Assembly (NCBI RefSeq): GCF_008271655.1
Contig: NZ_VKKX01000011.1
Location: forward strand, 620,001-684,000
From: Gemmobacter caeruleus
Lineage (GTDB): Bacteria; Pseudomonadota; Alphaproteobacteria; Rhodobacterales; Rhodobacteraceae
Direction: 5' to 3'
DNA: 64,000 nucleotides
Part shown: positions 1 to 64,000 of the stretch, one piece after another
How the letters are laid out: every line of letters begins with the position of its first letter
Position numbering within the stretch: position 1 is the stretch's first letter
The notes under the pieces: generated by a model
Database searches by the model: none
What the model saw: only the letters and a program-made list of their open reading frames with translations
Told to the model about the DNA's origin: nothing
Made by a program: the position numbers and the translations under genes

Positions 1-162
1 GATCGCGAAACTGCCCCGCAGCGGCGCGCCATTCAGGCTGGTCTGGAACCGCACCGAAGATGTCTCGGCCAGCAGGTCATATTGTCGGGGGCCGGCCGGG
101 GCCAGACCGGGCAGCAGCGCCAGCGCGACGATCCAGCTTGCAAGGGATGGCAGGCGCGGCAT
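1..162 (-). CDS. YceI-like periplasmic protein, N-terminal part only
   Basis: This is the first 54 codons of a gene that runs off the left edge. The protein starts MPRLPSLASWIVALALLPGL, a typical signal peptide ending near APA, and continues YDLLAETSSVRFQTSLNG. That opening beta strand resembles the start of YceI-family lipocalin-like periplasmic proteins (a 'xSxVxF' strand shortly after the signal peptide), which bind polyprenoid or other amphiphilic ligands. The start codon is the ATG whose complement is the CAT at 160-162. The family call rests on about 30 mature residues and is tentative; a secreted protein is more certain than the family. Confidence 0.6.
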   Translation of the reverse strand, partial: MPRLPSLASWIVALALLPGLAPAGPRQYDLLAETSSVRFQTSLNGAPLRGSFAI

Positions 163-305
163 GGCAAACCCCCGGGATGCGCGCCCAGAATAGCGCTGGA
201 TCGTCCGCGCGCCCATCACTTTCGGGTGGGGACTTTGGTCTGACCCGCGCGGCGGCTTGCGCCGTCCGCCAAGGCGGTTAGGCTGGTCCGCAACAGGAGC
301 AGAAC

Positions 306-1337
306 ATGAAGCAGATCCCCCTGGGCCGATCCGGCCTGACCGTTTCCGAATTCTGCCTGGGCACGATGACCTGGGGTACCCAGAACACCGAGGCCGAGGC
401 CCATGACCAGATCGCGCTGGCGCTGGATCACGGCGTGAATTTCTGGGACACGGCCGAGCTTTACCCCGTCAATCCGGTGCGGGTCGAGACGGCGGGCCGC
501 ACCGAGGAAATCATCGGTGCCTGGTTTGCCGCGCAGGGCGGGCGGGATCGCGTCGTGCTGGCCAGCAAGATCGCCGGCGATGGCGAGGTGCGGCCGGGCG
601 GCATCACCGGGGCCAGTTTCACCGCTGCGCTCGATGCCTCGCTCCGGCGGTTGCAGACCGATTACATCGACCTTTACCAACTGCATTGGCCGAATCGCGA
701 CAGCTATCATTTTCGCGAAAACTGGTCCTATGTGCCAAAGACCGACCGGCAGGCGGTGCTGGACAACATGGCCGAGGTGCTGAATGCCGCCGAAACCGCG
801 CGGGCGGCGGGCAAGATCCGCGCGCTTGGCCTGTCGAATGAAACGGACTGGGGGGCGGCGCAATGGCTGCGGCTGGCCGATGATCTGAACCTGCCGCGCA
901 TGGCGACGATCCAGAACGAATATTCGCTGCTGTGCCGGCAGTTCGACACCGATTGGGCCGAGCTTTCGGCGATGGAGGACATGCCGCTGCTGGCCTGGTC
1001 GCCGCTGGCCACCGGGCTTTTGTCGGGCAAATATGCGGGCGATGTGATCCCCGATCATACCCGGCGCAGCGTGAACCCCACGCTGGGCGGGCGGGTGACG
1101 CCGCAGGTGTTTCCGGCGGTGTCGGCCTATCTGGGCGTGGCGCGGGAACATGGGCTGGACCCCTGCCAGATGGCGCTGGCCTTCACCCGCAGCCGACCCT
1201 GGCCCTGCCTGCCTATCATCGGCGCCACCACGCTGCCGCAACTGGCGAGCAATATCGCGGCGGCCGGGCTCGTGCTGGGCGATGAGGTGCAGGCGGCGCT
1301 GCGGGCGGTCTGGCGCGACCATCCGGCGCCGTTCTGA
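306..1337 (+). CDS. Aldo/keto reductase, Tas-like
   Basis: The 343-residue protein is a cytoplasmic NADPH-dependent aldo/keto reductase with a TIM-barrel fold. The start KQIPLGRSGLTVSEFCLGTMTWG is typical of the family, FWDTAELYP carries the catalytic Asp and Tyr, and YIDLYQLHWPN is the conserved strand with the catalytic His region. The extra segment around residues 50-65 (VETAGRTEEIIGAW) and the overall length match the Tas subfamily. The ATG follows a CAGGAGCAG ribosome site at good spacing. The physiological substrate cannot be read from sequence. It is a single gene facing right, with a lipoprotein gene 56 bases downstream. Confidence 0.9.
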   Translation: MKQIPLGRSGLTVSEFCLGTMTWGTQNTEAEAHDQIALALDHGVNFWDTAELYPVNPVRVETAGRTEEIIGAWFAAQGGRDRVVLASKIAGDGEVRPGGITGASFTAALDASLRRLQTDYIDLYQLHWPNRDSYHFRENWSYVPKTDRQAVLDNMAEVLNAAETARAAGKIRALGLSNETDWGAAQWLRLADDLNLPRMATIQNEYSLLCRQFDTDWAELSAMEDMPLLAWSPLATGLLSGKYAGDVIPDHTRRSVNPTLGGRVTPQVFPAVSAYLGVAREHGLDPCQMALAFTRSRPWPCLPIIGATTLPQLASNIAAAGLVLGDEVQAALRAVWRDHPAPF

Positions 1338-1393
1338 CCTTGCCAAAGCGGCCGTCCTTCGGCCATCTGTCTGCAATCGGGTGAGGGGTGGGA

Positions 1394-2029
1394 ATGCGTC
1401 GGCTTGTCGGTCTTGTCTTGTGTGTCGCGCTGGCCGGGTGCCAGTTGACCGCGCCGTTCAGGGGCGAGGGCGCGCCGCAGCCCGCGCCGGCGGCGGGGGT
1501 GACCGCTGCGCCCGGCGCGATTGCCGGCGCCCCGGTCACCGCCACCGCGATCGCCGCGCCGGGAACCGCCAAGCCCGCCACGACGGGCGCAACCGCCAAG
1601 CCTGCCCCCGCGGCGGCGCCTGTTGCGCCCCCCGTGGCATCGCCCGCGCAGGGCGCGCCGATCCCGCCGGGCACGATCAAGGCCCGGGGCACGCCACCCG
1701 CGCCGCCCGCCGCCGCCGCGACGGAGCCTGTGAAACCCGCCGATCCATCCGCCGGCGCCCCCGCCGATCCGGCCGCGCCCGAGGCCCCCAAATCCGCCGC
1801 GCAGCTGGCCTGCGAGGGGGATCGCGGCCAATGGCTCGACGCATCGGGCAAGGGGGTCAAGGCCTGCGTCTTTCGCACCCGAGACGGCGGCAAGGCCTGC
1901 AAGCGCGAGGGTGATTGCGATGGCGTCTGCCTTGCCCGGTCAATGACCTGTTCGCCCTACAAGCCGCTGTTTGGCTGCAATGACATCCTTCAGGCCGATG
2001 GCCGGCAGGTGACGCTATGTCTCGACTGA
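1394..2029 (+). CDS. Ala/Pro-rich lipoprotein with eight-cysteine C-terminal domain
   Basis: A 211-residue putative lipoprotein. Residues 1-18 are a signal peptide ending in the lipobox LAGC, so it should be lipidated on Cys18. Residues of about 25-135 are a low-complexity Ala/Pro/Gly linker. The C-terminal 75 residues hold eight cysteines (in LACEG, KACVF, KACKR, GDCDG, GVCLA, MTCSP, FGCND and TLCLD), suggesting a disulphide-stabilised periplasmic domain. I choose the ATG at 1394; a GTG two codons upstream is also possible. The stop codon overlaps the next lipoprotein gene by 13 bases, so the two are probably co-translated. I do not recognise the domain. Confidence 0.75.
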   Translation: MRRLVGLVLCVALAGCQLTAPFRGEGAPQPAPAAGVTAAPGAIAGAPVTATAIAAPGTAKPATTGATAKPAPAAAPVAPPVASPAQGAPIPPGTIKARGTPPAPPAAAATEPVKPADPSAGAPADPAAPEAPKSAAQLACEGDRGQWLDASGKGVKACVFRTRDGGKACKREGDCDGVCLARSMTCSPYKPLFGCNDILQADGRQVTLCLD

Positions 2030-2538
2030 TCATTGGCCTGCTTGTGCTGCTGGCGGCCTGCGGACGCCCGGCGCCCGAGACCCGGACGACCTGGCGCGAT
2101 CGGGAAAAACCGATCTATTCCAATGCGGTGCTGGATCCGGCGGGGCTTGCCGGCGACTGGCGGCAGGTTGCGGCCTTTGCCGCCGCGCCTGGCGGTTGCG
2201 CGGCGGGCGCAGTGCGGATCGGCGCGCCGCAGGGCGGGGCGGTGCCGTTGATCGCCGATCTGTGCCTGGGCCGCACCCGGCAGCAGTTTCAGGGCCTGGC
2301 CGCGCTGCCGGCGCCGGGGCGGCTGGTGCCGCAGGCCGAAAACGCGCAGGGCATCACCCAGCCCTGGTGGATCCTCTGGGCCGATACCGACCTGCGCACG
2401 CTGGTCATCGGCACCCCGACGGGCGAGATGGGCTTCATCCTCAATCGTGGTGGTGCGCTGCCCGGCGACCGCCTGATCGCCGCGCGCGAGATCCTCGACT
2501 GGAATGGCTATGACCTGACCCGGCTTCAGCTGTTCTAG
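2017..2538 (+). CDS. Lipocalin-like lipoprotein
   Basis: A 173-residue outer-membrane or periplasmic lipoprotein. The signal peptide ends LLAAC (lipobox), and the mature protein has LAGDWRQVAAFA, which resembles the GxW opening of bacterial lipocalins, followed by alternating hydrophobic strands and a PWWILWADTDLRTLVIGTP segment typical of the Blc-like barrel. The ligand is unknown. The start codon lies inside the preceding lipoprotein gene (13-base overlap), which implies translational coupling. The TAG stop shares the tetranucleotide CTAG with the stop of the convergent NUDIX gene. Confidence 0.75.
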   Translation: MSRLIIGLLVLLAACGRPAPETRTTWRDREKPIYSNAVLDPAGLAGDWRQVAAFAAAPGGCAAGAVRIGAPQGGAVPLIADLCLGRTRQQFQGLAALPAPGRLVPQAENAQGITQPWWILWADTDLRTLVIGTPTGEMGFILNRGGALPGDRLIAAREILDWNGYDLTRLQLF

Positions 2539-3194
2539 AGCCGGCGAAAGGTTGGCCGCGTGCCGGAATTGTCAAAGAACGGCACGCCGGGCTGTTCCCC
2601 GCCCGACAGGATCAGCGCCACCTCGGACAGCACGACCTCGGTGATGAAGGGCAGATCCAGCCGCCGCACCTCGGACAGCGCGATCCAGTGCAGATGCGAA
2701 AGCTCGTCCTCGGCGTCGGTGAAATCCTCGGGGTCGCCCTGAATGGCGGCGGCATCGGCCAGAAAGAACCGCGCGTCAAAGCGGCGCGGGCGGCCCGGCG
2801 GGGTGATGGCGCGAAAGATCAGCCGCAGCCCCGAGGCATCGGGCCGCAGCCCGCGCCGGGCAAAGCCCTCCCATCCCGGGGGCGGGTCGGGCCAGGCGCC
2901 GGGACGGCCAAGCGCCAGCCCGGTTTCCTCATGCACCTCGCGGATGGCGGCCACGGCTAGCGTCGCAGGTCCGGGCTGATCGGGCGCAAGCAGCGCCGTG
3001 CAGACGGCGGGCAGCGGTGCGGCCAGCGGCACGCCCGCATCGGCGGCATCGACCGCGCCGCCGGGAAAGACGTATTTCGACGGCATGAAGGCCGCCCCCG
3101 CGCCGCGCTGGCCCATCAGCACCTCGGGGCCATCGGCGCCCCGGCGGGTCAGGACGACGGTCGCGGCGGCCCGGATCGGCAGGTCAGTCGTCAC
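2535..3194 (-). CDS. NUDIX hydrolase
   Basis: A 219-residue NUDIX-fold pyrophosphohydrolase. The N-terminal strand RAAATVVLTRRG, the GGAVD turn (residues about 45-49) and the helix REVHEETGL carry the NUDIX signature. However, the loop between the GG and the REVHEETG helix is about 25 residues longer than in MutT, as in the NUDT19/CoA-pyrophosphatase-like branch. The substrate is likely a nucleoside-diphosphate derivative or CoA ester, but this is inferred from family only. The start overlaps the end of the upstream DUF983 gene by 11 bases, so the two form an operon read leftwards. Confidence 0.85.
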   Translation of the reverse strand: MTTDLPIRAAATVVLTRRGADGPEVLMGQRGAGAAFMPSKYVFPGGAVDAADAGVPLAAPLPAVCTALLAPDQPGPATLAVAAIREVHEETGLALGRPGAWPDPPPGWEGFARRGLRPDASGLRLIFRAITPPGRPRRFDARFFLADAAAIQGDPEDFTDAEDELSHLHWIALSEVRRLDLPFITEVVLSEVALILSGGEQPGVPFFDNSGTRPTFRRL

Positions 3195-3585
3195 GCCCGA
3201 ACCCGTGCATCCGGCGCGACCATTGCAGCGCGATGAAGGCGCCCTTGACCCGCGGCAGCAGCCACAGCGTCAGCGCCACGGTAAAGACCGAAAAACCCGA
3301 CAGCATGATCGCCGGATCGGGCCGCCAGGCCATGAAGGTCCAGAGCATCGCCGGCACCACCACATGCCCGACGATCAGGATGGTGATATAGGCCGGCCCG
3401 TCATCGGCGCGGTGATGGTGCAGCGCCTCGCCGCAGACGGGGCAGGTATCGCGCACCTTGAGATAGCCGCGCAGCATCGGCCCTTCGCCGCATTGCGGGC
3501 AGCAGCGCCGCCAGCCGCGCAGCAGGGCAGGCCAGATCGGCCGGTCATCCTCGTCGGAAAGGGTATTGGTGGTGGTCTGGCTCAT
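3184..3585 (-). CDS. DUF983 family membrane protein
   Basis: A 133-residue protein with two CxxC pairs near residues 30-55 (CCPQCGEG and DTCPVCGEAL), which probably form a zinc ribbon, followed by two transmembrane helices (AYITILIVGHVVVPAMLWTF and a helix near residues 92-112). This is the standard DUF983 architecture of alphaproteobacteria. The function is unknown. I start it at the ATG following GAGGGACAG rather than at an open frame 50 codons longer, because the upstream extension has no family resemblance. It is first gene of a two-gene operon with the NUDIX gene. Confidence 0.85.
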   Translation of the reverse strand: MSQTTTNTLSDEDDRPIWPALLRGWRRCCPQCGEGPMLRGYLKVRDTCPVCGEALHHHRADDGPAYITILIVGHVVVPAMLWTFMAWRPDPAIMLSGFSVFTVALTLWLLPRVKGAFIALQWSRRMHGFGRDD

Positions 3586-3751
3586 CTGTCCCTCATCCGA
3601 GTCGCGGGCTGCGGGCCGACAATAGGCAAGCGGCGCGCGCAGGCAAAGGGCCAAGCGCAAAGATGCGCCGGAAAGCCGCAATTTACGGCGCGGGAAAAAA
3701 CCGGCGACGGAATTGCCCGCACCCGCCGTTTGCACTTTGACGGCGACAGGC

Positions 3752-3770
3752 AGAGGTCGCCGCGACCTCT
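3752..3770. promoter_or_regulatory. Palindrome before EF-hand gene
   Basis: A perfect inverted repeat with 9-base arms (AGAGGTCGC / GCGACCTCT) and a single-base centre ends six bases before the AGGAG ribosome site of the EF-hand gene. It could be an operator or an RNA hairpin that affects translation initiation. Only the symmetry is seen; the role is inferred. Confidence 0.4.
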
Positions 3771-3786
3771 AGATCAGGAGACGACG

Positions 3787-4413
3787 ATGCAGAAACGCAC
3801 GATTGCCTTTTCGGTGGCTCTGGCGGCCATTCTGGCCGGGGGCCTCGGGTCTGCGGCCCTGGCCGATCGCGGCCGGGATGGCGGGCATGCGCGCATGATG
3901 ATGGGCATGGCCGAAGGTCCGTTCGGCGGTCCGGGCTTTGACTTTGACGCGATGGATGCCAACAAGGATGGCAAGATCACGCCCGAGGAATTCAAGGTCA
4001 GCCGCGCCGAGCGGATGAAGACCGTGGATGCCGATGGCGACGGCAAGATCAGCGCCGATGAACTGGTCGCGATGCAGATGAAACGCGCCGAGGAACGCGC
4101 CCGCGCGATGTCGGCCGAGATGATGCAGGCGCTGGATGTCGATGGCGACGGGGCGGTGACGGTGACCGAGCTTTTGGCCGCGCCGGGCCCGGGCCTGAGC
4201 GGCAAGATGCTGCGCCGGCTGGATACCGATGGCGATGGCGCCGTGTCGAAGGCCGAGCTTGAGGCGGCGAAGACCCGGTTCGAGCAGATGCGCGCCGAGG
4301 GCGGCATGGGCGGCAAGCATGGCCGCCACGGGCATGGCCCTGGCGAAGGCCGCGGGCCGGCGGGCATGGAGGGCGCCCCGATGATGCCCCCGCCGGAGGC
4401 CCCGGCCAACTGA
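3787..4413 (+). CDS. Secreted EF-hand calcium-binding protein
   Basis: A 208-residue exported protein. Residues 1-26 form a Sec signal peptide (AALAD cleavage site). Four EF-hand loops follow: DANKDGKITPEE, DADGDGKISADE, DVDGDGAVTVTE and DTDGDGAVSKAE, all with intact Asp/Asn/Glu ligands. The tail is rich in His, Gly and Pro (GGKHGRHGHGPGEG), which might bind transition metals. The ATG at 3787 follows AGGAG at ideal spacing; the frame is open far upstream but without any signal sequence. It lies directly before an ECF sigma factor and a metal-sensor-like gene, suggesting an envelope metal or calcium stress response. Confidence 0.85.
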   Translation: MQKRTIAFSVALAAILAGGLGSAALADRGRDGGHARMMMGMAEGPFGGPGFDFDAMDANKDGKITPEEFKVSRAERMKTVDADGDGKISADELVAMQMKRAEERARAMSAEMMQALDVDGDGAVTVTELLAAPGPGLSGKMLRRLDTDGDGAVSKAELEAAKTRFEQMRAEGGMGGKHGRHGHGPGEGRGPAGMEGAPMMPPPEAPAN

Positions 4414-4422
4414 TTGAACATG

Positions 4423-4449
4423 CCCCTGCCCGGGCTTGCCGGGCAGGGG
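4423..4449 (+). terminator. Hairpin between EF-hand and sigma genes
   Basis: An 11-bp perfect stem (CCCCTGCCCGG / CCGGGCAGGGG) with a five-base loop sits just after the EF-hand stop codon. No T-run follows, so it may be a weak terminator, an attenuator or an mRNA-end stabiliser that raises EF-hand transcript over the downstream sigma gene. Confidence 0.5.
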
Positions 4450-4473
4450 CGCCGCGGGTAACGATCTTGCCGG

Positions 4474-5079
4474 ATGACGATGCCGCTTGATGATCTCTCT
4501 GACCTTGGCGACGAGGTTCTGCTGGCGCGCTATGCGCAGGGCGACCGCATGGCGGCACGGGCGCTGGTCTTGCGACTGTCGCCGCGCGTGCTGGGCTATG
4601 CGGCGCGCCTGTTGGGGGACCGGGCCGAGGCCGAGGACGTCGCGCAGGAGGCGATGATGCGGCTCTGGCGCATCGCGCCCGACTGGCGCAGCGGCGAGGC
4701 GCAGGTGACAACCTGGCTTTACCGCGTGGTCACCAATCTGGTGACCGACCGCCAGCGCGCCCGCCGACGTCGCGCCACCAACGGGCTGGACGAGGCGCCG
4801 GAGGTGCCCGATGGCAGCCCGGGCGTCGTGACACGGCTGATCGAGGCCGACCGCATGGCGGCGCTGGACGCGGCGCTGGTGCAATTGCCCGACCGGCAGC
4901 GGCAGGCGGTGGTGCTGCGCCATATCGAGGGCCTGAGCAACCCCGAGATCGCCAGCGTGATGGAGATCGGGGTCGAGGCGGTGGAAAGCCTGACGGCGCG
5001 CGGCAAACGCGCCCTGGCGGCCCTGCTTTCGGGGCAGAAAGCCGCCCTGGGCTATGAGGATGAAGGGGCAGAGGCATGA
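4474..5079 (+). CDS. ECF-type RNA polymerase sigma factor
   Basis: A 201-residue sigma-70 family factor with regions 2 and 4 only. Region 2 spans about residues 15-85 (LVLRLSPRVLGYAARLLGDRAEAEDVAQEAMMRLW, then TWLYRVVTNLVTDRQRARRR). Region 4 spans about 125-180 (LVQLPDRQRQAVVLRHIEGLSNPEIASVMEIGVEAVESLTARGKRAL). It directs polymerase to stress promoters. A second in-frame ATG two codons in is an alternative start. The following gene encodes a small membrane protein that may be its anti-sigma factor, and then a periplasmic heavy-metal-sensor-like protein, so envelope signals probably control it. Confidence 0.92.
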   Translation: MTMPLDDLSDLGDEVLLARYAQGDRMAARALVLRLSPRVLGYAARLLGDRAEAEDVAQEAMMRLWRIAPDWRSGEAQVTTWLYRVVTNLVTDRQRARRRRATNGLDEAPEVPDGSPGVVTRLIEADRMAALDAALVQLPDRQRQAVVLRHIEGLSNPEIASVMEIGVEAVESLTARGKRALAALLSGQKAALGYEDEGAEA

Positions 5080-5113
5080 CAGACAGCCTTGGCCCGCAGT
5101 CAGGAGAAGCGAG

Positions 5114-5485
5114 ATGACAATGCAGGATCTCGATGCGCTTCTGTCCGAGGCGCGTGCGACGGAAACCCGGCCCGCCCCCGACTTTCTGGCGCGCGTGCTG
5201 GAGGATGCCTATGCCGCGCAGCCGGTGACGGCGGCCGCGGACGCGGTGACGCGGCTCGGCGGGCGGTCCCTGCTGGCGCTGCTGGCCGGTTGGGTCGGCG
5301 GCTTTGGCGGCGCGGCCGCGGGGCTGGCCACGGCGACGCTGGCCGGGATCTGGCTGGGCTTTGCGCAGCCGGCGGCGCTGTCGGCCCCGGTGGCCAGCGT
5401 CTCGGCGGCCTTTGGGGCCGAAACGGCGGTGGATGATGTGGTGGAACTGATCCCCAGCCTGGATGGCTGGTTGGCGGAGGGGTGA
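5114..5485 (+). CDS. Small membrane protein, candidate anti-sigma factor
   Basis: A 123-residue protein with a soluble acidic N-terminus (residues 1-45), a hydrophobic Gly/Ala-rich stretch at about 50-85 that would cross the membrane once or twice, and a short C-terminal segment. It has no zinc-binding HxxxCxxC motif. It lies between an ECF sigma gene (34-base gap with an AGGAG site) and a metal-sensor-like gene with which it is probably coupled, so an anti-sigma role is inferred from position only. The sequence alone is unrecognised. Confidence 0.7.
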   Translation: MTMQDLDALLSEARATETRPAPDFLARVLEDAYAAQPVTAAADAVTRLGGRSLLALLAGWVGGFGGAAAGLATATLAGIWLGFAQPAALSAPVASVSAAFGAETAVDDVVELIPSLDGWLAEG

Positions 5486-5487
5486 TC

Positions 5488-5988
5488 ATGGCGAAACAGG
5501 CCGGGGCGCTGTCGCCCGAACAGCGGGCGCTGCGCTGGAAACGGGCGTTTCTGGCGCTGCTGGCGGTCAATCTTCTGTGCCTGGGTGTGGTCGGGGGCGC
5601 GATCCTGAAGGGCCCGCCCGAGGGGCGCGTGGTCCGCGATCCGGGCTTTGGCCCCTTTGCCGGCGCGCTGGACGAGGCCGACCGCAAGGCGCTGCGCCGC
5701 GCCTTTCTGGAGCGTGTGAACGGCGGCGAGGCGCTGCGCGCGGCGCTGAAGCAGGATATGGAGGCGGTGCTGGCGGCACTGCGGGCCGACCCGTTCCAGA
5801 GCGCGGCGCTGGACAGCGCGCTTGCCCAGCAAAGCCGCCGCCTGTCGGATCAGGTGGCGCTTGGCCAGACCCTGATGCGCGACCGGCTGGTCGCGATGAC
5901 GGTGGCCGAACGGCGCGCCTTTGCCGACCGGCTGGAACAAAGCCTGGCGCGGCGCGGTCGCAAGGGCGGCCATGACGACAAGCGCTGA
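5488..5988 (+). CDS. Periplasmic heavy-metal-sensor-like protein (CnrX/ZraP type)
   Basis: A 166-residue protein with one N-terminal membrane anchor (FLALLAVNLLCLGVVGGAIL, about residues 25-45) and a helical periplasmic domain (LDEADRKALRRAFLERV, then long amphipathic helices) like the four-helix CnrX/ZraP/CpxP group. The start is the ATG preceded by GGCGGAGGGG; a GTG two codons upstream overlaps the previous stop. It is the last gene of the sigma operon, where such proteins usually sense metal ions or misfolded proteins and transmit to an anti-sigma factor. Metal ligands cannot be assigned from the sequence. Confidence 0.75.
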   Translation: MAKQAGALSPEQRALRWKRAFLALLAVNLLCLGVVGGAILKGPPEGRVVRDPGFGPFAGALDEADRKALRRAFLERVNGGEALRAALKQDMEAVLAALRADPFQSAALDSALAQQSRRLSDQVALGQTLMRDRLVAMTVAERRAFADRLEQSLARRGRKGGHDDKR

Positions 5989-6012
5989 TTTCACCGGGCG
6001 CCGGCGGCGGGT

Positions 6013-7401
6013 TCAGGCCGCGGTGTGATGCGAGATGACCTGATTGCGCCCGCCGGCCTTGGCCGTCAGCAGGGCGCGGTCGGCGCGATCGACCACCTGC
6101 GCGATATCCTCGGGCAGCTGTTCCTCGAAGGATGATACCGCCAGCCCGATGGACACGGTCAGCGACAGCCCGCGCCCGTCGGCCAGGCGGAACGGCGTTT
6201 CCTCCACCGCGCGGCACAGCCGTTCGGCGGTGCGCTGCGCCGAATTCATGCCGGCATCGGGCAGGGCGACCAGAAACTCCTCTCCACCGATGCGGGCGAC
6301 CAGATCGGCGGGGCGCAGATTGTCGGTCAACCGCCGCGCCACCTCGATCAGCACGGCATCGCCCGCCGCATGGCCAAAACGGTCATTCACCGATTTGAAG
6401 CGGTCGAGGTCGATGGCCATGACGGCAAAGCTGCGCCCCTCGGCCCGGGCGCGTTCGGCGATGGCGGTCAGCCGTGGCTGGGCATAGCGGCGGTTATACA
6501 GCCCGGTCAGCGGGTCGATCAGCGCCAGGCGCAACCCGTCCTGCACCGAGGCGCGCAGCCGGTCGGCGCGGATCTTGTGACGCACCAGCCCTTGCAGCCG
6601 CAGCGCCAGTTCGCGCCCCGCGACCGGCTGGCCAAGCGCGAGGCTGGCGCCCATGTCATAGGCCATGGCCAGATCGGCCGGCGTGGCCTGGTCTTGCAGG
6701 ACCACGATCGCGGCATGGCGCGTCCTTGTGCGCGAGCGCAGGTCCGACATCAGCCGCAAACCGCCATGCGTGCCGGCGCCGCCGCCCTCGATCACGAAAA
6801 GGTCGGGCAGCCCCGCATCATTGCCGGGCGCCTCGGTCAGCGCCTCGTCGGCGGTCAGCACGCAGATCCGGTCGCGCAACTGTCCGGCCAGGTCCTTGCG
6901 CCAGCGCAGCGCGGTTTCGGTGCGGTCAGCGATCAGGGCGATGCAGCCGGGGCGGTCAAACTCTGCCGGGCTTTCCGCAAGGCCAAGCGCATGCAGCGCG
7001 CCATCCTGCTGGCCCAGCTCGGCCAGGGCCTCATGCCTGCGCAGAAGATTGCGCAGACGTGCCAGCAACAGCCCGTCATCAATGGGTTTTTCCAGACAAT
7101 CCTCGGCCCCCGCCTCCAACGCGGCAAGACGCGCCTCGGTGTTGCCGCCGGTGGTGACCATGACAACCGGGATCGCCCGCGTCGCAGGATGGGCGCGGAG
7201 CTGGCGCAGCACCTCGATGCCCGGCATGTCGGGCAGCGCCATGTTCAACAGCACCAGATCAGGCTGGCCTTCGCGGGCCAGCCGCAGCGCCGTTTCGCCA
7301 TCGGCCGCCAGCAGGGGGTGATAGCAAGCCGCCCCGAGCTTGACCTTGAAGACGATGCGATTGGTCGCCACATCATCGACGATGAGAATCCTGCCCGCCA
7401 T
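6013..7401 (-). CDS. pleD: PleD-like diguanylate cyclase response regulator
   Basis: A 462-residue protein with the PleD layout: receiver domain (about 1-125), degenerate second receiver (about 150-275) and GGDEF domain (about 295-455). The cyclase site is GGEEF, and RPAD five residues before it is an intact inhibitory I-site, so it should make and be inhibited by c-di-GMP. The first receiver keeps the Asp9/Asp10 pair, the Thr in MVTT and the Lys in LEKPI, but position 53, the phospho-acceptor Asp in PleD, is Asn (codon AAC at 7243-7245). It may therefore be locked, or regulated without phosphorylation. The start is taken at MAGRILIVDD; four upstream codons are also open. Confidence 0.92.
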   Translation of the reverse strand: MAGRILIVDDVATNRIVFKVKLGAACYHPLLAADGETALRLAREGQPDLVLLNMALPDMPGIEVLRQLRAHPATRAIPVVMVTTGGNTEARLAALEAGAEDCLEKPIDDGLLLARLRNLLRRHEALAELGQQDGALHALGLAESPAEFDRPGCIALIADRTETALRWRKDLAGQLRDRICVLTADEALTEAPGNDAGLPDLFVIEGGGAGTHGGLRLMSDLRSRTRTRHAAIVVLQDQATPADLAMAYDMGASLALGQPVAGRELALRLQGLVRHKIRADRLRASVQDGLRLALIDPLTGLYNRRYAQPRLTAIAERARAEGRSFAVMAIDLDRFKSVNDRFGHAAGDAVLIEVARRLTDNLRPADLVARIGGEEFLVALPDAGMNSAQRTAERLCRAVEETPFRLADGRGLSLTVSIGLAVSSFEEQLPEDIAQVVDRADRALLTAKAGGRNQVISHHTAA

Positions 7402-7436
7402 AACCCTGTCCATCGCGCCACTTGCTACCTTGACCG

Positions 7437-7482
7437 CCAGTTTTACCTCAACTGGTTAAGAAATGCTTTCCATTTGTTAACT
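7437..7482. promoter_or_regulatory. Upstream region of pleD with TTAACCAG
   Basis: The A+T-rich gap between pleD and the divergent DUF3572 gene has an inverted repeat CCAGTT/AACTGG (7437-7455), a leftward TTAACCAG at 7452-7459 and a GTTAAC at 7476-7481. TTAACCAG resembles a CtrA half-site of alphaproteobacteria, which would fit a PleD-type gene. The full TTAA-N7-TTAA spacing is absent, so this is only suggestive. Confidence 0.3.
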
Positions 7483-7533
7483 CAACGGGCATCAAGCCCG
7501 CGGATCGAAGGGCTCAAACGGGGTTTTGCGACG

Positions 7534-7812
7534 ATGCGGCAGGAATCCGCCGAGACATTGGCGCTTCAGGTGCTTGGATGGTTGCTGGGGCAGGACGAGC
7601 GGCTGGGGCAGTTCCTCGCTGCCTCGGGGGCTGCGCCGCAGGATCTGCCGCAACTGGCGGGGGATGCGGTCTTTCTGGGGGCGGTGCTGGATTTCCTGCT
7701 GACCGAGGATGGCATGGTGCTGGATTTCGCACAAAGCGCGGGAATTGCGCCGGAAATGCCGCTGATGGCGCGGGCGGCCCTACCCGGGGGCGCGGGGCCA
7801 CACTGGACCTGA
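7534..7812 (+). CDS. DUF3572 family protein
   Basis: A 92-residue cytoplasmic protein starting MRQESAETLALQVLGWLL. The pattern of an N-terminal LALQALGWL-like helix, LGQFLAASG and a DFAQSAGIAPE segment matches DUF3572, a short conserved alphaproteobacterial family of unknown function. Its divergent position next to pleD also fits the usual neighbourhood in Rhodobacterales. In-frame upstream codons exist, but the ATG chosen fits the family start. Confidence 0.8.
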   Translation: MRQESAETLALQVLGWLLGQDERLGQFLAASGAAPQDLPQLAGDAVFLGAVLDFLLTEDGMVLDFAQSAGIAPEMPLMARAALPGGAGPHWT

Positions 7813-7912
7813 ACACCAGCCCGGGGTGACGCGGGCGGGCCAATCCGGGTCGGGGATGGGCCACCGGCCGCGCGGCGGGCATGGCAGGATAGGACAGAAA
7901 AGGGCAGGGCGC

Positions 7913-8599
7913 ATGATTCAGGGACTGATCTTCGACAAGGACGGCACGCTGTTCGATTTCCGGCGCAGCTGGGGCGGCTGGGCCAATCGAGTCTTGCAGG
8001 AACTGACGGCGGATCCGGCGTTGCAAGGCCGGCTGGCGGCGGCGATTGGCTATGACCCCGAGGCGCAGGATTTCCATCCCGAAAGCCCGGTGATCGCCGG
8101 CACCGCGCCCGAGGTGGCGGGCGCCATGCTGCCGCTGCTGCCGGGGCTGAGCGCGGCGCAGGTCATCGACCGGATCAATGCGGTGGCCGCCACCGCCCGC
8201 ATGGCCGAGGCGGTGCCGCTGCGCCCGCTGTTCGAGGCACTGCGCGGGCGGGGGCTGGCGATCGGTCTTGCCACCAACGACACCGAGGCGCCGGCCGAGG
8301 CGCATCTGGCGGCGCATGATCTGCGCGATCTGTTCGATTTCGTCGCCGGTTACGATTCCGGCCATGGTTTCAAGCCCGGGCCGGGGCAGCTTCTGGCCTT
8401 TGCCCGCGCGAACGGCCTTCCGCCCGCGCATATCGCGATGGTGGGCGACAGCCTGCATGACCTGGAGGCCGCCCGCGCCGCCGGGATGCGACGGGTCGCG
8501 GTGTTGACCGGCATCGCCGGGCATGACGATCTGGCGCCCCATGCCGATGTCGTGCTGGAAGATATCGGCGCCTTGCCCGGCTGGTTGGATCAGCAATAG
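7913..8599 (+). CDS. HAD-family phosphatase, phosphoglycolate phosphatase-like
   Basis: A 228-residue haloacid dehalogenase hydrolase. Motif I is FDKDGTLFDF (nucleophile and acid/base Asp), motif II is the Thr in LATNDT, motif III is the Lys in GFKPGPGQ, and motif IV is VGDSLHDLEAA. The cap lies between motifs I and II (about residues 15-100), as in the Gph/PGP group. The exact substrate is uncertain: phosphoglycolate, or another small phosphate monoester. The ATG follows an AGGGCAGG site. The next gene on the same strand is 138 bases away with its own promoter-like sequence, so they may not be co-transcribed. Confidence 0.88.
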   Translation: MIQGLIFDKDGTLFDFRRSWGGWANRVLQELTADPALQGRLAAAIGYDPEAQDFHPESPVIAGTAPEVAGAMLPLLPGLSAAQVIDRINAVAATARMAEAVPLRPLFEALRGRGLAIGLATNDTEAPAEAHLAAHDLRDLFDFVAGYDSGHGFKPGPGQLLAFARANGLPPAHIAMVGDSLHDLEAARAAGMRRVAVLTGIAGHDDLAPHADVVLEDIGALPGWLDQQ

Positions 8600-8626
8600 G
8601 CGTGGAGGGCGTATTGCGGCATGTTT

Positions 8627-8664
8627 GCGACATTTTGTGTCGCGAATATTGTCTGCATTACAAT
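8627..8664 (+). promoter_or_regulatory. Operator-like repeat and promoter before MttB-like gene
   Basis: A perfect inverted repeat GCGACA-N5-TGTCGC (8627-8643) overlaps a possible -35 box TTGTGT (8635-8640). A TACAAT -10 box follows after an 18-base spacer (8659-8664). The local A+T content is higher than in neighbouring DNA. It fits a repressor-controlled promoter for the methyltransferase gene at 8738; the regulator is not identified. Confidence 0.5.
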
Positions 8665-8737
8665 CCGCTTTGCGCCATGCTGCCGGAAAGCCCCGGTTGG
8701 TGCAAGGCCGCCGGCGCGTCATAGAAGGGGGCGCCCC

Positions 8738-10264
8738 ATGGCCCGCGAGACCGACAGCCGCGACAGCGACACCCATGATCCGGCCACGCCCGAGCGCCGC
8801 CCGCGCGCCCGCCCTGCCGCGCAGGGCCTGCCGCAAAGCCCCTGGCAGCAGCCGCATCAGCCCGACGCCCCCGCACCGCTGACGCCCGAGCAGCAAGAGG
8901 CGATCCTGACCGCCGCGCTGACGCTGCTGGAGGAGACCGGCATCGACATGGGCAGCCCCGATCTCTGCCGGGCGCTGCGCGCCGCCGGGGTACGGGTCAG
9001 CGGCACCACGGTCCGCATGGGTGCCGATTTCGTGACCGAGATGCTGGCCCGCGCGCCTGGGCGCTTTACCATCACGCCGCGCAACCCTGACCGGGCGCTT
9101 CAGTTCGGCACCGGGCTGACCAGCTTTGGCCTTGTCTCTTCGGCCACGCATGTCTGGGATATCGAACGCGGCAAGCGGCTGGGCGACTGGGCCGCGTTTC
9201 GCGACATGATCCGGCTGGCGCAGCAGATGAACAGCCTGCATTTCATCGGCGGCTACCCGGTGGAGCCGGCCGATATCCCGCCCGCCGAACGGCATCTGCG
9301 CTGCATGGCCGAGGTGCTGCGGCTGAGCGACAAGGTCTGCCATGCCTATGCGCTGACCCCTGCCCAGGCCGAAGAGGCGATGGAGCTGGTGCGGCTGGCC
9401 GCCGGCCTGTCGCCGGCGGAATTCGCCGCCGCGCCGCGCATGTTCGCCAATATCAACCCGGTCACGCCGCTGCGCCAGGACGGGCAGGTGCTGGAGGCCG
9501 CGCTGCGCTTTGCCCGGCAAGGTCAACCGGTGATCGTCACCTCGTTCGTGGTGGCGGGGGTGAATGCCCCGGCGCGGGTCGGGGGCGCGGTGGTGCTGGC
9601 GCTGGCCGAGGCGCTGTCGGCCATTGCGCTGCTGCAATTCCTGGCGCCGGGCACGCCGGTCATGCTGGGGGCACTGATGCCCATGGCCGATGGGGCCAGC
9701 GGGGCGCCGGTCTATGCCGGGCCGGAAACCGCGCTGGCGCTGCGGATGATGGGGCAGATGGCGCGGCGGCTGGGGCTGCCCTTCCGCGCCTCGGGCGGCT
9801 GCACCGCCGCCATTCCCGACGGGCAGGGCATGTGGGAAACCGCGCGTGCGCTGTCGGGGGCGGAACAGGCCGGGGCGGCCATGATCTATCACGCCGCCGG
9901 CTGGCTGGAGGGCGGGCTGACCGCCAGCCCCGACAAGCTGTTGATGGATTGCGAGATCCTGCAACAGATGGCCCGGGCATCTGCGCCGGATCTGGCGGCG
10001 ATCACGCCCGAGGATCTGGATCCGGCCAGCATCGCCCGGGGCTGCGCGCAGGGCTTTGCCCGTCAGGGCAATGCAGCCCCGCTGCGCGGATTTCTCAGCG
10101 ATCTGCGGTCCTACGAGGCCTGGGAGCTGGATGGCGCGCTCTGGACGTCCGAGCGCGCGCATCGTCTGGCCTCACGTCTGCTGGAGGGGGCCGAAGACCC
10201 CGCCCTCGATCATGCGGCGGCCGAGGCGCTCGACGCATTCGTCGCCGCGCGCCTCGCGGGTTGA
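8738..10264 (+). CDS. MttB-family methyltransferase, non-pyrrolysine type
   Basis: A 508-residue member of the trimethylamine methyltransferase (MttB, COG5598) superfamily. The body begins after a 55-residue Pro/Gln/Arg-rich N-terminal extension; LTLLEETGIDMGSPDLCRALRAAG and the glycine-rich FRASGGCTAAIPDGQG segment are typical. There is no in-frame amber codon, so it is the non-pyrrolysine type, whose characterised members demethylate quaternary amines such as glycine betaine onto a corrinoid protein. No corrinoid protein, reductive activator or transporter is next to it. The substrate is therefore open. The ATG follows AGAAGGGGG. Confidence 0.88.
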   Translation: MARETDSRDSDTHDPATPERRPRARPAAQGLPQSPWQQPHQPDAPAPLTPEQQEAILTAALTLLEETGIDMGSPDLCRALRAAGVRVSGTTVRMGADFVTEMLARAPGRFTITPRNPDRALQFGTGLTSFGLVSSATHVWDIERGKRLGDWAAFRDMIRLAQQMNSLHFIGGYPVEPADIPPAERHLRCMAEVLRLSDKVCHAYALTPAQAEEAMELVRLAAGLSPAEFAAAPRMFANINPVTPLRQDGQVLEAALRFARQGQPVIVTSFVVAGVNAPARVGGAVVLALAEALSAIALLQFLAPGTPVMLGALMPMADGASGAPVYAGPETALALRMMGQMARRLGLPFRASGGCTAAIPDGQGMWETARALSGAEQAGAAMIYHAAGWLEGGLTASPDKLLMDCEILQQMARASAPDLAAITPEDLDPASIARGCAQGFARQGNAAPLRGFLSDLRSYEAWELDGALWTSERAHRLASRLLEGAEDPALDHAAAEALDAFVAARLAG

Positions 10265-10268
10265 CCGG

Positions 10269-11558
10269 TCAGGCGGTCGCCTTGGCCAGCGCCTGATCCA
10301 GATCGGCGATGATGTCGGCGGCGTCCTCGATCCCGATCGAGATGCGCACGACATTCGGCGCGGCCCCGGCGCGAACCTGCGCCGCCTCGTCCAACTGGCG
10401 ATGCGTGGTCGAGGCCGGGTGAATGATGAGCGAGCGCGTATCGCCGAGATTGGCGACATGGCTGAACAGGGTCAGACTGTCCACCAGCTTGACGCAGGCC
10501 TCATAGCCGCCCTTCACCGCCACGGTGAACAGGGCGCCCGCGCCCTTGGGCACGATACGCCCGGCAACGCCATGATAAGGCGAGGATTTCAGACCCGCCC
10601 AGGTCACGCCCTCGACCCGCGGGTCGGCCTCCAGCCATTCCGCCACGGTCTTGGCGTTCTGCACATGGCGCGCCATGCGCAGGCCCAGCGTCTCGATCCC
10701 CATCAGGGTGTAATGCGCGCCTTGCGGGTTCATGGTCATGCCCAGATCGCGCAGCCCCACGGCGATGGAGTGGAAGGTAAAGGCCATCGGCCCGAGCGCC
10801 GCGTGGAAGTTCAGCCCGTGATAGGCCGGCTCCGGTGCGGCCAGCGAGGGGAACTTGCCCGAGGCCGACCAGTCGAACTTGCCCGAATCGACGACGATCC
10901 CGCCGGTGACGGTGCCATTGCCGGTCAGGTATTTGGTGGCCGAATGCACGACCAGCGTGGCGCCAAAGTCGATGGGCCGGCACAGCCAGGGCGACGCGGT
11001 CGTGTTGTCCACGATCAGCGGCAGGCCGACATCGGCGGCCAGCTTGCCCAGCATCGCCAGATCGCTGACCACGCCGCCCGGATTGGCGATGGTTTCGCAA
11101 AAGATGGCGCGGGTATTGTCGTCGATCGCGGCGCGGATCGCGGCCTCGTCATCGAAATCGACGAACTTCGCCGACCAGCCGAATTTGCGGATCGTGTTGG
11201 AAAACTGCTGGATCGTGCCGCCATACAGCCGGGTCGCCGCGACGATGTTGCAGCCCGGCTGCATCAGCGGGAACAGCGCCATCAACTGCGCCGCATGGCC
11301 CGAGGAACAGCAGACCGCGCCCGCGCCGCCCTCAAGCGCCGCCACGCGGTCGCCCAGGGCCGCGACGGTGGGGTTGGTCAGGCGCGAATAGATATAGCCC
11401 ACCTCTTGCAGGTTGAAGAGCCGCGCCGCGTGATCGGCATCGCGGAACACATAGGCGGTGGTCTGGTAGATCGGCACCTGACGGGCGCCGGTCGCGGGGT
11501 CGGGCTTGGCGCCGGCGTGAATGGCCAGCGTGTCAAAGCCAAGGGGGCGATCGGTCAT
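10269..11558 (-). CDS. metY: O-acetylhomoserine sulfhydrylase (PLP enzyme)
   Basis: A 429-residue gamma-family PLP enzyme of methionine biosynthesis that makes homocysteine from O-acetylhomoserine and sulfide. Key features are FDTLAIHAGAKPDPATGARQ at the N-terminus, the substrate-contacting YSRLTNPT (residues 57-64), the cofactor-binding SSGHAA, the Asp in VDNT, and the Schiff-base lysine Lys209 in HSATKYLTGNG. The length (about 430) distinguishes it from the shorter MetB/MetC. The start follows GGAGGATACC. I looked in the 100-base leader for a SAM riboswitch and saw none. Confidence 0.93.
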   Translation of the reverse strand: MTDRPLGFDTLAIHAGAKPDPATGARQVPIYQTTAYVFRDADHAARLFNLQEVGYIYSRLTNPTVAALGDRVAALEGGAGAVCCSSGHAAQLMALFPLMQPGCNIVAATRLYGGTIQQFSNTIRKFGWSAKFVDFDDEAAIRAAIDDNTRAIFCETIANPGGVVSDLAMLGKLAADVGLPLIVDNTTASPWLCRPIDFGATLVVHSATKYLTGNGTVTGGIVVDSGKFDWSASGKFPSLAAPEPAYHGLNFHAALGPMAFTFHSIAVGLRDLGMTMNPQGAHYTLMGIETLGLRMARHVQNAKTVAEWLEADPRVEGVTWAGLKSSPYHGVAGRIVPKGAGALFTVAVKGGYEACVKLVDSLTLFSHVANLGDTRSLIIHPASTTHRQLDEAAQVRAGAAPNVVRISIGIEDAADIIADLDQALAKATA

Positions 11559-11614
11559 AGCGGTATCCTCCGTTGCTGGCGCGAGGGTAGGCGCAGCCTT
11601 GCGCGCAGGCAATG

Positions 11615-11636
11615 GGGCAGGCGCGGCGGCCTGCCC
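11615..11636 (-). terminator. Hairpin between RTX gene and metY
   Basis: An 8-bp perfect stem (GGGCAGGC / GCCTGCCC) with a six-base loop lies 27 bases past the RTX stop codon on the leftward strand. It lacks a U-tract. It may terminate or stabilise the RTX transcript ahead of metY. Confidence 0.35.
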
Positions 11637-11662
11637 GGAAAACGCGCCAGAGAAGGGGCGGA

Positions 11663-13021
11663 TCAGAAGATCAGGATATCCTGCGCCGTCAGTTGCGTGC
11701 CGGGGGCAAAGGTCGCCAGCAAGACCGCCGCCGCCGCCCCCGTGCCATCGGCGTCGAACCACAGCGTCGCATCGGTGCTGCGAAACACGAAACGGTCGCT
11801 AGCATCCTGGGCAAGCCCGGTCGTGCCGCTGCTGAAGGCCGCCGCCGCCAGCGCGCCGGCGGGCAGGCCCGCGATGGCCTGCGACACCATGACCCGGTCG
11901 GGGCCCCGCCCGAAATCGACGATCACATCGCCCGCATCGGCCAGATCGCGGAACACGAAACGGTCAGGCGCGTTGCCGCCGATCAGCGTATCGGCACCGG
12001 CGCCGCCCTCCAGCCAGTCGCGGCCATTGCCGCCCAGCAGGCGGTCCGCATCCGCCCCGCCCAGCAGGCGGTCGCTGCCATTGCCGCCCAGCAGGCTGTC
12101 GGCGCCCGCCCCGCCGGTCAGCCGGTCATTGCCATTGCCGCCCAGCAGGGTATCGGCGCCATCGCCGCCCTCCAGCTGGTTGGCGCGGGCATTGCCGGTC
12201 AGCTGGTCATCCTGACCCGAACCCCGGATCCCCTCGAAATTGCGATAGACATCGCCAGCCGCGTCCCCGCTGGCCAGCCCGCCCCGCAGGAGCGAGACCA
12301 CCACCGCCGCGCCGTCCGAGAAATCGAGCCAGTCAAAGCCGCTGCCGCCGTCAAACCGTTCGGCCTGTGCGCCGGGCATGAAGGTGTCGCTGCCGCCTTC
12401 GCCGCGCGCCCAGCCGTCGATCCAGCCGCCGCGATTGTCCAGCGTATCGGCGCCGCCGCCCAGCAGCACATGGCCGGTGATCAGGCCGCGATTGACCACC
12501 GCATCGACGCCGCGCGCGGTGTCCAGCCCGTCATAGGCCGCGGTGCCACCCCAGAGAAAGCCGGCATTGTAGAAATCGACCCGCGCGGAATCGCGGGCGC
12601 CATGGCGCACGATGCCGATATCGCCGCCGCCGATGCGGTAATGGTTTTCCAGAAAGACATGGTCGGCCGCGCCGCTGCGCAGCCCGATGCCATAGGCGCT
12701 GCCCATGATCTCGCCCCGGTTGGCCAGATCGGCCGATCCGCGCAGCATCACCGCCATGAAGCTGCCCAGCACATTGCCTTCGGCAAAAACCTCAAGCCGG
12801 TTGCCGCTGCTTTGCGCGTCGGTGCCCAGTTCGATGCCGAATGTGGTGCCCGACACCTCGCCCGCGACGCGCAGCAGATGGCCGTTGCCCGCCGCCGTCA
12901 CCGCGCTGCCCGACAGCGAGGTGATGGTGATCGCGCGCGGCACCAGCAGATCCTCGGCCGGGTCCAGCCGGATCTGGACACCGCGCCCCTCAAGATCGGT
13001 GGTAGGGACATACAAAGACAT
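11663..13021 (-). CDS. RTX-type calcium-binding secreted protein
   Basis: A 452-residue protein without an N-terminal signal peptide. The middle of the protein (about residues 255-345) is a run of glycine-rich nonapeptides of the GGxGxDxLx type (for example GGDGADTLLGGNGNDRLTGG), which fold as a calcium beta-roll. The N-terminal 230 residues are repetitive, beta-rich segments (NRGEIMGSAYGI, NRGLITGHVLLGGGADTLDNRG) suggesting a beta-helix. The C-terminal 100 residues (DRFVFRDLADAGDVIVDFGRG and a hydrophobic end DILIF) match the M10/serralysin-type C-terminal export region. Type I secretion is therefore expected, but no transporter lies here. Start at MSLYVPTT; seven more codons upstream are open. 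Confidence 0.85.
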   Translation of the reverse strand: MSLYVPTTDLEGRGVQIRLDPAEDLLVPRAITITSLSGSAVTAAGNGHLLRVAGEVSGTTFGIELGTDAQSSGNRLEVFAEGNVLGSFMAVMLRGSADLANRGEIMGSAYGIGLRSGAADHVFLENHYRIGGGDIGIVRHGARDSARVDFYNAGFLWGGTAAYDGLDTARGVDAVVNRGLITGHVLLGGGADTLDNRGGWIDGWARGEGGSDTFMPGAQAERFDGGSGFDWLDFSDGAAVVVSLLRGGLASGDAAGDVYRNFEGIRGSGQDDQLTGNARANQLEGGDGADTLLGGNGNDRLTGGAGADSLLGGNGSDRLLGGADADRLLGGNGRDWLEGGAGADTLIGGNAPDRFVFRDLADAGDVIVDFGRGPDRVMVSQAIAGLPAGALAAAAFSSGTTGLAQDASDRFVFRSTDATLWFDADGTGAAAAVLLATFAPGTQLTAQDILIF

Positions 13022-13096
13022 CGTGGCCTCGTTACCTGACAAGCGCCGCCACCATAACGGGCTTTGCGCCGGCTTGCACCCCTTTCCGACGGCAGG

Positions 13097-13540
13097 TCAG
13101 GCCCGGTCGTCCTTGGGGCTGCCCATCACGACATAGGTGGTCAGCCGGTCCACCTGCGGCAACGCGCCGAGGATTTCGGTATGGAAATGCTTGTAGGCGG
13201 CCAGATCCGCGGCCTCGACCCGCAGCAGATATTCGACCGTGCCGGTGATGTTATGGCATTCGCGCACCTGCGGCGCCCGGGCGACGGCGCGTTCAAACGC
13301 CTCTTGCGCGGCCTTGGTATGCTGGTTCAGCCCGACGGTGACATAGGCGGTAAAGGTGATGCCGATGCGGGCGGGGTCGATCACCGCGCGATAGCCCTTG
13401 ATGATGCCCTGCCGCTCCAGCTCTTGCACGCGGCGCAGGCAGGCCGAGGGCGACAGGCCCACCCGTGCCGCCAGTTCCAGATTAGGGATGCGCCCCTCGG
13501 CGGTCAGGGTGCGCAATATCTTTTGGTCGATCAGGTCCAT
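13097..13540 (-). CDS. Lrp/AsnC-family transcriptional regulator
   Basis: A 147-residue regulator. The N-terminal helix-turn-helix (MDLIDQKILRTLTAEGRIPNLELAARVGLSPSACLRRVQELERQGIIKGY) and the C-terminal ACT-like RAM domain (about 65-140, with TGTVEYLLRVEAADLAAYKHF) are both complete. It should bind amino acids and control transport or metabolism. It is divergent from a LysE/RhtB exporter gene, so regulating that exporter is the natural guess. MQLLRI six codons upstream is an alternative start. Confidence 0.92.
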   Translation of the reverse strand: MDLIDQKILRTLTAEGRIPNLELAARVGLSPSACLRRVQELERQGIIKGYRAVIDPARIGITFTAYVTVGLNQHTKAAQEAFERAVARAPQVRECHNITGTVEYLLRVEAADLAAYKHFHTEILGALPQVDRLTTYVVMGSPKDDRA

Positions 13541-13622
13541 GATGCGCAATAGTTGCATGATGTGAGCATTTGTTGCAATCAAAACAACCCGCCGGCGTGG
13601 CAAAGCCGCCAGAATGCGGCGC
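13541..13622. promoter_or_regulatory. Divergent control region, Lrp regulator / LysE exporter
   Basis: The 82-base gap is A+T-richer than its surroundings and contains repeated TTGCA-type elements (TTGCATGATGTGAGCATTTG, then TTGCAATC). Lrp/AsnC proteins typically bind such loosely symmetrical A+T-rich sites between their own gene and the target. Binding is inferred, not shown. Confidence 0.4.
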
Positions 13623-14216
13623 ATGGAACAGAATGTCTTTCTTGCCCTTCTGGGCTTTGCCTTCGTCACCTCGGTCACGCCGGGGCCCAATAACCTGATG
13701 CTCATGGCCTCGGGCGCCAATTTCGGCTTTCGCCGCACCCTGCCGCATATGCTGGGCATTTCGCTGGGTTTCGGCGTGATGTGCTTTGCCATGGGGTTGG
13801 GGGTGGCCGGGGCCATGCTGGCGTTGCCGGCGACGGGAATGGTGCTGAAGCTGGTCTCGGTGCTGTATATGCTGTGGCTCGCGGCCCGCATTGCCCGGGC
13901 CGCGCCACCCGATGCCGCCGCCGCACCCGGGCGACCGATGACCTTTCTGCAAGCGGCGGCCTTTCAATGGGTGAACCCGAAGGCCTGGACCATGGCGCTT
14001 GGCGCCATCGCGCTTTATGCCGCCGATCGCAGCCTGATGGCGCTGATCTGGGTCGCGGTGGTGTTCAGCCTGGTGAACCTGCCCACGGTCAGCCTCTGGG
14101 CGCTGATGGGGCAGGGGATGCGGCGCTGGCTGGACCGGCCGTCCCGCCTGCGCGCCTTCAACTGGACCATGGCGGCGCTGCTGGTCCTGTCGCTGCTGCC
14201 GGTGCTGCGGATGTGA
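13623..14216 (+). CDS. LysE/RhtB-family amino acid exporter
   Basis: A 197-residue inner-membrane protein with about six transmembrane helices. The start MEQNVFLALLGFAFVTSVTPGPNN contains the family hallmark SVTPGPNNLML, and FQWVNPKAW is the second conserved motif. Members export amino acids such as lysine, homoserine, threonine or cysteine. An upstream in-frame ATG adds MRR; no strong ribosome site precedes either. The divergent Lrp/AsnC gene is the likely regulator. The stop codon abuts the stop of the next, convergent gene as TGATCA. Confidence 0.9.
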   Translation: MEQNVFLALLGFAFVTSVTPGPNNLMLMASGANFGFRRTLPHMLGISLGFGVMCFAMGLGVAGAMLALPATGMVLKLVSVLYMLWLAARIARAAPPDAAAAPGRPMTFLQAAAFQWVNPKAWTMALGAIALYAADRSLMALIWVAVVFSLVNLPTVSLWALMGQGMRRWLDRPSRLRAFNWTMAALLVLSLLPVLRM

Positions 14217-15230
14217 TCAGCGGAACCAGCAGCCTCCTTTCTTGAGCGTGTTGCGGATCACCTGTTCGCGCCGGGGCAGGGCAGCGCGGTCGAACAGCGC
14301 GCGCGCCTTGCGGCCCTTGGGCTGATAGACCAGCCGCTTGAAGGCCTCGCTCTCCTTCAGCACCCGTTTGATCGCCTGGGGGGCGCAGGCGGCCTCCAGC
14401 GCCGCGACCGCGCGGTCGCTTTCGCGGGCATAAAGCAGGCTGAGGCTGCGGTAATGGCAGGTCACATCGCCATCCAGCCCCGCCAGTTCCGGCCCCGGCC
14501 GCCCGCCGTCAAAGGAATGGATCACCAGCGGCAAGGCGATCTGGTCCAGCCAGGGATCGAAGCTCTGGCAGGCCAGTTCCGGCGGGGCGTTCCAGCGGAT
14601 GTCGCGGGCATAAAGCAGGAACCGCTCGCCAAAGGCGCGGGGGCTTTCGTGAAAGAACCAGCCGGCGTTGAAGTAAAGATAACGCTGCCAATATTCGTCG
14701 GGCTTGCCGAGATCGAGCGAACTGGCGAAATCCAGCCCGTAACGATCGTAAAGCGATTTCCAGATCTGGCTGTAGCCGGGGCCGTAAAGCTCGATCTCGG
14801 GCCAGGTGCCTTCGCGTTTCATCGAGGCCGAGGGGCGGGTGAAATCAAAGCCCACCGAGTTGAAATCGCCGCAGATCAGCGTGTCGGTATCCAGAAACAG
14901 GAAAGGGGCGTCAGGCAGCGCGGTCAGCGCCTCGATCTTGTTGCCATAGGGGTAGCTTTCGCCGAACACCCGGTTCTCGAAGGGCAGGAAGACCGCGCCC
15001 AGATCGGCCAGCAGCGCCCGCACCGCCGGGTCTGTCACGCGCGGATCGGCGGACCAGCGCGGCCCGGGCTGCGGTTCGGCCAGATAGAGCGTGCCGGCGA
15101 AATCGGGGTTGGTCTGGCGCAGCGAGGCTGCCAGCAGAACCGCCTCATATTGCAGCCGCCCGCCCTGCACGACGGCCAGAATGTTGAACGCCTGCCGGGG
15201 CGCTTGCGCCGGGGCGGATACCTTTGACAT
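14217..15230 (-). CDS. Glycosyltransferase-like protein with DxD motif
   Basis: A 337-residue cytoplasmic protein. The N-terminal Rossmann-like strand (FNILAVVQGGRLQYEAVLLA) and the motif FLFLDTDTLICGDF near residue 110 look like the nucleotide-sugar fold of type-A glycosyltransferases such as GT8, with DTD as the metal-binding DxD. YFNAGWFFHE and SFDPWLDQIALPLVIHSFDG are in the positions where GT8-like enzymes bind acceptor and product. The C-terminus is basic. It is a stand-alone gene without cell-wall or LPS genes beside it, so donor and acceptor are unknown. Start at MSKVSAPAQ; the frame is open further upstream. Confidence 0.65.
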   Translation of the reverse strand: MSKVSAPAQAPRQAFNILAVVQGGRLQYEAVLLAASLRQTNPDFAGTLYLAEPQPGPRWSADPRVTDPAVRALLADLGAVFLPFENRVFGESYPYGNKIEALTALPDAPFLFLDTDTLICGDFNSVGFDFTRPSASMKREGTWPEIELYGPGYSQIWKSLYDRYGLDFASSLDLGKPDEYWQRYLYFNAGWFFHESPRAFGERFLLYARDIRWNAPPELACQSFDPWLDQIALPLVIHSFDGGRPGPELAGLDGDVTCHYRSLSLLYARESDRAVAALEAACAPQAIKRVLKESEAFKRLVYQPKGRKARALFDRAALPRREQVIRNTLKKGGCWFR

Positions 15231-15317
15231 GATGGAACGGCCTGCCTTCTTGCTTTTCCCCAGATTACAGGGGGGGGCGGCCGGCGTCAAAACCTTCGTT
15301 CCGAAAGGAATTTCAGG

Positions 15318-15719
15318 ATGTTGCGCTTCCTTCTTCCACTTTGCCTTGTGGCGGCGCCTGCCTTTGCCCAGTCCTTTACCACGGCCGCCGAGGTCAAGCC
15401 GATCTTGCAGGCAACCCGCGCCAACTGGATCGCGGTGCGGGAATATGATGGCAAGGATCTGGTCTATTTCACCCATCTGGAAAGCTGGCGCTGCGGGCTG
15501 GACCGGGTGGTGTTCGCCATCAATGGCGGCGCGCTGAGCGATTGGCCGCTGCCCCCCTGCGCCGAGGGCACCGCCCAGCCCAATGCCATTCCCGCCGATC
15601 ATCTGCCCTTCATCGAACAGCCGCTGGGCCAGGTGCAGCGGGTGGATGTGATGGTGGTCTATGACGATGGCAGCGCCGACAGCGCCAGCTTTGACCGCGC
15701 CGCCGTGCTGATGCCCTGA
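15318..15719 (+). CDS. Secreted hypothetical protein
   Basis: A 133-residue exported protein. Residues 1-17 are a signal peptide (AAPAFA cleavage). The mature part has IQATRANWIAVREYDGKDLVYFTHLESWRCGL-like beta strands (quoted loosely) and two cysteines (in RCGL and PPCAEG) that probably form a disulphide. I do not recognise a family with certainty. The ATG follows a weak AGGAATTTCAGG site. Its last codons belong to an imperfect tandem repeat that continues past the stop codon. Confidence 0.7.
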   Translation: MLRFLLPLCLVAAPAFAQSFTTAAEVKPILQATRANWIAVREYDGKDLVYFTHLESWRCGLDRVVFAINGGALSDWPLPPCAEGTAQPNAIPADHLPFIEQPLGQVQRVDVMVVYDDGSADSASFDRAAVLMP

Positions 15720-15786
15720 CCGCGCGGCGCCGCCGTGCAAACGCCTGACTGCGCGGCGGCGCCGTGCAGATGGCCTAGCCGCGCGG
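15691..15786. repeat. Imperfect 25-30-base tandem repeat at a 3' end
   Basis: The last 25 bases of the secreted-protein gene (15691-15715), then 15716-15744 and 15745-15774 are copies of one unit built on TGACCGCGC...GCCGTGCA; a partial fourth copy starts at 15775 and forms the end of ddaH. The units differ by a few substitutions and a four-base insertion. The array looks like a local duplication of a gene end. Confidence 0.6.
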
Positions 15787-16572
15787 GGTGAAGCGCAGGC
15801 TCAGGCAGGACATGCCGCCATCCAGCTTGGCGCATTCGCTGTTGCCGATCTCGCGGAGGTCAAAGCCCGCGGCCAGCAGCCGGTCGCGGGTGCGCGGGAA
15901 CCCCGCGGGCATCAGCACCAGATCGTTGAAGCGGATGGTGTTCGCCGCCGCCTCCTCGCCCTCGGCCACGTCGATCACGCGGTAACTGGCGAAACAGCCC
16001 GAGGCCGAAAGCCGCGGGGTGGACAGGATGGTTTCGGCATCCAGCAGCGAACAATCGGTCTTGAAATGCAGAACGCCGGGGGGCGTATGCACCTCGCGCA
16101 CCACCTCGCCCCAATCGGCGGTCAGCCGCGCGAGTTCGGCAATGCCGGCCGCATTGGTGCGGGCCGACCGGCCGACAAGGATCTCGGTCTCGGTCATCAG
16201 GATGTCGCCGCCCTCGATGAAACTGTCCGCGCCCGTGATCCGCCGCACCTCGCCATAAAGCGTCTCCAGATGCGGTGCCATCTCGGCGGCTTCGCCCAGC
16301 CGGCTGGGCGCGCCGGGGCGCATGACGATGGCGCCCGCCGGCAGGCAGAGCGCGGTATCCTCGACAAAGACCGAATCCGGGTAGGCGGGCAGGGCGTCCA
16401 GCTCGACCACGGTGGCGCCGGTGCTGCGCAGGGTGGCGATGTAATCGGCATGATGCGCCTGCATCCGCGCCAGATCGGGCGCGCCGGTATCCACCGCCCG
16501 CAGCCCTTCGGTGATCGAGCGCGCGGGCTTGCGGGTGATGGCATGGCTGAAACGGAACGAACGGTCGGTCAT
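15775..16572 (-). CDS. ddaH: Dimethylarginine dimethylaminohydrolase family protein
   Basis: A 265-residue guanidino-modifying enzyme (DDAH; hydrolyses methylated arginines to citrulline and methylamines). FVEDTALCL carries the substrate Glu/Asp, VLHFKTDCS the catalytic His, FIEGGDIL the family EGGD-like motif, and LDGGMSCLSLRF the nucleophilic Cys near the C-terminus. The length and the AITRKPARSITEGLR start fit DDAH better than the 400-residue arginine deiminases. The start follows AGGAGGGGCCCC. It is a single gene, and no arginine-catabolism partners are adjacent. Confidence 0.88.
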   Translation of the reverse strand: MTDRSFRFSHAITRKPARSITEGLRAVDTGAPDLARMQAHHADYIATLRSTGATVVELDALPAYPDSVFVEDTALCLPAGAIVMRPGAPSRLGEAAEMAPHLETLYGEVRRITGADSFIEGGDILMTETEILVGRSARTNAAGIAELARLTADWGEVVREVHTPPGVLHFKTDCSLLDAETILSTPRLSASGCFASYRVIDVAEGEEAAANTIRFNDLVLMPAGFPRTRDRLLAAGFDLREIGNSECAKLDGGMSCLSLRFTPRG

Positions 16573-16687
16573 GGGGCCCCTCCTGCTGCGCCTGTGGTAG
16601 CGCAAAACGGGGCCGCCGCACAGGCCACATGCGACATCAGCGGTCGCTGCGCGCACTTGCGCAAAATTTCCGGCAATTTCAGAAGGA

Positions 16688-16771
16688 TGGTGGGCGACCC
16701 TGGAATCGAACCAGGCACGAGTCGCCTCGGCGGAGTTACAGTCCGCTGCCGCACCTTGCAGCACGTCGCCC
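16688..16771 (-). tRNA. tRNA-Tyr (GTA)
   Basis: Read leftwards, GGGCGAC pairs with GTCGCCC as a seven-base acceptor stem. The anticodon arm is GCGGA-CTGTAAC-TCCGC, giving anticodon GTA (tyrosine). There is a long variable arm (CGAG-GCGA-CTCG), as expected for bacterial tRNA-Tyr, and a T arm CCTGG-TTCGATT-CCAGG. The 3' CCA is encoded. Length is 84 bases. Confidence 0.95.
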
Positions 16772-16890
16772 ACTGGCGGGGGATTTAGCCGGGGGCGGCG
16801 GGGGCGTCAAGGGTGAAATGTCAGGATTTTCACTTGCACCGCCCCCGCGCCCCGGCGCATTGTCCGCGCCACGTCAAAAGGGATGATGCG

Positions 16891-17679
16891 ATGAGCGGCG
16901 GCGCCAAGAAACCGGCCTGGGTGATCGACAAGGAACGCGCGCGGCGCGCCTCGGAAAAGGAAACCGTCTGGCTGTTCGGCCTGCATGCCGTGCGTGATGC
17001 CCTGATGAACCCCGCGCGTGAAAAGCTGCGCCTGGTGCTGACCAAGAACGCCTGGGACAAGCTGGCCGATGCCGTGGAACATGCCGGGATCGAGCCCGAA
17101 ATCGCCGATCCGCGCAAGTTCAATGTGCCGATCGACGAAGGTTCGGTGCATCAGGGCGCCGCGCTGGAGGTCAAGCCGCTGAACTGGGGGCGGCTCGCCG
17201 ATGTCGCCATTTCGGGGCAGGGGGCGCCGCTGGTCGTGCTGCTCGACCGGGTGACGGATCCGCATAATGTGGGCGCGGTCCTGCGCTCGGCCGAGGTGTT
17301 CGGCGCCCGTGCGGTGATCGCGCCGCGTCACCATTCGGCCCCCGAAACCGGCGCGCTGGCGAAAACCGCCAGCGGCGCGCTGGAGCGGCAGCCCTATCTG
17401 CGCGTGACCAACCTGGCCGAGGCGATGGAGGAGCTGCGCGAGATGGGCTATATCCTGCTGGGCCTCGATGGCGAGGCGGAGCAGACCGTGGCCGAGGCGG
17501 TGGCCGCCGCCGGCACCCGCCCGATCGGGCTGGTGATGGGCGCCGAAGGCCCCGGCCTGCGCGAGAAAACCCGCGAGACCTGCGACCATCTGGTGCGCAT
17601 CCCGTTCAGCGGCGGTTTCGGGTCGCTCAATGTCTCCAACGCGGCAGCGGTGGCGCTTTACGCGGTCAGCCAGCGGTGA
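16891..17679 (+). CDS. rlmB: 23S rRNA (guanosine-2'-O)-methyltransferase RlmB-like (SPOUT family)
   Basis: A 262-residue TrmH/SpoU-family methyltransferase. The N-terminal substrate-binding domain begins VWLFGLHAVRDALMNPAR. The C-terminal knotted SPOUT domain has motif 1 LLDRVTDPHNVGAVLRSAEVFG, motif 2 IGLVMGAEGPGLREKTRE and motif 3 IPFSGGFGSLNVSNAAAVALY, all complete. It modifies G2251 of 23S rRNA in E. coli. An ATG preceded by AAAGGGATGATGCG is chosen; the basic first 25 residues precede the domain. It is a single gene, transcribed rightwards from beside tRNA-Tyr. Confidence 0.93.
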   Translation: MSGGAKKPAWVIDKERARRASEKETVWLFGLHAVRDALMNPAREKLRLVLTKNAWDKLADAVEHAGIEPEIADPRKFNVPIDEGSVHQGAALEVKPLNWGRLADVAISGQGAPLVVLLDRVTDPHNVGAVLRSAEVFGARAVIAPRHHSAPETGALAKTASGALERQPYLRVTNLAEAMEELREMGYILLGLDGEAEQTVAEAVAAAGTRPIGLVMGAEGPGLREKTRETCDHLVRIPFSGGFGSLNVSNAAAVALYAVSQR

Positions 17680-17794
17680 GGTCACAAGATCGCGACCGGG
17701 CTTTAACCGTTCCGAAAGATTCCCATATCACAGTAACGGAGAGCGGGTCTGGAACCCCCGTCCCTTCCCTTTACTGTCCCTCGTTCCACACCTT

Positions 17795-17827
17795 GCGCCC
17801 GTGGCCCGTTCGCCCGGGCGCTTTTTT
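17795..17827 (+). terminator. Rho-independent terminator
   Basis: A seven-base stem GCGCCCG/CGGGCGC with a 13-base loop is followed at once by six Ts. It lies 115 bases after rlmB and only 18 bases before the next start codon, so the next gene needs a promoter inside or after it, or the terminator is an attenuator or the end of a small RNA. Confidence 0.8.
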
Positions 17828-17845
17828 ATCGGGCGCAGGCTGGTC

Positions 17846-18265
17846 ATGACGCAGGATATCGACACGAAAATTCGCCGCATTCTGGGCGCGGCGCGGGTGA
17901 TTGCGGTGGTGGGCTGGTCGCCGAACCCCGATCGCCCCAGCCACCGCGTTGCGGCCTTTCTCAAATCGCGCGGCTATCGGGTGATCCCGGTCAATCCCGG
18001 CGTGGCGGGGCAAAGCGCCCTGGGCGAAACCGTGCGTGCCACGCTGGCCGATATCGACGCGCCGGTCGATCTGGTCGATATCTTTCGCCGATCCGAGGAT
18101 GTGCCGCCGGTGGTGGAACAGGCGCTGCGCCTGCCGGGGGTGAAGGCGGTCTGGATGCAACTGGGCATCCGCAATGCCGAGGCCGCGCGCCTGGCCGAAG
18201 CGGCCGGGGTCGAGGTGATCGAGGATCGCTGCCCCGCGATCGAGATCCCGCGGCTCGGTCTCTGA
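17846..18265 (+). CDS. CoA-binding domain protein (YccU-like)
   Basis: A 139-residue single-domain Rossmann protein. ARVIAVVGWSPNPDRPSHRVAAFLKSRGYRVIPVNPG is the CoA-binding nucleotide loop, and VDLVDIFRRSEDVPPVV plus VWMQLGIRNAEAARLAEAAG follow in the order seen in YccU and the first domain of succinyl-CoA synthetase alpha. RCPAIEIPRL is the conserved end. The role is unknown. The ATG follows a GGGCGCAGG site immediately behind a strong terminator. Confidence 0.9.
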   Translation: MTQDIDTKIRRILGAARVIAVVGWSPNPDRPSHRVAAFLKSRGYRVIPVNPGVAGQSALGETVRATLADIDAPVDLVDIFRRSEDVPPVVEQALRLPGVKAVWMQLGIRNAEAARLAEAAGVEVIEDRCPAIEIPRLGL

Positions 18266-18310
18266 CCTGCCATGCGGCGCGCGCCTTGCGGCGCGCAAGC
18301 CTTTCCTCTC

Positions 18311-18345
18311 GCCCCCTGCCTGCGGCAGGAGGCTCGGGTTTTTTT
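18311..18345 (+). terminator. Terminator after CoA-binding gene
   Basis: A ten-base stem with one mismatch (GCCCCCTGCC / GGCAGGAGGC) and three-base loop is followed, after TCGGG, by seven Ts (18339-18345). It should end the rightward transcript of the CoA-binding gene. Confidence 0.65.
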
Positions 18346-18434
18346 GAGTATTTGGGCAAGAAGCAAAACAGACCGGGGCGCGCCGTTTGGCCGCCCCGCC
18401 TTGCGTTCTGGTCTTGCTCCTTGTGCAAATACTC
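18346..18434. repeat. Inverted-repeat element between convergent genes
   Basis: Arms at 18346-18372 and 18408-18434 begin and end with GAGTATTTG / CAAATACTC and match at about 20 of 27 positions. Between them lies a second stem, GGGGCG/CGCCCC. It sits between the convergent CoA-binding and hisE genes and resembles the other intergenic elements of the window in placement. A bidirectional 3'-end role is inferred. Confidence 0.6.
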
Positions 18435-18466
18435 AGGCAAGGTCGGGGGCCCACGATGCGCCTGGG

Positions 18467-18778
18467 TCAGCCGCGCGCGGCCTTTTCGGCGATGCCGGAG
18501 ATGCCTTCGCGGCGGGCCAGTTCGGCCTCGACCTCGGCCAGGGTCACGTCGCGGGCAGCGAGCATGACGAGCAGGTGATAGAGCACATCGGCGGCTTCCG
18601 AGGTCAGGCGGGCGCGGTCGCCCTTCACCGCCTCGATGATGGCCTCGACCGCCTCCTCGCCGAATTTTTCGGCGCATTTCTCGGGGCCTTTGGCCAGCAA
18701 TTTGGCGGTCCAGGAACTGTCGGGATCGGCGCCCTTGCGGGCGGCGATGGTGGCGGCGAGGGTGGAAAGCGTGGTCAT
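18467..18778 (-). CDS. hisE: Phosphoribosyl-ATP pyrophosphatase
   Basis: A 103-residue all-alpha NTP-pyrophosphohydrolase of histidine biosynthesis (second step). [52 protein letters not shown] holds the metal-binding acidic clusters EEAVE and EAADVLYH. It is a separate gene, not fused to HisI. Its start overlaps the hisF stop by four bases, so translation is coupled. It is the last gene of the leftward hisF-hisE pair. Confidence 0.95.
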
Positions 18779-19536
18779 GCCAGTCTCACGGGGATGCCGG
18801 CCGCGGCCATATGGGCCTTGGCCTCGCCGATGGTGAAGGTGCCGAAATGGAAGATCGAGGCGGCCAGCACGGCGCTGGCGCCGCCTTCAGTCACGCCTTC
18901 GACCAGGTGGTCGAGCGTGCCGACCCCGCCGCTTGCGATGACAGGGATCGACACCGCGTCAGAGATGGCGCGGGTGAGCGGCAGGTTGTAGCCGCCCTTG
19001 GTCCCGTCGCGATCCATGGAGGTGAGCAGGATTTCGCCCGCGCCCTTTGCCGCCACGGTGCGGGCGAATGCCACCGCGTCGATGCCGGTGGGTTTGCGCC
19101 CGCCATGGGTAAAGATTTCCCAGCGGCCGGGTTCCACGGTCTTCGCGTCGATCGCCACCACGATGCATTGGCTGCCAAAGCGGTCGGCGGCCTCGGCCAC
19201 GACATCGGGGTTGGCGACGGCGGCGGAATTGAAGCTGACCTTGTCGGCCCCGGCCAGCAGCAGCGCCCGCACATCGTGATGCGTGCGCACGCCGCCGCCC
19301 ACGGTCAGCGGCATGAAGCATTGTTCGGCGGTGCGGGTGACCAGATCGAACATGGTGCCACGGTTTTCATGCGTGGCGTGGATGTCGAGAAAACACAGTT
19401 CGTCCGCGCCGGCCGCGTCATAGGCGCGGGCGGCCTCTACCGGGTCGCCGGCGTCGATCAGGTTGACGAAGTTGACGCCCTTGACCACGCGGCCATCGGC
19501 CACGTCGAGGCAGGGGATGATGCGGGTTTTCAGCAT
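18775..19536 (-). CDS. hisF: Imidazole glycerol phosphate synthase cyclase subunit
   Basis: A 253-residue TIM barrel that, with HisH, converts PRFAR plus ammonia to IGP and [28 protein letters not shown] carries the first catalytic Asp (CLDV), LTVGGGVRT and [11 protein letters not shown] are the phosphate-binding loops, and [13 protein letters not shown] carries the second catalytic Asp. Length is typical. Its partner hisH lies about 4 kb away, upstream on the same strand, with genes of the opposite strand between. Confidence 0.96.
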
Positions 19537-19653
19537 GGCTGGTCCTGTCGCTTGCCGGCCCCTTCTAGCCCGTCCGGGGCGAAAGGGCCAGATGGTGATG
19601 CCGGGGCGGCGCATCTCTGTTAGGCTGGTCCGCATTGGCTGCCGGAGTGTCGG

Positions 19654-20559
19654 ATGACTGCGGGTTTGCGTTATATTCTTGCCGCGCTTTGTCTCGGATG
19701 GTGCGCGCTCTGGGCGTCGGAGACCCTGTTCTGGAGCTTTCCGCGCGCCGACATGACCCTGCCGGTGCTGGTCTGGACCTGGCTGACCTATGCGCTGCTG
19801 GCGGCGGCGGCGCTGTCGGCGGTGATCTGGTCGGGGCTGGGGGGCTGGCGCGCGGCTTTTCTGGGCGGGGCCTTGCTGGGCTATGGCGGCGAGGGGGCGG
19901 TGGTCGGCACGATCTATGACGCGGTGCCGTTCCAGCTGGTCTGGACGCCGCTGGCCTGGCATGCGCTGATCAGCGGGCTGTGGGTTCTGGCGGTGGGGCT
20001 GCGCTTGCCGCGCGGGCCGGTCTGGCGGCAGGCGGCGGGGCTGGTTCTGCTGGGGCTTTTCGGCGCCGTCTGGGCACTGTTCTGGCCGGCGGAGCAGGAG
20101 GTGGCCGTGGGACTGCCAGCGATGCTGCTCTATCAGCCGCTGGCGGGGTTGGGCGTGGGCCTTGCCTTCTGGGGGCTGAGCCGGAGCGGCACTTGGCCGG
20201 AGCCGCGCTGGTGGATGGGGCTGGCGCCGCTGGGGGTATTTGCCTTTTGGGCGGCGCAGGTGGCGATGGGGCCCAGCCCGCTGCATCTGCTGGGGCTGGT
20301 GATGCCGGGGCTGACGCTCTGGGTCATGCGGCGGCTGGGGCGGCGCGGCGGCGCGGTGGCGCTGTTCGGGCCGCCGCTGCCGCTGATGCGGGCCTTGTCC
20401 TTTGCGCTGGCGCCGCTGATCGTGGCGCTGCTGGCGGTGCCCGGCTGGGCGGCCCTGGGTGGGTTGCCCACGAATATCGCCGTGGCGCTGGTCAGTTCGG
20501 CGCTTGGGCTCGGGCTGTGGCTCTGGCTTTTGTGGCGCGCGCTCTGGCGCCCCGCCTAG
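19654..20559 (+). CDS. Multi-spanning membrane protein of unknown function
   Basis: A 301-residue hydrophobic protein with about eight or nine predicted transmembrane segments, rich in Leu, Ala and Trp. I do not recognise a family or motif. It is wedged on the opposite strand between hisF and hisA, and its TAG stop shares CTAG with the hisA stop. A short CGG-rich leader precedes the ATG, without a clear ribosome site. It is probably a real gene, judging from the unbroken membrane pattern and codon use. Confidence 0.7.
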
Positions 20560-21275
20560 CCCTTGAGCGCCGTCAGCGCCGAGGCGAGGTCGATTGCGCC
20601 ATCGTAAAGCGCGCGGCCCGAAATGGCGCCGGCGATGATGCCGGTGTCGCGCAGCGCGATCAGGTCTTCCATCCGGCTGACCCCGCCGCTGGCGATGACC
20701 GGGATCGACACCGCCCGGGCCAGCGCCTCGGTCGCTTCGATATTCGGGCCCTGCATGGCGCCGTCGCGGTCGATATCGGTATAGATGATCGCGGCCACCC
20801 CGGCATCTTCAAAGCTGCGCGCGAGGTCGGTCGCCTGCACCGTGGTTTCCTCGGCCCAGCCTTTGGTCGCGACAAAGCCCTTGCGGGCGTCGATGCCTAC
20901 GGCGACCTTGCCGGGGAAGGCACGGGCGGCTTCGCGCACCAGCGCGGGGTTTTCCACCGCCACCGTGCCGAGGATCACGCGCGACAGCCCCTTTTCCAGC
21001 CACATGCCGATGGTCGCCATGTCGCGGATGCCGCCGCCCAGCTGGGCGGGCACCTTGACGCGGGCGAGGATCGCCTCCACCGCGGCGGCGTTCACCGGCT
21101 GGCCGGCAAAGGCGCCGTTCAGATCGACGAGATGCAGCCAGTCGCAGCCCGCGGCCTCGAATTTCGCGGCCTGTGCGGCGGGGTCGTCGCCGAAGACGGT
21201 CGCCGCCGACATCTCGCCACGCAAGAGCCGCACGCATTGGCCGTCTTTCAGGTCGATGGCGGGGTAAAGGATCAT
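20556..21275 (-). CDS. hisA: ProFAR isomerase
   Basis: A 239-residue TIM barrel that isomerises ProFAR to PRFAR in histidine biosynthesis. [20 protein letters not shown] has the catalytic Asp8, [11 protein letters not shown] and [11 protein letters not shown] are phosphate loops, and [16 protein letters not shown] holds the second catalytic Asp. It stands alone on the minus strand between two rightward genes, so it needs its own promoter in the 145 bases before DUF2147. Confidence 0.96.
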
Positions 21276-21420
21276 GATCGGGCTCCGTCGTCGCTGGCTG
21301 GCGGCGGTTTCGCATGCAGGCGACGTGACGGCAAGGGCGAAGCGCGGGCCGTAACGTCACGCTTGCGGGAATCCGGCAGCGGGCCGGATGATGGCCGGGC
21401 AAGCGGGGAGGAGGAAACCG

Positions 21421-21807
21421 ATGCGGAAACTGGTGTTGGCGGTGATCGGGCTGGGGTTGATGGCGGGGGCGGCGCTGGCCGACCCGATCGAGGGGGTGTG
21501 GCAGACGCAAGAGGATGACGGCGCCTATGCCCATGTCACGATCAAGCCCTGCGGGGCCGCCTTTTGCGGCAACATCACGCAGACCTTCAAGAACGGCAAG
21601 GACTTCGCCTCGCCCAATATCGGCAAGCAGATCGTGATCGACATGGTTGCCGCCGGGGGTGGTGCCTATGAGGGCAAGGTCTGGCGCCCGTCCAACAACA
21701 AGATCTATGTCGGCAAGGCGCAGATCGCGGGAAGCGGGATGAAACTGTCGGGCTGTGTCGCCGGCGGTCTGATCTGCAAGGCGCAGAGCTGGAAGCGGGT
21801 GAAGTAA
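21421..21807 (+). CDS. DUF2147 family secreted protein
   Basis: A 128-residue exported protein. Residues 1-20 are a signal peptide (GAALA cleavage). The mature part begins DPIEGVWQTQEDDGAYAHVTIKPCGAAFCGNI, typical of DUF2147, a small lipocalin-like beta barrel. Cysteine pairs (PCGAAFC and GCVAGGLIC) probably make disulphides. Function is unknown. DUF2147 genes recur next to his genes in Rhodobacterales; here it faces away from hisA. Confidence 0.88.
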   Translation: MRKLVLAVIGLGLMAGAALADPIEGVWQTQEDDGAYAHVTIKPCGAAFCGNITQTFKNGKDFASPNIGKQIVIDMVAAGGGAYEGKVWRPSNNKIYVGKAQIAGSGMKLSGCVAGGLICKAQSWKRVK

Positions 21808-21910
21808 GCCGCGCCGGGCGGCCTTGTCGCCCGGATTATGCGCAGGCTTCGGGTCGCGCGGGGGCTTTGCGCCGTGCAAGGCTGGCCCGACCTGAAACGG
21901 AGCCTGCGTC

Positions 21911-22765
21911 ATGTCCCTGTCCGACTGGGGCCGATTGATCCTGCTTTCCCTGCTCTGGGGCGGGTCGTTCTTCTTTGTCGAGGTGGCGCTGACCGGGCTG
22001 CCGCCGCTATCGGTGGTCTGGGGGCGGGTCACGCTGGGCGCGCTGGCCCTGGCGGTGATGCTGCGCGGGCATCTGCCGCGCGGCGCCGGTCTGTGGCGGG
22101 CGCTGGCGGTGATGGGTGTTCTGAACAACGTGATCCCGTTTTCGCTGTTCGCGCTGGCGCAGGGGCAGATCAGCGGCACGCTCGCCGCGATCCTGAATGC
22201 GACGACGCCGCTTTGGGGGGTGCTGGTCGCCCATCTGGCAGGGGCCGAAGCCGCGACGCCGAGGCGGGTGGCGGGCGTCGGGATCGGCTTTGCCGGGGTG
22301 GCGGCCATGCTGGGCGGCGGGGCCGGGGCGCCGCTGGCGATGCTGGCCTGCCTCGCGGCGGCGCTGAGCTATGCGCTGGCCGGGCTGTGGGGGCGGCGGT
22401 TCCGCGCCCTGGGCGTGGCGCCACTGCAAGCCGCCTTCGGGCAGGTCATGGCGGCGAGCCTGATCCTGACGCCGGTCTGGCTGCTGCATGACCAGCCCTG
22501 GGCGCTGCCCCTGCCGGCGGCGCCGGTCTGGGGCGCGGTCGCGGGCATCGCGCTGCTGTCCACCGCGCTGGCCTATGCGCTCTATTTCCGGCTGCTGGCC
22601 TCGGCCGGGGCGGTGAACCTGTTGCTGGTGACCTTTCTGATCCCGGTTTCGGCCGCGGCCCTGGGCGCGCTGTTCCTGGGGGAAAGCGTAGGTTGGCGCG
22701 AGGCGGCGGGGTTCGGCCTGATCGTCGCCGGGCTTTGGGCGGTGGCGGGGCGGCGGCGCGCCTAG
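21911..22765 (+). CDS. EamA/DMT-family transporter
   Basis: A 284-residue inner-membrane protein with ten transmembrane helices arranged as two EamA repeats (about 5-135 and 145-280). [27 protein letters not shown] is the typical first repeat. Members export amino acids, drugs or metabolites; the substrate is unknown. The stop codon overlaps the convergent glutaminase stop in one CTAG. The neighbouring glutaminase and amidotransferase genes might hint at amino-acid-related transport, but this is weak. Confidence 0.88.
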
Positions 22766-23673
22766 CCAAAGACCGACCAGCCGGTCGCCCGTGCCAGCCG
22801 CTCCACCGCCAGAGTGCCCAGTTGCGAATTGCCCTGCGCGTTCAGCCCCGGCGACCAGACCGCGATCGAGGCGCGGCCCGGCGCGATCACCAGAATGCCG
22901 CCCCCCACGCCGGATTTGCCGGGCAGCCCCACGCGATAGGCGAATTCGCCCGATCCGTCATAATGGCCGCAGGTCATCATCAGCGCATTGATCCGCCGCG
23001 TGCGTGCCGGCGACAACAGACGCGGCATGCCCGGCGCCGCCATCAGGAACCGCCCGGCCAGTGCCAGTTGCCGCGCGCTCATCTCGATGGCGCATTGGTG
23101 GAAATAGGTACCGCAGGTCAGATCGGGCGCATGCAGCAGGTTGCCATGCGCCGCCATGAAATGCGCCAGCGCCAGATTGCGGTGCCCCGTCGCCTGTTCC
23201 GAGGCGGCAACGGCGCGGTTGATGTGGATCGCGTCTTCCCCCGCCGCCTCGCGCAGAAAGCGCAGGATCTCGCCCAGCAATTCGCGCGGCTGGTGGCCGG
23301 CCAGAATCGCATCGGTCACGACGATGGCACCGGCATTGATGAAGGGATTGCGCGGGATGCCGCGCTCATGCTCCAGCTGGATCATCGAATTGAAGGCCAG
23401 GCCCGACGGCTCGCGCCCGACCCGGTACCAGAGCTGGTCGCCCAGCCGGCCAAGCGCGATGGCAAGGGTGAAGACCTTGCTCACCGACTGGATCGAAAAG
23501 GGCGTCTCGGCATCGCCGGTGGTGAAGGTCTGCCCGTCGGCGGTGCAGACGGCCATCGCGAAATGATCTGTCGAGACATCGGCCAGTTCGGGGATGTAAT
23601 CGGCCACGCGGCCACGATCGGGCGCCTCGGCCATTTCGGCCCCGATCCGGTCCAGAATGGCCTGAAGATCCAT
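22762..23673 (-). CDS. glsA: Glutaminase
   Basis: A 303-residue serine-dependent glutaminase (glutamine to glutamate plus ammonia) of the beta-lactamase-like fold. [16 protein letters not shown] contains the catalytic Ser-x-x-Lys, [13 protein letters not shown] the substrate Asn, [18 protein letters not shown] the conserved KSGVGGGI loop, and [18 protein letters not shown] the Tyr. It is complete. Its ATG shares an A with the hisH TGA, so it is translated together with the HisH glutamine amidotransferase, an unusual coupling. Confidence 0.95.
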
Positions 23674-24314
23674 CAGGGCGCCCAGGTGAGGAAGTTGGCG
23701 ATGATGCGCAGCCCGGTCGCCTGCGATTTCTCAGGGTGGAACTGGGTGCCGATCATGGTGCCCGCGCCGATGATCGCGGTGATGTCGCCCGCGTAATCGA
23801 CATGGGCCAGACGCTCGGCCGGGTTGGTCACGCGAAAGGCGTAGGAATGCACGAAATAGGCGTGATCGCCAGTCTTGACCCCCGCCAGCACCGGGTGCGG
23901 ATGGTCGATCACCAGATCGTTCCAGCCCATATGCGGCACCTTGAGATGCGGATCGCTCGGGGCGATGCGCGTGACCTCGCCGGCGATCCAGTCAAAACCG
24001 GGCGTGTCGGTATATTCGCGGCCCCAGCTGGCCATCATCTGCATGCCGACGCAGATGCCCATGAAGGGCCGGCCACGGTCGCGCACCGCCTCCGAGATCG
24101 CCTCGAACAGCCCGCCATGGGCGCCAAGCGCCTGACGGCAGGCCGGAAAGGCGCCGTCGCCGGGCAGGACGATCCGGTCGGCGCGGGCGACATCCTCGGG
24201 GCGGGAGGAGACGACAATCTCGCCGCCGCCGGTCTCGGCCGCCATGCGCTGAAACGCCTTTTCGGCCGAATGCAGGTTGCCGCTGTCGTAATCGACCAGC
24301 ACTGTCAGGGCCAT
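23673..24314 (-). CDS. hisH: Imidazole glycerol phosphate synthase glutaminase subunit
   Basis: A 213-residue class I glutamine amidotransferase that passes ammonia to His[18 protein letters not shown] is the typical start, the nucleophile is Cys88 in GICVGMQ, and TQFHPEKSQ supplies the His-Glu pair; YFVHSYAF is also conserved. The start follows GGAAAGGATGGAAC. Two perfect palindromes separate it from hisB upstream, and glsA overlaps it downstream. Confidence 0.96.
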
Positions 24315-24333
24315 GTTCCATCCTTTCCGGCGA

Positions 24334-24382
24334 CGGATTTTCGACGAAAATCCGCAAGGGCAAGTCTTCGTCGAAGACTTGC
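24334..24382. repeat. Pair of perfect TTCG/CGAA palindromes
   Basis: Two perfect palindromes lie side by side between hisB and hisH: 24334-24354 (arms CGGATTTTCG / CGAAAATCCG, one-base centre) and 24360-24382 (arms GCAAGTCTTCG / CGAAGACTTGC, one-base centre). A similar palindrome occurs at 40177-40198. They would extrude as cruciforms or form strong RNA hairpins; they may be a dispersed short palindromic repeat family. Confidence 0.7.
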
Positions 24383-24384
24383 GG

Positions 24385-24972
24385 TCAGAGCGCGCCCTTG
24401 GTCGAGGGGATCTCGTCGGCCTTGCGCGGGTCGGTTTCAACCGCCATGCGCAGCGCGCGCGCCACCGCCTTGAAGGCGGCTTCGGCGATGTGGTGGCTGT
24501 TCACCCCGTGGCGCATGTCGATATGTAGCGTGATGCCGCCATGGGTCGCCAGGGCCTGAAAGAATTCGCGCACCAGTTCGGTGTCGAAGCTGCCGATCTT
24601 CTGGCTCGGAAAGGGGACGTTCCACACCAGGAACGGCCGCCCCGACAGGTCGAGCGCGCAATGCACCTGTGCATCATCCATCGGCAGGCTGCATTCGCCA
24701 TAGCGGCGGATGCCCTTCTTGTCGCCAAGCGCCTGCACCAGTGCCTGACCAAGCGCGATGCCGGTATCCTCGACCGTGTGGTGGTCGTCGATATGCAGGT
24801 CGCCCTTGGCGCGCAGGGTCATGTCGACCAGCGAATGGCGCGACAGCTGATCCATCATGTGATCGAAGAAACCCACGCCCGACTGCATGTCGTAACGCCC
24901 GGTGCCATCCAGGTCGATGGCGATGGAAATCTCGGTTTCCGAGGTGCGGCGGGTGATCTCGGCCTTGCGCAT
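24385..24972 (-). CDS. hisB: Imidazoleglycerol-phosphate dehydratase
   Basis: A 195-residue monofunctional IGP dehydratase (histidine biosynthesis step 6), without the fused phosphatase of enterobacteria. The repeated metal-binding motifs are [30 protein letters not shown] and the second half [16 protein letters not shown] with [12 protein letters not shown]. Start at [10 protein letters not shown], placed behind GGAGAGCCCC; seven more codons are open upstream. It is the first gene of the leftward hisB-hisH-glsA run. Confidence 0.95.
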
Positions 24973-25042
24973 GGGGCTCTCCGCTGGGGACATGCGCGCC
25001 TTATAGGGCGGCCCGCCGGGCGAGGGAAGCCTGTGCGCAACG

Positions 25043-25065
25043 AAAAAGGCCGCCCGAAGGCGGCC
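25043..25065 (-). terminator. Terminator of the tRNA-Gly pair
   Basis: On the leftward strand a perfect seven-base stem GGCCGCC/GGCGGCC with a TTCG tetraloop is followed by five Ts. It lies 10 bases past the second tRNA-Gly, in the correct place to end the tRNA transcript. Confidence 0.85.
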
Positions 25066-25075
25066 TCTTTTCGAT

Positions 25076-25150
25076 TGGAGCGGGCGATGAGATTCGAACT
25101 CACGACCCTAACCTTGGCAAGGTTATGCTCTACCCCTGAGCTACGCCCGC
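25076..25150 (-). tRNA. tRNA-Gly (GCC)
   Basis: Read leftwards: acceptor GCGGGCG/CGCCCGC, D arm GCTCAGGGGTAGAGC, anticodon loop CTTGCCAAG with anticodon GCC (glycine), T arm GTGAG-TTCGAAT-CTCAT and encoded CCA. Length is 75 bases. It is the downstream copy of a tandem pair. Confidence 0.97.
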
Positions 25151-25168
25151 GCTACAATCGGTCCGAAC

Positions 25169-25243
25169 TGGAGCGGGCGATGAGATTCGAACTCACGACC
25201 CTAACCTTGGCAAGGTTATGCTCTACCCCTGAGCTACGCCCGC
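25169..25243 (-). tRNA. tRNA-Gly (GCC), second identical copy
   Basis: The sequence is identical to the neighbouring tRNA-Gly through all 75 bases including CCA, and the two are separated by 18 bases, so they form one transcript ending at the terminator at 25043. It is the promoter-proximal copy. Confidence 0.97.
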
Positions 25244-25414
25244 GCTGCCGGTTCGGTGGAGCGGGATTTAGTCCGGGTGCGCGGTGGCCGCAAGGGGGAA
25301 AACGCATTGCCCGGCGAAAAATCTTTGCGGCGGCGAAAAGCCCTGCTGCGCTAAGCCACTGTTAAGACATGGGGTGCAGCATAGGGGGCAGAGACGGTTG
25401 CGAAAGGCCCTGCG

Positions 25415-25615
25415 ATGTTGCCCTGTCTGACCCTGATCCGCCTGCTGATCGCCATCGCGCGGGCGCCGGCGTTTGGGGTGCGGCGTCGGGTGCTGGCCGT
25501 GGCTGATATGCTCGCCTTGCGGCGCCGGCTGGCGCGGCGCGGGGCGCAGTTCGGTGCCGCGCCGCTGGCCCGGGCCGGCGTGACCTCGCCCCGTCTCTGT
25601 CATGTGCCGCCCTGA
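25415..25615 (+). CDS. Small basic hypothetical protein
   Basis: A possible 66-residue protein (start MLPCLTLIRLLIAIARAPAF) with a hydrophobic N-terminal helix and an Arg-rich remainder (VRRRVL, RRRLARRG). A GAAAGG ribosome site precedes the ATG at good spacing, and codon choice resembles neighbouring genes. No family is recognised, and it could still be chance in G+C-rich DNA. Confidence 0.4.
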   Translation: MLPCLTLIRLLIAIARAPAFGVRRRVLAVADMLALRRRLARRGAQFGAAPLARAGVTSPRLCHVPP

Positions 25616-25660
25616 GGGGCGGAAGCCGGGGCCGCGCAGACAGGATCGCGATGCGGAACG

Positions 25661-25758
25661 CCGCCCCGGTGGGGCGGTGTGGCAAGGCGATTGGCGGTGG
25701 CTCACGCATGACGCGGGCCGCAGCCCGGTGGCGTGCTGCCGCCCCGGCAGACCGGGGC
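25661..25758. other. Two G+C-rich hairpins after pyc
   Basis: The gap between the small hypothetical gene and the convergent pyc gene holds two perfect stems: CCGCCCC/GGGGCGG (25661-25677, three-base loop) and GCCCCGG/CCGGGGC (25741-25758, four-base loop; eight bases past the pyc stop). Neither has a T-run. They may be Rho-independent-like 3' ends without U-tracts or RNA stabilisers. Confidence 0.35.
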
Positions 25759-25765
25759 AGGGGGG

Positions 25766-28700
25766 TCACTCCAGCTCGATCAGCAGATCCTTGGCGTCGA
25801 TCTGGCTGCCGGCCGCAACATGCACTGCCTTGATTGTCGCTTCGCGATCGGCATGCAGGCCGGTTTCCATCTTCATCGCCTCGATGGTCAGCAGCAGGTC
25901 GCCCGCCCGCACCTTCTGCCCCGGCGTGACCGAGACCGAGGCGATGGAGCCCGGCATCGGAGCGCCGATATGGTTGGCGTTGGCGGTATCGGCCTTGGGC
26001 CGGGCGGCGGTCTTGGCCTTGACCGCGCGGTTGGGCACGCGGATCACGCGCGGCTGGCCGTTCAGTTCGAAGAACACCTTGCAATCGCCGTCATCGCCGG
26101 TCTCGCCCACGGCTTGCAGGCGGATCTCCAGCGTCTTGCCGGGGTCGATCTCGCAGCTGATCTCGTCGCCCGGTTCCATGCCGTAAAAGAAGGTCCGAGT
26201 CGGCAGGGTGCGCACCGGGCCGTATTGCCGGTGACGGCCCATATAGTCGAGGAAGACCTTGGGATACATCAGATACCCGTTCAGATCCTCGTCATCGACC
26301 TTGAAGCCGTTGAGATCGGCCGAAAGTTTGGCCCGGGTCGCCTCCAGATCGACGGGGGCCATGCCCAGGCCGGGGCGTGCGGTCAACGGGGCCTCGCCCT
26401 TCAGCACCTTTTTCTGGATGCCTTCGGGCCAGCCGCCCTGGGGCTGCCCCAGATTGCCCTTCATCATGTCCACGACCGAATCGGGGAAGGCCACATCGAC
26501 CGCCGGATCCTCGACCTGTGCCCGCGACAGACCCTGCGCCACCATCATCAGCGCCATGTCGCCCACCACCTTGGACGAGGGCGTGACCTTCACAATATCG
26601 CCGAACATCCGGTTGGCATCGGCATAGGCCTGCGCCACCTCGGGCCAGCGTTCCTCCAGCCCCAGCGACCGGGCCTGGGCCTTGAGGTTGGTGAACTGGC
26701 CTCCGGGCATTTCGTGCAGATATACCTCCGAAGCCGGGGCGGCGAGGCCGCTTTCAAAGGCGGCATATTGCGCGCGCACATGTTCCCAATAGTTGGAAAT
26801 CTCGCGGATCGCGCCGATATCGAGGCCGGTATCGCGGTCGGTATGACGCAGCGCCTCGACGATCGAGCCAAGGCAGGGCTGCGAGGTGCCGCCTGAAAAC
26901 GCATCCATCGCCGCATCCACCGCATCCACCCCGGCATCGCAGGCGGCGAGGATCGTCGCCGCCGCCGCGCCGCTGGTATCATGGGTGTGGAAGTGGATCG
27001 GCAGGCCGACCTCCTGCTTCAGCGTCTTGACCAGCACGCGGGCAGCGGCGGGTTTCAACAGGCCCGCCATATCCTTCAGGCCCAGCACATGCGCGCCGGC
27101 GGCCTTCAGATCCTTCGCCATGGCGACGTAATATTTCAGGTCATATTTGGCGCGGGCCGGGTCGAGCAGATCGCCGGTATAGCAGATCGTACCCTCGCAG
27201 ACCTTGTTCGCCTCGATCACCGCATCCATGGCGACGCGCATGTTCTCGACCCAGTTCAGGCTGTCGAAGACGCGGAACACATCGACCCCGGTCTCGGCCG
27301 CCTGTTTGACGAAGGCCTGAACCACATTGTCGGGATAGTTGGTGTAGCCCACGCCGTTGGAGGCGCGCAGCAGCATCTGCGTCATCAGGTTGGGCATCGC
27401 CGCCCGCAGGTCGCGCAGGCGCTGCCAGGGGCATTCCTGCAAGAAGCGATAGGCGACATCGAAGGTCGCGCCGCCCCAGCATTCGACGCTGAACAGCTGC
27501 GGCAGGTTCGCGGCATAGGCCGGCGCCACGCGGATCATGTCGATGGAGCGCATGCGCGTGGCCAAGAGCGACTGGTGGCCGTCGCGCATGGTGGTGTCGG
27601 TCAGCAGCACCTTGGTCTGCGCCTTCATCCAGTCGGCCACCGCCTGCGGGCCCTTCTGTTCCAGCAGGTTGCGCGTGCCCATGGCGGGCTCGGCGCGCGG
27701 GACGGGGGGCTTGGGCGCCTTGACCTCGGCCGCGGGTTTCGGGCGGCCCGCCGTCTCGGGGTGCCCGTTCACCGTGATATCGGCGATATAGGTCAGGATC
27801 TTGGTTGCCCGGTCGCGCCGCTTGTTGAACTGGAACAGCGCGGGCGTCGTGTCGATGAACTTGGTCGTATAGGTGTCGTCCAGGAAGGTCGGGTGCTTCA
27901 GCAGGTTCTCGACAAAGGCGATGTTGGTGGAAACCCCGCGGATGCGGAATTCCGACAGGGCGCGGTGCATCCGGCTGATCGCCAGTTGCGGGGTTTGCGC
28001 CCAGGCCGTGACCTTGACCAGCAGCGAATCGTAATAGCGGGTGATCACCGCGCCGGAATAGGCGGTGCCGCCATCCAGCCGGATGCCGTTGCCGGTGGCG
28101 CTGCGATAGGCGGTGATGCGGCCGTAATCGGGGATGAAGTTGTTTTGCGGGTCTTCGGTCGTCACGCGGCATTGCAGCGCGTGGCCCATCAGGCGCACAT
28201 CCTCTTGCCGGGCGACGCCGGTCGCCACTGCCAGCGGCTTGCCCTCGGCGATCAGGATCTGGGCCTGCACGATGTCGATGCCGGTCACCTGTTCGGTGAC
28301 GGTATGTTCCACCTGCACGCGGGGGTTCACCTCGATGAAGTAGAACTTGCCGCTGTCCATATCCATCAGGAATTCGACGGTGCCGGCGCATTCGTAATTC
28401 ACATGCTGGCAGATGCGCTTGCCCAGTTCGCAGATCTCGGTCCGCTGCGCGTCGGTCAGATAGGGGGCGGGGGCGCGTTCGACGACCTTCTGGTTGCGGC
28501 GCTGCACGGTGCAGTCGCGTTCATAGAGGTGATAGATCGCGCCCTGCTTGTCGCCGAGGATCTGGACCTCCACATGGCGGGCGCGCAGGATCATCTTTTC
28601 CAGATAGCCCTCGCCATTGCCGAAGGCGGCCTCGGCCTCGCGCCGGCCTTCCAGCACCTTTGCCTCCAGCTCCTCCGGGGTGTTGATCGGGCGCATGCCG

Positions 28701-29206
28701 CGCCCGCCGCCGCCCCAGGACGCCTTGAGCATCAGCGGATAGCCGATCTCGGCCGCCTCCTTGCGGATCGCGTCAAAGTCATTGCCCAGCACCTCGGTCG
28801 CGGGGATGACCGGCACGCCGGCCGCGACGGCCACGCGCCGGGCGCTGGCCTTGTCGCCCAGGGCGCGCATGGTTTCGGCGCGCGGGCCGATGAAGGTGAT
28901 GCCCGCCTGTTCGCAGGCCTCGACGAAATCGGGGTTTTCCGACAGCAGGCCATAGCCCGGGTGGATCGCGTCGGCGCCCGACAGTTTCGCGACGCGGATG
29001 ATTTCCGGGATCGACAGATAGGCGCCCACCGGCGACAGGCCCTGGCCGATCAGATAGGCCTCGTCCGCCTTGAAGCGGTGGAGCGAGAGCTTGTCCTCCT
29101 CGGCATAGACCGCGACGGTCTTCTTGCCCATCTCATTGGCGGCCCGCATCACGCGGATAGCGATCTCGCCGCGATTGGCGATCAGGATCTTGCGGAACTC
29201 GGGCAT
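25766..29206 (-). CDS. pyc: Pyruvate carboxylase
   Basis: A 1146-residue biotin enzyme that makes oxaloacetate from pyruvate, bicarbonate and ATP. Biotin carboxylase (about 1-460) has the ILIANRGEIAIRV start and ATP-grasp WGGGGRGMR. The carboxyltransferase TIM barrel (about 540-815) begins LTDTTMRDGHQSLLATRMR. A PYC-type linker or allosteric domain follows, then the biotin carrier domain with the biotinyl lysine Lys1112 in IEAMKMETG. The start follows GAGGGGAAAGCC; a further 62 upstream codons are open but unlike the family. Direct repeats upstream suggest transcriptional control. Confidence 0.97.
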   Translation of the reverse strand: MPEFRKILIANRGEIAIRVMRAANEMGKKTVAVYAEEDKLSLHRFKADEAYLIGQGLSPVGAYLSIPEIIRVAKLSGADAIHPGYGLLSENPDFVEACEQAGITFIGPRAETMRALGDKASARRVAVAAGVPVIPATEVLGNDFDAIRKEAAEIGYPLMLKASWGGGGRGMRPINTPEELEAKVLEGRREAEAAFGNGEGYLEKMILRARHVEVQILGDKQGAIYHLYERDCTVQRRNQKVVERAPAPYLTDAQRTEICELGKRICQHVNYECAGTVEFLMDMDSGKFYFIEVNPRVQVEHTVTEQVTGIDIVQAQILIAEGKPLAVATGVARQEDVRLMGHALQCRVTTEDPQNNFIPDYGRITAYRSATGNGIRLDGGTAYSGAVITRYYDSLLVKVTAWAQTPQLAISRMHRALSEFRIRGVSTNIAFVENLLKHPTFLDDTYTTKFIDTTPALFQFNKRRDRATKILTYIADITVNGHPETAGRPKPAAEVKAPKPPVPRAEPAMGTRNLLEQKGPQAVADWMKAQTKVLLTDTTMRDGHQSLLATRMRSIDMIRVAPAYAANLPQLFSVECWGGATFDVAYRFLQECPWQRLRDLRAAMPNLMTQMLLRASNGVGYTNYPDNVVQAFVKQAAETGVDVFRVFDSLNWVENMRVAMDAVIEANKVCEGTICYTGDLLDPARAKYDLKYYVAMAKDLKAAGAHVLGLKDMAGLLKPAAARVLVKTLKQEVGLPIHFHTHDTSGAAAATILAACDAGVDAVDAAMDAFSGGTSQPCLGSIVEALRHTDRDTGLDIGAIREISNYWEHVRAQYAAFESGLAAPASEVYLHEMPGGQFTNLKAQARSLGLEERWPEVAQAYADANRMFGDIVKVTPSSKVVGDMALMMVAQGLSRAQVEDPAVDVAFPDSVVDMMKGNLGQPQGGWPEGIQKKVLKGEAPLTARPGLGMAPVDLEATRAKLSADLNGFKVDDEDLNGYLMYPKVFLDYMGRHRQYGPVRTLPTRTFFYGMEPGDEISCEIDPGKTLEIRLQAVGETGDDGDCKVFFELNGQPRVIRVPNRAVKAKTAARPKADTANANHIGAPMPGSIASVSVTPGQKVRAGDLLLTIEAMKMETGLHADREATIKAVHVAAGSQIDAKDLLIELE

Positions 29207-29280
29207 GGCTTTCCCCTCGGCCGTGGCTGAAATTTCGCGCCACTTTAGGCGTGCTGCACTGCGGCGCAAGGTCACGCAGC

Positions 29281-29365
29281 GGCATTTTGCGAAGTTTTGC
29301 GAAATATGCAGCGGAACTTTGCAGTTGCAAACAGTCTCCGGGCATTTTGTGAAGTTAGCGCTAAC
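29281..29365. promoter_or_regulatory. Repeat-rich control region between pyc and uvrD/pcrA
   Basis: The sequence GGCATTTTGYGAAGTT occurs at 29281-29296 and 29341-29356 with one difference, exactly 60 bases apart. Between them lie TTTTGCGAAAT and GAACTTTGCAGTTGCAAAC, and the second copy runs into a perfect 12-base palindrome GTTAGCGCTAAC (29354-29365). The TTTGCGAA and ACTTTGCA elements resemble sites reported for RamB/PccR-type (ScfR) regulators of carbon metabolism, and the palindrome is like LacI-family operators. The regulators are not in the window. Confidence 0.5.
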
Positions 29366-29442
29366 ATCGGGCGGCCAGCCAGAAGGGAACATTCGCGGAA
29401 CGCGATCTTCCCAAGGCTGTCGGGCGCGGTTACAGTGGCGCC

Positions 29443-31866
29443 ATGACCGGATATGACGACTCGCAGCATGATGAGGGCGCCTTTGCGGCGGCCGTGCCCC
29501 TGTCGCAACGCGCCATGGCGGCGCGCCCTGCGCCCTATCTCGATGACCTGAACCCGGCGCAGCGCGCCGCGGTGCTGGCGCTGGACGGGCCGGTGCTGAT
29601 GCTGGCAGGGGCGGGCACCGGCAAGACCAAGGCGCTGACCAGCCGCATCGCGCATCTGCTGTTCACCGGCAAGGCCCGCCCGAACGAGATCCTGGCCGTG
29701 ACCTTTACCAACAAGGCCGCGCGCGAGATGAAGGACCGCGTGGCGCGCATGCTGGGCCAGGTGGAGGGGATGCCCTGGATGGGCACCTTCCATTCCATCA
29801 GTGTCAAGATCCTGCGCCGCCATGCCGAACTGGTCGGGCTGAAGTCGAACTTCACCATTCTGGATACCGACGACCAGATCCGGTTGATGAAACAGCTGAT
29901 CGTCGCGGCCAACATGGATGAAAAGCGGTGGCCGGCGCGGCAGCTGGCCGGGCTGATCGACCATTGGAAGAACCGCGCCTGGACCCCGGCCAAGGTGCCC
30001 GCGTCCGAGGCGGCGGGTTTCAACAACCGCGGGACGGAACTGTATGAACAATATCAGGACCGCCTGCGCAGCCTGAATGCCTGCGATTTCGGTGACCTGC
30101 TGATGCATTGCGTCACCATCTTTCAGGCCCATCCCGATGTCTTGCAGCAATATCAGCGCTGGCTGCGCTATATTCTGGTGGACGAATATCAGGATACCAA
30201 TGTCGCGCAATATCTGTGGCTCCGGCTGCTGGCGCAGGGTCATCGCAACATCTGTTGCGTGGGTGATGACGACCAGTCGATCTATGGCTGGCGCGGTGCC
30301 GAAGTGGGCAATATCCTGCGGTTCGAAAAGGATTTTCCAGGCGCGCAGGTGGTGCGGCTGGAACAGAATTACCGCTCGACCGAACATATCCTTGCTGCCG
30401 CCTCGGGCATCATCGCGGGCAACGCCGAACGGCTGGGCAAGACCCTCTGGACCGAGGCCGAGGGCGGCGAGAAGCTGCGCCTGATCGGCCATTGGGACGG
30501 CGAGGAGGAGGCGCGCTGGATCGGCGACGAGATCGAGGCGCTGCAACGCGGGTCGGGGCGCCGCGATCCGGTCGGGCTGGACGATCAGGCGATCCTGGTG
30601 CGCGCCAGCCACCAGATGCGCGCCTTCGAGGACCGTTTCCTGACCATCGGCCTGCCTTATCGCGTCATCGGCGGCCCGCGTTTCTATGAACGGCTCGAGA
30701 TCCGCGATGCCATGGCCTATTTCCGCCTCGCCGTCAGCCCCGAGGACGATCTGGCCTTTGAACGGGTGGTCAACACGCCCAAGCGCGGCCTGGGCGACAA
30801 GGCGCAGCAGGAAATCCAGCGCGCGGCACGGGCCAGCGGCGTCAGCCTGCTGGAAGGCGCGCGCGAGGTGCTGGCGCGCGGCATCATCGGCGGCAAGGGC
30901 GCGGGCCAGCTGCGCGCCTTTGTCGAAGGCGTCGATCGCTGGCACGCGGCGATCCTGAACGCCCGCCCGCAACTGGCCGATGCGGTGATCGAACCACTCC
31001 TGCCCGATACGGCCCCCCATGCCGATCTGGGCCATGTCCGCCTGGCCGAGGTCATTCTCGAGGAATCGGGCTATGTCTCGATGTGGCAGAACGACAAGAC
31101 GCCCGAGGCGCCGGGCCGGCTGGAAAACCTCAAGGAACTGGTCAAGGCGCTGGAACAGTTCGACAGCCTGCAAGGCTTTCTCGAACATGTCGCGCTGATC
31201 ATGGACAATGAAACCGAGGATGCGGCGGAAAAGGTCACGATCATGACCCTGCACGCGGCCAAGGGGCTGGAATTTCCGGTCGTCTTCCTGCCGGGATGGG
31301 AGGATGGCCTGTTCCCCAGCCAGCGCAGCATGGATGAAAGCGGCCGCAAGGGGCTGGAGGAGGAACGCCGCCTCGCCTATGTCGGCATCACCCGGGCCGA
31401 GCGGCTCTGCACCATCAGCTTTGCTGCCAATCGCCGGGTCTATGGCCAATGGCAAAGCCAGCTTCCGTCGCGCTTCATCGACGAATTGCCCGCCGATCAT
31501 GTCGATGTGCTGACGCCGCCGGGGCTGCATGGTGGCGGCTATGGCGCGGCATCCGGCTTCAGCCGGGTCGAGGAACGCGCGACCAAGGCCGATGTCTACA
31601 ATTCGCCCGGCTGGAAACGGATGCAGGACCGCGCGACCGCCCGCCCCATTGCCCAGCCCCGCGAAAGCCGCGCGCCGGTGATCGACCTTCAGGCCGTGTC
31701 GCGCCACACACCGGGCGACCGGGTGTTCCACCAGAAATTCGGCTATGGCCGGATCGTGTCGATCGAGGGCGACAAGCTCGAAGTGGCCTTTGACAAGGCC
31801 GGGGTCAAGCATGTGGTGGCCAGCTACGTCACCCCCGCGCATGAGGCCGACGACCTGCCGTTCTGA
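29443..31866 (+). CDS. UvrD/PcrA-type ATP-dependent DNA helicase
   Basis: An 807-residue superfamily 1A 3'-5' helicase for repair and replication. Motifs in order: LNPAQRAAVLALDGPVLMLAGAGTGKT (Q motif and Walker A, near residue 55), AVTFTNKAAREMKDR (Ia), LVDEYQDTN (II), VGDDDQSIYGWRGA (III), LEQNYRST (IV), VTIMTLHAAKGLEFPVVFLPGWEDGLFPS (V) and EEERRLAYVGITRA (VI). The C-terminal GDRVFHQKFGYGRI is the UvrD/PcrA Tudor-like end. Either uvrD or pcrA is an acceptable name. It diverges from pyc and ends before an intergenic repeat. Confidence 0.95.
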   Translation: MTGYDDSQHDEGAFAAAVPLSQRAMAARPAPYLDDLNPAQRAAVLALDGPVLMLAGAGTGKTKALTSRIAHLLFTGKARPNEILAVTFTNKAAREMKDRVARMLGQVEGMPWMGTFHSISVKILRRHAELVGLKSNFTILDTDDQIRLMKQLIVAANMDEKRWPARQLAGLIDHWKNRAWTPAKVPASEAAGFNNRGTELYEQYQDRLRSLNACDFGDLLMHCVTIFQAHPDVLQQYQRWLRYILVDEYQDTNVAQYLWLRLLAQGHRNICCVGDDDQSIYGWRGAEVGNILRFEKDFPGAQVVRLEQNYRSTEHILAAASGIIAGNAERLGKTLWTEAEGGEKLRLIGHWDGEEEARWIGDEIEALQRGSGRRDPVGLDDQAILVRASHQMRAFEDRFLTIGLPYRVIGGPRFYERLEIRDAMAYFRLAVSPEDDLAFERVVNTPKRGLGDKAQQEIQRAARASGVSLLEGAREVLARGIIGGKGAGQLRAFVEGVDRWHAAILNARPQLADAVIEPLLPDTAPHADLGHVRLAEVILEESGYVSMWQNDKTPEAPGRLENLKELVKALEQFDSLQGFLEHVALIMDNETEDAAEKVTIMTLHAAKGLEFPVVFLPGWEDGLFPSQRSMDESGRKGLEEERRLAYVGITRAERLCTISFAANRRVYGQWQSQLPSRFIDELPADHVDVLTPPGLHGGGYGAASGFSRVEERATKADVYNSPGWKRMQDRATARPIAQPRESRAPVIDLQAVSRHTPGDRVFHQKFGYGRIVSIEGDKLEVAFDKAGVKHVVASYVTPAHEADDLPF

Positions 31867-31871
31867 CCCTT

Positions 31872-31932
31872 TTCATCTGTTCAAAAATATCCTGCGGGGA
31901 GGTCCGGAGCGGTGCAAAACCCCTCCGGCGCC
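31872..31932 (+). repeat. 61-base intergenic repeat, copy 1
   Basis: This element starts TTCATCTGTTCAAAAATATCC and ends in a hairpin-forming segment (GGTGCAAAACCCCTCCGG, with one mismatch in the stem). The reverse complement of 42554-42614 matches it at 59 of 61 positions. It begins six bases after the helicase stop, in the gap to the convergent gshA. It probably acts as a 3'-end element. Confidence 0.8.
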
Positions 31933-31954
31933 TGCCATCAGCGCCCCGTCGGGG

Positions 31955-33301
31955 TCACAGCCGCGCGGCCTGGTAAAGCGGCGCGAGGCTGCCTTTCCAC
32001 GGGCCTTGCCAGGCCGCCAGATAGCGGTCGGCCTGCGTCTGCCCGGTCTCCAGGCTTTCCATCAGCGGTGCCAGATGCACCTCCTCGCCCAGACCGCGCG
32101 CGACCAGCCCGGCCTGTGACAGCGCCACCGCCGCCCGCGCCAGATCCATCAGCTTCACGCCGCCCGCCTCGCCCTGCAATCCCTTGACCGAGGCGGCAAC
32201 GCGCAAGCCTTCGCGGGTGGCGGCATCGAACCCCTTGACCAGATCCCAGGCTGCATCCAGTGCGGTCTGGTCATAGGTCAGCCCGACCCAGAAGGCCGGC
32301 AGCGCCACGATATGCGCCGCATCGCCCACATCGGCGCCGCGCATCTCGATATATTTCTTCACCCGCGCCTCGGGGAAAACCGTCGTCATATGGTCGGCCC
32401 AGTCGCTGAGCGTCGGCTTTTCGCCGGGCAGGGCGGGCAATTCGCCGCGCAGGAAGGCGCGGAAGCTCTGGCCCAGGGCATTGATGTAATGGCCGTCGCG
32501 ATAGACGAAATACATCGGCACATCCAGCACCCAGTCCACATAGCGCTGAAAGCCCATGCCGGGTTCAAAGGCAAAAGGCAGCATGCCGGTGCGGCTGGCA
32601 TCCAGATCGCGCCAGATGCGCGAACGCCAGGATTTGTGCCCGTTGGGCTTGCCCTCGAAGAACGGGCTGGAGGCGAACAGCGCCGTCGCCACCGGCTGCA
32701 AGGCCAGCGCCACGCGCAGTTTCTGCACCATGTCGGCCTCGGAGGCATAGTCGAGATTCACCTGCACGGTCGAGGTGCGATACATCATCTGCGTGCCATG
32801 GGTGCCGACGCGGCCCATGTAATCGGTCATCAGCCGGTAACGGCCCTTGGGCATGACCGGCATTTCGTCATGATGCCATTCCGGCGCGGCGCCCAGGCCC
32901 AGAAAGCCCACGCCCCAGCCCTCGGTCACGGCGCGCACCTCGGCCAGGTGGTTTTCCAGTTCGGCCTTCACGGCATGTGTATCGACCAGTGGCGCGCCCG
33001 ACAGTTCGAACTGGCCCCCGGGTTCCAGGCTGACGCTGGCGCCGTTGCGCGACAGGCCGATGATCTTGCCCTGTTCCAGCACCTCGGCCCAGCCGAAGCG
33101 GTCGCGCAGCCCTTCCAGCAGCGCCTTGATCGAGCGCGGGCCGTCATAGGGCAGGGGGGCGCGGCTGCCCTCCAGAAAGCCGAACTTTTCGTGTTCGGTG
33201 CCGATGCGCCAGTCGGCGCGCGGCTTGCAGCCGGATTCCATCATCCCGGCCAGCTGGTCGAAGCTTTCGATCGGGCCGCCGCCGTTTTGGGGGATGGACA
33301 T
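31955..33301 (-). CDS. gshA: Glutamate-cysteine ligase, plant/alphaproteobacterial type
   Basis: A 448-residue enzyme for the first step of glutathione synthesis. WRIGTEHEKFGFLEG carries the nucleotide/metal-binding Glu residues, SLEPGGQFELSGAPL and MYRTSTVQVNLDYASEADM are the conserved core of the GCS2 (plant Gsh1) family, and RYVDWVLDVPMYFVYRDG is also typical. Cysteine positions for redox control seen in plants are not evident. It is a single gene with a GAGAGCCTC ribosome site. Confidence 0.94.
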   Translation of the reverse strand: MSIPQNGGGPIESFDQLAGMMESGCKPRADWRIGTEHEKFGFLEGSRAPLPYDGPRSIKALLEGLRDRFGWAEVLEQGKIIGLSRNGASVSLEPGGQFELSGAPLVDTHAVKAELENHLAEVRAVTEGWGVGFLGLGAAPEWHHDEMPVMPKGRYRLMTDYMGRVGTHGTQMMYRTSTVQVNLDYASEADMVQKLRVALALQPVATALFASSPFFEGKPNGHKSWRSRIWRDLDASRTGMLPFAFEPGMGFQRYVDWVLDVPMYFVYRDGHYINALGQSFRAFLRGELPALPGEKPTLSDWADHMTTVFPEARVKKYIEMRGADVGDAAHIVALPAFWVGLTYDQTALDAAWDLVKGFDAATREGLRVAASVKGLQGEAGGVKLMDLARAAVALSQAGLVARGLGEEVHLAPLMESLETGQTQADRYLAAWQGPWKGSLAPLYQAARL

Positions 33302-33360
33302 GAGGCTCTCCGTTCTGGCCGGTTCCGGGCGCTAACAGGTGGCGCGGCGCGCGGCGCAAG

Positions 33361-33891
33361 TCAAGCCGGCCCGAGACGCGTTGCCGCCCGTTCGCGACGC
33401 CAGACCACCGGGCCCAGCGTATCTTCGGCGCCGCCGGGCGCGTCGAGCGCGGCGACAAGCGCCTGGCTGTTCATGCCGGGCAGCGTGGCAAAGGCGTCGA
33501 ACAGCCGGTCCGCCCCGGCGGCATCGACCGGGATCAGCAGCGCCTGGCCGTCGGTCTGCTTGACGCGCCAGAACCGGCGCTGGCCGCGCGACAACAGGCG
33601 CAATTCGGTCATTTCGCGCAACGAGACAAAGCCGCCGCCCTCGGGGCCGAAGACGCCGATCTGCGCCTCGTCCACCTCGATCAGCCCGGCGCTGGCGGTC
33701 GGGCGGGCAAAGCGCAGCCGCCGCAGCGCGATCACCCCGAGCGCCGCGCCAAGTGCCAGCAGCGCCGCCCCCAGCGGCAGGAACAGCCAGCCCCCCAGCC
33801 GCAAGAGCCAGAGCCCCGCCGCGCAGACGGTCGCCGCCAGCGCGAGGTCACGATAGCGTGACAGCGTGACCAATGCCTCTGGGCGGATCAT
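33361..33891 (-). CDS. Membrane protein of unknown function
   Basis: A 176-residue protein with two transmembrane helices at about residues 15-57 (LALAATVCAAGLWLLRLGGWLFLPLGAALLALGAALGVIAL) and a soluble, PH-domain-like C-terminal part (ASAGLIEVDEAQIGVFGPEGGGFVSLREMTELRL). It resembles small PH-like bacterial membrane proteins but is not identified. Start at MIRPEALV: that ATG overlaps the rsmE TGA (ATGA), which indicates translational coupling. Confidence 0.75.
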   Translation of the reverse strand: MIRPEALVTLSRYRDLALAATVCAAGLWLLRLGGWLFLPLGAALLALGAALGVIALRRLRFARPTASAGLIEVDEAQIGVFGPEGGGFVSLREMTELRLLSRGQRRFWRVKQTDGQALLIPVDAAGADRLFDAFATLPGMNSQALVAALDAPGGAEDTLGPVVWRRERAATRLGPA

Positions 33892-34613
33892 GCCCAATCC
33901 CCCAGGGCGGCCTGCCACAGCGTCAGCGCGGCGACGGCGGCGGTTTCGGCGCGCAGGATGCGCGGGCCGAGGCTCGCCTGCACCACCGCCGGATGGGCGG
34001 CAAGGCGGGCCTTTTCGCGGTCGGAAAACCCGCCTTCGGGGCCGATAAGGATAGCCCAGGGGCCAGGCTCCGCCCCGGCCAGCCGCGTGGCCAGCCCCGC
34101 CTTCGCCTCATTGCACCACAAGAGGCGTCGCCTCTCGGGCCAGCCCGCCAGCAGTTTGTCGAGCGGTTGCAGCGCCTCGACCGGCGGGACAGCGGTCGCG
34201 CCGCATTGTTCGGCGGCCTCGCGGGCATTGGCCTGCATCCGGTCGCGGTTCAGCCGGTCGGAATTGGTGAAATCGGTCTGCACCGGGCACAGCCGCGCCA
34301 CGCCCAGTTCCACCGCCTTTTCCACGATATAGACGGTTTCGGCCTTCTTGACCGGGGCAAAGCACAGCCAGATGTCGGGCGGCGGCTGCAAGGGCCGGGT
34401 CTGCCGGTCGCAGACCAGGATGCCGCGCCGCTTCCCCGCCTGGGCCACGGTCGCGCGCCATTCGCCGTCTTGCCCGTTGAACAGCAGGATCGCCTCGCCC
34501 ACGCTCTTGCGCATCACCGAAAACAGGTAAAGCGCCTGATCCTCGGTCAAAGGCACCGATTGCCCCGGGCCAAGCGGGTGGTCTACAGAGAGGCGGATCT
34601 TTGCATCTGTCAT
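33888..34613 (-). CDS. rsmE: 16S rRNA (uracil-1498-N3)-methyltransferase
   Basis: A 241-residue SPOUT methyltransferase. The N-terminal PUA-like domain (about 1-70, IRLSVDHPLGPGQSVPL) precedes the knotted domain: KAETVYIVEKAVELGVARLCPV, then AILIGPEGGFSDREKARL and SLGPRILRAETAAVAAL, which bind SAM. The start codon is only 14 bases from the divergent ubiA start. The downstream coupled gene encodes a PH-like membrane protein. Confidence 0.93.
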   Translation of the reverse strand: MTDAKIRLSVDHPLGPGQSVPLTEDQALYLFSVMRKSVGEAILLFNGQDGEWRATVAQAGKRRGILVCDRQTRPLQPPPDIWLCFAPVKKAETVYIVEKAVELGVARLCPVQTDFTNSDRLNRDRMQANAREAAEQCGATAVPPVEALQPLDKLLAGWPERRRLLWCNEAKAGLATRLAGAEPGPWAILIGPEGGFSDREKARLAAHPAVVQASLGPRILRAETAAVAALTLWQAALGDWA

Positions 34614-34627
34614 GATGGGATGAACCT

Positions 34628-35593
34628 ATGTCCGACCGCGCCGAATTGCCAGAGGGTCAGGTGGCCGACGCCCCGGCGGGTAACTGGGTGGACCGCTTCG
34701 CCCCTGCGCCCTTGCGCCCCTATCTGCGGCTGAGCCGGGCCGATCGGCCGATCGGCACCTGGCTGTTGCTGATCCCGTGCTGGTGGGGGCTGGCGCTGGC
34801 GATTGCCGCCGATCCGGCGGGGCCGGGGCTGTTCGATCTGTGGATCGCGGCCGGTTGCGGGCTGGGCGCCTTTGTCATGCGCGGCGCGGGCTGCACCTGG
34901 AACGATTATACCGACCGCGATTTTGACGCGCAGGTGGCGCGCACCCGGTCGCGGCCGCTGCCTTCGGGGCAGGTCACGCCGCGGCAGGCGCTGGTCTGGA
35001 TGGCCGTGCAGGCGCTGATCGGGGGGGCGGTGCTGATCACCTTTCCGCCCGCGGCGATCGGGCTGGGGATCGTGGCGCTGCTGCCGGTGCTGGTCTATCC
35101 CTTTGCCAAGCGCTTTACCTGGTGGCCGCAGGCCTTTCTGGGCATCGCCTTCAACTGGGGCGCGCTGGTGGGCTGGGCCGCCCATACCGGCAGTCTGGGC
35201 TGGCCGGCGGTGCTGCTCTGGCTGGCGGGCATCGCCTGGACGCTGTTCTATGACACGATCTATGCCCATCAGGACAAGGAGGATGACGCGCTGATCGGCG
35301 TCAAATCCACCGCCCGCCTGTTCGGCGATGCCGAGACACCGGGCTGGCTGCGCCGGTTTCTGGTGGCGGCACTGCTGCTGGCCGGGCTTGCCGTGGCCAA
35401 GGCGCTGATCGAGGGGCCGGCGCTGCCGCTGGTGCTGGGCCTTGCGGGGGTCTGGGTCTTTGGCTGGCACCTGCGCTGGCAACTGGCGCGGCTCGACACG
35501 ACCGACACCGAAATCTGCCTGCGGCTGTTTCGGTCGAATCGCGATGCGGGGCTGCTGCTTGCGCTGTTTCTTGCCGGTGCCGCAATGGTTTGA
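34628..35593 (+). CDS. ubiA: 4-Hydroxybenzoate polyprenyltransferase
   Basis: A 321-residue inner-membrane prenyltransferase of ubiquinone synthesis with about eight or nine transmembrane helices. The first Asp-rich motif is AGCTWNDYTDRDFDAQVARTRSRPL (NDxxDxxxD) and the second is DTIYAHQDKEDDALIGVKSTA, both intact. The start at MSDRAELPEG is 14 bases from the rsmE start; an internal GTG is possible. The gene needs a promoter within or overlapping rsmE. Confidence 0.94.
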   Translation: MSDRAELPEGQVADAPAGNWVDRFAPAPLRPYLRLSRADRPIGTWLLLIPCWWGLALAIAADPAGPGLFDLWIAAGCGLGAFVMRGAGCTWNDYTDRDFDAQVARTRSRPLPSGQVTPRQALVWMAVQALIGGAVLITFPPAAIGLGIVALLPVLVYPFAKRFTWWPQAFLGIAFNWGALVGWAAHTGSLGWPAVLLWLAGIAWTLFYDTIYAHQDKEDDALIGVKSTARLFGDAETPGWLRRFLVAALLLAGLAVAKALIEGPALPLVLGLAGVWVFGWHLRWQLARLDTTDTEICLRLFRSNRDAGLLLALFLAGAAMV

Positions 35594-35656
35594 TTGATCC
35601 GCCGCGCCCGGGGCCGTAAGGAAACCCTGACGTTCCGGTTCCAAAGGCCCCTTGCG

Positions 35657-37672
35657 ATGCGAATCCCGCCCTCACTGCTTCAGACCACGATGTTCGTCGG
35701 GGCGGGGCTGGTGGCCATCGTCACCGCCTGGTCCGGGGCCGCGCTGATCGAGGGGCGCTCGGTCGCGCAGGTGCGCTCGCGTCTGCTGACCGAAGGCATG
35801 ACCTGGGTCGAGGTCAAGGCCTCGGGGCTTCAGGTCCGGCTTCTGGGCACCGCCCCGAATGAGGCCGCGCGCTTTCGCGCCGTGAATGTCGCGGGCGAGG
35901 TGGTCGATAGCGCACGCCTGCGCGACCGGCTGGACGTGACGCCGGTGCGCGCGATCGAGGCGCCGCGCTTTTCGGTCGAGATGCTGCGCAACAGTGACGG
36001 GTTTTCGATCATCGGCCTGTTGCCGGCGGCCCGCGTCACCGACCCCGCCGCCCCGCCGCCCGAAGGGCCGGACCAGGTGCTGATGACCGAGGTCGCCGCG
36101 ATGGCCGGCATCCTGCCGGTGTCGGACATGCTGGAAACCGCGGCCTTTCCCGCGCCCGAGGGTTGGGACGCCGCGCTCGCGTTCGGCACCGAGGCGCTGA
36201 AGCTGTTGCCGCGTTCCAAGATCTCGGTCGCGGCGGACAAGGTGGCGATCACCGCGATTTCCGACAGTGACGCGCAGAAGCGCCGCTTTGAAACCGAACT
36301 GGCCAAGCTCAAGCCCGCCGGGCTGGATGTGGCAATCGAGATCTCGGCGCCGCGCCCGGTGCTGACGCCCTTTACGCTGCGCTTTCTCAAGGATGGCGAG
36401 GGGGTGCGCTTTGACGCCTGTTCCGCCGACACCGATGCCGCGCGCGACCGTATTCTGGCGGCGGCCAAGGTCGCGGGGCTGGAGGGGACGACGATCTGCA
36501 CCATCGGCCTTGGCGTGCCCAGCCCAAGTTGGGCGCAGGCGGCCGAGGCCGGGATCAAGGCCGTGGCCGATCTGGGCGGCGGCTCCGTCACCTTTTCCGA
36601 TGCGGATGTGACGCTGCTGGCCGATCCCGGCACCGCGCAGGCGACCTTTGACCGGGTGGTGGGGGAATTGCAGGCCGCGCTGCCGCCGGTCTTTTCGCTG
36701 AAATCCACCCTGCCGCCCCGCACCGATGGCGCGCTGGCCGGCCCGGCGGAGTTCACCGCCAGCCTCTCGGACCAGGGTCAGGTGCAGTTGCGCGGCCGGC
36801 TGACCGACGATCTGCTGAAATCGGCGGTCGATGCCTTTGCCCGCGCGCGTTTCGGCGCCGACAAGGTCTATACCGCCACCCGCTTTGACGAGGCCCTGCC
36901 CGATGGCTGGCCCGTGCGGGTGCTGGCCGGACTGGAGGCGCTGTCGATCCTGCATCACGGCAACCTGACCGTGCGCGCCGATACGGTGGAGGTCAGCGGT
37001 GTCAGCGGCCGTCAGGACGGGCGGGCGCGGGTGTCGCAGATCCTGTCCGACAAGCTGGGGCAGGGCATGCCCTTCAAGGTGTCGGTGCAATATGACGAGG
37101 CGTTCGATCCTTTCGCCGCCCTGCCCAGTCCGCAGGAATGCGCGGCCAAACTGAATGCGGCGGTCGCGGCACACAAGATCACCTTCGCCCCGGGGTCGGC
37201 CGAGATCGCCTCGGATACCAATGCCACGATGGATGAGCTGGCCAAGATCCTGCTCGGCTGCCCCGCGCTGAAGCTTGAGGTGGCGGGCCATACCGATGCG
37301 CAGGGCTCTACCGAAGGGAACCTGACGCTCAGCCAGGCGCGGGCCGAGGCGGTGGTGCTGGCGCTGCAAGGCCGGCGGGTCGATGTCTCGGGCCTGGTCG
37401 CGCGCGGCTATGGCGAGGGCGTGCCCGTCGCCGATAACGGCAGCGAAGAGGGGCGCGAGGCCAATCGTCGGATCGAATTCACCCTGCTTTCCGCGCCGGA
37501 GGCCCCGGCGGCAGCCACGCCCGAAACCCCGGCTGATGGTGAGGCGCCCCAAGCCCCGCTGGTGACGCGCGGCCCGACGACCCATGCCCCCGATTTCTCG
37601 GACGATACCAGCCCCTCGGTCGCCCCGAAAGAAATCACCACCCGCCCGAAACCCCGCCCGGAACGGCCCTGA
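35657..37672 (+). CDS. OmpA-family envelope protein with BON-like region
   Basis: A 671-residue protein. An N-terminal signal-anchor lies at about residues 8-35. The middle 470 residues are repetitive alpha/beta segments that look like BON-type modules (VEVKASGLQVRLLGTAPNEAARF; GDEVQLRGRL-like strands). The C-terminal 110-residue OmpA/Pal domain (ITFAPGSAEIASDTNATMDELAKIL ... VAGHTDAQGSTEGNLTLSQARAEAV ... GYGEGVPVADNGSEEGREANRRIEF) should bind peptidoglycan, with the DAP-contacting Asp and Arg present. The Pro-rich tail ends it. The ATG is preceded by only a weak site; 21 upstream codons are open. The next gene may be co-transcribed. Confidence 0.85.
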   Translation: MRIPPSLLQTTMFVGAGLVAIVTAWSGAALIEGRSVAQVRSRLLTEGMTWVEVKASGLQVRLLGTAPNEAARFRAVNVAGEVVDSARLRDRLDVTPVRAIEAPRFSVEMLRNSDGFSIIGLLPAARVTDPAAPPPEGPDQVLMTEVAAMAGILPVSDMLETAAFPAPEGWDAALAFGTEALKLLPRSKISVAADKVAITAISDSDAQKRRFETELAKLKPAGLDVAIEISAPRPVLTPFTLRFLKDGEGVRFDACSADTDAARDRILAAAKVAGLEGTTICTIGLGVPSPSWAQAAEAGIKAVADLGGGSVTFSDADVTLLADPGTAQATFDRVVGELQAALPPVFSLKSTLPPRTDGALAGPAEFTASLSDQGQVQLRGRLTDDLLKSAVDAFARARFGADKVYTATRFDEALPDGWPVRVLAGLEALSILHHGNLTVRADTVEVSGVSGRQDGRARVSQILSDKLGQGMPFKVSVQYDEAFDPFAALPSPQECAAKLNAAVAAHKITFAPGSAEIASDTNATMDELAKILLGCPALKLEVAGHTDAQGSTEGNLTLSQARAEAVVLALQGRRVDVSGLVARGYGEGVPVADNGSEEGREANRRIEFTLLSAPEAPAAATPETPADGEAPQAPLVTRGPTTHAPDFSDDTSPSVAPKEITTRPKPRPERP

Positions 37673-37714
37673 TCCGCCCTTTCCGCCGATGCCCGCCCCT
37701 GCGAAGGACCGCCC

Positions 37715-38044
37715 ATGAACCGCAACGAATTTGTCATTGCCACGGCCATCGTGCTGATGCTGGCCTTCACGCTGGGCTGGTTCGCGCATCTGGTGATCCA
37801 GCGACTGCGCCGCGTCTCTGCCGCCGATATGGGCGAGCTGGAGCGTCTGGCCCAGGCCCTGCACGAGGCCGAGGAAACCCGCGATCAGGCGCTGGTCTAT
37901 CTCGAAAGCCGCGAATCGGAACTGTCGAACCAGATCGCGCAGACCGAGGCCGAATTGCGCGCCGCGATGGAAGGGCTGCGCGATGCCCGGCAAGAGGCCG
38001 AGGAGATGCGCGCCTATATCGAGCGGATGCATTCCAACGCCTGA
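37715..38044 (+). CDS. Single-pass membrane protein with coiled coil
   Basis: A 109-residue protein with one transmembrane helix (IATAIVLMLAFTLGWFAHLVI, about residues 8-28) followed by a charged coiled coil (about 35-105, heptads rich in Glu, Ala, Leu and Arg). It is unrecognised. A GAAGGACC ribosome site precedes the ATG, and it lies 42 bases downstream of the OmpA-family gene, so a shared envelope-scaffold role is possible. Confidence 0.75.
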   Translation: MNRNEFVIATAIVLMLAFTLGWFAHLVIQRLRRVSAADMGELERLAQALHEAEETRDQALVYLESRESELSNQIAQTEAELRAAMEGLRDARQEAEEMRAYIERMHSNA

Positions 38045-38156
38045 TCCGGCCCGACATTCGGCGATTTGATCAAAATCCCGACCAATTCGCGCCGCCGAAC
38101 TGGACAGCGGCGGGGCCGCGTGCTTTGTCTCTGCCAACCCGATGCAGGAGGCCCCC

Positions 38157-39635
38157 ATGCTTGATTCCGTCACCGATCTGCGCTCGTTGCTGAAAGACCC
38201 GTCGCTGCTGGCCGAAAAGGCCTATGTCGCCGGTGAATGGATCGCGGCCGACGACGGCACGTCCTTTGCCGTCACCAACCCGGCCCGGGGCGATGTCATC
38301 GCCCGCGTCCCCAATCTGGGCCGCGCCGAGACCGCCCGCGCCATTGCCGCCGCCGTCGTCGCGCAAAAGGAATGGGCCGCCCGCACCGGCAAGGAACGCG
38401 CCGCCATCCTGCGCAAGTGGTTCGAGCTGATGATGGCCAACCAGGACGACCTGGGCACCATCCTCTGTGCCGAAATGGGCAAACCCCTGGCCGAGGCCAA
38501 GGGCGAGATCGCCTATGGCGCCAGCTTCATCGAATGGTTCGGCGAAGAGGCCAAGCGCGTCTATGGCGAAACCATCCCCGGCCATCAGCGCGACAAGCGC
38601 ATCACGGTGATCAAACAGCCGATCGGCGTCGTCGCCTCGATCACGCCCTGGAACTTTCCCAATGCGATGATCACCCGCAAATGCGGCCCGGCATTGGCCG
38701 TCGGCTGCGCTTTTGTCGCGCGCCCGGCCTCTGAAACCCCGCTTTCGGCGCTGGCGCTGGCGGTGCTGGCCGAACGCGCCGGCCTGCCGGGCGGGCTGCT
38801 GGCGGTCATCACCTCGGAACGCGCCTCGGATATCGGCAAGGAATTCTGCGAAAACCCCGCCGTGCGCAAACTGACCTTCACCGGCTCGACCGAGGTTGGC
38901 CGCATCCTGCTGCGTCAGGCCGCGGATCAGGTGATGAAATGCTCCATGGAACTGGGCGGCAACGCGCCCTTCATCGTGTTCGACGATGCCGATCTCGACA
39001 AGGCGGTCGAAGGGGCGATGATTTCCAAGTTCCGCAATAACGGCCAGACCTGCGTCTGCGCCAACCGCATCTATGTGCAGGCAGGGGTCTATGACGAATT
39101 CGCCGCCCGGCTGAAGGCCGCCGTGGCCAAGGCCGCCGTGGGCGACGGGCTGAAGGATGCGGTGCAGTTCGGCCCGCTGATCAACATGGACGCGGTCGAA
39201 AAGGTTGAGGAACATATCGCCGATGCCCGCGCCAAGGGGGCCGAGGTGCTGCTGGGCGGCGCGCGGCACGAACTGGGAGGCAGCTTCTTCCAGCCCACCG
39301 TGCTGACCGGCGTCACCGATGCGATGGCCGTGACGAACGAGGAAACCTTCGGCCCCGTCGCGCCGCTCTTCCGCTTCGAGACCGAAGAAGAGGTGATCGA
39401 AAAGGCCAATGCCACCATCTTCGGCCTTGCCTCCTATTTCTTCGCCCGCGACATCGGCCGCATCACCCGCGTCCAGGAGGCGCTGGAATATGGCATGGTC
39501 GGCGTCAATACCGGCCTGATCTCGACCGAGGTCGCGCCCTTTGGCGGGGTCAAGCAATCCGGCCTCGGCCGCGAGGGCAGCCATCATGGCATGGAAGATT
39601 ACCTCGAGATGAAATATATCTGCCTGAGCATCTGA
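38157..39635 (+). CDS. gabD: NAD(P)-dependent succinate-semialdehyde dehydrogenase
   Basis: A 492-residue aldehyde dehydrogenase that oxidises succinate semialdehyde to succinate. ITPWNFPNAMITRKCGPALAVGC is the cofactor loop, LTFTGSTEVGRILLRQAADQVMKCSMELGGNAPFIVFDDADLD contains the catalytic Glu (SMELGG), and FRNNGQTCVCANRIYV the catalytic Cys; the C-terminal APFGGVKQSGLGREGSHHGMEDYLE fits GabD. The start is the ATG behind GCAGGAGGCC. No GABA aminotransferase is adjacent, so the aldehyde specificity is by family only. Confidence 0.92.
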   Translation: MLDSVTDLRSLLKDPSLLAEKAYVAGEWIAADDGTSFAVTNPARGDVIARVPNLGRAETARAIAAAVVAQKEWAARTGKERAAILRKWFELMMANQDDLGTILCAEMGKPLAEAKGEIAYGASFIEWFGEEAKRVYGETIPGHQRDKRITVIKQPIGVVASITPWNFPNAMITRKCGPALAVGCAFVARPASETPLSALALAVLAERAGLPGGLLAVITSERASDIGKEFCENPAVRKLTFTGSTEVGRILLRQAADQVMKCSMELGGNAPFIVFDDADLDKAVEGAMISKFRNNGQTCVCANRIYVQAGVYDEFAARLKAAVAKAAVGDGLKDAVQFGPLINMDAVEKVEEHIADARAKGAEVLLGGARHELGGSFFQPTVLTGVTDAMAVTNEETFGPVAPLFRFETEEEVIEKANATIFGLASYFFARDIGRITRVQEALEYGMVGVNTGLISTEVAPFGGVKQSGLGREGSHHGMEDYLEMKYICLSI

Positions 39636-39681
39636 ACCGCCGCAGGGGGCGCTCGCGCCCCCTCTTTGCTGCGCAAATTCA

Positions 39682-39754
39682 CCCCCTGAGGATATTTGAA
39701 AACAGATGAAAAGGCGGGCCTTGCCCTCATCTGTTCACAAATATCCTCGGGGGG
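39682..39754. repeat. Long inverted repeat between convergent genes
   Basis: Two arms of about 28 bases (39682-39709 and 39727-39754) can pair; the inner 22 bases of each (TCATCTGTT...AAATATCCTC on one strand) match at 20 of 22 positions, and CCCCC/GGGGG flanks extend the stem. The loop is 17 bases. The arm sequence is the first third of the 61-base repeat seen at 31872 and 42554. It lies between gabD and the convergent EamA gene and is likely a bidirectional terminator-like 3' element. Confidence 0.75.
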
Positions 39755-39793
39755 AGCGCCGCAGGCGCGTGGGGGGCAGACAGCCCCCCTTTC

Positions 39794-40726
39794 TCATGGC
39801 GTCATCGCCTTGCGCTGGCGGTCGCGTTTCAGACCCAGCTGGCGTTCGCGCCAGATGATCAGGCAGCCCGCCGTGATCACCAGCGCAGCCCCGGCCAGCA
39901 TGGTGGCGGTCGGCACCTCGCCAAACGCGAAATAGCCGATCAGCAGCGCGAACAGCATCGAGGCATAGTCGAAAGGCGCAATGAGCGAGGCATCGGCCTC
40001 GCGGTAGCTGGAGGTCAGGAGGATCTGGCCGATGCCGCCGAGGATTCCGGTGGTGACCATCAGCGCTGCCTCGTCGGGATGCGGCCAGACCCATCCCCAG
40101 GGCAGTGTCAGTAACGAGACCAGCGAGGCCGTTACCGAAAACCAGAAGACGATCGTCGAAGTCTTTTCGCCATTCACAAGTTTTCGGACGAAAACTTGGG
40201 CCAGGGCGGCGAAGACGGCGCCGAACAGGACCAGCAGCGCGCCAAGCGCCTCGGCCGCGCTGGCGCCGCTGTTGAGCGTCAGGCGCGGGCTGGCGACGAT
40301 CAGCACCCCCGCCAGCCCCAGGCCGACCGCGCCGATGCGGAAGGCGCGCACCTCCTCGCCCAGGAACATCGCGGCGAAGATCACTGTCAGCAGCGGCGCG
40401 GCATAGCCGATGGCGGTCACCTCGGGCAGCGGCAGGAAGGCGAGGCCGGCAAAGCCGAAACCCATGGCCGCGGTGCCCATCAGCCCGCGCCAGACATGGC
40501 CCACCGGGTTCCTGGTGCCCAGCCCGGTGGTCAACTCGCGCCGCAGTCCCAGCCAGACCAGGATCACCGGCAGGGCAAAGAACGACCGGAAAAAGACCGC
40601 CTGGCCCGGCGGCACGCGATCGGCGGTCGCTTTGATCAGCGCCGACATGACGATGAAGACCAGCACCGAGCCGAGTTTCAGCGCGATGCCGCGCAAGGGG
40701 CGTTGCGGGGGTGTTTCGGGTTGCAT
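39794..40726 (-). CDS. EamA/DMT-family transporter
   Basis: A 310-residue inner-membrane protein with ten helices in two EamA repeats. The sequence [30 protein letters not shown] and the loop [25 protein letters not shown] are typical of the S-adenosylmethionine or riboflavin-type Rhodobacterales DMT exporters, but the substrate is not assignable. Its coding sequence contains a perfect palindrome (40177-40198) that encodes VFVRKL. Start at MQPETPPQ; 84 upstream codons are open but not membrane-like. Confidence 0.87.
40177..40198. repeat. TTTTCG/CGAAAA palindrome inside a gene
   Basis: Perfect palindrome CAAGTTTTCG-GA-CGAAAACTTG within the EamA coding region. It shares its AAGTNTTCG/CGAANACTT arms with the palindrome pair between hisB and hisH. 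The frame is kept (codes VFVRKL), so any insertion was tolerated. Confidence 0.6.
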
Positions 40727-40835
40727 GGCTCTGGTCCTGCCCTTTGGGCCGCGCTTTGGCAAGGGGGCGCCGCCTTGGGGCTGGACCCGGCCGCCGGGAT
40801 CGGGTTCAGTCGGGGCAAAGCCGAGGGAGACGACC

Positions 40836-42536
40836 ATGCCGAAACCGCCGCTTTCCGATCTGATCCGCCAGGGCCGGGGGCTGGATCCCGCCGATCTGGT
40901 CTTGCGGGGCGGGCGGGTGCTGGATGTGGTGACCGGCGATCTGCTGGAGGGCGATGTCGCGATCTGCGGCGGCGTCATCGTGGGGATCTGTGCCGATTAC
41001 GAGGGGCGCGAGGTGGTGGATGTGACCGGGCGCATTCTGGTGCCCGGCTTCATCGACACCCATCTGCATATCGAAAGTTCGCTGGTCACGCCCTATGAAT
41101 TCGACCGCTGTGTGCTGCCCCATGGCGTGACCACCGCCATTTGCGATCCGCATGAGATCGCCAATGTCTGCGGTCTGGCGGGGATCGGTTATTTTCTGGA
41201 GGCGAGCGCCCATACGGTGATGGATATCCGGGTGCAACTGTCGTCTTGCGTGCCCTCGACCCATATGGAGACCACGGGCGCCCGGCTGGAGGCGGCAGAT
41301 CTGCTGCCCCTGATGGATCATCCGCGCGTCATCGGGCTGGCCGAGTTCATGAACTATCCCGGTGTGCTGCATGGCGATCCGGGCTGCATGGCCAAGCTGG
41401 AGGCGTTTCGCGGCCGGCATATCGACGGGCACAGCCCGCTTTTGTCGGGGCGCGACCTGAACGGCTATATCGCCGCCGGCATCCGCACCGAGCATGAGGC
41501 GACCACCGCCGAGGAGGCGCGGGAGAAGTTGCGCAAGGGGATGCGGGTCTTGATCCGCGAGGGGTCGGTTTCCAAGGATCTGCACGCGCTGGCGCCGGTG
41601 CTGACCGAACGCAGCTCGGCCTATTGCTGTTTCTGCACCGATGACCGCAACCCGCTGGATATCGCGGAACATGGCCATCTGGATTACCTGATCCGCACCG
41701 CGATCGCGCTTGGTTGCCCGCCGCTGGCGGCCTATCGCGCGGCCTCGCTTTCGGCGGCCGAGGCCTGCGGGCTCAAGGATCGCGGCCAGATCGCGCCGGG
41801 CAAGCGCGCCGATATCGTGGTGCTGGCCGATCTGGCGGCGTGTCGGCCCGAGATGGTATTCTCGGCCGGGGTGCGCGCGGGCGAGGCGGCCTTTGCCGCG
41901 CGCAAGGTGGTGCCGCCGGTCGCGCGGCATTCGGTCAAGGCGCCCCGGGTGGCGGCGACCGATTTCCGCACCGGCGGCAATCGCAGCGAAACGCCGGTGA
42001 TCGGGGTCATTCCCGGCAAGATCATCACCGAACATCTGACCTTCGAGATCGCGCCGCAGGATGGCGACAAGCGCCCCGATCTGGCGCGCGACCTGATCAA
42101 GATCGCGGTGATCGAGCGCCACGGGGTGAACGGCAATCGCGCGACCGGCTTCGTCAAGGGCTTTGGCCTGCAACGCGGGGCCATCGCCTCCACCGTCTGT
42201 CACGATCACCACAATATCGCGGTGGTGGGTGCGGATTATACCGATATGGCGTTGGCGGCGAACCGGCTGTCAGAGATCGAGGGCGGTTTCGTGGTGACCG
42301 AGGGCGGGCGGGTGCTGGCGGAACTGGCGCTGCCGGTGGCGGGGCTGATGAGCCTGGAGCCCTTTGAGGTGGTGCGCGACGATCTGATCGCGCTGCGCGC
42401 CGCCGCGCGGTCGCTGGGCGTGGTGTTGGAGGAGCCGTTCCTGCAACTGGCCTTTCTGGCCCTGCCGGTGATCCCGCATCTGAAGATCACCGATCACGGT
42501 ATGGTCGATGTGGATCGTTTCGAGGTCATGCCCTGA
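40836..42536 (+). CDS. ade: Adenine deaminase
   Basis: A 566-residue amidohydrolase converting adenine to hypoxanthine in purine salvage. [43 protein letters not shown] carries the HxH and metal residues, [12 protein letters not shown] the carboxylate region, [23 protein letters not shown] the next ligands and [12 protein letters not shown] the catalytic Asp; the C-terminal beta sandwich domain (about 400-566) is present with [18 protein letters not shown]. The ATG follows CCGAGGGAGACGACC. It is followed by the 61-base repeat. Confidence 0.95.
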
Positions 42537-42553
42537 CCGTGGCGCCTGTGGTG

Positions 42554-42614
42554 GGCGCCGGAGGGGTTTTGCACCCCTCCGGACCTCCCCGCAGGATATT
42601 TGTGAACAGATGAA
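42554..42614 (-). repeat. 61-base intergenic repeat, copy 2
   Basis: In reverse complement this matches 31872-31932 at 59 of 61 positions. The right part forms a perfect ten-base stem (CCGGAGGGGT/ACCCCTCCGG) with loop GCAAA. It lies between ade and the convergent TIM-barrel gene and ends two bases before the latter's stop codon, so it is in the right place for a 3'-end element. Confidence 0.8.
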
Positions 42615-42616
42615 GA

Positions 42617-43423
42617 TCAGGATGCGGCGCCGGCCTCGATGAAGCGCATCGAGGCGGCGAGGGCCTTTGCCGGGTCGGGCAGGGCGTGGATCTCGGGCGC
42701 GAAGGGTTCAAAGCTGATCGGGCCGCGATAGCCGCCCCGGTGCAGGGCGCGGATCTGGGCGACATTGCCGAGCATGTCATCGGCATCGACCAGAATGCGA
42801 TGCGGGTCGCGCAGGGCATTCACCTGCACCGGCGCGGTGACGCCCGAGACATGGACGATGCCGGTGAGGTCAGGAAAAAGCGTGCCGCCGCCGGCGAGGT
42901 GGTGGTGGAAGGTGTCATGCACCATGAACAGCGTGCCCGCGCCGCCCACGGCCTCGATGCAATCGGCCAGCACCTCCTTGTAGCGCAGCGAGCAGACCTC
43001 GAAGCCCAGCGGTTCGACCATGGCCTTCAGCCCGTGGGCGCGCAGCATCGGCAGCACCTCGCGCAGGGCGGTTTCGGTCACGCGGCGGCTGTCGGCGCGG
43101 TCGGTGGCGACACCGTCATTGCGCGGGATGAGGCTGATCGCCTCGGCCCCGGCGGCGGCGGCGATCTGCATCAGGGCCTCGGCCTCGGCGGCCTTGGTGT
43201 CGGACCAGTCGTTGAACATCTTGACCTCGGCCAGCGCGAGGAAGCGCAGGCCATGGGCGCGCAGGGTGGCGCCGACCTCGGCCGGGTCGGTGCCGCCGAA
43301 CAGCGGGCCGGAAAGGTCATTGCGGTATTCCACGCCGACGCAGCCCAGCGTGGCCGCGAGATCGGCAAAGGCGCGCCAGTCGAGGCGCGGGGCGGTCATG
43401 TGGTTCAGGGCGAAGGGGAGCAT
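42617..43423 (-). CDS. TIM-barrel sugar isomerase/epimerase-like protein
   Basis: A 268-residue AP-endonuclease-2-like TIM barrel (xylose isomerase-like superfamily), akin to hydroxypyruvate isomerase, IolI/IolE and MocC. The metal-binding acidic/His positions are in MVEPLGFEVCSL, FMVHDTFHHHLAGG, IVHVSGV and ISFEPFAPE. The start sequence MLPFALNHMTAPRL is typical of IolI-like proteins. It is downstream of a LacI-type regulator and beside a desaturase/Rieske pair, which suggests inositol-derivative catabolism. An operator-like palindrome lies 20 bases upstream of its start. Confidence 0.85.
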   Translation of the reverse strand: MLPFALNHMTAPRLDWRAFADLAATLGCVGVEYRNDLSGPLFGGTDPAEVGATLRAHGLRFLALAEVKMFNDWSDTKAAEAEALMQIAAAAGAEAISLIPRNDGVATDRADSRRVTETALREVLPMLRAHGLKAMVEPLGFEVCSLRYKEVLADCIEAVGGAGTLFMVHDTFHHHLAGGGTLFPDLTGIVHVSGVTAPVQVNALRDPHRILVDADDMLGNVAQIRALHRGGYRGPISFEPFAPEIHALPDPAKALAASMRFIEAGAAS

Positions 43424-43443
43424 GGTGACCTCGGGCTATTTTC

Positions 43444-43457
43444 GGAATGAATATTCC
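43444..43457. promoter_or_regulatory. Operator-like palindrome, site A
   Basis: GGAATGAATATTCC is a 14-base near-perfect palindrome in the gap between the LacI-type gene and the TIM-barrel gene, flanked by TATTTTCG. A similar site with the same flank, in another arrangement, occurs at 44612. It is a likely operator for the LacI-type regulator. Confidence 0.55.
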
Positions 43458-43507
43458 AGTTCGGGGCGTGGGCAAAGCCCCGGATCGCCGGGAATGATGG
43501 GATATCG

Positions 43508-44545
43508 TCAGACGCTTTCGCCGATATGTATCTCGGGCAGCAGGAAGATCTCGCCGAAATCGGCATTGTCCTGCACCAGCCGGGCCATCTGGCCGAACAA
43601 CTGGCGGCAGAGCCGTTCCAGCGGGGTGTCGGTGACCATGGTGACGAGGCCATCCGCCAGCCCGCGCCGCGATTCGGGGGTGAGGGCCGAGACCACCAGC
43701 GAAACCGCGCTAGGGTCGCGATGCGCACGCAGGGCGGCGATCGCGCCCTCCATCCCGCCGCCGGCGACATAGATGCCGCGCAGGTCGGGGTGGCGCGCGA
43801 GCGCCACGCGCACCGCATCCTGCGTCAACTGCCGGGTTTCGAGATTGACGAAGGTGGGCAGCACCTCCAGCCCAGGGGCGATCTCGCGCAGGTAGCTGCG
43901 AAAGCCCGCCTCGCGCAGTTCGTGGCCATGCCAGCGATGACCGCCCACCACCAGCATGACCTTGCCCTGTGCGGCGCCAGTGGCGCGGGCGGAAAGCGCG
44001 GTGATCCAGCCGGCACTGCGCCCGATCTTGAGGTTGTCGAGGCCGAGATAGCCGGCGCGCAGCCCGAGGGCAAAGTCCGAGAGCAGGGCGATGACCGGCA
44101 GGCCGGTGCCGCGCAATTCCTCCACCGCGGCGGTGATTTCGGGGTGGTTGACCGCTGTCGCGGCCAGCACATCGCAGCGCCCGGCCATTGCGCGCAGGCT
44201 GGCGGCCATGTCGGAGGGAGCCTGCGAGGCCGAAAACTCCAGCACCAGTTCGCCGCGCAGGCCCGGTATCTCGGCGATGGCGCGTTCCAGTTCCTGCGCG
44301 AAGGCGCGGTAGAAATCCTGGCCCTGCTTGTGCAGCACGACGCCAAAGCGCAGCGTGCGGCCGGGGGCGGGGCCGCTGCCGTGCAATCGCCAGGCGGCGG
44401 GGTGGCCGATGCGCTGCGCGGCCTCGGCGATGCGGGTGCGGGTATCGGCGGCGACCTGTTCGCGCCCGTTCAGCGCGCGGTCCACTGTGGCGACCGACAC
44501 GCCTGCCGCCGCCGCCAATGCCGCCATGCCGGGCCGTCTGGCCAT
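43508..44545 (-). CDS. LacI-family transcriptional regulator
   Basis: A 345-residue regulator. The N-terminal helix-turn-helix (about 5-50) reads MAALAAAAGVSVATVDRALNGREQVAADTRTRIAEAA, with the hinge helix after it. The effector domain (about 65-345) is a periplasmic-binding-protein type 1 fold (LRFGVVLHKQGQDFYRAFAQELERAI ... LPVIALLSDFALGLRAGYLGLDNLKIGRSAGWI) like sugar or inositol-responsive members. Start at MARRPG after a frame that stays open 21 codons further. It diverges from the desaturase operon and precedes the TIM-barrel gene; both control regions contain GGAATG-type sites. Confidence 0.9.
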   Translation of the reverse strand: MARRPGMAALAAAAGVSVATVDRALNGREQVAADTRTRIAEAAQRIGHPAAWRLHGSGPAPGRTLRFGVVLHKQGQDFYRAFAQELERAIAEIPGLRGELVLEFSASQAPSDMAASLRAMAGRCDVLAATAVNHPEITAAVEELRGTGLPVIALLSDFALGLRAGYLGLDNLKIGRSAGWITALSARATGAAQGKVMLVVGGHRWHGHELREAGFRSYLREIAPGLEVLPTFVNLETRQLTQDAVRVALARHPDLRGIYVAGGGMEGAIAALRAHRDPSAVSLVVSALTPESRRGLADGLVTMVTDTPLERLCRQLFGQMARLVQDNADFGEIFLLPEIHIGESV

Positions 44546-44611
44546 GGTCGCCCCCTTTTGCCTGATGACGAGATTTGATGAAAATACGGCATCGCCGTCT
44601 TTCGCCATGAT

Positions 44612-44625
44612 GGAATGTGTATTCT
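44612..44625. promoter_or_regulatory. Operator-like palindrome, site B
   Basis: GGAATGTGTATTCT lies midway in the 130-base divergent region between the LacI-type gene and the desaturase gene, followed by ATTTTCG. It matches site A (43444) in nine or ten of the outer positions. Both outward genes could be repressed from here. Confidence 0.55.
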
Positions 44626-44675
44626 ATTTTCGTCAAGACCCCGGATGCGATCCCACCGGGTCAGGGAGGACGAGG

Positions 44676-45767
44676 ATGACGAAACGCGATTACAGCCTGT
44701 TGGGGCCGGATGGCGCCCGCGCGGTGGAGACCGGCCTTGCCGCCGCCGAATGGTATCATACCGAGGTGCCGCGCAAGGTGATGAAGGATCTGATGCAGCG
44801 ATCCGACCAGCCGGCGATCCGCGACACGGTGATCTGGCTGGGCAGCATGGTGGTGCTGGCGGGGATCGGCATCGCGCTCTGGCCTTCGGTCTGGTCGGTG
44901 CCGTTCTGGCTGGCCTATGGAGTGCTCTATGGCTCCGCCTCGGATTCGCGCTGGCATGAATGCAGCCATGGCACCGCCTTCAAGACGCCCTGGATGAACA
45001 ACGCGGTCTATGAAATCGCGTCCTTCATGATGATGCGCAATTCGGCGACCTGGCGCTGGAGCCATGCCCGCCACCATACCGACACCTATATCGTCGGGCG
45101 CGACCCGGAAATCGCGGTGATGCGCCCGCCGGCCTTTGCAAAGCTGGTGCTGAATTTCTTTGGGGTGTTCGATGTGCTGGCGGCGCTGCCGCGCATGGTG
45201 GTGAACGCGGTCTCGGGCCCCACGGCCGAGGAGCGCAGCTTCGTGCCGCAAAGCGAATGGGCAAAGGTCACGCGCGTCGCGCGGATCTATGTGGCGATCT
45301 ATCTGGCGACGCTGGCGCTGGCGCTGTGGATGGGGTCGATCCTGCCGCTGATGGTCATCGGCCTGCCGCGGCTTTATGGCGCCTGGCACCATGTGATGAC
45401 CGGGCTCTTGCAGCATGGCGGCTTGGCCGACAACGTGATCGACCACCGGCTGAACAGCCGCACGGTCTATATGAACCCGGTCAGCCGCTTCATCTACTGG
45501 AACATGAATTACCATGTGGAACATCACATGTTCCCGATGGTGCCCTATCATGCGCTGCCGCGCCTGCATGCGGTGATCCGGCATGACCTGCCGGCGCCCA
45601 ACCGCTCCATCCCCGCGGCCTTTGCCGAGATGTGGCCGGCGCTGCGGCGCCAGCTGGTCTATGAGGATTTCTTTCTGAAGCGCGACTTGCCCGCCACCGC
45701 TAAACCCTATCGCGAGGATTTTCACCGCGCCGCCCTGGGCGACGCCGCCGTAACCCCTGCCGCATGA
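44676..45767 (+). CDS. Fatty-acid-desaturase-fold oxygenase, MocD-like
   Basis: A 363-residue membrane di-iron enzyme. Three histidine boxes are present: HECSH (94-98), HARHH (130-134) and HVEHH (280-284), with four hydrophobic helices in pairs between them (about 52-88 and 203-232). The fold covers desaturases and alkane-type hydroxylases. A Rieske ferredoxin follows 10 bases downstream, the arrangement known from MocD-MocE of rhizopine catabolism. An oxidative demethylase or hydroxylase on a methylated inositol-like compound is therefore an alternative to lipid desaturation. The ribosome site is AGGGAGGACGAGG. Confidence 0.9.
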   Translation: MTKRDYSLLGPDGARAVETGLAAAEWYHTEVPRKVMKDLMQRSDQPAIRDTVIWLGSMVVLAGIGIALWPSVWSVPFWLAYGVLYGSASDSRWHECSHGTAFKTPWMNNAVYEIASFMMMRNSATWRWSHARHHTDTYIVGRDPEIAVMRPPAFAKLVLNFFGVFDVLAALPRMVVNAVSGPTAEERSFVPQSEWAKVTRVARIYVAIYLATLALALWMGSILPLMVIGLPRLYGAWHHVMTGLLQHGGLADNVIDHRLNSRTVYMNPVSRFIYWNMNYHVEHHMFPMVPYHALPRLHAVIRHDLPAPNRSIPAAFAEMWPALRRQLVYEDFFLKRDLPATAKPYREDFHRAALGDAAVTPAA

Positions 45768-45777
45768 GGAAAGTGAC

Positions 45778-46095
45778 ATGACCGACTGGATTCGCGCCTG
45801 CGCCACCGACGATATCGACGCCGAGGACCTGATCCGCTTTGACCACGGATCGCAGACCTTTGCGATCTATCATTCGCCCGAGGGCGATTTCTACGCCACC
45901 GCCGGGCGCTGCACGCATGAGGATGTGCATCTGTGCGACGGGCTGGTGATGGGTCATCTGATCGAATGCCCCAAACATAATGGCCAGTTCGATTACCGCA
46001 CCGGCGAGGCGAAACGCGCCCCCGTCTGTGTGAACCTGCGCACCTATCCGATCAAGGTCGAAGGCGGCGAGGTCTTTATCGGTATCAGCGGCTAG
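45778..46095 (+). CDS. Rieske [2Fe-2S] ferredoxin, MocE-like
   Basis: A 105-residue single-domain Rieske protein. The cluster ligands are Cys45 and His47 (RCTHED) and Cys64 and His67 (ECPKHNGQF). It should pass electrons to the adjacent di-iron oxygenase. No ferredoxin reductase (MocF-like) lies in the window. It ends on CTAG, which is shared with the stop of the convergent solute-binding-protein gene. Confidence 0.93.
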   Translation: MTDWIRACATDDIDAEDLIRFDHGSQTFAIYHSPEGDFYATAGRCTHEDVHLCDGLVMGHLIECPKHNGQFDYRTGEAKRAPVCVNLRTYPIKVEGGEVFIGISG

Positions 46096-47138
46096 GGCTG
46101 GATCATCGCGCCGCGCCATTCGTTCATCGTATCGGTGCGGCGCAGCTGGTCGCCATAGACCAGCAGCCCCGCATCCAGCCGGATCGGCCGCAAGTTGGGC
46201 GCGGGTGCCGGCCCCGCGCCGGGGATCAGCGCCGCCCCCGACAGTTCCGCCAGTTGCCGCTGCGCCTCGGGTGACAGCAGATGCGACAGGAGCGCGGTGC
46301 CGCCATCGGGGTTGGGCGCCTGCACCGGCACGAAGGCCGATCGCACGATGGCCAGGGTGTAATCCTCGAAGCTCAGCTTCACCAGATCGGGGTCGTCGGG
46401 GGCAAAGCGGGCGGTGTAGCTGGCCACGACGTTATAGGCGATCGACACGCGCCCCTCGCGCAATTCGCGGATCATCTCGCCCGAACAGCAGAACACCCGG
46501 GCATTGAGCCGCCCCATCACCTCGGCCAGCCGCCAGAAGCCTTCGGATTGCTGGGCATCCTGCGAAATCAGGAAATAGCCCACGCCCGATGTGGCCGGGT
46601 CATAGGTGGCGACGCGGCCGTCAAAGCGGGCGGGGTCGTCGCGCAGCATGGCGATCAGGTCGCGGCGCGACCGGGGCAGGGGGGTATCGCCCAGCACCCG
46701 CCGCGAGGCCAGCGTCACCACCGGCTCCAGTGCCACGCCGAACAGCTGGTCGCGCCAGCGCGCCCAGGCGGGCAGGCCGGTCGCATCGGGGGTGACACCG
46801 GCGGCCAGACCGTCATTGACCAGCCGCATCTGCAAATCCATGGCCGAGGACATGACCAGATCGAAGGGGGCGCCCTCGGTGCCGATGGCGCGAAAGGTCT
46901 CAAGGCTGGCGGCCTGCACATAGCGGATGCGCTGCCAGGGGTGGCGCGCGGCATAGCTTTCCAGCACGCCCGCGATGGCCGCGACATCGGTGGTGGAGAG
47001 GACGGCGATTTCCTCGGGCGCGTCGGCGGGGCCGAAGACCCGCTCCAGCTCCATCTCGAAGCCCAGGGCCGGGCCGGCCAGCATGAGCGCCAGCAGGCCG
47101 CCGATCAATCGGCGCGCGGCAAGATGAGCGTGGCGCAT
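46092..47138 (-). CDS. Periplasmic solute-binding protein linked to TctDE
   Basis: A 348-residue exported binding protein (family 1, like Fe(III)/polyamine types). Residues 1-26 are a signal peptide (GPALG). Two lobes follow, with conserved runs such as FDLVMSSAMDLQMRLVNDGLA and GVGYFLISQDAQQSEGFW. It has no permease or ATPase next to it. Instead the gene overlaps the tctE-type sensor kinase by 34 bases, with GGAGGGGGGCAC as its ribosome site. A role as periplasmic ligand receptor for the kinase is inferred. Confidence 0.85.
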   Translation of the reverse strand: MRHAHLAARRLIGGLLALMLAGPALGFEMELERVFGPADAPEEIAVLSTTDVAAIAGVLESYAARHPWQRIRYVQAASLETFRAIGTEGAPFDLVMSSAMDLQMRLVNDGLAAGVTPDATGLPAWARWRDQLFGVALEPVVTLASRRVLGDTPLPRSRRDLIAMLRDDPARFDGRVATYDPATSGVGYFLISQDAQQSEGFWRLAEVMGRLNARVFCCSGEMIRELREGRVSIAYNVVASYTARFAPDDPDLVKLSFEDYTLAIVRSAFVPVQAPNPDGGTALLSHLLSPEAQRQLAELSGAALIPGAGPAPAPNLRPIRLDAGLLVYGDQLRRTDTMNEWRGAMIQP

Positions 47139-48487
47139 GTGCCCCCCTCCTTTCCCGGTTCCAGGGTGAAGCGCCCGCCATGGGCGAGGGCGACCTCTGA
47201 CACGATGGTCAGGCCCAGGCCCGACCCCACCACATCGCCGGCATTCGACCCGCGGCGGAACCGTTCGGTCAGATCGCCCGCATCGGCAGGCAGGCCCCGG
47301 CCCTGATCGCAGATGCTCAGCCGGGTCTCGTCGGTCTGGCTCAGGCGCAGGGTCACGGTGCTGTCGGGGTCGGAATATTTCAGCGCATTGTCCAGCAGGT
47401 TGCGCAGCGCCACCTCGATCATGCGGGCGTCGCCGGTCAGCGGGCAGGGTGTTTCCAGCCCCTCGGCGCGCAGGCCGATCTCGCGCATTTCCGCCACCGG
47501 GGTAATGTCGCGCAACGCGCCCGCCGCCAGGGCGGCGAGATCGAAACCCGCCGCCTCGAACTGATCCGACCGATACAGCACCATCGCATGATCGAGGATC
47601 TGGCTGGCAGAGCGGCTGCTTTCGCCGATGGCACGGATCATCCGGCGCAGTCGCATGCGGGTCGCTTCGTCCTGCGCCTCGGAGAGCGCGAGTTCCGCCT
47701 CGGTGCGCACCAGCGACAGGGGGGTGCGGATGCGATGCGCGGCCTCGAAGATGAAGGTCTCGGCCAGTTGCAGCGACAGCCGCAGCCGCGCGATGAAGCC
47801 GTTGAGCGCGCGCAGCAGCGGCGACAATTCGCGCGGGGCAGGGTGACGCACCGGGCGCAGATCATGCGGGCCGCGCCGCGACACCGCCTCTGTCAGCAAT
47901 TCGACCGGGCGCAGCACATTGCGGACCGACAGCATGGCCAGCGGCAGCGCCAGCACCAGAAAGCCCAGGCCCAGCCAGGCGGCGTTGCGCGCGGTATGGC
48001 GGGCGATCTCGGCCTGGCCAAAGCGGGTCTGGCCCAGCACCACCGTCACAAGCTGTGTCTGGTTTTCCACCAATGCGGAACGGGTGATCGCCGCCAGCCG
48101 CAGATCGGCGCCGCGATAGGCGGCATCGTAAAAGACGGGCGACAGGTCTTCGGGCATTTGGGGGGGCGCGGGCAGGCCCTCGTATCCGCTGAGAAAGGCA
48201 TTGCCCAGACGCAGGCTGTAGAAAATGCGTTCCTCGCCCATGGCGCCCAGGATCGAGAAGGTCGCATAGGGCAGATCCAGCACCAGCCCGTCATCGCCGC
48301 TGCGCACCCCGTCGGCGATGGAATTGACCGCCGCCGCCAGCACCGCATCCTGCGAGGCACTGGAGGCGGTCTCGGCGCTGTAGCGGACCGCGATGAACAA
48401 AAGCGCCGCCAGCAGCGCCGACAGCGCGACGATCTGCCAGATCAGCCGGTGCCGCAGCGAGGGCTGGCCGGGCCAGAGCGGGATCAT
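47105..48487 (-). CDS. tctE: Sensor histidine kinase, TctE-like
   Basis: A 460-residue inner-membrane kinase. Transmembrane helices at about residues 17-37 and 165-190 bracket a periplasmic sensor domain; a HAMP-like segment follows. The phospho-acceptor His lies in FIFEAAHRIRTPLSLVRTEAEL, the N box in RNLLDNALKYS, the G1 box in DQGRGLP and G2 in GSGLGLTI. TctE senses tricarboxylates in enterobacteria. It overlaps tctD by four bases upstream, and the binding-protein gene by 34 bases downstream. The ligand here may differ from citrate. Confidence 0.92.
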   Translation of the reverse strand: MIPLWPGQPSLRHRLIWQIVALSALLAALLFIAVRYSAETASSASQDAVLAAAVNSIADGVRSGDDGLVLDLPYATFSILGAMGEERIFYSLRLGNAFLSGYEGLPAPPQMPEDLSPVFYDAAYRGADLRLAAITRSALVENQTQLVTVVLGQTRFGQAEIARHTARNAAWLGLGFLVLALPLAMLSVRNVLRPVELLTEAVSRRGPHDLRPVRHPAPRELSPLLRALNGFIARLRLSLQLAETFIFEAAHRIRTPLSLVRTEAELALSEAQDEATRMRLRRMIRAIGESSRSASQILDHAMVLYRSDQFEAAGFDLAALAAGALRDITPVAEMREIGLRAEGLETPCPLTGDARMIEVALRNLLDNALKYSDPDSTVTLRLSQTDETRLSICDQGRGLPADAGDLTERFRRGSNAGDVVGSGLGLTIVSEVALAHGGRFTLEPGKEGGTCATLILPRAD

Positions 48488-49149
48488 TCGGGAAAGAACC
48501 TGTAGCCGACACCGCGGAGCGTCTCGAGCCGCGCGCCCGATCCTTCCAGCTTGCGGCGCAGCCGGCCGACATAGACCTCGATCGCGTTGTCGCTGACCAT
48601 TTCGTCAAAGGAAAACAGCCGGTCGATCAGATGCGCCTTGGAATAGGCCTGACCGGGACGGCTGAGCAGGATTTCCAGCAGACGCAATTCGCGGGCGCGC
48701 AATTCGCGCGTCTCGTCGCCCACGGTGATGGTGGCGCCCAGCGGATCATAGGTGAAACCGGCAAAGCGGCGCAGGCTGTCGGCGGCGCCGGCATGGCGGC
48801 GCAGCACGGCGCGGCAGCGCGCCAGCAATTCGGCAAAGTCGAAGGGTTTGACGATGTAGTCATCGGCGCCGCGATCCAGCGTGGTCACGCGGTCATTCAC
48901 CGAGGCGCTGGCCGTCATCATGATCACCGGAACGCTGCCGCCCGCCGCCCGGTCCTGCGCCAGAAAATCGCGTCCGTCGCCATCGGGCATCGAGATATCG
49001 AGCAGAATCAGGTCATAGGGGGCCGCGCGCAGCAGATCGCGCGCATCGGCCAGCGTGGCGGCCCGGTCCACGCCATGCCCCTCAAGCGCCAGCCGCGACG
49101 CGACGGCTTGGGCCAGTTCGTCGGTATCTTCGACCAGCAGGAATCGCAT
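48484..49149 (-). CDS. tctD: Response regulator, TctD-like
   Basis: A 221-residue OmpR/PhoB-type regulator. The receiver has the phospho-acceptor Asp51 in LILLDISMPDGDG, Asp8 and Lys in VKPFDF. The winged helix C-terminal domain (about 125-221) reads RELRLLEILLSRPGQAYSKAHLIDRLF ... YVGRLRRKLEGSGARLETLRGVGYRF. It should activate the divergent tctCBA operon. It is the first gene of the leftward tctD-tctE-binding protein operon. Confidence 0.94.
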   Translation of the reverse strand: MRFLLVEDTDELAQAVASRLALEGHGVDRAATLADARDLLRAAPYDLILLDISMPDGDGRDFLAQDRAAGGSVPVIMMTASASVNDRVTTLDRGADDYIVKPFDFAELLARCRAVLRRHAGAADSLRRFAGFTYDPLGATITVGDETRELRARELRLLEILLSRPGQAYSKAHLIDRLFSFDEMVSDNAIEVYVGRLRRKLEGSGARLETLRGVGYRFFPE

Positions 49150-49172
49150 TTGACCGGATTTTCGGCAGTGGA

Positions 49173-49188
49173 TGACAGGTTCGTGTCA
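49173..49188. promoter_or_regulatory. Inverted repeat between tctD and tctC
   Basis: TGACA-N6-TGTCA lies in the 106-base gap between the divergent tctD and tctC start codons. Its position fits an operator for TctD-type activation of tctCBA, but a PhoB-type direct repeat is not obvious. Confidence 0.4.
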
Positions 49189-49255
49189 GCTTTTCAGCAA
49201 AGTGTGTTTTCCGCAAGCCTGCGCTGCGGCGCGAATAACCGTCTGGGAGGACAAC

Positions 49256-50215
49256 ATGAAAATCTGGACCCGTGCGACCCTTGCCGCACTTCTGATGGGG
49301 GCTGCGGCGCCGGCCATGGCCGAGGAATGCATCGCCCCCGCCAACCCCGGCGGCGGCTGGGATTTCACCTGCCGCCAGATCGGCCGCATCATGACCGAAC
49401 TGGGCATCACGCCCAATCTGGTGCAGGTCACCAACCTCGCGGGCGCCGGCGGCGGCGTGGCTTTCACGCAGATCGTGGCCGACCGCAACGAGGATGCCGA
49501 AGTGTTCGTGGCCGCCTCTTCGGCCACCACGACGCGCCTGGCGCAGAACGCCTTTGCCGGCGCCAGCGCCGACCAGGTGCGCTGGGTGGGCACGATCGGC
49601 GGTGATCCGGGCGTCATCGTGGTCGCGAAGGATTCGCCCTTCCAGAACCTGAACGATCTGGTCGCGGCGGTGAAGGCCGACCCGACCAAGGTGACCTTTG
49701 CCGGCGGTTCGGCCGTGGGCGGGTTTGACCACCTGAAAGTCCTGATGACCATGGACAAGGCCGGGTTCGAAGACGCCCGCGCGGTCAAGTATATCGGTCT
49801 CGATGGCGGCGCCGATGCGATCACCCAGACGGTTGGCGGCTTTACCCAGGCCATGACGGGCGACCTGTCCGAGGTCACCGGCTTCATCAAGTCGGGCGAT
49901 GTGCGCGCGGTGGCCGTGCTGTCGGATGCCCGCGTGCCGGGCTTTGACGACGTGCCGACCGCCAAGGAACAGGGCGTCGATATCGTCGCGATGAACTGGC
50001 GCGGCATCTATGTGCCCAAGGGGATCAGCGATGACGCCTATGCCAAATGGGTCGATACGCTGAAGAAGGTCGGCGAAAGCGAGCAGTGGAAGACCGTGAT
50101 GGCCGAAAACGGCCTGGCCCCCTACACCGTGCTGGGCGCCGATTTCGAAACCTTCGTGACCGAGAACATCGCCCAGATCCAGGAGATCTCGAAAGAGATC
50201 GGGCTGCTGCAATAA
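49256..50215 (+). CDS. tctC: Tripartite tricarboxylate transporter binding protein TctC
   Basis: A 319-residue periplasmic binding protein of the TTT (Bug) family. Residues 1-22 are a signal peptide (APAMA). CIAPANPGGGWDFTCRQIGRIM and VTNLAGAGGGVAFTQ are the two loops that hold carboxylates through main-chain contacts; KYIGLDGGADAITQTVGG is also typical. A strong GGGAGGACAAC ribosome site and the tctD-side repeat precede it. It heads the operon tctCBA and further genes. Confidence 0.94.
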   Translation: MKIWTRATLAALLMGAAAPAMAEECIAPANPGGGWDFTCRQIGRIMTELGITPNLVQVTNLAGAGGGVAFTQIVADRNEDAEVFVAASSATTTRLAQNAFAGASADQVRWVGTIGGDPGVIVVAKDSPFQNLNDLVAAVKADPTKVTFAGGSAVGGFDHLKVLMTMDKAGFEDARAVKYIGLDGGADAITQTVGGFTQAMTGDLSEVTGFIKSGDVRAVAVLSDARVPGFDDVPTAKEQGVDIVAMNWRGIYVPKGISDDAYAKWVDTLKKVGESEQWKTVMAENGLAPYTVLGADFETFVTENIAQIQEISKEIGLLQ

Positions 50216-50655
50216 TGCGCGGCGACCGTATCTTCGGTCTGGTCATCATCGTTGTGGCGCTGGGGTATATCCTCAGCGCCCACGGCATCGAGACCAGCTT
50301 CATGTCCGATCCCGTCGGCCCGCGGATCTTTCCCTATATGATCGCGGGCGTGATGATCCTGTGTTCGCTGGTCATGGTGCTGAAACCCGACCCGGATGCG
50401 GACTGGCCCAGTGGCGCGGTGCTGGGGCAGCTTGCCCTCGCGCTGGTCATGCTGCTGGCCTATGCCTTTCTCATCACGCCGCTGGGCTTCATCCTGCCTA
50501 CCATCCTGGTTGCCGGGGTGCTGAGCTGGCAGATCAGCGGCCGCCCCGTGCCCGCCGCCCTGACCGGGCTGGGCCTGGGGATCGGCCTTTTCGTGCTGTT
50601 CCGCATCATTCTGGGGCTGGGGCTGCGCGGCCTGCCCGCCGGCTGGGGGTTCTGA
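50215..50655 (+). CDS. tctB: Tripartite tricarboxylate transporter small subunit TctB
   Basis: A 146-residue membrane protein with four transmembrane helices (start IFGLVIIVVALGYILSA; end LGLGLRGLPAGWGF) and the FMSDPVGPRIFPY motif typical of TctB. The ATG overlaps the tctC TAA by one base. It forms the permease complex with TctA. Confidence 0.92.
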   Translation: MRGDRIFGLVIIVVALGYILSAHGIETSFMSDPVGPRIFPYMIAGVMILCSLVMVLKPDPDADWPSGAVLGQLALALVMLLAYAFLITPLGFILPTILVAGVLSWQISGRPVPAALTGLGLGIGLFVLFRIILGLGLRGLPAGWGF

Positions 50656-50658
50656 GCC

Positions 50659-52185
50659 ATGGACATTCTTTCCAATCTCGCGATGGGGTTCGAGATCGCC
50701 GCCTCGCCCTATACGCTGTTGCTGGCGGTGATCGGCGCCTTTGTCGGCACCATCATCGGCGCGCTGCCGGGCCTTGGCCCGTCGAACGGGGTGGCGCTGC
50801 TCATTCCGATTTCGTTTTCGCTGGGGCTTGATGCCATTTCGGCGCTGGTCCTGCTGACCTCGGTCTATTACGGGGCGATGTATGGCGGGCGGATCAGTTC
50901 GATCCTGCTCAATATCCCCGGCGATGAACCGGCGATGATGACCACGCTGGACGGCTATCCGATGGCGCGACAGGGCATGGCCGCCGAGGCGCTGGTCGTG
51001 TCGGGCGTGGCGTCCTTCGTGGGGTCGTTCCTGGCCACTGTCGGCCTGATGATCTTTGCGCCCTATCTGGCGGGCGTGGCCTACAAGTTCGGTCCGGCCG
51101 AATATTTCGCGCTCTATATGCTGGCCTTCTGCACGCTTGGGGGCATGGGGTCGAACAACCAGGCCAAGGCCGCGCTGGCCGCCGCCATCGGTCTGGCCAT
51201 CTCGATGATCGGGCTGGACAAGACCACGGGCATGCCGCGCTTTACCTTCGGGCAGTTGCACCTGATGGACGGGATCGACTTTCTGGTCGCCATCGTCGGT
51301 CTGTTTGCGGTGGTCGAGGTGTTCTTCTTCATCGAAAGCCATGGCAGCAACAGCGCCATCGGGGTGAAGCTGGGCAAGATCCTGATCCCGTGGAAGATGC
51401 TGAAACAGACCTCGGGCGCGATGCTGCGCGGCACGGGGATCGGCTTCATCGCGGGCGTTCTGCCGGGGGCGGGGGCTTCGCTCGGGTCGTTCCTGGCCTA
51501 TATGGGCGAAAAGTCGCTGTCGTCCGACAAGGCGAGTTTTGGCAAGGGCAATCCGCGCGGCGTGGCCGCACCCGAGGCCGGCAACAATGCCGCCGCAGGG
51601 GGGGCGCTGGTGCCGATGCTGACGCTGGGTGTGCCGGGTTCGGGCACCACGGCCGTGCTGCTGGCGCTGCTCCTCACGCTCAACATCACGCCGGGGCCGC
51701 TGCTGTTCTCCGAACGGCCCGAGGTGGTCTGGTCGCTGATCGCGGCGCTGCTGATCGCCAACGTCGTGCTGCTGCTGATGAACGTGCCGATGGTCAAGAT
51801 CTTCGTGCATATCCTGTCGGTGCCGGCCTGGATCCTGCTGCCGGGGGTCACGATGGTCGCCTTTGTGGGGATCTATTCGCTGACCGGGTCGGGCTTCGAC
51901 ATGCTCATGATGGTGGGCTTCGGCGTGCTGGGCTATGTGATGAAAAAGCTCGACATGCCGACGGTGCCGGTGATCCTGGGCATCCTGCTGGGCAATGCGA
52001 TGGAAGACAACCTGCGCCGCGCGATGGTCCTGTCGAATGGCGACTGGAAGATCCTGTTTTCCTCGCCGATCTCGATCGGGCTCTGGATCGCGGCGGTGCT
52101 GGGCTTTATTGCCCCGCTGGTGCTGCGGCGTTTCCTGAAAAAGCCGCCGCTGCCGCAGACCGATCCGATGGCGAATGAGGACTGA
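50659..52185 (+). CDS. tctA: Tripartite tricarboxylate transporter large subunit TctA
   Basis: A 508-residue permease with about twelve membrane segments. VGTIIGALPGLGPSNGVALLIPISF, YYGAMYGGRISSILLNIPGDEPAMMTTLDGYPMARQG and TLGVPGSGTTAVLLALLL are the hallmark loops. It is complete, and begins three bases after tctB. Length (about 500) is usual for the family. Confidence 0.95.
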   Translation: MDILSNLAMGFEIAASPYTLLLAVIGAFVGTIIGALPGLGPSNGVALLIPISFSLGLDAISALVLLTSVYYGAMYGGRISSILLNIPGDEPAMMTTLDGYPMARQGMAAEALVVSGVASFVGSFLATVGLMIFAPYLAGVAYKFGPAEYFALYMLAFCTLGGMGSNNQAKAALAAAIGLAISMIGLDKTTGMPRFTFGQLHLMDGIDFLVAIVGLFAVVEVFFFIESHGSNSAIGVKLGKILIPWKMLKQTSGAMLRGTGIGFIAGVLPGAGASLGSFLAYMGEKSLSSDKASFGKGNPRGVAAPEAGNNAAAGGALVPMLTLGVPGSGTTAVLLALLLTLNITPGPLLFSERPEVVWSLIAALLIANVVLLLMNVPMVKIFVHILSVPAWILLPGVTMVAFVGIYSLTGSGFDMLMMVGFGVLGYVMKKLDMPTVPVILGILLGNAMEDNLRRAMVLSNGDWKILFSSPISIGLWIAAVLGFIAPLVLRRFLKKPPLPQTDPMANED

Positions 52186-52186
52186 G

Positions 52187-53548
52187 ATGACGACGCGCGT
52201 TCTGGTGCCTTCGGGCGTGTTGGGGCTGGGTTTCGACCGCAAGGCGCTGGCGCGCGGCGTGGCCGCAAGGCCTGACATCATCTGCATCGACGGGGGGTCC
52301 ACGGATAGTGGGCCCTTCAGCCTTGGGGCGGGCGTGTCGAAATATTCGCGCGCCGCGTCCAAGGCGGAATGGCGGCTGCTGATGCAGGCGCGGGCCGACG
52401 CGGGCGTGCCGCTGGTCATCGGCACCGCCGGCACCTGCGGCACCGACAGCACGGTGGACTGGATGTTCGACATCACCGCCGAACTGGCGGCGGAGCTGGG
52501 GCAAAAGGTCAAGGTTGCGCGGCTCTATTCCAGTCAGCCCAAGGCGCGCATCGCCCAGGCGCTGGCCGAGAGCCGCATCGCCCCCCTGACACCCGCCCCC
52601 GAGATCGACCTTGACCGGCTGGGCAATATCGTGGCGCTGGCGGGGGCCGAACAGATTCAGGCGGCGCTGGCGACCGGCGCCGATATCGTCATTGCCGGGC
52701 GCACCACCGATACCGCGACCATCGCCGCATTGCCGTTGTTGCGGGGCGATCATGCCGGCGGGGTCTGGCATGGCGCCAAGATCGCGGAATGCGGCGCGCT
52801 GTGTTCCACCAACCCGACCTCGGGGGTGATCCTGGTCGATTTCGACGCGGCCGGATTCACCGTTGAGCCGCTGGCCCAAGGTGCGGCCTGCACGCCGCAT
52901 TCGGTCTCGGCGCATATGCTGTATGAAAATTCCGATCCGTTCCGCCTGTATGAACCCGGCGGCCATCTGGATGTGACCGGCGCGCGCTACACCGCAGTTG
53001 ATGCGCGCCGCGTGCGGGTCGAAGGGTCGGCCTGGGTGCCCGGCCCCTATACGGTCAAGCTGGAGGGCGCGCGGGTCGCGGGCTACCAGACCACGATTCT
53101 CGCCATTCTGCGCAATGCGCATTATGTGGCGAATGCCCGGGCCTGGGTCGATCGGCTGACCGGCTTTCTGCATGGCGAAATCGCCAGCCGCATGGGGCTG
53201 GAAAGGGACGCCTACGATCTGGAATTCCGCCTGATCGGCGTCGATGGCGCGCTTGGCCCGCTGGAAAACCGCCGGGGCGATCCGGTCGAGGTGGGCGTGC
53301 TGGGCATCGTCACCGCCCAAAGCCAGGAGATCGCGGCCGAGATCGGCAAGCTGATCAACCCCTTCGTGCTGCATTACCCGCTGACCGATGACGAGGAATT
53401 GCCGACCTTCGCCTTTCCCTATTCGCCGGCCACCACCGACCGCGGCGCGCTGTATGAATTCGCGCTGAACCACGTGATGCGGATCGACGATCCGATGGCG
53501 GCCTTCCGGCTGACCGTCACCGACCTGACCCCGGAGGGCATGGCATGA
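52187..53548 (+). CDS. AtuA-family protein (DUF1446)
   Basis: A 453-residue cytoplasmic protein of the acyclic terpene utilisation AtuA family (COG3185-type DUF1446). Conserved stretches are DIICIDGGSTDSGPFSLG, LVIGTAGTCGTDSTVDW, ADIVIAGRTTDTATIAALPLLRG and HSVSAHMLYENSDPFRLYEPGG. The biochemical reaction is not established. The ATG lies one base after the tctA stop, so it is translated with the transporter, and its end overlaps the DUF4387 gene by four bases. It is probably the catalytic subunit that acts on the imported carboxylate. Confidence 0.9.
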   Translation: MTTRVLVPSGVLGLGFDRKALARGVAARPDIICIDGGSTDSGPFSLGAGVSKYSRAASKAEWRLLMQARADAGVPLVIGTAGTCGTDSTVDWMFDITAELAAELGQKVKVARLYSSQPKARIAQALAESRIAPLTPAPEIDLDRLGNIVALAGAEQIQAALATGADIVIAGRTTDTATIAALPLLRGDHAGGVWHGAKIAECGALCSTNPTSGVILVDFDAAGFTVEPLAQGAACTPHSVSAHMLYENSDPFRLYEPGGHLDVTGARYTAVDARRVRVEGSAWVPGPYTVKLEGARVAGYQTTILAILRNAHYVANARAWVDRLTGFLHGEIASRMGLERDAYDLEFRLIGVDGALGPLENRRGDPVEVGVLGIVTAQSQEIAAEIGKLINPFVLHYPLTDDEELPTFAFPYSPATTDRGALYEFALNHVMRIDDPMAAFRLTVTDLTPEGMA

Positions 53549-53844
53549 AACTGGGCGATCTGGTGTTGAAGGTGCGGTCCAAGAATGCCGGGCCGTTCTG
53601 GGTGACCATCGACATCTTCTGCGACACGCCCGAGGCCTATGCCCGGGTGACGCAAGGATTGGCCACGGCCACGGTCGCGGGGCTGTATCAGGTGCCTGAG
53701 CAATTGCTCAAGCGCTTTGACATTCCCGATCTGCGGGTGGTGAAATTCAGCCTGCCGCGCCCGGTGATCCAGGGTTCGGCGGCGGATCGTGACATGCATG
53801 GCGCGCAATATGCGGCGCTGCTGGAAGAACATGACCTCGTCTAG
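53545..53844 (+). CDS. DUF4387 family protein
   Basis: A 99-residue protein (KLGDLVLKVRSKNAGPFWVTIDIFCD) of DUF4387, a small family whose genes often lie after AtuA-family genes or are fused to them. LVLKVRSKNAGPFWVTID is the conserved core. Translation is coupled to AtuA (ATGA overlap). It likely forms a complex with the AtuA-type protein. No activity is known. Confidence 0.88.
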   Translation: MKLGDLVLKVRSKNAGPFWVTIDIFCDTPEAYARVTQGLATATVAGLYQVPEQLLKRFDIPDLRVVKFSLPRPVIQGSAADRDMHGAQYAALLEEHDLV

Positions 53845-54868
53845 ACGCCGCGCACTGACCTTTGCGCTGGCCGCCCTGGGGGCGGCGCTCTTTCTGGTGG
53901 CGGGGCTGCCGCTGCCGTTTCTGCTGGGGCCGATGCTGGCCTGCCTGCTGGCCGCGCTGATCGGCGCCCCGCTGGCCGGCGCGGGGCAGTTCGGCATCTT
54001 CATGCGCACCTTTCTGGGGGTGGCGGTCGGATCGTCGATCACGCCCTCGGTGCTGGCCGAATTGCCCGATCTGGCGGGCTCGCTTGCCATCGTGCCGCTG
54101 TTCATCGCGGTCATCGCACTGGTCGGCTATCCGCTGTTTCGCCGGGTCTTCGGCTTTGACCACCCGACTGCCTGGTATGCCGCCATGCCCGGCGGCTTGC
54201 AGGATATGCTGGTCTTTGGCGAGGAGGCGGGCGGCGACGTGCGGGCGCTGTCGCTGATCCATGCGACGCGGGTGCTGGTCATCGTCACCGTGGCGCCGCT
54301 GATCATGACCTTCTACTGGGGCGTGGATCTGTCGCAGCCCCCCGGCGCGCCGCTGCGCGCCACCGACCCGGTCGAGGTGGGCGTCATGGTCGCGGCGGGC
54401 TTCTTTGGCTGGAAGATCGCCGAAAGAGTGGGGCTGTTCGGCGCCTCGATCCTGGGGCCGATGATCCTGACCGCGGTCCTGTCGCTGTCGGGCCTGATCA
54501 CGCACCGCCCCCCGGCCGAGATCATCCAGGCCGCGCAATTCTTCATCGGGATCGCGGTCGGGGTGAAATATGCCGGCATCACCTGGCGCGAATTGCGGGT
54601 CGATGTGTCGGCGGGGCTGGTCTATGCGCTGGTGCTGGCCGGGATCAGCCTGATCTTCATCGAACTGATCGTCTGGCTGGGGCTCGCGCCCGCGCTCGAC
54701 GCCTTTCTGGCCTATCTGCCGGGGGGGCAGGCCGAGATGGTGGTCATCGCCATCATCGCCGGTGCCGATCTGGCCTATGTCGTCAGCCACCACCTGTTGC
54801 GCATCATCATCGTCATCACCCTGTCGCCGCTGATTTCCCGCCTGTTCGACCGCCCCGGACGGCCCTAG
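53831..54868 (+). CDS. AbrB-family membrane protein
   Basis: A 345-residue inner-membrane protein with about ten helices, of the AbrB/ammonia-monooxygenase-like transporter family (COG3180). Two half-repeats with [21 protein letters not shown] and the [19 protein letters not shown] loop are typical. The ATG falls inside the DUF4387 gene (14-base overlap), so it belongs to the same operon. A transport or efflux function for the pathway product is possible but unproven. Confidence 0.88.
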
Positions 54869-54941
54869 CCCCCTGCGGGCGCCTTGCACGCCCGGGCCTG
54901 CGCCGTTAAACGGAAGCAAACTGTCAGAAGGGGCATGTCCC

Positions 54942-55229
54942 ATGTCGATTGATGTCGAAACCGCGCGGCGGGTGGCCAAGCTCGCGCGCATCCAGGTGGA
55001 TGATGGCGACCTGCCGGCGCTGGCGGGCGAATTGTCGAATATCCTGGGCTTCATGGAACAGCTCAACGAAGTGGATGTCGAAGGGGTGGAGCCGATGACC
55101 TCGGTCACGCCGATGCGGCTGAAGCGCCGGGCCGATGTGGTGACCGACGGCAATATCCAGGACAAGGTGCTGAAGAACGCCCCCGATGCCCGCGAAGGGT
55201 TCTTTGCCGTGCCGAAGGTGGTGGAATGA
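54942..55229 (+). CDS. gatC: Asp/Glu-tRNA amidotransferase subunit C
   Basis: A 95-residue subunit of the GatCAB amidotransferase. [52 protein letters not shown] and the [31 protein letters not shown] tail are typical. It overlaps gatA by four bases. The gap of 73 bases to the AbrB gene marks a new unit. GatB is not in the window. Confidence 0.95.
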
Positions 55230-56707
55230 CGAATGCGAACGAACTGACCCTGGCCGAGGCGCGTGACGCGCTGCGCAAGGGCGACCTGACGGCGACCGAC
55301 CTGACCATGGCCTGCCTGACCGCGATGGATGCGGGCGACGAGCTTGGCGCCTATGTCCACAAGACGCCGGATCTTGCGCTCGATCAGGCGCGCGCCGCCG
55401 ATCTGCGGCTGAAGGCGGGCGATGCGCCCGATCTGTGCGGCATTCCGCTGGGCATCAAGGATCTGTTCTGCACCAAGGGCGTGCCCTCGCAGGCGGCGTC
55501 GAACATCCTTGCGGGGTTCCGGCCGGAATACGAATCCACCGTTACGTCCAAGCTGTTCGATGCGGGCGCGGTGATGCTGGGCAAGCTGAACATGGACGAA
55601 TTCGCCATGGGCTCGTCCAACGAATCGTCCTGCTACGGGCCGGCGGTGAACCCCTGGCGCGTCGATGACCGCGAACTGACCCCGGGCGGGTCGTCGGGCG
55701 GGTCGGCCAGCGCGGTGGCGGGCGATCTGTGCATCGCGGCGACCGGCACCGATACCGGCGGGTCGATCCGCCAGCCGGCGGCGTTCTGCGGCATCGTGGG
55801 GATCAAGCCCACCTATGGCCGCGTCAGCCGCTGGGGGATCATCGCCTATGCCTCCTCGCTGGATCAGGCCGGGCCGATGACCAAATCGGTGCGCGATGCC
55901 GCGATCATGCTGGGCGCCATGGCCGGGCACGATCCGAAGGACAGCACCAGTGCCGAAATCGCCGTGCCGGATTTCGAGGCGGCCCTGACCGGCGATATTC
56001 GCGGCAAGAAGATCGGCATTCCGAAGGAATACCGCCTGCCGGGCCTGCGCCCCGAGATCCAGAAGATCTGGGACAAGGGCGCCGAGATGCTGCGCGACGC
56101 CGGGGCCGAGATCGTCGAAGTGTCGCTGCCGCATACGAAATATGCGCTGCCCGCCTATTACGTCATCGCCCCGGCCGAGGCCTCCAGCAACCTGGCGCGC
56201 TATGATGGCGTGCGCTACGGCCACCGCGCGAAACTGGCGGCGGGCGACGGCATCACCGAGATGTATGAAAAGACCCGCGCCGAAGGTTTCGGCGCCGAGG
56301 TGCAGCGCCGCGTGATGATCGGCACCTATGTGCTGTCGGCCGGTTTCTATGACGCCTATTACAACCGCGCGCGCAAGGTGCGGGCTCTGATCAAGCGCGA
56401 CTTCGAACAGGCCTTCGCCGCCGGGGTGGACGCGATCCTGACCCCGGCCACGCCGACCCCGGCCTTTGGCCTGGGCGAGATGCACAGCGCCAATCCGGTG
56501 GAGATGTATCTCAACGACGTGTTCACCGTGACGCTGAATCTGGCGGGGTTGCCGGGCGTGTCGGTGCCGGTCGGGCTTGATCCCGACGGGCTGCCGCTGG
56601 GCCTGCAACTGATCGGCAAACCCTGGGAGGAAGGCGCGCTGCTCAATCACGCCTATGTGCTGGAGCGTGCGGCGGGCTTTGTTTCCAAGCCCGCGAAATG
56701 GTGGTAA
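55226..56707 (+). CDS. gatA: Asp/Glu-tRNA amidotransferase subunit A
   Basis: A 493-residue amidase-signature enzyme that releases ammonia for transamidation of misacylated Asp/Glu tRNA. The Ser-cisSer-Lys triad is Lys78 ([10 protein letters not shown]), Ser156/157 ([10 protein letters not shown]) and Ser180 ([11 protein letters not shown]). Length and C-terminal [15 protein letters not shown] fit GatA. Such genomes usually lack an asparaginyl- or glutaminyl-tRNA synthetase; that was not checked here. Confidence 0.96.
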
Positions 56708-56775
56708 GGCCCCGCCCGATAGACGCAGTCCGGCCCCGATCCGGGGCCGGTTCCCCTTCCGAAGGACCATATGCG

Positions 56776-57444
56776 ATGCGCGCCGTCTCTCTTGCCCTGA
56801 TTGCCCTTGCGCCGCTGGCGCTGGTTGCCTGTGGCCCGACCGTGCCGGATTCGGGCGCGGGCGTCGGCTTTGGCGATTATGACAGCTACAACGCTCAGCG
56901 CGAGGCCGCGCTGACCACCGGCGCGCCGATGGTGGCGCCGGGGGCGCAGCCGATCATGGGCGGCGGGGTCACCACCGGGCAACCGCTGGGCGCGGCCGCC
57001 CCGGCGGCTTCGGGCTTTTCGGCCGAACGGATCGGTGCCGCGATCGACAATGCAGGCGGGGCGCCTGCGCCGGGTGTCGGCGCGCCGCTCGATCCCATGG
57101 CCCAGCCGCTGACGGGCGCGCCGATGGCCACGGCGATCACCCCGCCGCCGCTGGCGCCGGCGGTGCCGGTGGCCAACCTGCCGACCCGGGCCGGCAATTC
57201 GGCCAATATCGTGCAATTCGCGCTCAGCACCACCAATGGCGTGGGGCAGGCGATCTATGACCGCGGCTCGCTGCAATTGCGCAACCCCGAACGGGCCTGC
57301 GCCGCCTATCCCTCGCCCGATCAGGCGCAGGCGGCCTTCCTGGATGCCGGTGGGCCGGAGAAGGATCGCAAGGGGCTGGATCCCGATGGCGACGGTTTCG
57401 CCTGCGCCTGGGATCCGACGCGCTTCCGCAAGGCCGTGCAATAA
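56776..57444 (+). CDS. Lipoprotein with excalibur-like C-terminal motif
   Basis: A 222-residue lipoprotein. The signal peptide ends in LALVAC (lipobox). A long Ala/Gly/Pro-rich linker (about residues 25-140) follows. The last 70 residues have NPERACAAYPSPDQAQAAFLDAGGPEKDRKGLDPDGDGFACAWDP, whose DPDGDGFACAW is like the excalibur calcium-binding motif. I start it at MRAVSLALIALAPL. The stop is two bases before the GTG start of the amidase gene, and both may act at the cell wall. Confidence 0.8.
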   Translation: MRAVSLALIALAPLALVACGPTVPDSGAGVGFGDYDSYNAQREAALTTGAPMVAPGAQPIMGGGVTTGQPLGAAAPAASGFSAERIGAAIDNAGGAPAPGVGAPLDPMAQPLTGAPMATAITPPPLAPAVPVANLPTRAGNSANIVQFALSTTNGVGQAIYDRGSLQLRNPERACAAYPSPDQAQAAFLDAGGPEKDRKGLDPDGDGFACAWDPTRFRKAVQ

Positions 57445-57446
57445 TC

Positions 57447-58136
57447 GTGGCCGCGTTCGACAGCTACCCTTCGCCCAATCGCGGCCCGCGCCGACATGGC
57501 GCGCTGCCCGATCTGGTGGTGATCCATTACACCGCCATGCCGACCTGCGCCGAGGCCGAGGCGCGGCTCTGCGATGCGGGCGCCGAAGTATCGGCGCATT
57601 ACCTGATTGCCCCCGATGGCGTGGTGACGGCCCTGGTGCCCGAAGAGTTGCGCGCCTGGCATGCCGGGGCGGGGGGCTGGGGCGGCTGCACGGATGTCAA
57701 TTCGCGCTCTATCGGGATCGAACTGGCCAATCGTGGCGATGAACCCTTCCCCGAGCCGCAGATGGCCGCGCTGGAACGCCTGCTGGCCGATATCCTGCAT
57801 CGCTGGCAGATCCCGCCGGAACGGGTGATCGGTCATGCCGACATGGCGCCCACGCGCAAGGGCGATCCGGGGGCACATTTCGATTGGCGCCGGCTGGCGC
57901 GGGCGGGGCTTTCGGTCTGGCCCGAACAGGGCGCCGATACGGGCGCCGAGGCGGGCGATTTCATCGCCGCGCTGCGGGTCTTTGGCTATCCCGACGCGCC
58001 GGAGGATGCCTTGCTTGCGGCCTTTCGGCTGCGCTTCCGCCCTTGGGCGACCGGGCCGCTGGATGCGACCGATACCCGCCTTGCCGCCGATCTGGCCGCG
58101 CGCTTTCCGGTTGACGCGCCCGCCGCCGGGGCGTAA
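57447..58136 (+). CDS. N-acetylmuramoyl-L-alanine amidase, AmiD/AmpD type
   Basis: A 229-residue peptidoglycan amidase (amidase_2 domain). LVVIHYTAMPTC has the first zinc His, HYLIAPDGVVTALV and AWHAGAG carry the second, and VIGHADMAPTRKGDPGAHFDW the last zinc ligand with the conserved Lys/Asp. No signal peptide is visible, so it may be cytoplasmic, as AmpD, or exported otherwise. The C-terminal 60 residues resemble a peptidoglycan-binding domain. The start is GTG, two bases after the lipoprotein stop. Confidence 0.88.
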   Translation: MAAFDSYPSPNRGPRRHGALPDLVVIHYTAMPTCAEAEARLCDAGAEVSAHYLIAPDGVVTALVPEELRAWHAGAGGWGGCTDVNSRSIGIELANRGDEPFPEPQMAALERLLADILHRWQIPPERVIGHADMAPTRKGDPGAHFDWRRLARAGLSVWPEQGADTGAEAGDFIAALRVFGYPDAPEDALLAAFRLRFRPWATGPLDATDTRLAADLAARFPVDAPAAGA

Positions 58137-58145
58137 TCCGCCCCT

Positions 58146-58576
58146 CGCGCGGATGGCTGGATGACCGCGTGCGCCGCAAGGCGTGCGAGGAAAGTCCGGA
58201 CTCCATGAAACAAGGGTGCCGGGTAACGCCCGGCGGGGGTAACCTCAGGGAAAGCGCCACAGAGAAGATACCGCCATGATTGCATCCGCCGGATGCGGAC
58301 ATGGTAAGGGTGAAACGGTGGGGTAAGAGCCCACCGCGGACCGGGCAACCGGGACGGCACGGCAAGCCCCACCCGGAGCAATGCCGAATAGGGGCCTCGC
58401 GCGGAAAGGTCCGGGACCACAGGGGCAACCCTGCCGGAGACCTCCGCAAGGGACGTTTCAGCCCAAGAGTGCCCGGGTTGGCAGCTAGATCCCGTCCGCA
58501 AGGGCGGGGGCAGAGGAATGGTCATCCAGAGGCGGCGACGCCTTGGACAGAATCCGGCTTACAGGCCATCCGCGCG
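58146..58576 (+). ncRNA. rnpB: RNase P RNA component, class A
   Basis: The 431-base RNA of ribonuclease P, which trims the 5' ends of pre-tRNA. The two ends pair as P1 (CGCGCGGATGG / CCATCCGCGCG). Conserved landmarks are GAGGAAAGTCCGGACTCC at 58179, the AGGGAAAG...ACAGAGA block, the GGTAAGGGTGAAA loop, and the 3' AGACAGAATCCGGCTTA-like GACAGAATCCGGCTTAC core. A T-run (58580-58584) follows as the terminator. It is the usual alphaproteobacterial form. Confidence 0.97.
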
Positions 58577-58649
58577 ACATTTTTCCCCCTGAAGGCGACC
58601 AAGCCTGCGCTATGCTTCGCGGCGACTCGGTCTTCAGGAGGGATATCCC

Positions 58650-59360
58650 ATGAGTTTCATCAAGACCCTTGCAACGCTTGCTGTCGGTTTTGCCGCCGCC
58701 AAGGGCGTGCAGAAGTTCCAGCAGGCCGGCGGCATGACCGGCATGAAGGATGCCCTGCGCGGGGCCGGTGCGCCGGGCGGCGTGGCTGACCAGATGGGCG
58801 CCATGGCCGAAAAGCTGGGCATCCCGGGCGGTGCGCAGGGTGTGCGCGACATGATGGGCAAGCTGGGCCCGCAGGCTGCGCAGGCGACCGAACAGGCCGA
58901 GGCCGGGCTGGGCAGCCTGATGGCGGCGATGACGGGCGCGGCGTCGGCGGGCGCGCGCAACATGGGCGAAATGCTGGGCGCGATCACCGGCGCCACGCCG
59001 CTGGGCGCCGCGGCCGAAGAAAACGCCAAGCTGATGATCCGCGCCATGATCCAGGCCGCCAAGGCCGATGGCGAGATCGACGCCGAGGAGCGCGCGACGA
59101 TTCTCTCGCATCTCAAGGATGCCAGCGACGAGGAAATCGCCTTCGTGAAGGCCGAGCTGGACGCGCCGCTCGATATCATGGGCTTTGCCGCCTCGGTCGG
59201 CGATCACGCCAAGGCGCAGGTCTATTCGGCCGCGCTGATGGCGATCACCGTCGATACCGACGCGGAACGCGCCTATCTCAAGGGTTTGGCGAGCGCCCTG
59301 GGGCTGGATGACGCCACCGTGGCGACCATTCACGCCGGCGCCGGCAAGCCCGCGCTGTAA
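58650..59360 (+). CDS. DUF533 (YebE/TerB-like) protein
   Basis: A 236-residue protein. The N-terminal hydrophobic stretch (MSFIKTLATLAVGFAAAKGV) is followed by a Gly/Ala/Met-rich linker and a C-terminal helical TerB-like domain (about residues 120-230: LMIRAMIQAAKADGEIDAEERATILSHL, with the acidic KADGEID loop). DUF533 family proteins are widespread and uncharacterised. It is a single gene downstream of rnpB, with GGAGGGATATCCC as ribosome site. Confidence 0.88.
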   Translation: MSFIKTLATLAVGFAAAKGVQKFQQAGGMTGMKDALRGAGAPGGVADQMGAMAEKLGIPGGAQGVRDMMGKLGPQAAQATEQAEAGLGSLMAAMTGAASAGARNMGEMLGAITGATPLGAAAEENAKLMIRAMIQAAKADGEIDAEERATILSHLKDASDEEIAFVKAELDAPLDIMGFAASVGDHAKAQVYSAALMAITVDTDAERAYLKGLASALGLDDATVATIHAGAGKPAL

Positions 59361-59375
59361 GGCGGTAAAAACCAA

Positions 59376-59411
59376 GGGCGGCAGGGGTTTTCGCTGTTGA
59401 CTCTGCCGCCC
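59376..59411 (+). terminator. Hairpin after DUF533 gene
   Basis: A perfect nine-base stem GGGCGGCAG/CTGCCGCCC with an 18-base loop lies 16 bases past the DUF533 stop. Part of the loop and right arm overlap the candidate rpmG -35 box. There is no T-run after it. Confidence 0.45.
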
Positions 59412-59424
59412 GCATCCGTAAAAG
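59397..59424 (+). promoter_or_regulatory. Candidate rpmG promoter
   Basis: TTGACT (59397-59402) and TAAAAG (59419-59424) with a 16-base spacer form a plausible sigma-70 promoter 58 bases before the rpmG start codon. Confidence 0.45.
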
Positions 59425-59482
59425 GCAGGCTTCAAGGATTAGACCGGGCGACGCTGTTTCCCCGGATGCAGGAGAGACGACT

Positions 59483-59650
59483 ATGGCGAAGCCGACGACG
59501 ATCAAGATCCGTCTGAACTCGACGGCGGGCACCGGGCACTTCTATGTGACCAAGAAGAATGCCCGCACCATGACCGAAAAGATGACGGTCAACAAATACG
59601 ACCCGGTGGTGCGCAAGCACGTCGAATACAAGGAAGGCAAGATCAAGTAA
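59483..59650 (+). CDS. rpmG: 50S ribosomal protein L33
   Basis: A 55-residue large-subunit ribosomal protein. [54 protein letters not shown] covers the family from end to end. It is the type without the zinc-binding CxxC pairs, so it is the C-minus form. The start follows a GGAGAGACGACT ribosome site. The coding region is too short for many gene finders, but the match is unambiguous. Confidence 0.97.
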
Positions 59651-59675
59651 GATCTGCCGCTCCGCAAGGATTGCA

Positions 59676-59703
59676 GGGCCGTGGCGCAAGCCGCGGCCCT
59701 TTT
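59676..59703 (+). terminator. rpmG terminator
   Basis: A ten-base stem (GGGCCGTGGC / GCCGCGGCCC, one G-T pair) with a GCAA loop and TTTT at its end lies 26 bases past the rpmG stop. Confidence 0.85.
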
Positions 59704-59742
59704 GCTTTTGCGGTGGCGCATGGGCGGGGCAGGGCGCGCATG

Positions 59743-59768
59743 AAAAAGGCCGGGCACAGGGCCCGGCC
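59743..59768 (-). terminator. Terminator of BI-1 family gene
   Basis: On the leftward strand a perfect eight-base stem (GGCCGGGC/GCCCGGCC) with a five-base loop is followed by five Ts. It lies 26 bases past the stop codon of the leftward BI-1 family gene. Confidence 0.85.
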
Positions 59769-59793
59769 TCTGGTCGTTTCAAGCGGTTCTCGT

Positions 59794-60582
59794 TCAGTCG
59801 CGATTGCCGAGGAATTGCAGCAGGAACATGAACATGTTGATGAAGTCGAGATAGAGGTTCAGCGCCCCCATCACCGCCGAGCGGCCGATCCAGGCCTCGC
59901 CCCCCGCATCGCCCTGATGGGCGAAGGCGAGATACTGGCCCTTGATCTGCTGCGTGTCATAGGCGGTCAGACCGGCAAAGATCAGCACGCCGAGGAAGGA
60001 AATCACGCTCGACAGCCCGTCGATGTTGAAGAACATGTTGACGAGCGAGGCCACCAGAAGCCCGATCACCCCCATGATGAGGAAGGTGCCGATCGGCCCC
60101 AGATCGCGCTTGGTGGTATAGCCGTAAAGGCTCAGCCCCAGAAAGGCGATCGCGGTCACAAGGAAGGTCGTCGCGATGGAGGCGCCGGTGAACACCAGGA
60201 AGATCGAGCTGAGCGACACGCCCATGGCGACCGCATAGGCATAGAAGGCCAGCTGCGCCGCGGCCGGCGACAGGCGGTTGATCATGGCGCTGAGGCCAAA
60301 GACAAAGACCAGCGGCAGGAACATCACCACCCACTTCAGCGGCGAGGTATAGAGCGCGGCCCCGAAGGAGGTGAGGTATTCGCCCGCCCCGATCTGCACC
60401 ACACCTGAGGCCGCATCGCCCGTGACGGCCAGCCCCGCGATGGCCCAGGCCGCCGCGCCGGTGATCACCATGGCCACCGACATCAGGCCATAGACCTTGT
60501 TCATATAGGCGCGAAGGCCCTGGTCGATCTGCGCCGCGCGGGCGCCGACCGTGCCCGTGCGAAGGGTATCATATTCAGCCAT
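59794..60582 (-). CDS. Bax inhibitor-1/YccA-family membrane protein
   Basis: A 262-residue inner-membrane protein with seven transmembrane helices, homologous to TMBIM/BI-1. The acidic C-terminal region FAGLTAYDTQQIKGQYLAF holds the conserved Asp pair thought to sense pH and gate calcium leak in this family; ALNLYLDFINMFMFLLQFLG is the conserved end. YccA interacts with the FtsH protease in E. coli. The start follows TCGGAGGCACGA. Confidence 0.93.
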   Translation of the reverse strand: MAEYDTLRTGTVGARAAQIDQGLRAYMNKVYGLMSVAMVITGAAAWAIAGLAVTGDAASGVVQIGAGEYLTSFGAALYTSPLKWVVMFLPLVFVFGLSAMINRLSPAAAQLAFYAYAVAMGVSLSSIFLVFTGASIATTFLVTAIAFLGLSLYGYTTKRDLGPIGTFLIMGVIGLLVASLVNMFFNIDGLSSVISFLGVLIFAGLTAYDTQQIKGQYLAFAHQGDAGGEAWIGRSAVMGALNLYLDFINMFMFLLQFLGNRD

Positions 60583-60700
60583 TCGTGCCTCCGAGTTCAG
60601 ACTGTTCCATGGCGCGCGATCCTGCGCGCGCGCGTTATGGGGTCAATATCGGAAGCGTCGGGCGGGTTTTCAAGGCGGTGCGGCGCATCTCTGCGCCGGA

Positions 60701-60922
60701 TCAGGATTTTTGCCGCCAATGGCCCGGCGCGTCCCAGTCGGTGCGGGTGGCCAGCGCCTCGGCCTCGGCGCGGGTCAGGCCGATGTCGCGCAGCAAGTGG
60801 CGGTCCAGTGCCAGCAGATGCCGCTGCGACCGGCGAAAGGCGCGGCGGGCCATCCAGCCGCGCAGCAGGGCGCTCGGCGACAGGCGGAAGGGGCGGGCGG
60901 GAAGGTGCGAAATCTCGGACAT
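60701..60922 (-). CDS. DUF1127 small protein
   Basis: A 73-residue basic protein with the DUF1127 core (FRRSQRHLLALDRHLLRDIGLTRAEAEALA, residues about 35-65). Small DUF1127 proteins in Rhodobacter and Agrobacterium affect small-RNA, phosphate or stress pathways. The ATG follows CGGAGTGATC; a GTG two codons upstream is an alternative. It diverges from a LysR gene. Confidence 0.88.
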   Translation of the reverse strand: MSEISHLPARPFRLSPSALLRGWMARRAFRRSQRHLLALDRHLLRDIGLTRAEAEALATRTDWDAPGHWRQKS

Positions 60923-61036
60923 GATCACTCCGTTTCGTCATGGGTTGCGGGGTATTCATTCGATACGGTGATATTGACAGGCGACGCTTAATAATGAAAA
61001 TGAATGATTGTTGGTACATGAATCACGAGGCTTGAT
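60923..61036. promoter_or_regulatory. Divergent region, DUF1127 / LysR
   Basis: The 114-base gap is A+T-rich for this genome and has clustered TGATTG, TTGACA (60977) and ATTCATTCG-type elements. TTGACAGGCG may be a -35 box for the leftward or rightward gene. A LysR T-N11-A site is not clear. It is a probable control region for both genes. Confidence 0.35.
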
Positions 61037-61906
61037 ATGGCGCGCAATCTGGATCTGACGGCCCTGCGGGCCTTCGTCGCGGTGGTGGATGCGGGCGGGG
61101 TCACGCGGGCGGCGGGGTTGCTGAACCTCACGCAGAGCGCGGTCTCGATGCAGATCAAGCGGCTGGAGGAGGGGCTGGGGGTGGAGCTGTTCCTGCGCGC
61201 CGCGCGCCGGCTGAGCGTCACCGCCGAGGGCGAGCAACTTCTGGGCTATGCGCGCCGCATGCTGGAGCTGAACGATGCCGCGCTGGAACGCATGGGCCTT
61301 GCCGCCTTTGAGGGCGAGATCCGGCTGGGCGTGCCGCATGACATCGTCTATCCGGCGATTCCCGCGGTGTTGAAGCGGCTGGCCGGGCAGTTCCCGCGGC
61401 TGCGGGTCAATCTGGCCTCGTCCTTCACCATGCTGTTGCGCGATGGGTTTGCCCGCGGCGATTTCGACATCATCCTGACCACCGAAGACCGCCCCGGCCC
61501 CGAGGGCGAGGTGCTGTCGCGGCAGAACCTAGTCTGGATCGGCGCGCAGGATGGCGCCGCCGCCACCCGTCGCCCGCTGCGGCTGGCGTTCAAGGATACC
61601 TGCATCTTCCGCCCGCTGGCGCAGGGCGCGCTGGATCGCGCCGGCCTGCCCTGGGAAACCGCGCTGGAGGGCGACAGCGAACAGGCCGCCGAGGCGATGG
61701 TGGCCGCCGATCTGGCGATCTCGGCCCGGATCGAGGGGCGCTGCCCGCCCGGCACCGCCGAGGTGACGGGGCAGGGCCTGCCCGATCTGGGCAGCCTGTC
61801 GATCTGCCTCTATGCCGCCCCCACGGCGCGCGGCGAGGCGATCGAGACGATGTTGTCGGAACTGCGGCTGGCCTATGGCGGCACGGCGCGGGCCGAGGCG
61901 GCTTGA
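61037..61906 (+). CDS. LysR-family transcriptional regulator
   Basis: A 289-residue regulator. The winged helix-turn-helix (1-60) reads LDLTALRAFVAVVDAGGVTRAAGLLNLTQSAVSMQIKRLEEGLGVELFLR; the co-inducer domain (about 90-285) is a two-lobe binding-protein fold. It lies divergent from the DUF1127 gene, which is its probable target. A weak GAGGCTTGAT site precedes the ATG. Confidence 0.93.
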   Translation: MARNLDLTALRAFVAVVDAGGVTRAAGLLNLTQSAVSMQIKRLEEGLGVELFLRAARRLSVTAEGEQLLGYARRMLELNDAALERMGLAAFEGEIRLGVPHDIVYPAIPAVLKRLAGQFPRLRVNLASSFTMLLRDGFARGDFDIILTTEDRPGPEGEVLSRQNLVWIGAQDGAAATRRPLRLAFKDTCIFRPLAQGALDRAGLPWETALEGDSEQAAEAMVAADLAISARIEGRCPPGTAEVTGQGLPDLGSLSICLYAAPTARGEAIETMLSELRLAYGGTARAEAA

Positions 61907-61969
61907 CGCAGGCCGGGGCGGCGGGTAGGGCCACCCGATCCGCCGCCACGCCTGAGCAAAGACAGACCG

Positions 61970-62683
61970 ATGCCCCACGCCCCCCATCCCGAACGCCGCA
62001 ACTTCTATGGCCGGACCCATGGCAAGACCCTGCGCGCCAGCCAGAAGACCTATCTGGCCGAGGATCTGGGCAAGCTGAGCCTGGACGGTGTGACCGTGCA
62101 GTCGAACCCGGGGCGCAGGCCGCTGGATCTGGCGGCGCTGACGGGGGGGCGGCCGCTCTGGCTTGAGGTCGGCTTTGGCGGCGGCGAGCATCTGGTCCAT
62201 ATGGCGGCGCGTTACCCGGACGTGTTCCTGATCGGCTGCGAGCCCTTTGTGAACGGCATTGCCATGCTGCTGGGCAAGATCCGCGCGGCCGGGGTCACCA
62301 ATCTGGCGCTGCATCCGGGCGATGTGCGCGACCTGTTCGACGTGCTGCCGCCCGAAACCGTGTCAAAGGCCTTTCTGAACTACCCCGATCCCTGGCCCAA
62401 GGCGCGCCATCACCGCCGCCGCTTCGTGACGCCCGATTACCTCGGGCCGCTGGCGCGCAGCCTGAAGCCGGGCGCGGAATTCCGGGTGGCGACCGATATC
62501 CCCGATTATGTCCGTCAGACGCTGGAGGAAGTGCCGGTCGCGGGCTTCGATCTGGTCGAAAAGGCCGGCCCCGGTTTCGGCCAGGGCGCCGCCTGGGAGG
62601 ACTGGCTTTCGACGCGCTATGAACAAAAGGCGCTGCGCGAGGGGCGCGACCCGCATTACCTGACCTTCCGCCGGCAGGGCTGA
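61970..62683 (+). CDS. trmB: tRNA (guanine-N7-)-methyltransferase
   Basis: A 237-residue class I SAM methyltransferase that makes m7G46 in tRNA. RNFYGRTHGKTLRASQKTYL is the alphaproteobacterial start, LWLEVGFGGGEHLVHMA the SAM loop, and AFLNYPDPWPKARHHRRRFV the PDPWPK-type catalytic motif. It stands 63 bases downstream of the LysR gene. Confidence 0.95.
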   Translation: MPHAPHPERRNFYGRTHGKTLRASQKTYLAEDLGKLSLDGVTVQSNPGRRPLDLAALTGGRPLWLEVGFGGGEHLVHMAARYPDVFLIGCEPFVNGIAMLLGKIRAAGVTNLALHPGDVRDLFDVLPPETVSKAFLNYPDPWPKARHHRRRFVTPDYLGPLARSLKPGAEFRVATDIPDYVRQTLEEVPVAGFDLVEKAGPGFGQGAAWEDWLSTRYEQKALREGRDPHYLTFRRQG

Positions 62684-62786
62684 AGCCGCGCTGGCCGCGA
62701 CTGAAACAATGAATCACATCCGTTTGACGGCGCGCGACCGGGGTTTGCATTGCGTTCCCGGCATCCTAGCTGTTTGCTGTGACCAA

Positions 62787-62805
62787 GCCCGGCGGGAGGC
62801 CGGGC
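62787..62805 (+). other. Hairpin in leader of Deg protease gene
   Basis: A perfect seven-base stem GCCCGGC/GCCGGGC with a five-base loop lies 30 bases before the GTG start of the protease gene. There is no T-run. It may be the 3' end of trmB or part of a regulatory leader. Confidence 0.35.
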
Positions 62806-62834
62806 ACGTTCTTGCGACCGAAAGGAGTTCTGCG

Positions 62835-64000
62835 GTGCAATCCAGAGCGATTTCCTTGGATGTTCCGGCCCTCGCCCCGCGGCAGCGGGCGGTGCGGATG
62901 ATGGGGGCCCTGCTGCTGGGCCTGACCGTGGCCATGGGCCCCGCGCATTTCGTCGAGGCCCGGGGCGCCCCCGAGAGCTTTGCCGATCTGGCCGAAAAGA
63001 TCAGCCCGGCGGTGGTGAACATCACCACCTCGGCGGTGGTCGAAGCCTCGACCGAGTCGATGCCGCAACTGCCCGAGGGATCGCCCTTTCAGGATTTCTT
63101 CGACCAGTTCCAGAACCGCAACGGCGATACCGGCCCGCGCCGGTCCGAGGCGCTCGGTTCCGGTTTCGTGATTTCGGAGGATGGCTATATCGTCACCAAC
63201 AATCACGTCATCGAGGGCGCGGACCAGATCGAGATCGAGTTCTTTTCGCACAAGCGCCTGCCGGCCAAGCTGGTCGGGACCGATCCCAAGACCGATATCG
63301 CGCTGCTCAAGGTCGAAAGCCCCGAGGCGCTGCCCTTTGTCAGCTTTGGCGACAGCGATCTGATGCGCGTGGGCGATTGGGTCATGGCCATGGGCAACCC
63401 GCTGGGCCAGGGTTTTTCGGTCAGCGCGGGCATCGTCTCGGCGCGGGGGCGCGAATTGCAGGGCACCTATGACGACTTCCTGCAAACCGATGCCGCGATC
63501 AACAAGGGCAATTCGGGCGGGCCGCTGTTCAACATGGACGGGCAGGTGGTCGGGGTGAATACCGCGATCCTGTCGCCCACCGGCGGCTCGATCGGGATCG
63601 GCTTTTCGATGGCGTCGAATGTGGTGCAGAAGGTGACGAACCAGCTGCGCGAATTTGGCGAGACGCGGCGCGGCTGGCTGGGTGTGCGCATCCAGGACGT
63701 GACGCCCGACGTGGCCGAGGCCATGGGCCTGGGCGATGGCGCCGTGGGCGCGCTGATCACCGATGTGCCCGAGGGCCCGGCCAAGGAGGCCGGCATGATG
63801 GCGGGCGATGTGATCACGCTGTTCGACGGCAAGCCGATCAAGGATGTGCGCGACCTGACCCGCCGGGTGGCCGATGCGCCGGTGGGCGAGGCGGTCAAGG
63901 TCGAGGTGCTGCGCGAGGGCAAGACCGAGACGCTGACCGTGACGCTGGGCCGCCGCGAGGAGGCCGAGGCGACCGAGGCCGCCGCCGCCAAACCCGGCAC
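62835..64000 (+). CDS. Deg/HtrA-type serine endoprotease, 3' end cut off
   Basis: The first 388 residues of a periplasmic Do-family protease; the rest lies beyond the window. A hydrophobic segment (VRMMGALLLGLTVAMG, about residues 20-35) is a signal peptide. The trypsin-like triad is His124 (VTNNHVIEG), Asp154 (TDIALLKV) and Ser227 (NKGNSGGPLFN). PDZ1 starts near residue 275 (WLGVRIQDVTPDVAEAMGL ... VPEGPAKEAGMMAGDVI). The start is GTG behind AAAGGAG; the next ATG (residue 22) lies inside the signal peptide. Confidence 0.92.
   Translation, partial: MQSRAISLDVPALAPRQRAVRMMGALLLGLTVAMGPAHFVEARGAPESFADLAEKISPAVVNITTSAVVEASTESMPQLPEGSPFQDFFDQFQNRNGDTGPRRSEALGSGFVISEDGYIVTNNHVIEGADQIEIEFFSHKRLPAKLVGTDPKTDIALLKVESPEALPFVSFGDSDLMRVGDWVMAMGNPLGQGFSVSAGIVSARGRELQGTYDDFLQTDAAINKGNSGGPLFNMDGQVVGVNTAILSPTGGSIGIGFSMASNVVQKVTNQLREFGETRRGWLGVRIQDVTPDVAEAMGLGDGAVGALITDVPEGPAKEAGMMAGDVITLFDGKPIKDVRDLTRRVADAPVGEAVKVEVLREGKTETLTVTLGRREEAEATEAAAAKPG

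Follow-up and report, generated by a model that had tools for sequence, protein, structure and literature searches.

Nine genes lie together in the window, the 64,000-nucleotide stretch of the Gemmobacter caeruleus genome that was analyzed (contig NZ_VKKX01000011.1, positions 620,001 to 684,000), and all nine have open reading frames at the positions given in Table 1. They form two divergent operons separated by 106 bp, with sbp-tctE-tctD on the minus strand and tctC-tctB-tctA-atuA-DUF4387-abrB on the plus strand. Spacing between the plus-strand genes ranges from -14 to +3 bp (tctC/tctB overlap, 1 bp; tctB-tctA gap, 3 bp; tctA-atuA gap, 1 bp; atuA/DUF4387 overlap, 4 bp; DUF4387/abrB overlap, 14 bp), and the minus-strand genes overlap by 34 bp (SBP/tctE) and 4 bp (tctE/tctD). 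The initial annotation had described two tightly packed divergent operons, a description that is borne out by the coordinates, the overlaps, and the Pfam matches. The motif GGGAGGA precedes the ATG of tctC; no use was made of scans for promoters (1 promoter-like match versus 1.2 expected) or terminators (8 terminator-like matches versus 4.4 expected).

Table 1. Genes and predicted operator of the divergent locus (positions are those of the window)
Feature	Position	Strand	Description
SBP	46092..47138	-	periplasmic binding protein; Pfam SBP_bac_11/SBP_bac_6; like PDB 3c9h, 7f6e
tctE	47105..48487	-	sensor histidine kinase; Pfam 2CSK_N + HATPase_c; putative phospho-acceptor His251
tctD	48484..49149	-	OmpR-type response regulator; Pfam Response_reg + Trans_reg_C; putative phospho-acceptor Asp51
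predicted TctD operator	49173..49192	+	TGACAGGTTCGTGTCAGCTT; two TGWCAGSTT half-sites, 11-bp period
tctC	49256..50215	+	tripartite tricarboxylate transporter solute-binding protein; Pfam TctC
tctB	50215..50655	+	small membrane subunit; Pfam TctB
tctA	50659..52185	+	large permease subunit; Pfam TctA
atuA	52187..53548	+	large subunit of CmlAB-like lyase; Pfam AtuA
DUF4387	53545..53844	+	small subunit; Pfam DUF4387 (PF14330); counterpart of AtuA ferredoxin-like domain
abrB	53831..54868	+	membrane protein PF05145/TIGR03082; accessory

All three subunits of a tripartite tricarboxylate transporter are present according to Pfam, and relatives of TctC are found in the PDB. A 2CSK_N kinase and an OmpR-type regulator adjoin tctCBA, as expected of a TctDE two-component system; the best NCBIfam model for the regulator is TctD, at 182 bits, which is under the cut-off of 337 for that model. 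The genome contains no other TctA, no other AtuA match, and no other DUF4387.

The initial annotation stated that AtuA and DUF4387 have no assigned reaction, a view that is now outdated. PDB entries 9erq and 9evf describe a complex of an AtuA-family protein with DUF4387 under the deposited name citramalate lyase (the title of 9evf, released 2025-10-08, is 'Citramalate lyase - ADP - pyruvate complex', and the name is the depositors' own), and both window proteins match this complex in sequence and predicted fold. The window AtuA matches 9erq_A over its full length (E 4.9e-73) and its predicted model superimposes on 9evf_A with TM scores of 0.94/0.93, an rmsd of 1.9, and 34% identity, while the window DUF4387 matches 9erq_B (E 2.1e-13) and its model resembles 9evf_B (TM 0.87/0.82). 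As in CmlAB, the two subunits are encoded together and share the 9erq/9evf fold and a near-invariant core, comprising 54 AtuA positions across the window and CmlA groups (e.g., D35, S38, D40, R172, D175, E201, C202, H243, Y246, E247, K291, E293, and H429) as well as R11, S12, K13, G16, D23, K67, R72, and D83 of DUF4387. However, identity between the window pair and CmlA is only about 35%, and the tree places the window AtuA outside the CmlA clade, in an 87-row group (SH-aLRT 100) parted from the 9-row CmlA group (96) by a long, well supported branch; its nearest relatives in the tree are from Paracoccus (85% at most). Thirteen AtuA positions are fixed differently in the two groups (CmlA to window, e.g., Y179/P181 to T174/T176, K254 to N248, and G262 to E256), as are positions in DUF4387 (E21 to W19 and Y90 to H85), and in both proteins some of these substitutions adjoin invariant residues. 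The fixed substitutions suggest that the substrate of the window group may differ from that of CmlAB. A search of the open literature found no paper on the deposited lyase or on this operon.

The distribution of the pair was surveyed in 115 loci (106 fetched through DUF4387 and 9 through AtuA), with gene content counted by tblastn. AtuA lies next to DUF4387 in 114 of the 115, being absent only from L111, and the pairs occur in Alpha-, Beta-, and Gammaproteobacteria, gut Bacillota, Bacteroidota, Actinomycetota, and one haloarchaeon. Two loci (L086 and L121) encode natural AtuA-DUF4387 fusions in a single frame according to Pfam; a third candidate fusion (L103) was rejected since its AtuA lies in another frame. 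The initial annotation held that the coupling of transporter and enzyme goes beyond mere proximity, and tctA directly precedes atuA in 55 of the 67 window-group loci to which this count was limited (those with at least 3.2 kb upstream). The further claim that the pair acts on the compound imported by TctCBA is strengthened by the 36 of 51 scored window-group operons that are limited to TctCBA and the pair, in some cases with AbrB (the other 15 hold additional genes), by unrelated carriers beside the pair elsewhere, and by the joint inheritance of sensor, binding protein, and operator. To the question raised in the initial annotation, whether TctABC always accompanies AtuA/DUF4387, the answer is negative: TctA was found in 0/8 CmlA-group, 0/19 intermediate-group, and 0/10 remaining loci (6 of these 37 have less than 3.2 kb on one side). 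CitMHS lies beside the pair in 10 of the 19 intermediate loci, and one such protein (L075) exceeds the TIGR00784 citrate:proton symporter cut-off; other carriers adjoining the pair include MFS, ABC, and dicarboxylate/amino acid symporter proteins. Neighboring enzymes seen in single loci (IlvD in L041, Iso_dh in L044, class II aldolase in L066, and PfkB with sugar-type genes in L135) do not converge on one substrate. A CoA-transferase/CoA-lyase guessed from gene length upstream in L053 was rejected, these genes encoding SBP_bac_3 and an aminotransferase.

The last gene of the plus-strand operon, abrB, has a downstream counterpart in 19 of the 53 window-group operons counted. The initial annotation was correct that the gene is present, but its AbrB label is ambiguous, as the product is a PF05145/TIGR03082 membrane protein, and the DNA-binding AbrB proteins belong to a different family. 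A role as operon regulator was rejected on these grounds and because of its restricted occurrence; at a guess, the protein might serve as a secondary permease.

The SBP gene matches PDB 3c9h (E 3.3e-41), appears by eye to encode a signal peptide, and has no second homologue in the genome. The initial annotation called it an orphan, a term at odds with its co-occurrence with TctDE: SBP, TctD, and TctE are all present in 37 of 51 loci and all missing from the other 14, with no partial sets. The binding protein is thus not a loose neighbor, being gained and lost with TctDE as one unit, and is proposed to be a third component of the sensor. The predicted operator TGWCAGGTTNNTGTCAGSTT is present in all 41 divergent tctD-tctC regions and in none of the 14 loci devoid of TctDE; across the survey it was found in 40 of 115 loci, none of them beyond the divergent tctD-tctC set. 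It occurs once in its own genome at ≤1 mismatch (a reversed control gave 0), and 8200 shuffled regions gave no matches. The 20-bp tandem-repeat operator and the inseparability of the binding protein from TctDE are the new features of this analysis.

Clusters of another kind place the CmlA group in a metabolic setting. The solved lyase is 92-94% identical to the AtuA encoded after mal in three enterobacterial glutamate-fermentation clusters (L089, L097, and L104) that also hold a class I fumarase, and the same gene set occurs in Prevotella (L092). Glutamate mutase, methylaspartate ammonia-lyase, and mesaconase acting together would leave citramalate to be cleaved, and the location of AtuA next to methylaspartate ammonia-lyase independently fits citramalate cleavage. 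According to excerpts of one publication, clostridial clusters carry putative CitDEF-type citramalate lyase genes, and in enterobacteria mal is followed downstream by a DUF1446 gene left unexplained (PMC4682846). In enterobacteria and Prevotella, AtuA/DUF4387 next to mal and fumarase may also provide the final, hitherto missing reaction of glutamate fermentation. Neither mal nor class I fumarase was found within 7 kb in any of the 77 window-group loci.

Taken together, the data favor a self-contained module for sensing, importing, and cleaving citramalate or a close relative with a CoA-independent lyase, a reading to which we assign a probability of roughly 60%. The periplasmic SBP and TctE would sense an extracellular hydroxy-acid, upon which TctD would bind its operator within the 106-bp promoter region between the two operons and switch on tctCBA-atuA-DUF4387(-abrB), allowing TctCBA to import the acid. 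AtuA and DUF4387 would constitute one two-subunit enzyme of the CmlAB type, most likely a CoA-independent, acetate-releasing lyase for the imported tertiary hydroxy-acid. Its substrates would be tertiary beta-hydroxy carboxylates, R1R2C(OH)CH2COO-, converted to acetate and a keto product (pyruvate and acetate in the case of citramalate), and no further dedicated enzyme would be needed because the products feed central metabolism directly. The enzyme may use ATP or ADP, the sole pointer being the ADP-pyruvate complex named in the title of 9evf, and activation through an acyl phosphate in place of a thioester can be guessed at.

A plain citramalate utilization operon, in which TctCBA imports the CmlAB substrate to be split to pyruvate and acetate, is a narrower form of this explanation and may be entertained tentatively. 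It accords with the homology and fold match to CmlAB, the near-invariant core common to both groups, and the two carboxylic groups carried by most TTT ligands characterized so far (excerpts of PMC5812351), but less well with the group-specific substitutions beside invariant residues, the clade separate from CmlA, and the window-group loci without mal or class I fumarase. It is somewhat doubtful that the window group represents a new branch of nucleotide-linked, CoA-/ACP-free C-C lyases acting on a substrate other than citramalate (e.g., citrate, homocitrate, or 3-hydroxy-3-methylglutarate), with a three-part sensor that relies on a dedicated binding protein rather than on TctC to recognize the substrate and whose TctD controls a single genomic operator. 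Cleavage of citrate or another hydroxy-tricarboxylate to acetate and oxaloacetate (or 2-oxoglutarate) by a CoA-/ACP-free lyase is unlikely: citrate-type carriers (TctCBA and the L075 CitMHS) do partner the pair, an aconitase-family gene lies in the CitMHS-AtuA cluster of L110, and the TctCBA-AtuA-DUF4387 operon of L045 includes a citryl-CoA lyase over cut-off with a CoA-transferase, but these two enzyme hints come from one locus each, the carrier families are broad in specificity, and an aerobe can feed citrate into the TCA cycle and so need not cleave it.

The long branch, the swapped residues, and the varied neighbors in some loci could also mean that the window group performs different chemistry (e.g., hydration or isomerization), to which the lyase name is not transferable. 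We consider this quite unlikely given the shared near-invariant positions and two-subunit architecture, and because one source (PMC4847356) classes the terpene AtuA, which forms a third branch, as an acetate lyase too. That transporter and enzyme are mere neighbors acting on different compounds, as the lack of TctA beside the pair in other groups might imply, is very improbable in view of the adjacency of tctA and atuA, the overlapping genes with one divergent operator region, and the other carriers adjoining the pair in other lineages.

With a sense-import-cleave module as the preferred reading, two families annotated as unknown become subunits of a single enzyme whose proposed reaction can be put to the test. 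To our knowledge, known citrate, citramalate, and HMG lyases act through thioesters, so that a lyase acting on the free acid, possibly with the help of ATP, would be chemically unusual. The operator and the ever-linked binding protein offer a direct route to the sensed compound, and its identification would name the substrate.

Among known systems, the window pair resembles CmlAB in subunits, full-length homology, predicted fold, and near-invariant AtuA positions, and differs in being coupled to TctCBA/TctDE, whereas the CmlAB type is coupled to glutamate mutase, mal, and fumarase. The proposed overall cleavage is like that of the classical CitDEF citrate/citramalate lyase, which acts via an acyl-carrier-protein thioester; the operon lacks the acyl carrier, CitE, and CitF subunits. 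The acyclic terpene AtuA (PF07287 + PF23544) shares the large PF07287 part, and its small ferredoxin-like part is homologous to DUF4387 (96.3%, E 1.8e-9, when three PF23544 proteins were aligned with it by hhalign); similarity to the window AtuA is weak, at 25-32% identity over part of its length for the three PF23544-linked AtuA sequences compared. However, the terpene enzyme uses a CoA ester (PMC4847356), and one review credits LiuE, not AtuA, with the terpene step. A role in terpene degradation was rejected, since the operon has no geranyl-CoA carboxylase genes of the Atu pathway and its small subunit is PF14330, not PF23544. The citrate uptake systems TctCBA/TctDE and BctCBA/BctDE likewise combine a TTT transporter with an adjacent two-component system, and in Bordetella citrate-loaded BctC also signals, according to excerpts of PMC5812351. 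Unlike these systems, the window module has a separate, non-TctC binding protein that accompanies TctDE in all 37 loci, and a catabolic enzyme encoded after tctA.

The nine genes that the initial annotation assigned to the module are all present where it placed them (gene ends, gaps and Pfam assignments), with gaps of -1, 3, 1, -4 and -14 bp along the plus-strand operon tctC-tctB-tctA-atuA-DUF4387-abrB. DUF4387, the AtuA match and TctA each occur once in the genome, and the binding protein (the SBP_bac_11-family product encoded beside tctE and tctD) has no further homologue there. The distribution of the module is patchy: DUF4387 occurs in 13 of 61 genomes in a sample of relatives, where 3 of the 11 genomes of the same genus (counting this one) have it; in a phylum sample, 24 of 397 genomes do. 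The LacI, desaturase and Rieske genes look like a small oxygenase cluster outside the module.

Rather than lacking an assigned reaction, as was supposed at first, the AtuA/DUF4387 pair matches a deposited citramalate lyase (PDB 9erq and 9evf) in both sequence and predicted fold, and the module's enzyme is no longer one of unknown reaction. In phmmer searches of PDB chains, the window AtuA has a single match at E up to 1 (9erq_A, E 4.9e-73, whole length) and DUF4387 a single match at E up to 5 (9erq_B, E 2.1e-13), the molecules being named 'Citramalate lyase, subunit A (cmlA)' and 'subunit B (cmlB)'. The structure models of the two proteins (mean pLDDT 92.7 for AtuA and 94.4 for DUF4387) resemble 9evf_A (TM 0.94/0.93, rmsd 1.9) and 9evf_B (TM 0.87/0.82), respectively, and a structure search with both models at E up to 0.001 gave no match besides the 9evf chains. 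Entry 9evf, released on 2025-10-08, is titled 'Citramalate lyase - ADP - pyruvate complex'; a search of the open-access literature found no paper on the deposited lyase, so the name is the depositors' own.

Genome context independently supports that name. AtuA proteins from three surveyed loci (L104, L097 and L089) are 94%, 94% and 92% identical to the 9erq chain, and all three loci have the gene order glmS-glmL-glmE-mal-atuA-DUF4387-symporter-class I fumarase-cobO (mal, methylaspartate ammonia-lyase), except that L097 (with a glutaminase gene) and L104 each have one extra gene ahead of the fumarase. Prevotella nigrescens also carries glutamate mutase together with mal, atuA, DUF4387 and a class I fumarase in two parts. 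The steps encoded there lead from glutamate to citramalate, and cleavage of citramalate is the missing last step. We take DUF1446 to be PF07287, since renamed AtuA, both names denoting one family. The accessible parts of the mesaconase paper (PMC4682846) report putative CitDEF-type citramalate lyase genes in clostridial clusters, as well as a DUF1446 gene downstream of mal to which those parts give no function, and the accessible part of another paper (PMC10434189) lists mal and AtuA-family genes of Prevotella intermedia in one iron-dependent table.

A tree of 105 AtuA proteins, built by a quick method with SH-aLRT support only and several long branches flagged, sets a 9-row group with CmlA apart from the 87-row group with the window protein (support 100, branch length 1.5). 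Both groups have in common 54 near-invariant positions (9/9 CmlA rows, at least 95% of the 87 rows), and 13 positions are fixed differently between them, some adjoining invariant ones (e.g., GRAYDP in CmlA versus GRTTDT in the window group); DUF4387 shows the same pattern of a common near-invariant core and group-specific positions. Because of this combination, we read the window group as having the same chemistry as CmlA, possibly with a different substrate.

The neighbourhood survey covered 115 loci, comprising 72 named loci found by scanning for DUF4387 with the window's protein as query (a set biased towards its own group), 34 regions from two genome samples (20 of 24 matching phylum-sample genomes and 14 of 15 places in relatives, the window itself left out), and nine plasmid records hand-picked out of 54 hits. 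Group labels come from the tree, except for six window-group loci, four intermediate ones and one further locus, which are missing from it and were placed by similarity. AtuA is matched in 114 loci (in the genome stretch of L111, which has a DUF4387 match, it is not recognisable), and DUF4387 lies directly downstream in 111 of these; the exceptions are L125, where the order is reversed, and L114 and L121, where both parts share one long frame (by BLAST hits and by Pfam, respectively). Within the window group (77 loci), tctA is directly ahead of atuA in 55 of the 67 loci with at least 3.2 kb upstream, while the other 12 have a similar TctA nearby in two cases (L069, L070), a less similar one (35-42%) in four and none in six; neither class I fumarase nor mal occurs within 7 kb in any of the 77. 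Outside this group (37 loci, six of them with under 3.2 kb of sequence on one side), TctA was not found in the CmlA group (0/8; class I fumarase 6/8, mal 4/8), the intermediate group (0/19; CitMHS-type carrier 10/19) or the 10 remaining loci, and in the less biased samples tctA directly precedes atuA in 6 of 20 phylum regions and 10 of 14 regions of relatives. These counts show that TctABC does not always accompany the pair; within the window group, the transporter-enzyme link originally proposed stands. Among 51 scored window-group operons with tctA, 36 have no genes besides TctCBA, the pair and, in some cases, AbrB, and 15 have further genes; elsewhere the pair adjoins CitMHS, MFS, ABC or dicarboxylate/amino acid symporter carriers. 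Minimal operons and varied carriers fit an enzyme that yields products requiring no additional dedicated steps. An AtuA match was also seen on 12 Klebsiella plasmid records.

A third AtuA branch points to the same chemistry. Three plasmid records (L141, L142, L143) encode a small PF23544 'AtuA_ferredoxin' protein downstream of a distant AtuA, with biotin-dependent carboxylase genes as neighbours in one record and degradative HMG-CoA reductase in one. A profile of 26 DUF4387 sequences aligns across 100 columns with the three PF23544 proteins (hhalign, probability 96.3, E 1.8e-9), which makes it very likely that DUF4387 is the same subunit. In L143, the two proteins are a candidate for an acetate lyase that acts on an HMG-type substrate, and the theme of the family would be that acetate is released from a branch point carrying a hydroxyl group.

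The module, the homology, the fold, the operator conservation and the co-inheritance are all read from sequence. The module would import and cleave one compound, citramalate or a relative, with acetate as one product of a lyase that may be CoA-independent and use a nucleotide. Citramalate itself is a possible but rather unlikely substrate, and the substrate leads conflict. L075 (CitMHS scoring over its cut-off), L110 (an aconitase-family gene) and L045 (citryl-CoA lyase and CoA-transferase) suggest citrate-like acids, and IlvD, Iso_dh, class II aldolase and sugar-type genes at single loci suggest other substrates. Two cleavage routes possibly stand side by side in L045, and the sugar-type context of L135 is unexplained.

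Coordinates of features in the window and in loci from other genomes or plasmids (L numbers)
Feature	Position	Strand	Description
Tandem tRNA-Gly genes	25076-25243		Two genes (gcc), Rfam scores equal
LacI-type regulator near desaturase-like and Rieske genes	43508-46095	minus (regulator)
Fatty-acid-desaturase-like gene	within 44328-45767
Rieske ferredoxin	45778-46095		End overlaps binding-protein gene end by 4 bp
Binding-protein gene	46092-47138	minus	SBP_bac_11 family
Putative TctD operator	49173-49192		TGWCAGGTTNNTGTCAGSTT, divergent intergenic region
L045	2603-9288		CoA-transferase and citryl-CoA lyase (over NCBIfam cut-off), then TctCBA-AtuA-DUF4387, one operon
L093, Klebsiella plasmid	5977-13311		AtuA-DUF4387 with dehydrogenases and a fumarase
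L135	1761-9790		AtuA-DUF4387, then PfkB kinase, sulfoquinovose isomerase-like protein (below cut-off), GFO/IDH oxidoreductase, AMP-binding enzyme
L143, haloarchaeon Salinigranum marinum	1289-4252		AtuA and PF23544 small protein directly after degradative HMG-CoA reductase

The sensor proteins were scored in 51 window-group loci that have adjacent tctA and 6.5 kb or more of upstream sequence, with identity thresholds of 45% for TctD, 35% for TctE and 33% for the binding protein: 37 loci have all three, 14 lack all three, and no locus has only one or two. The state of this sensor unit changes about five times on a careful 55-row tree, at least three of the changes being forced by well supported branches, and the joint occurrence of the three proteins is thus not due to one inherited block. 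The sequence TGWCAGGTTNNTGTCAGSTT occurs in 41 of 41 divergent intergenic regions (the window and 40 loci, including all 37 with the full unit), in none of the 14 loci that lack TctDE, nowhere else in the 115 loci, once in the window's own genome with up to one mismatch allowed, and in none of 8200 shuffled regions; of the 20 columns it spans, 16 are invariant, versus 1 column outside it. Regulators of the OmpR/PhoB type typically use two half-sites of 9 bp that repeat every 11 bp, an arrangement that TGWCAGGTTNNTGTCAGSTT has, and we take it to be the predicted operator at which TctD would bind. As far as the literature search goes, the division of the AtuA proteins into groups is new, as are the operator and the strict unit that sensor and binding protein form. 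According to the accessible part of PMC5812351, the kinase in Bordetella receives its signal from the binding protein that belongs to the transporter itself; in this module, that role probably falls to a second binding protein from a different family.
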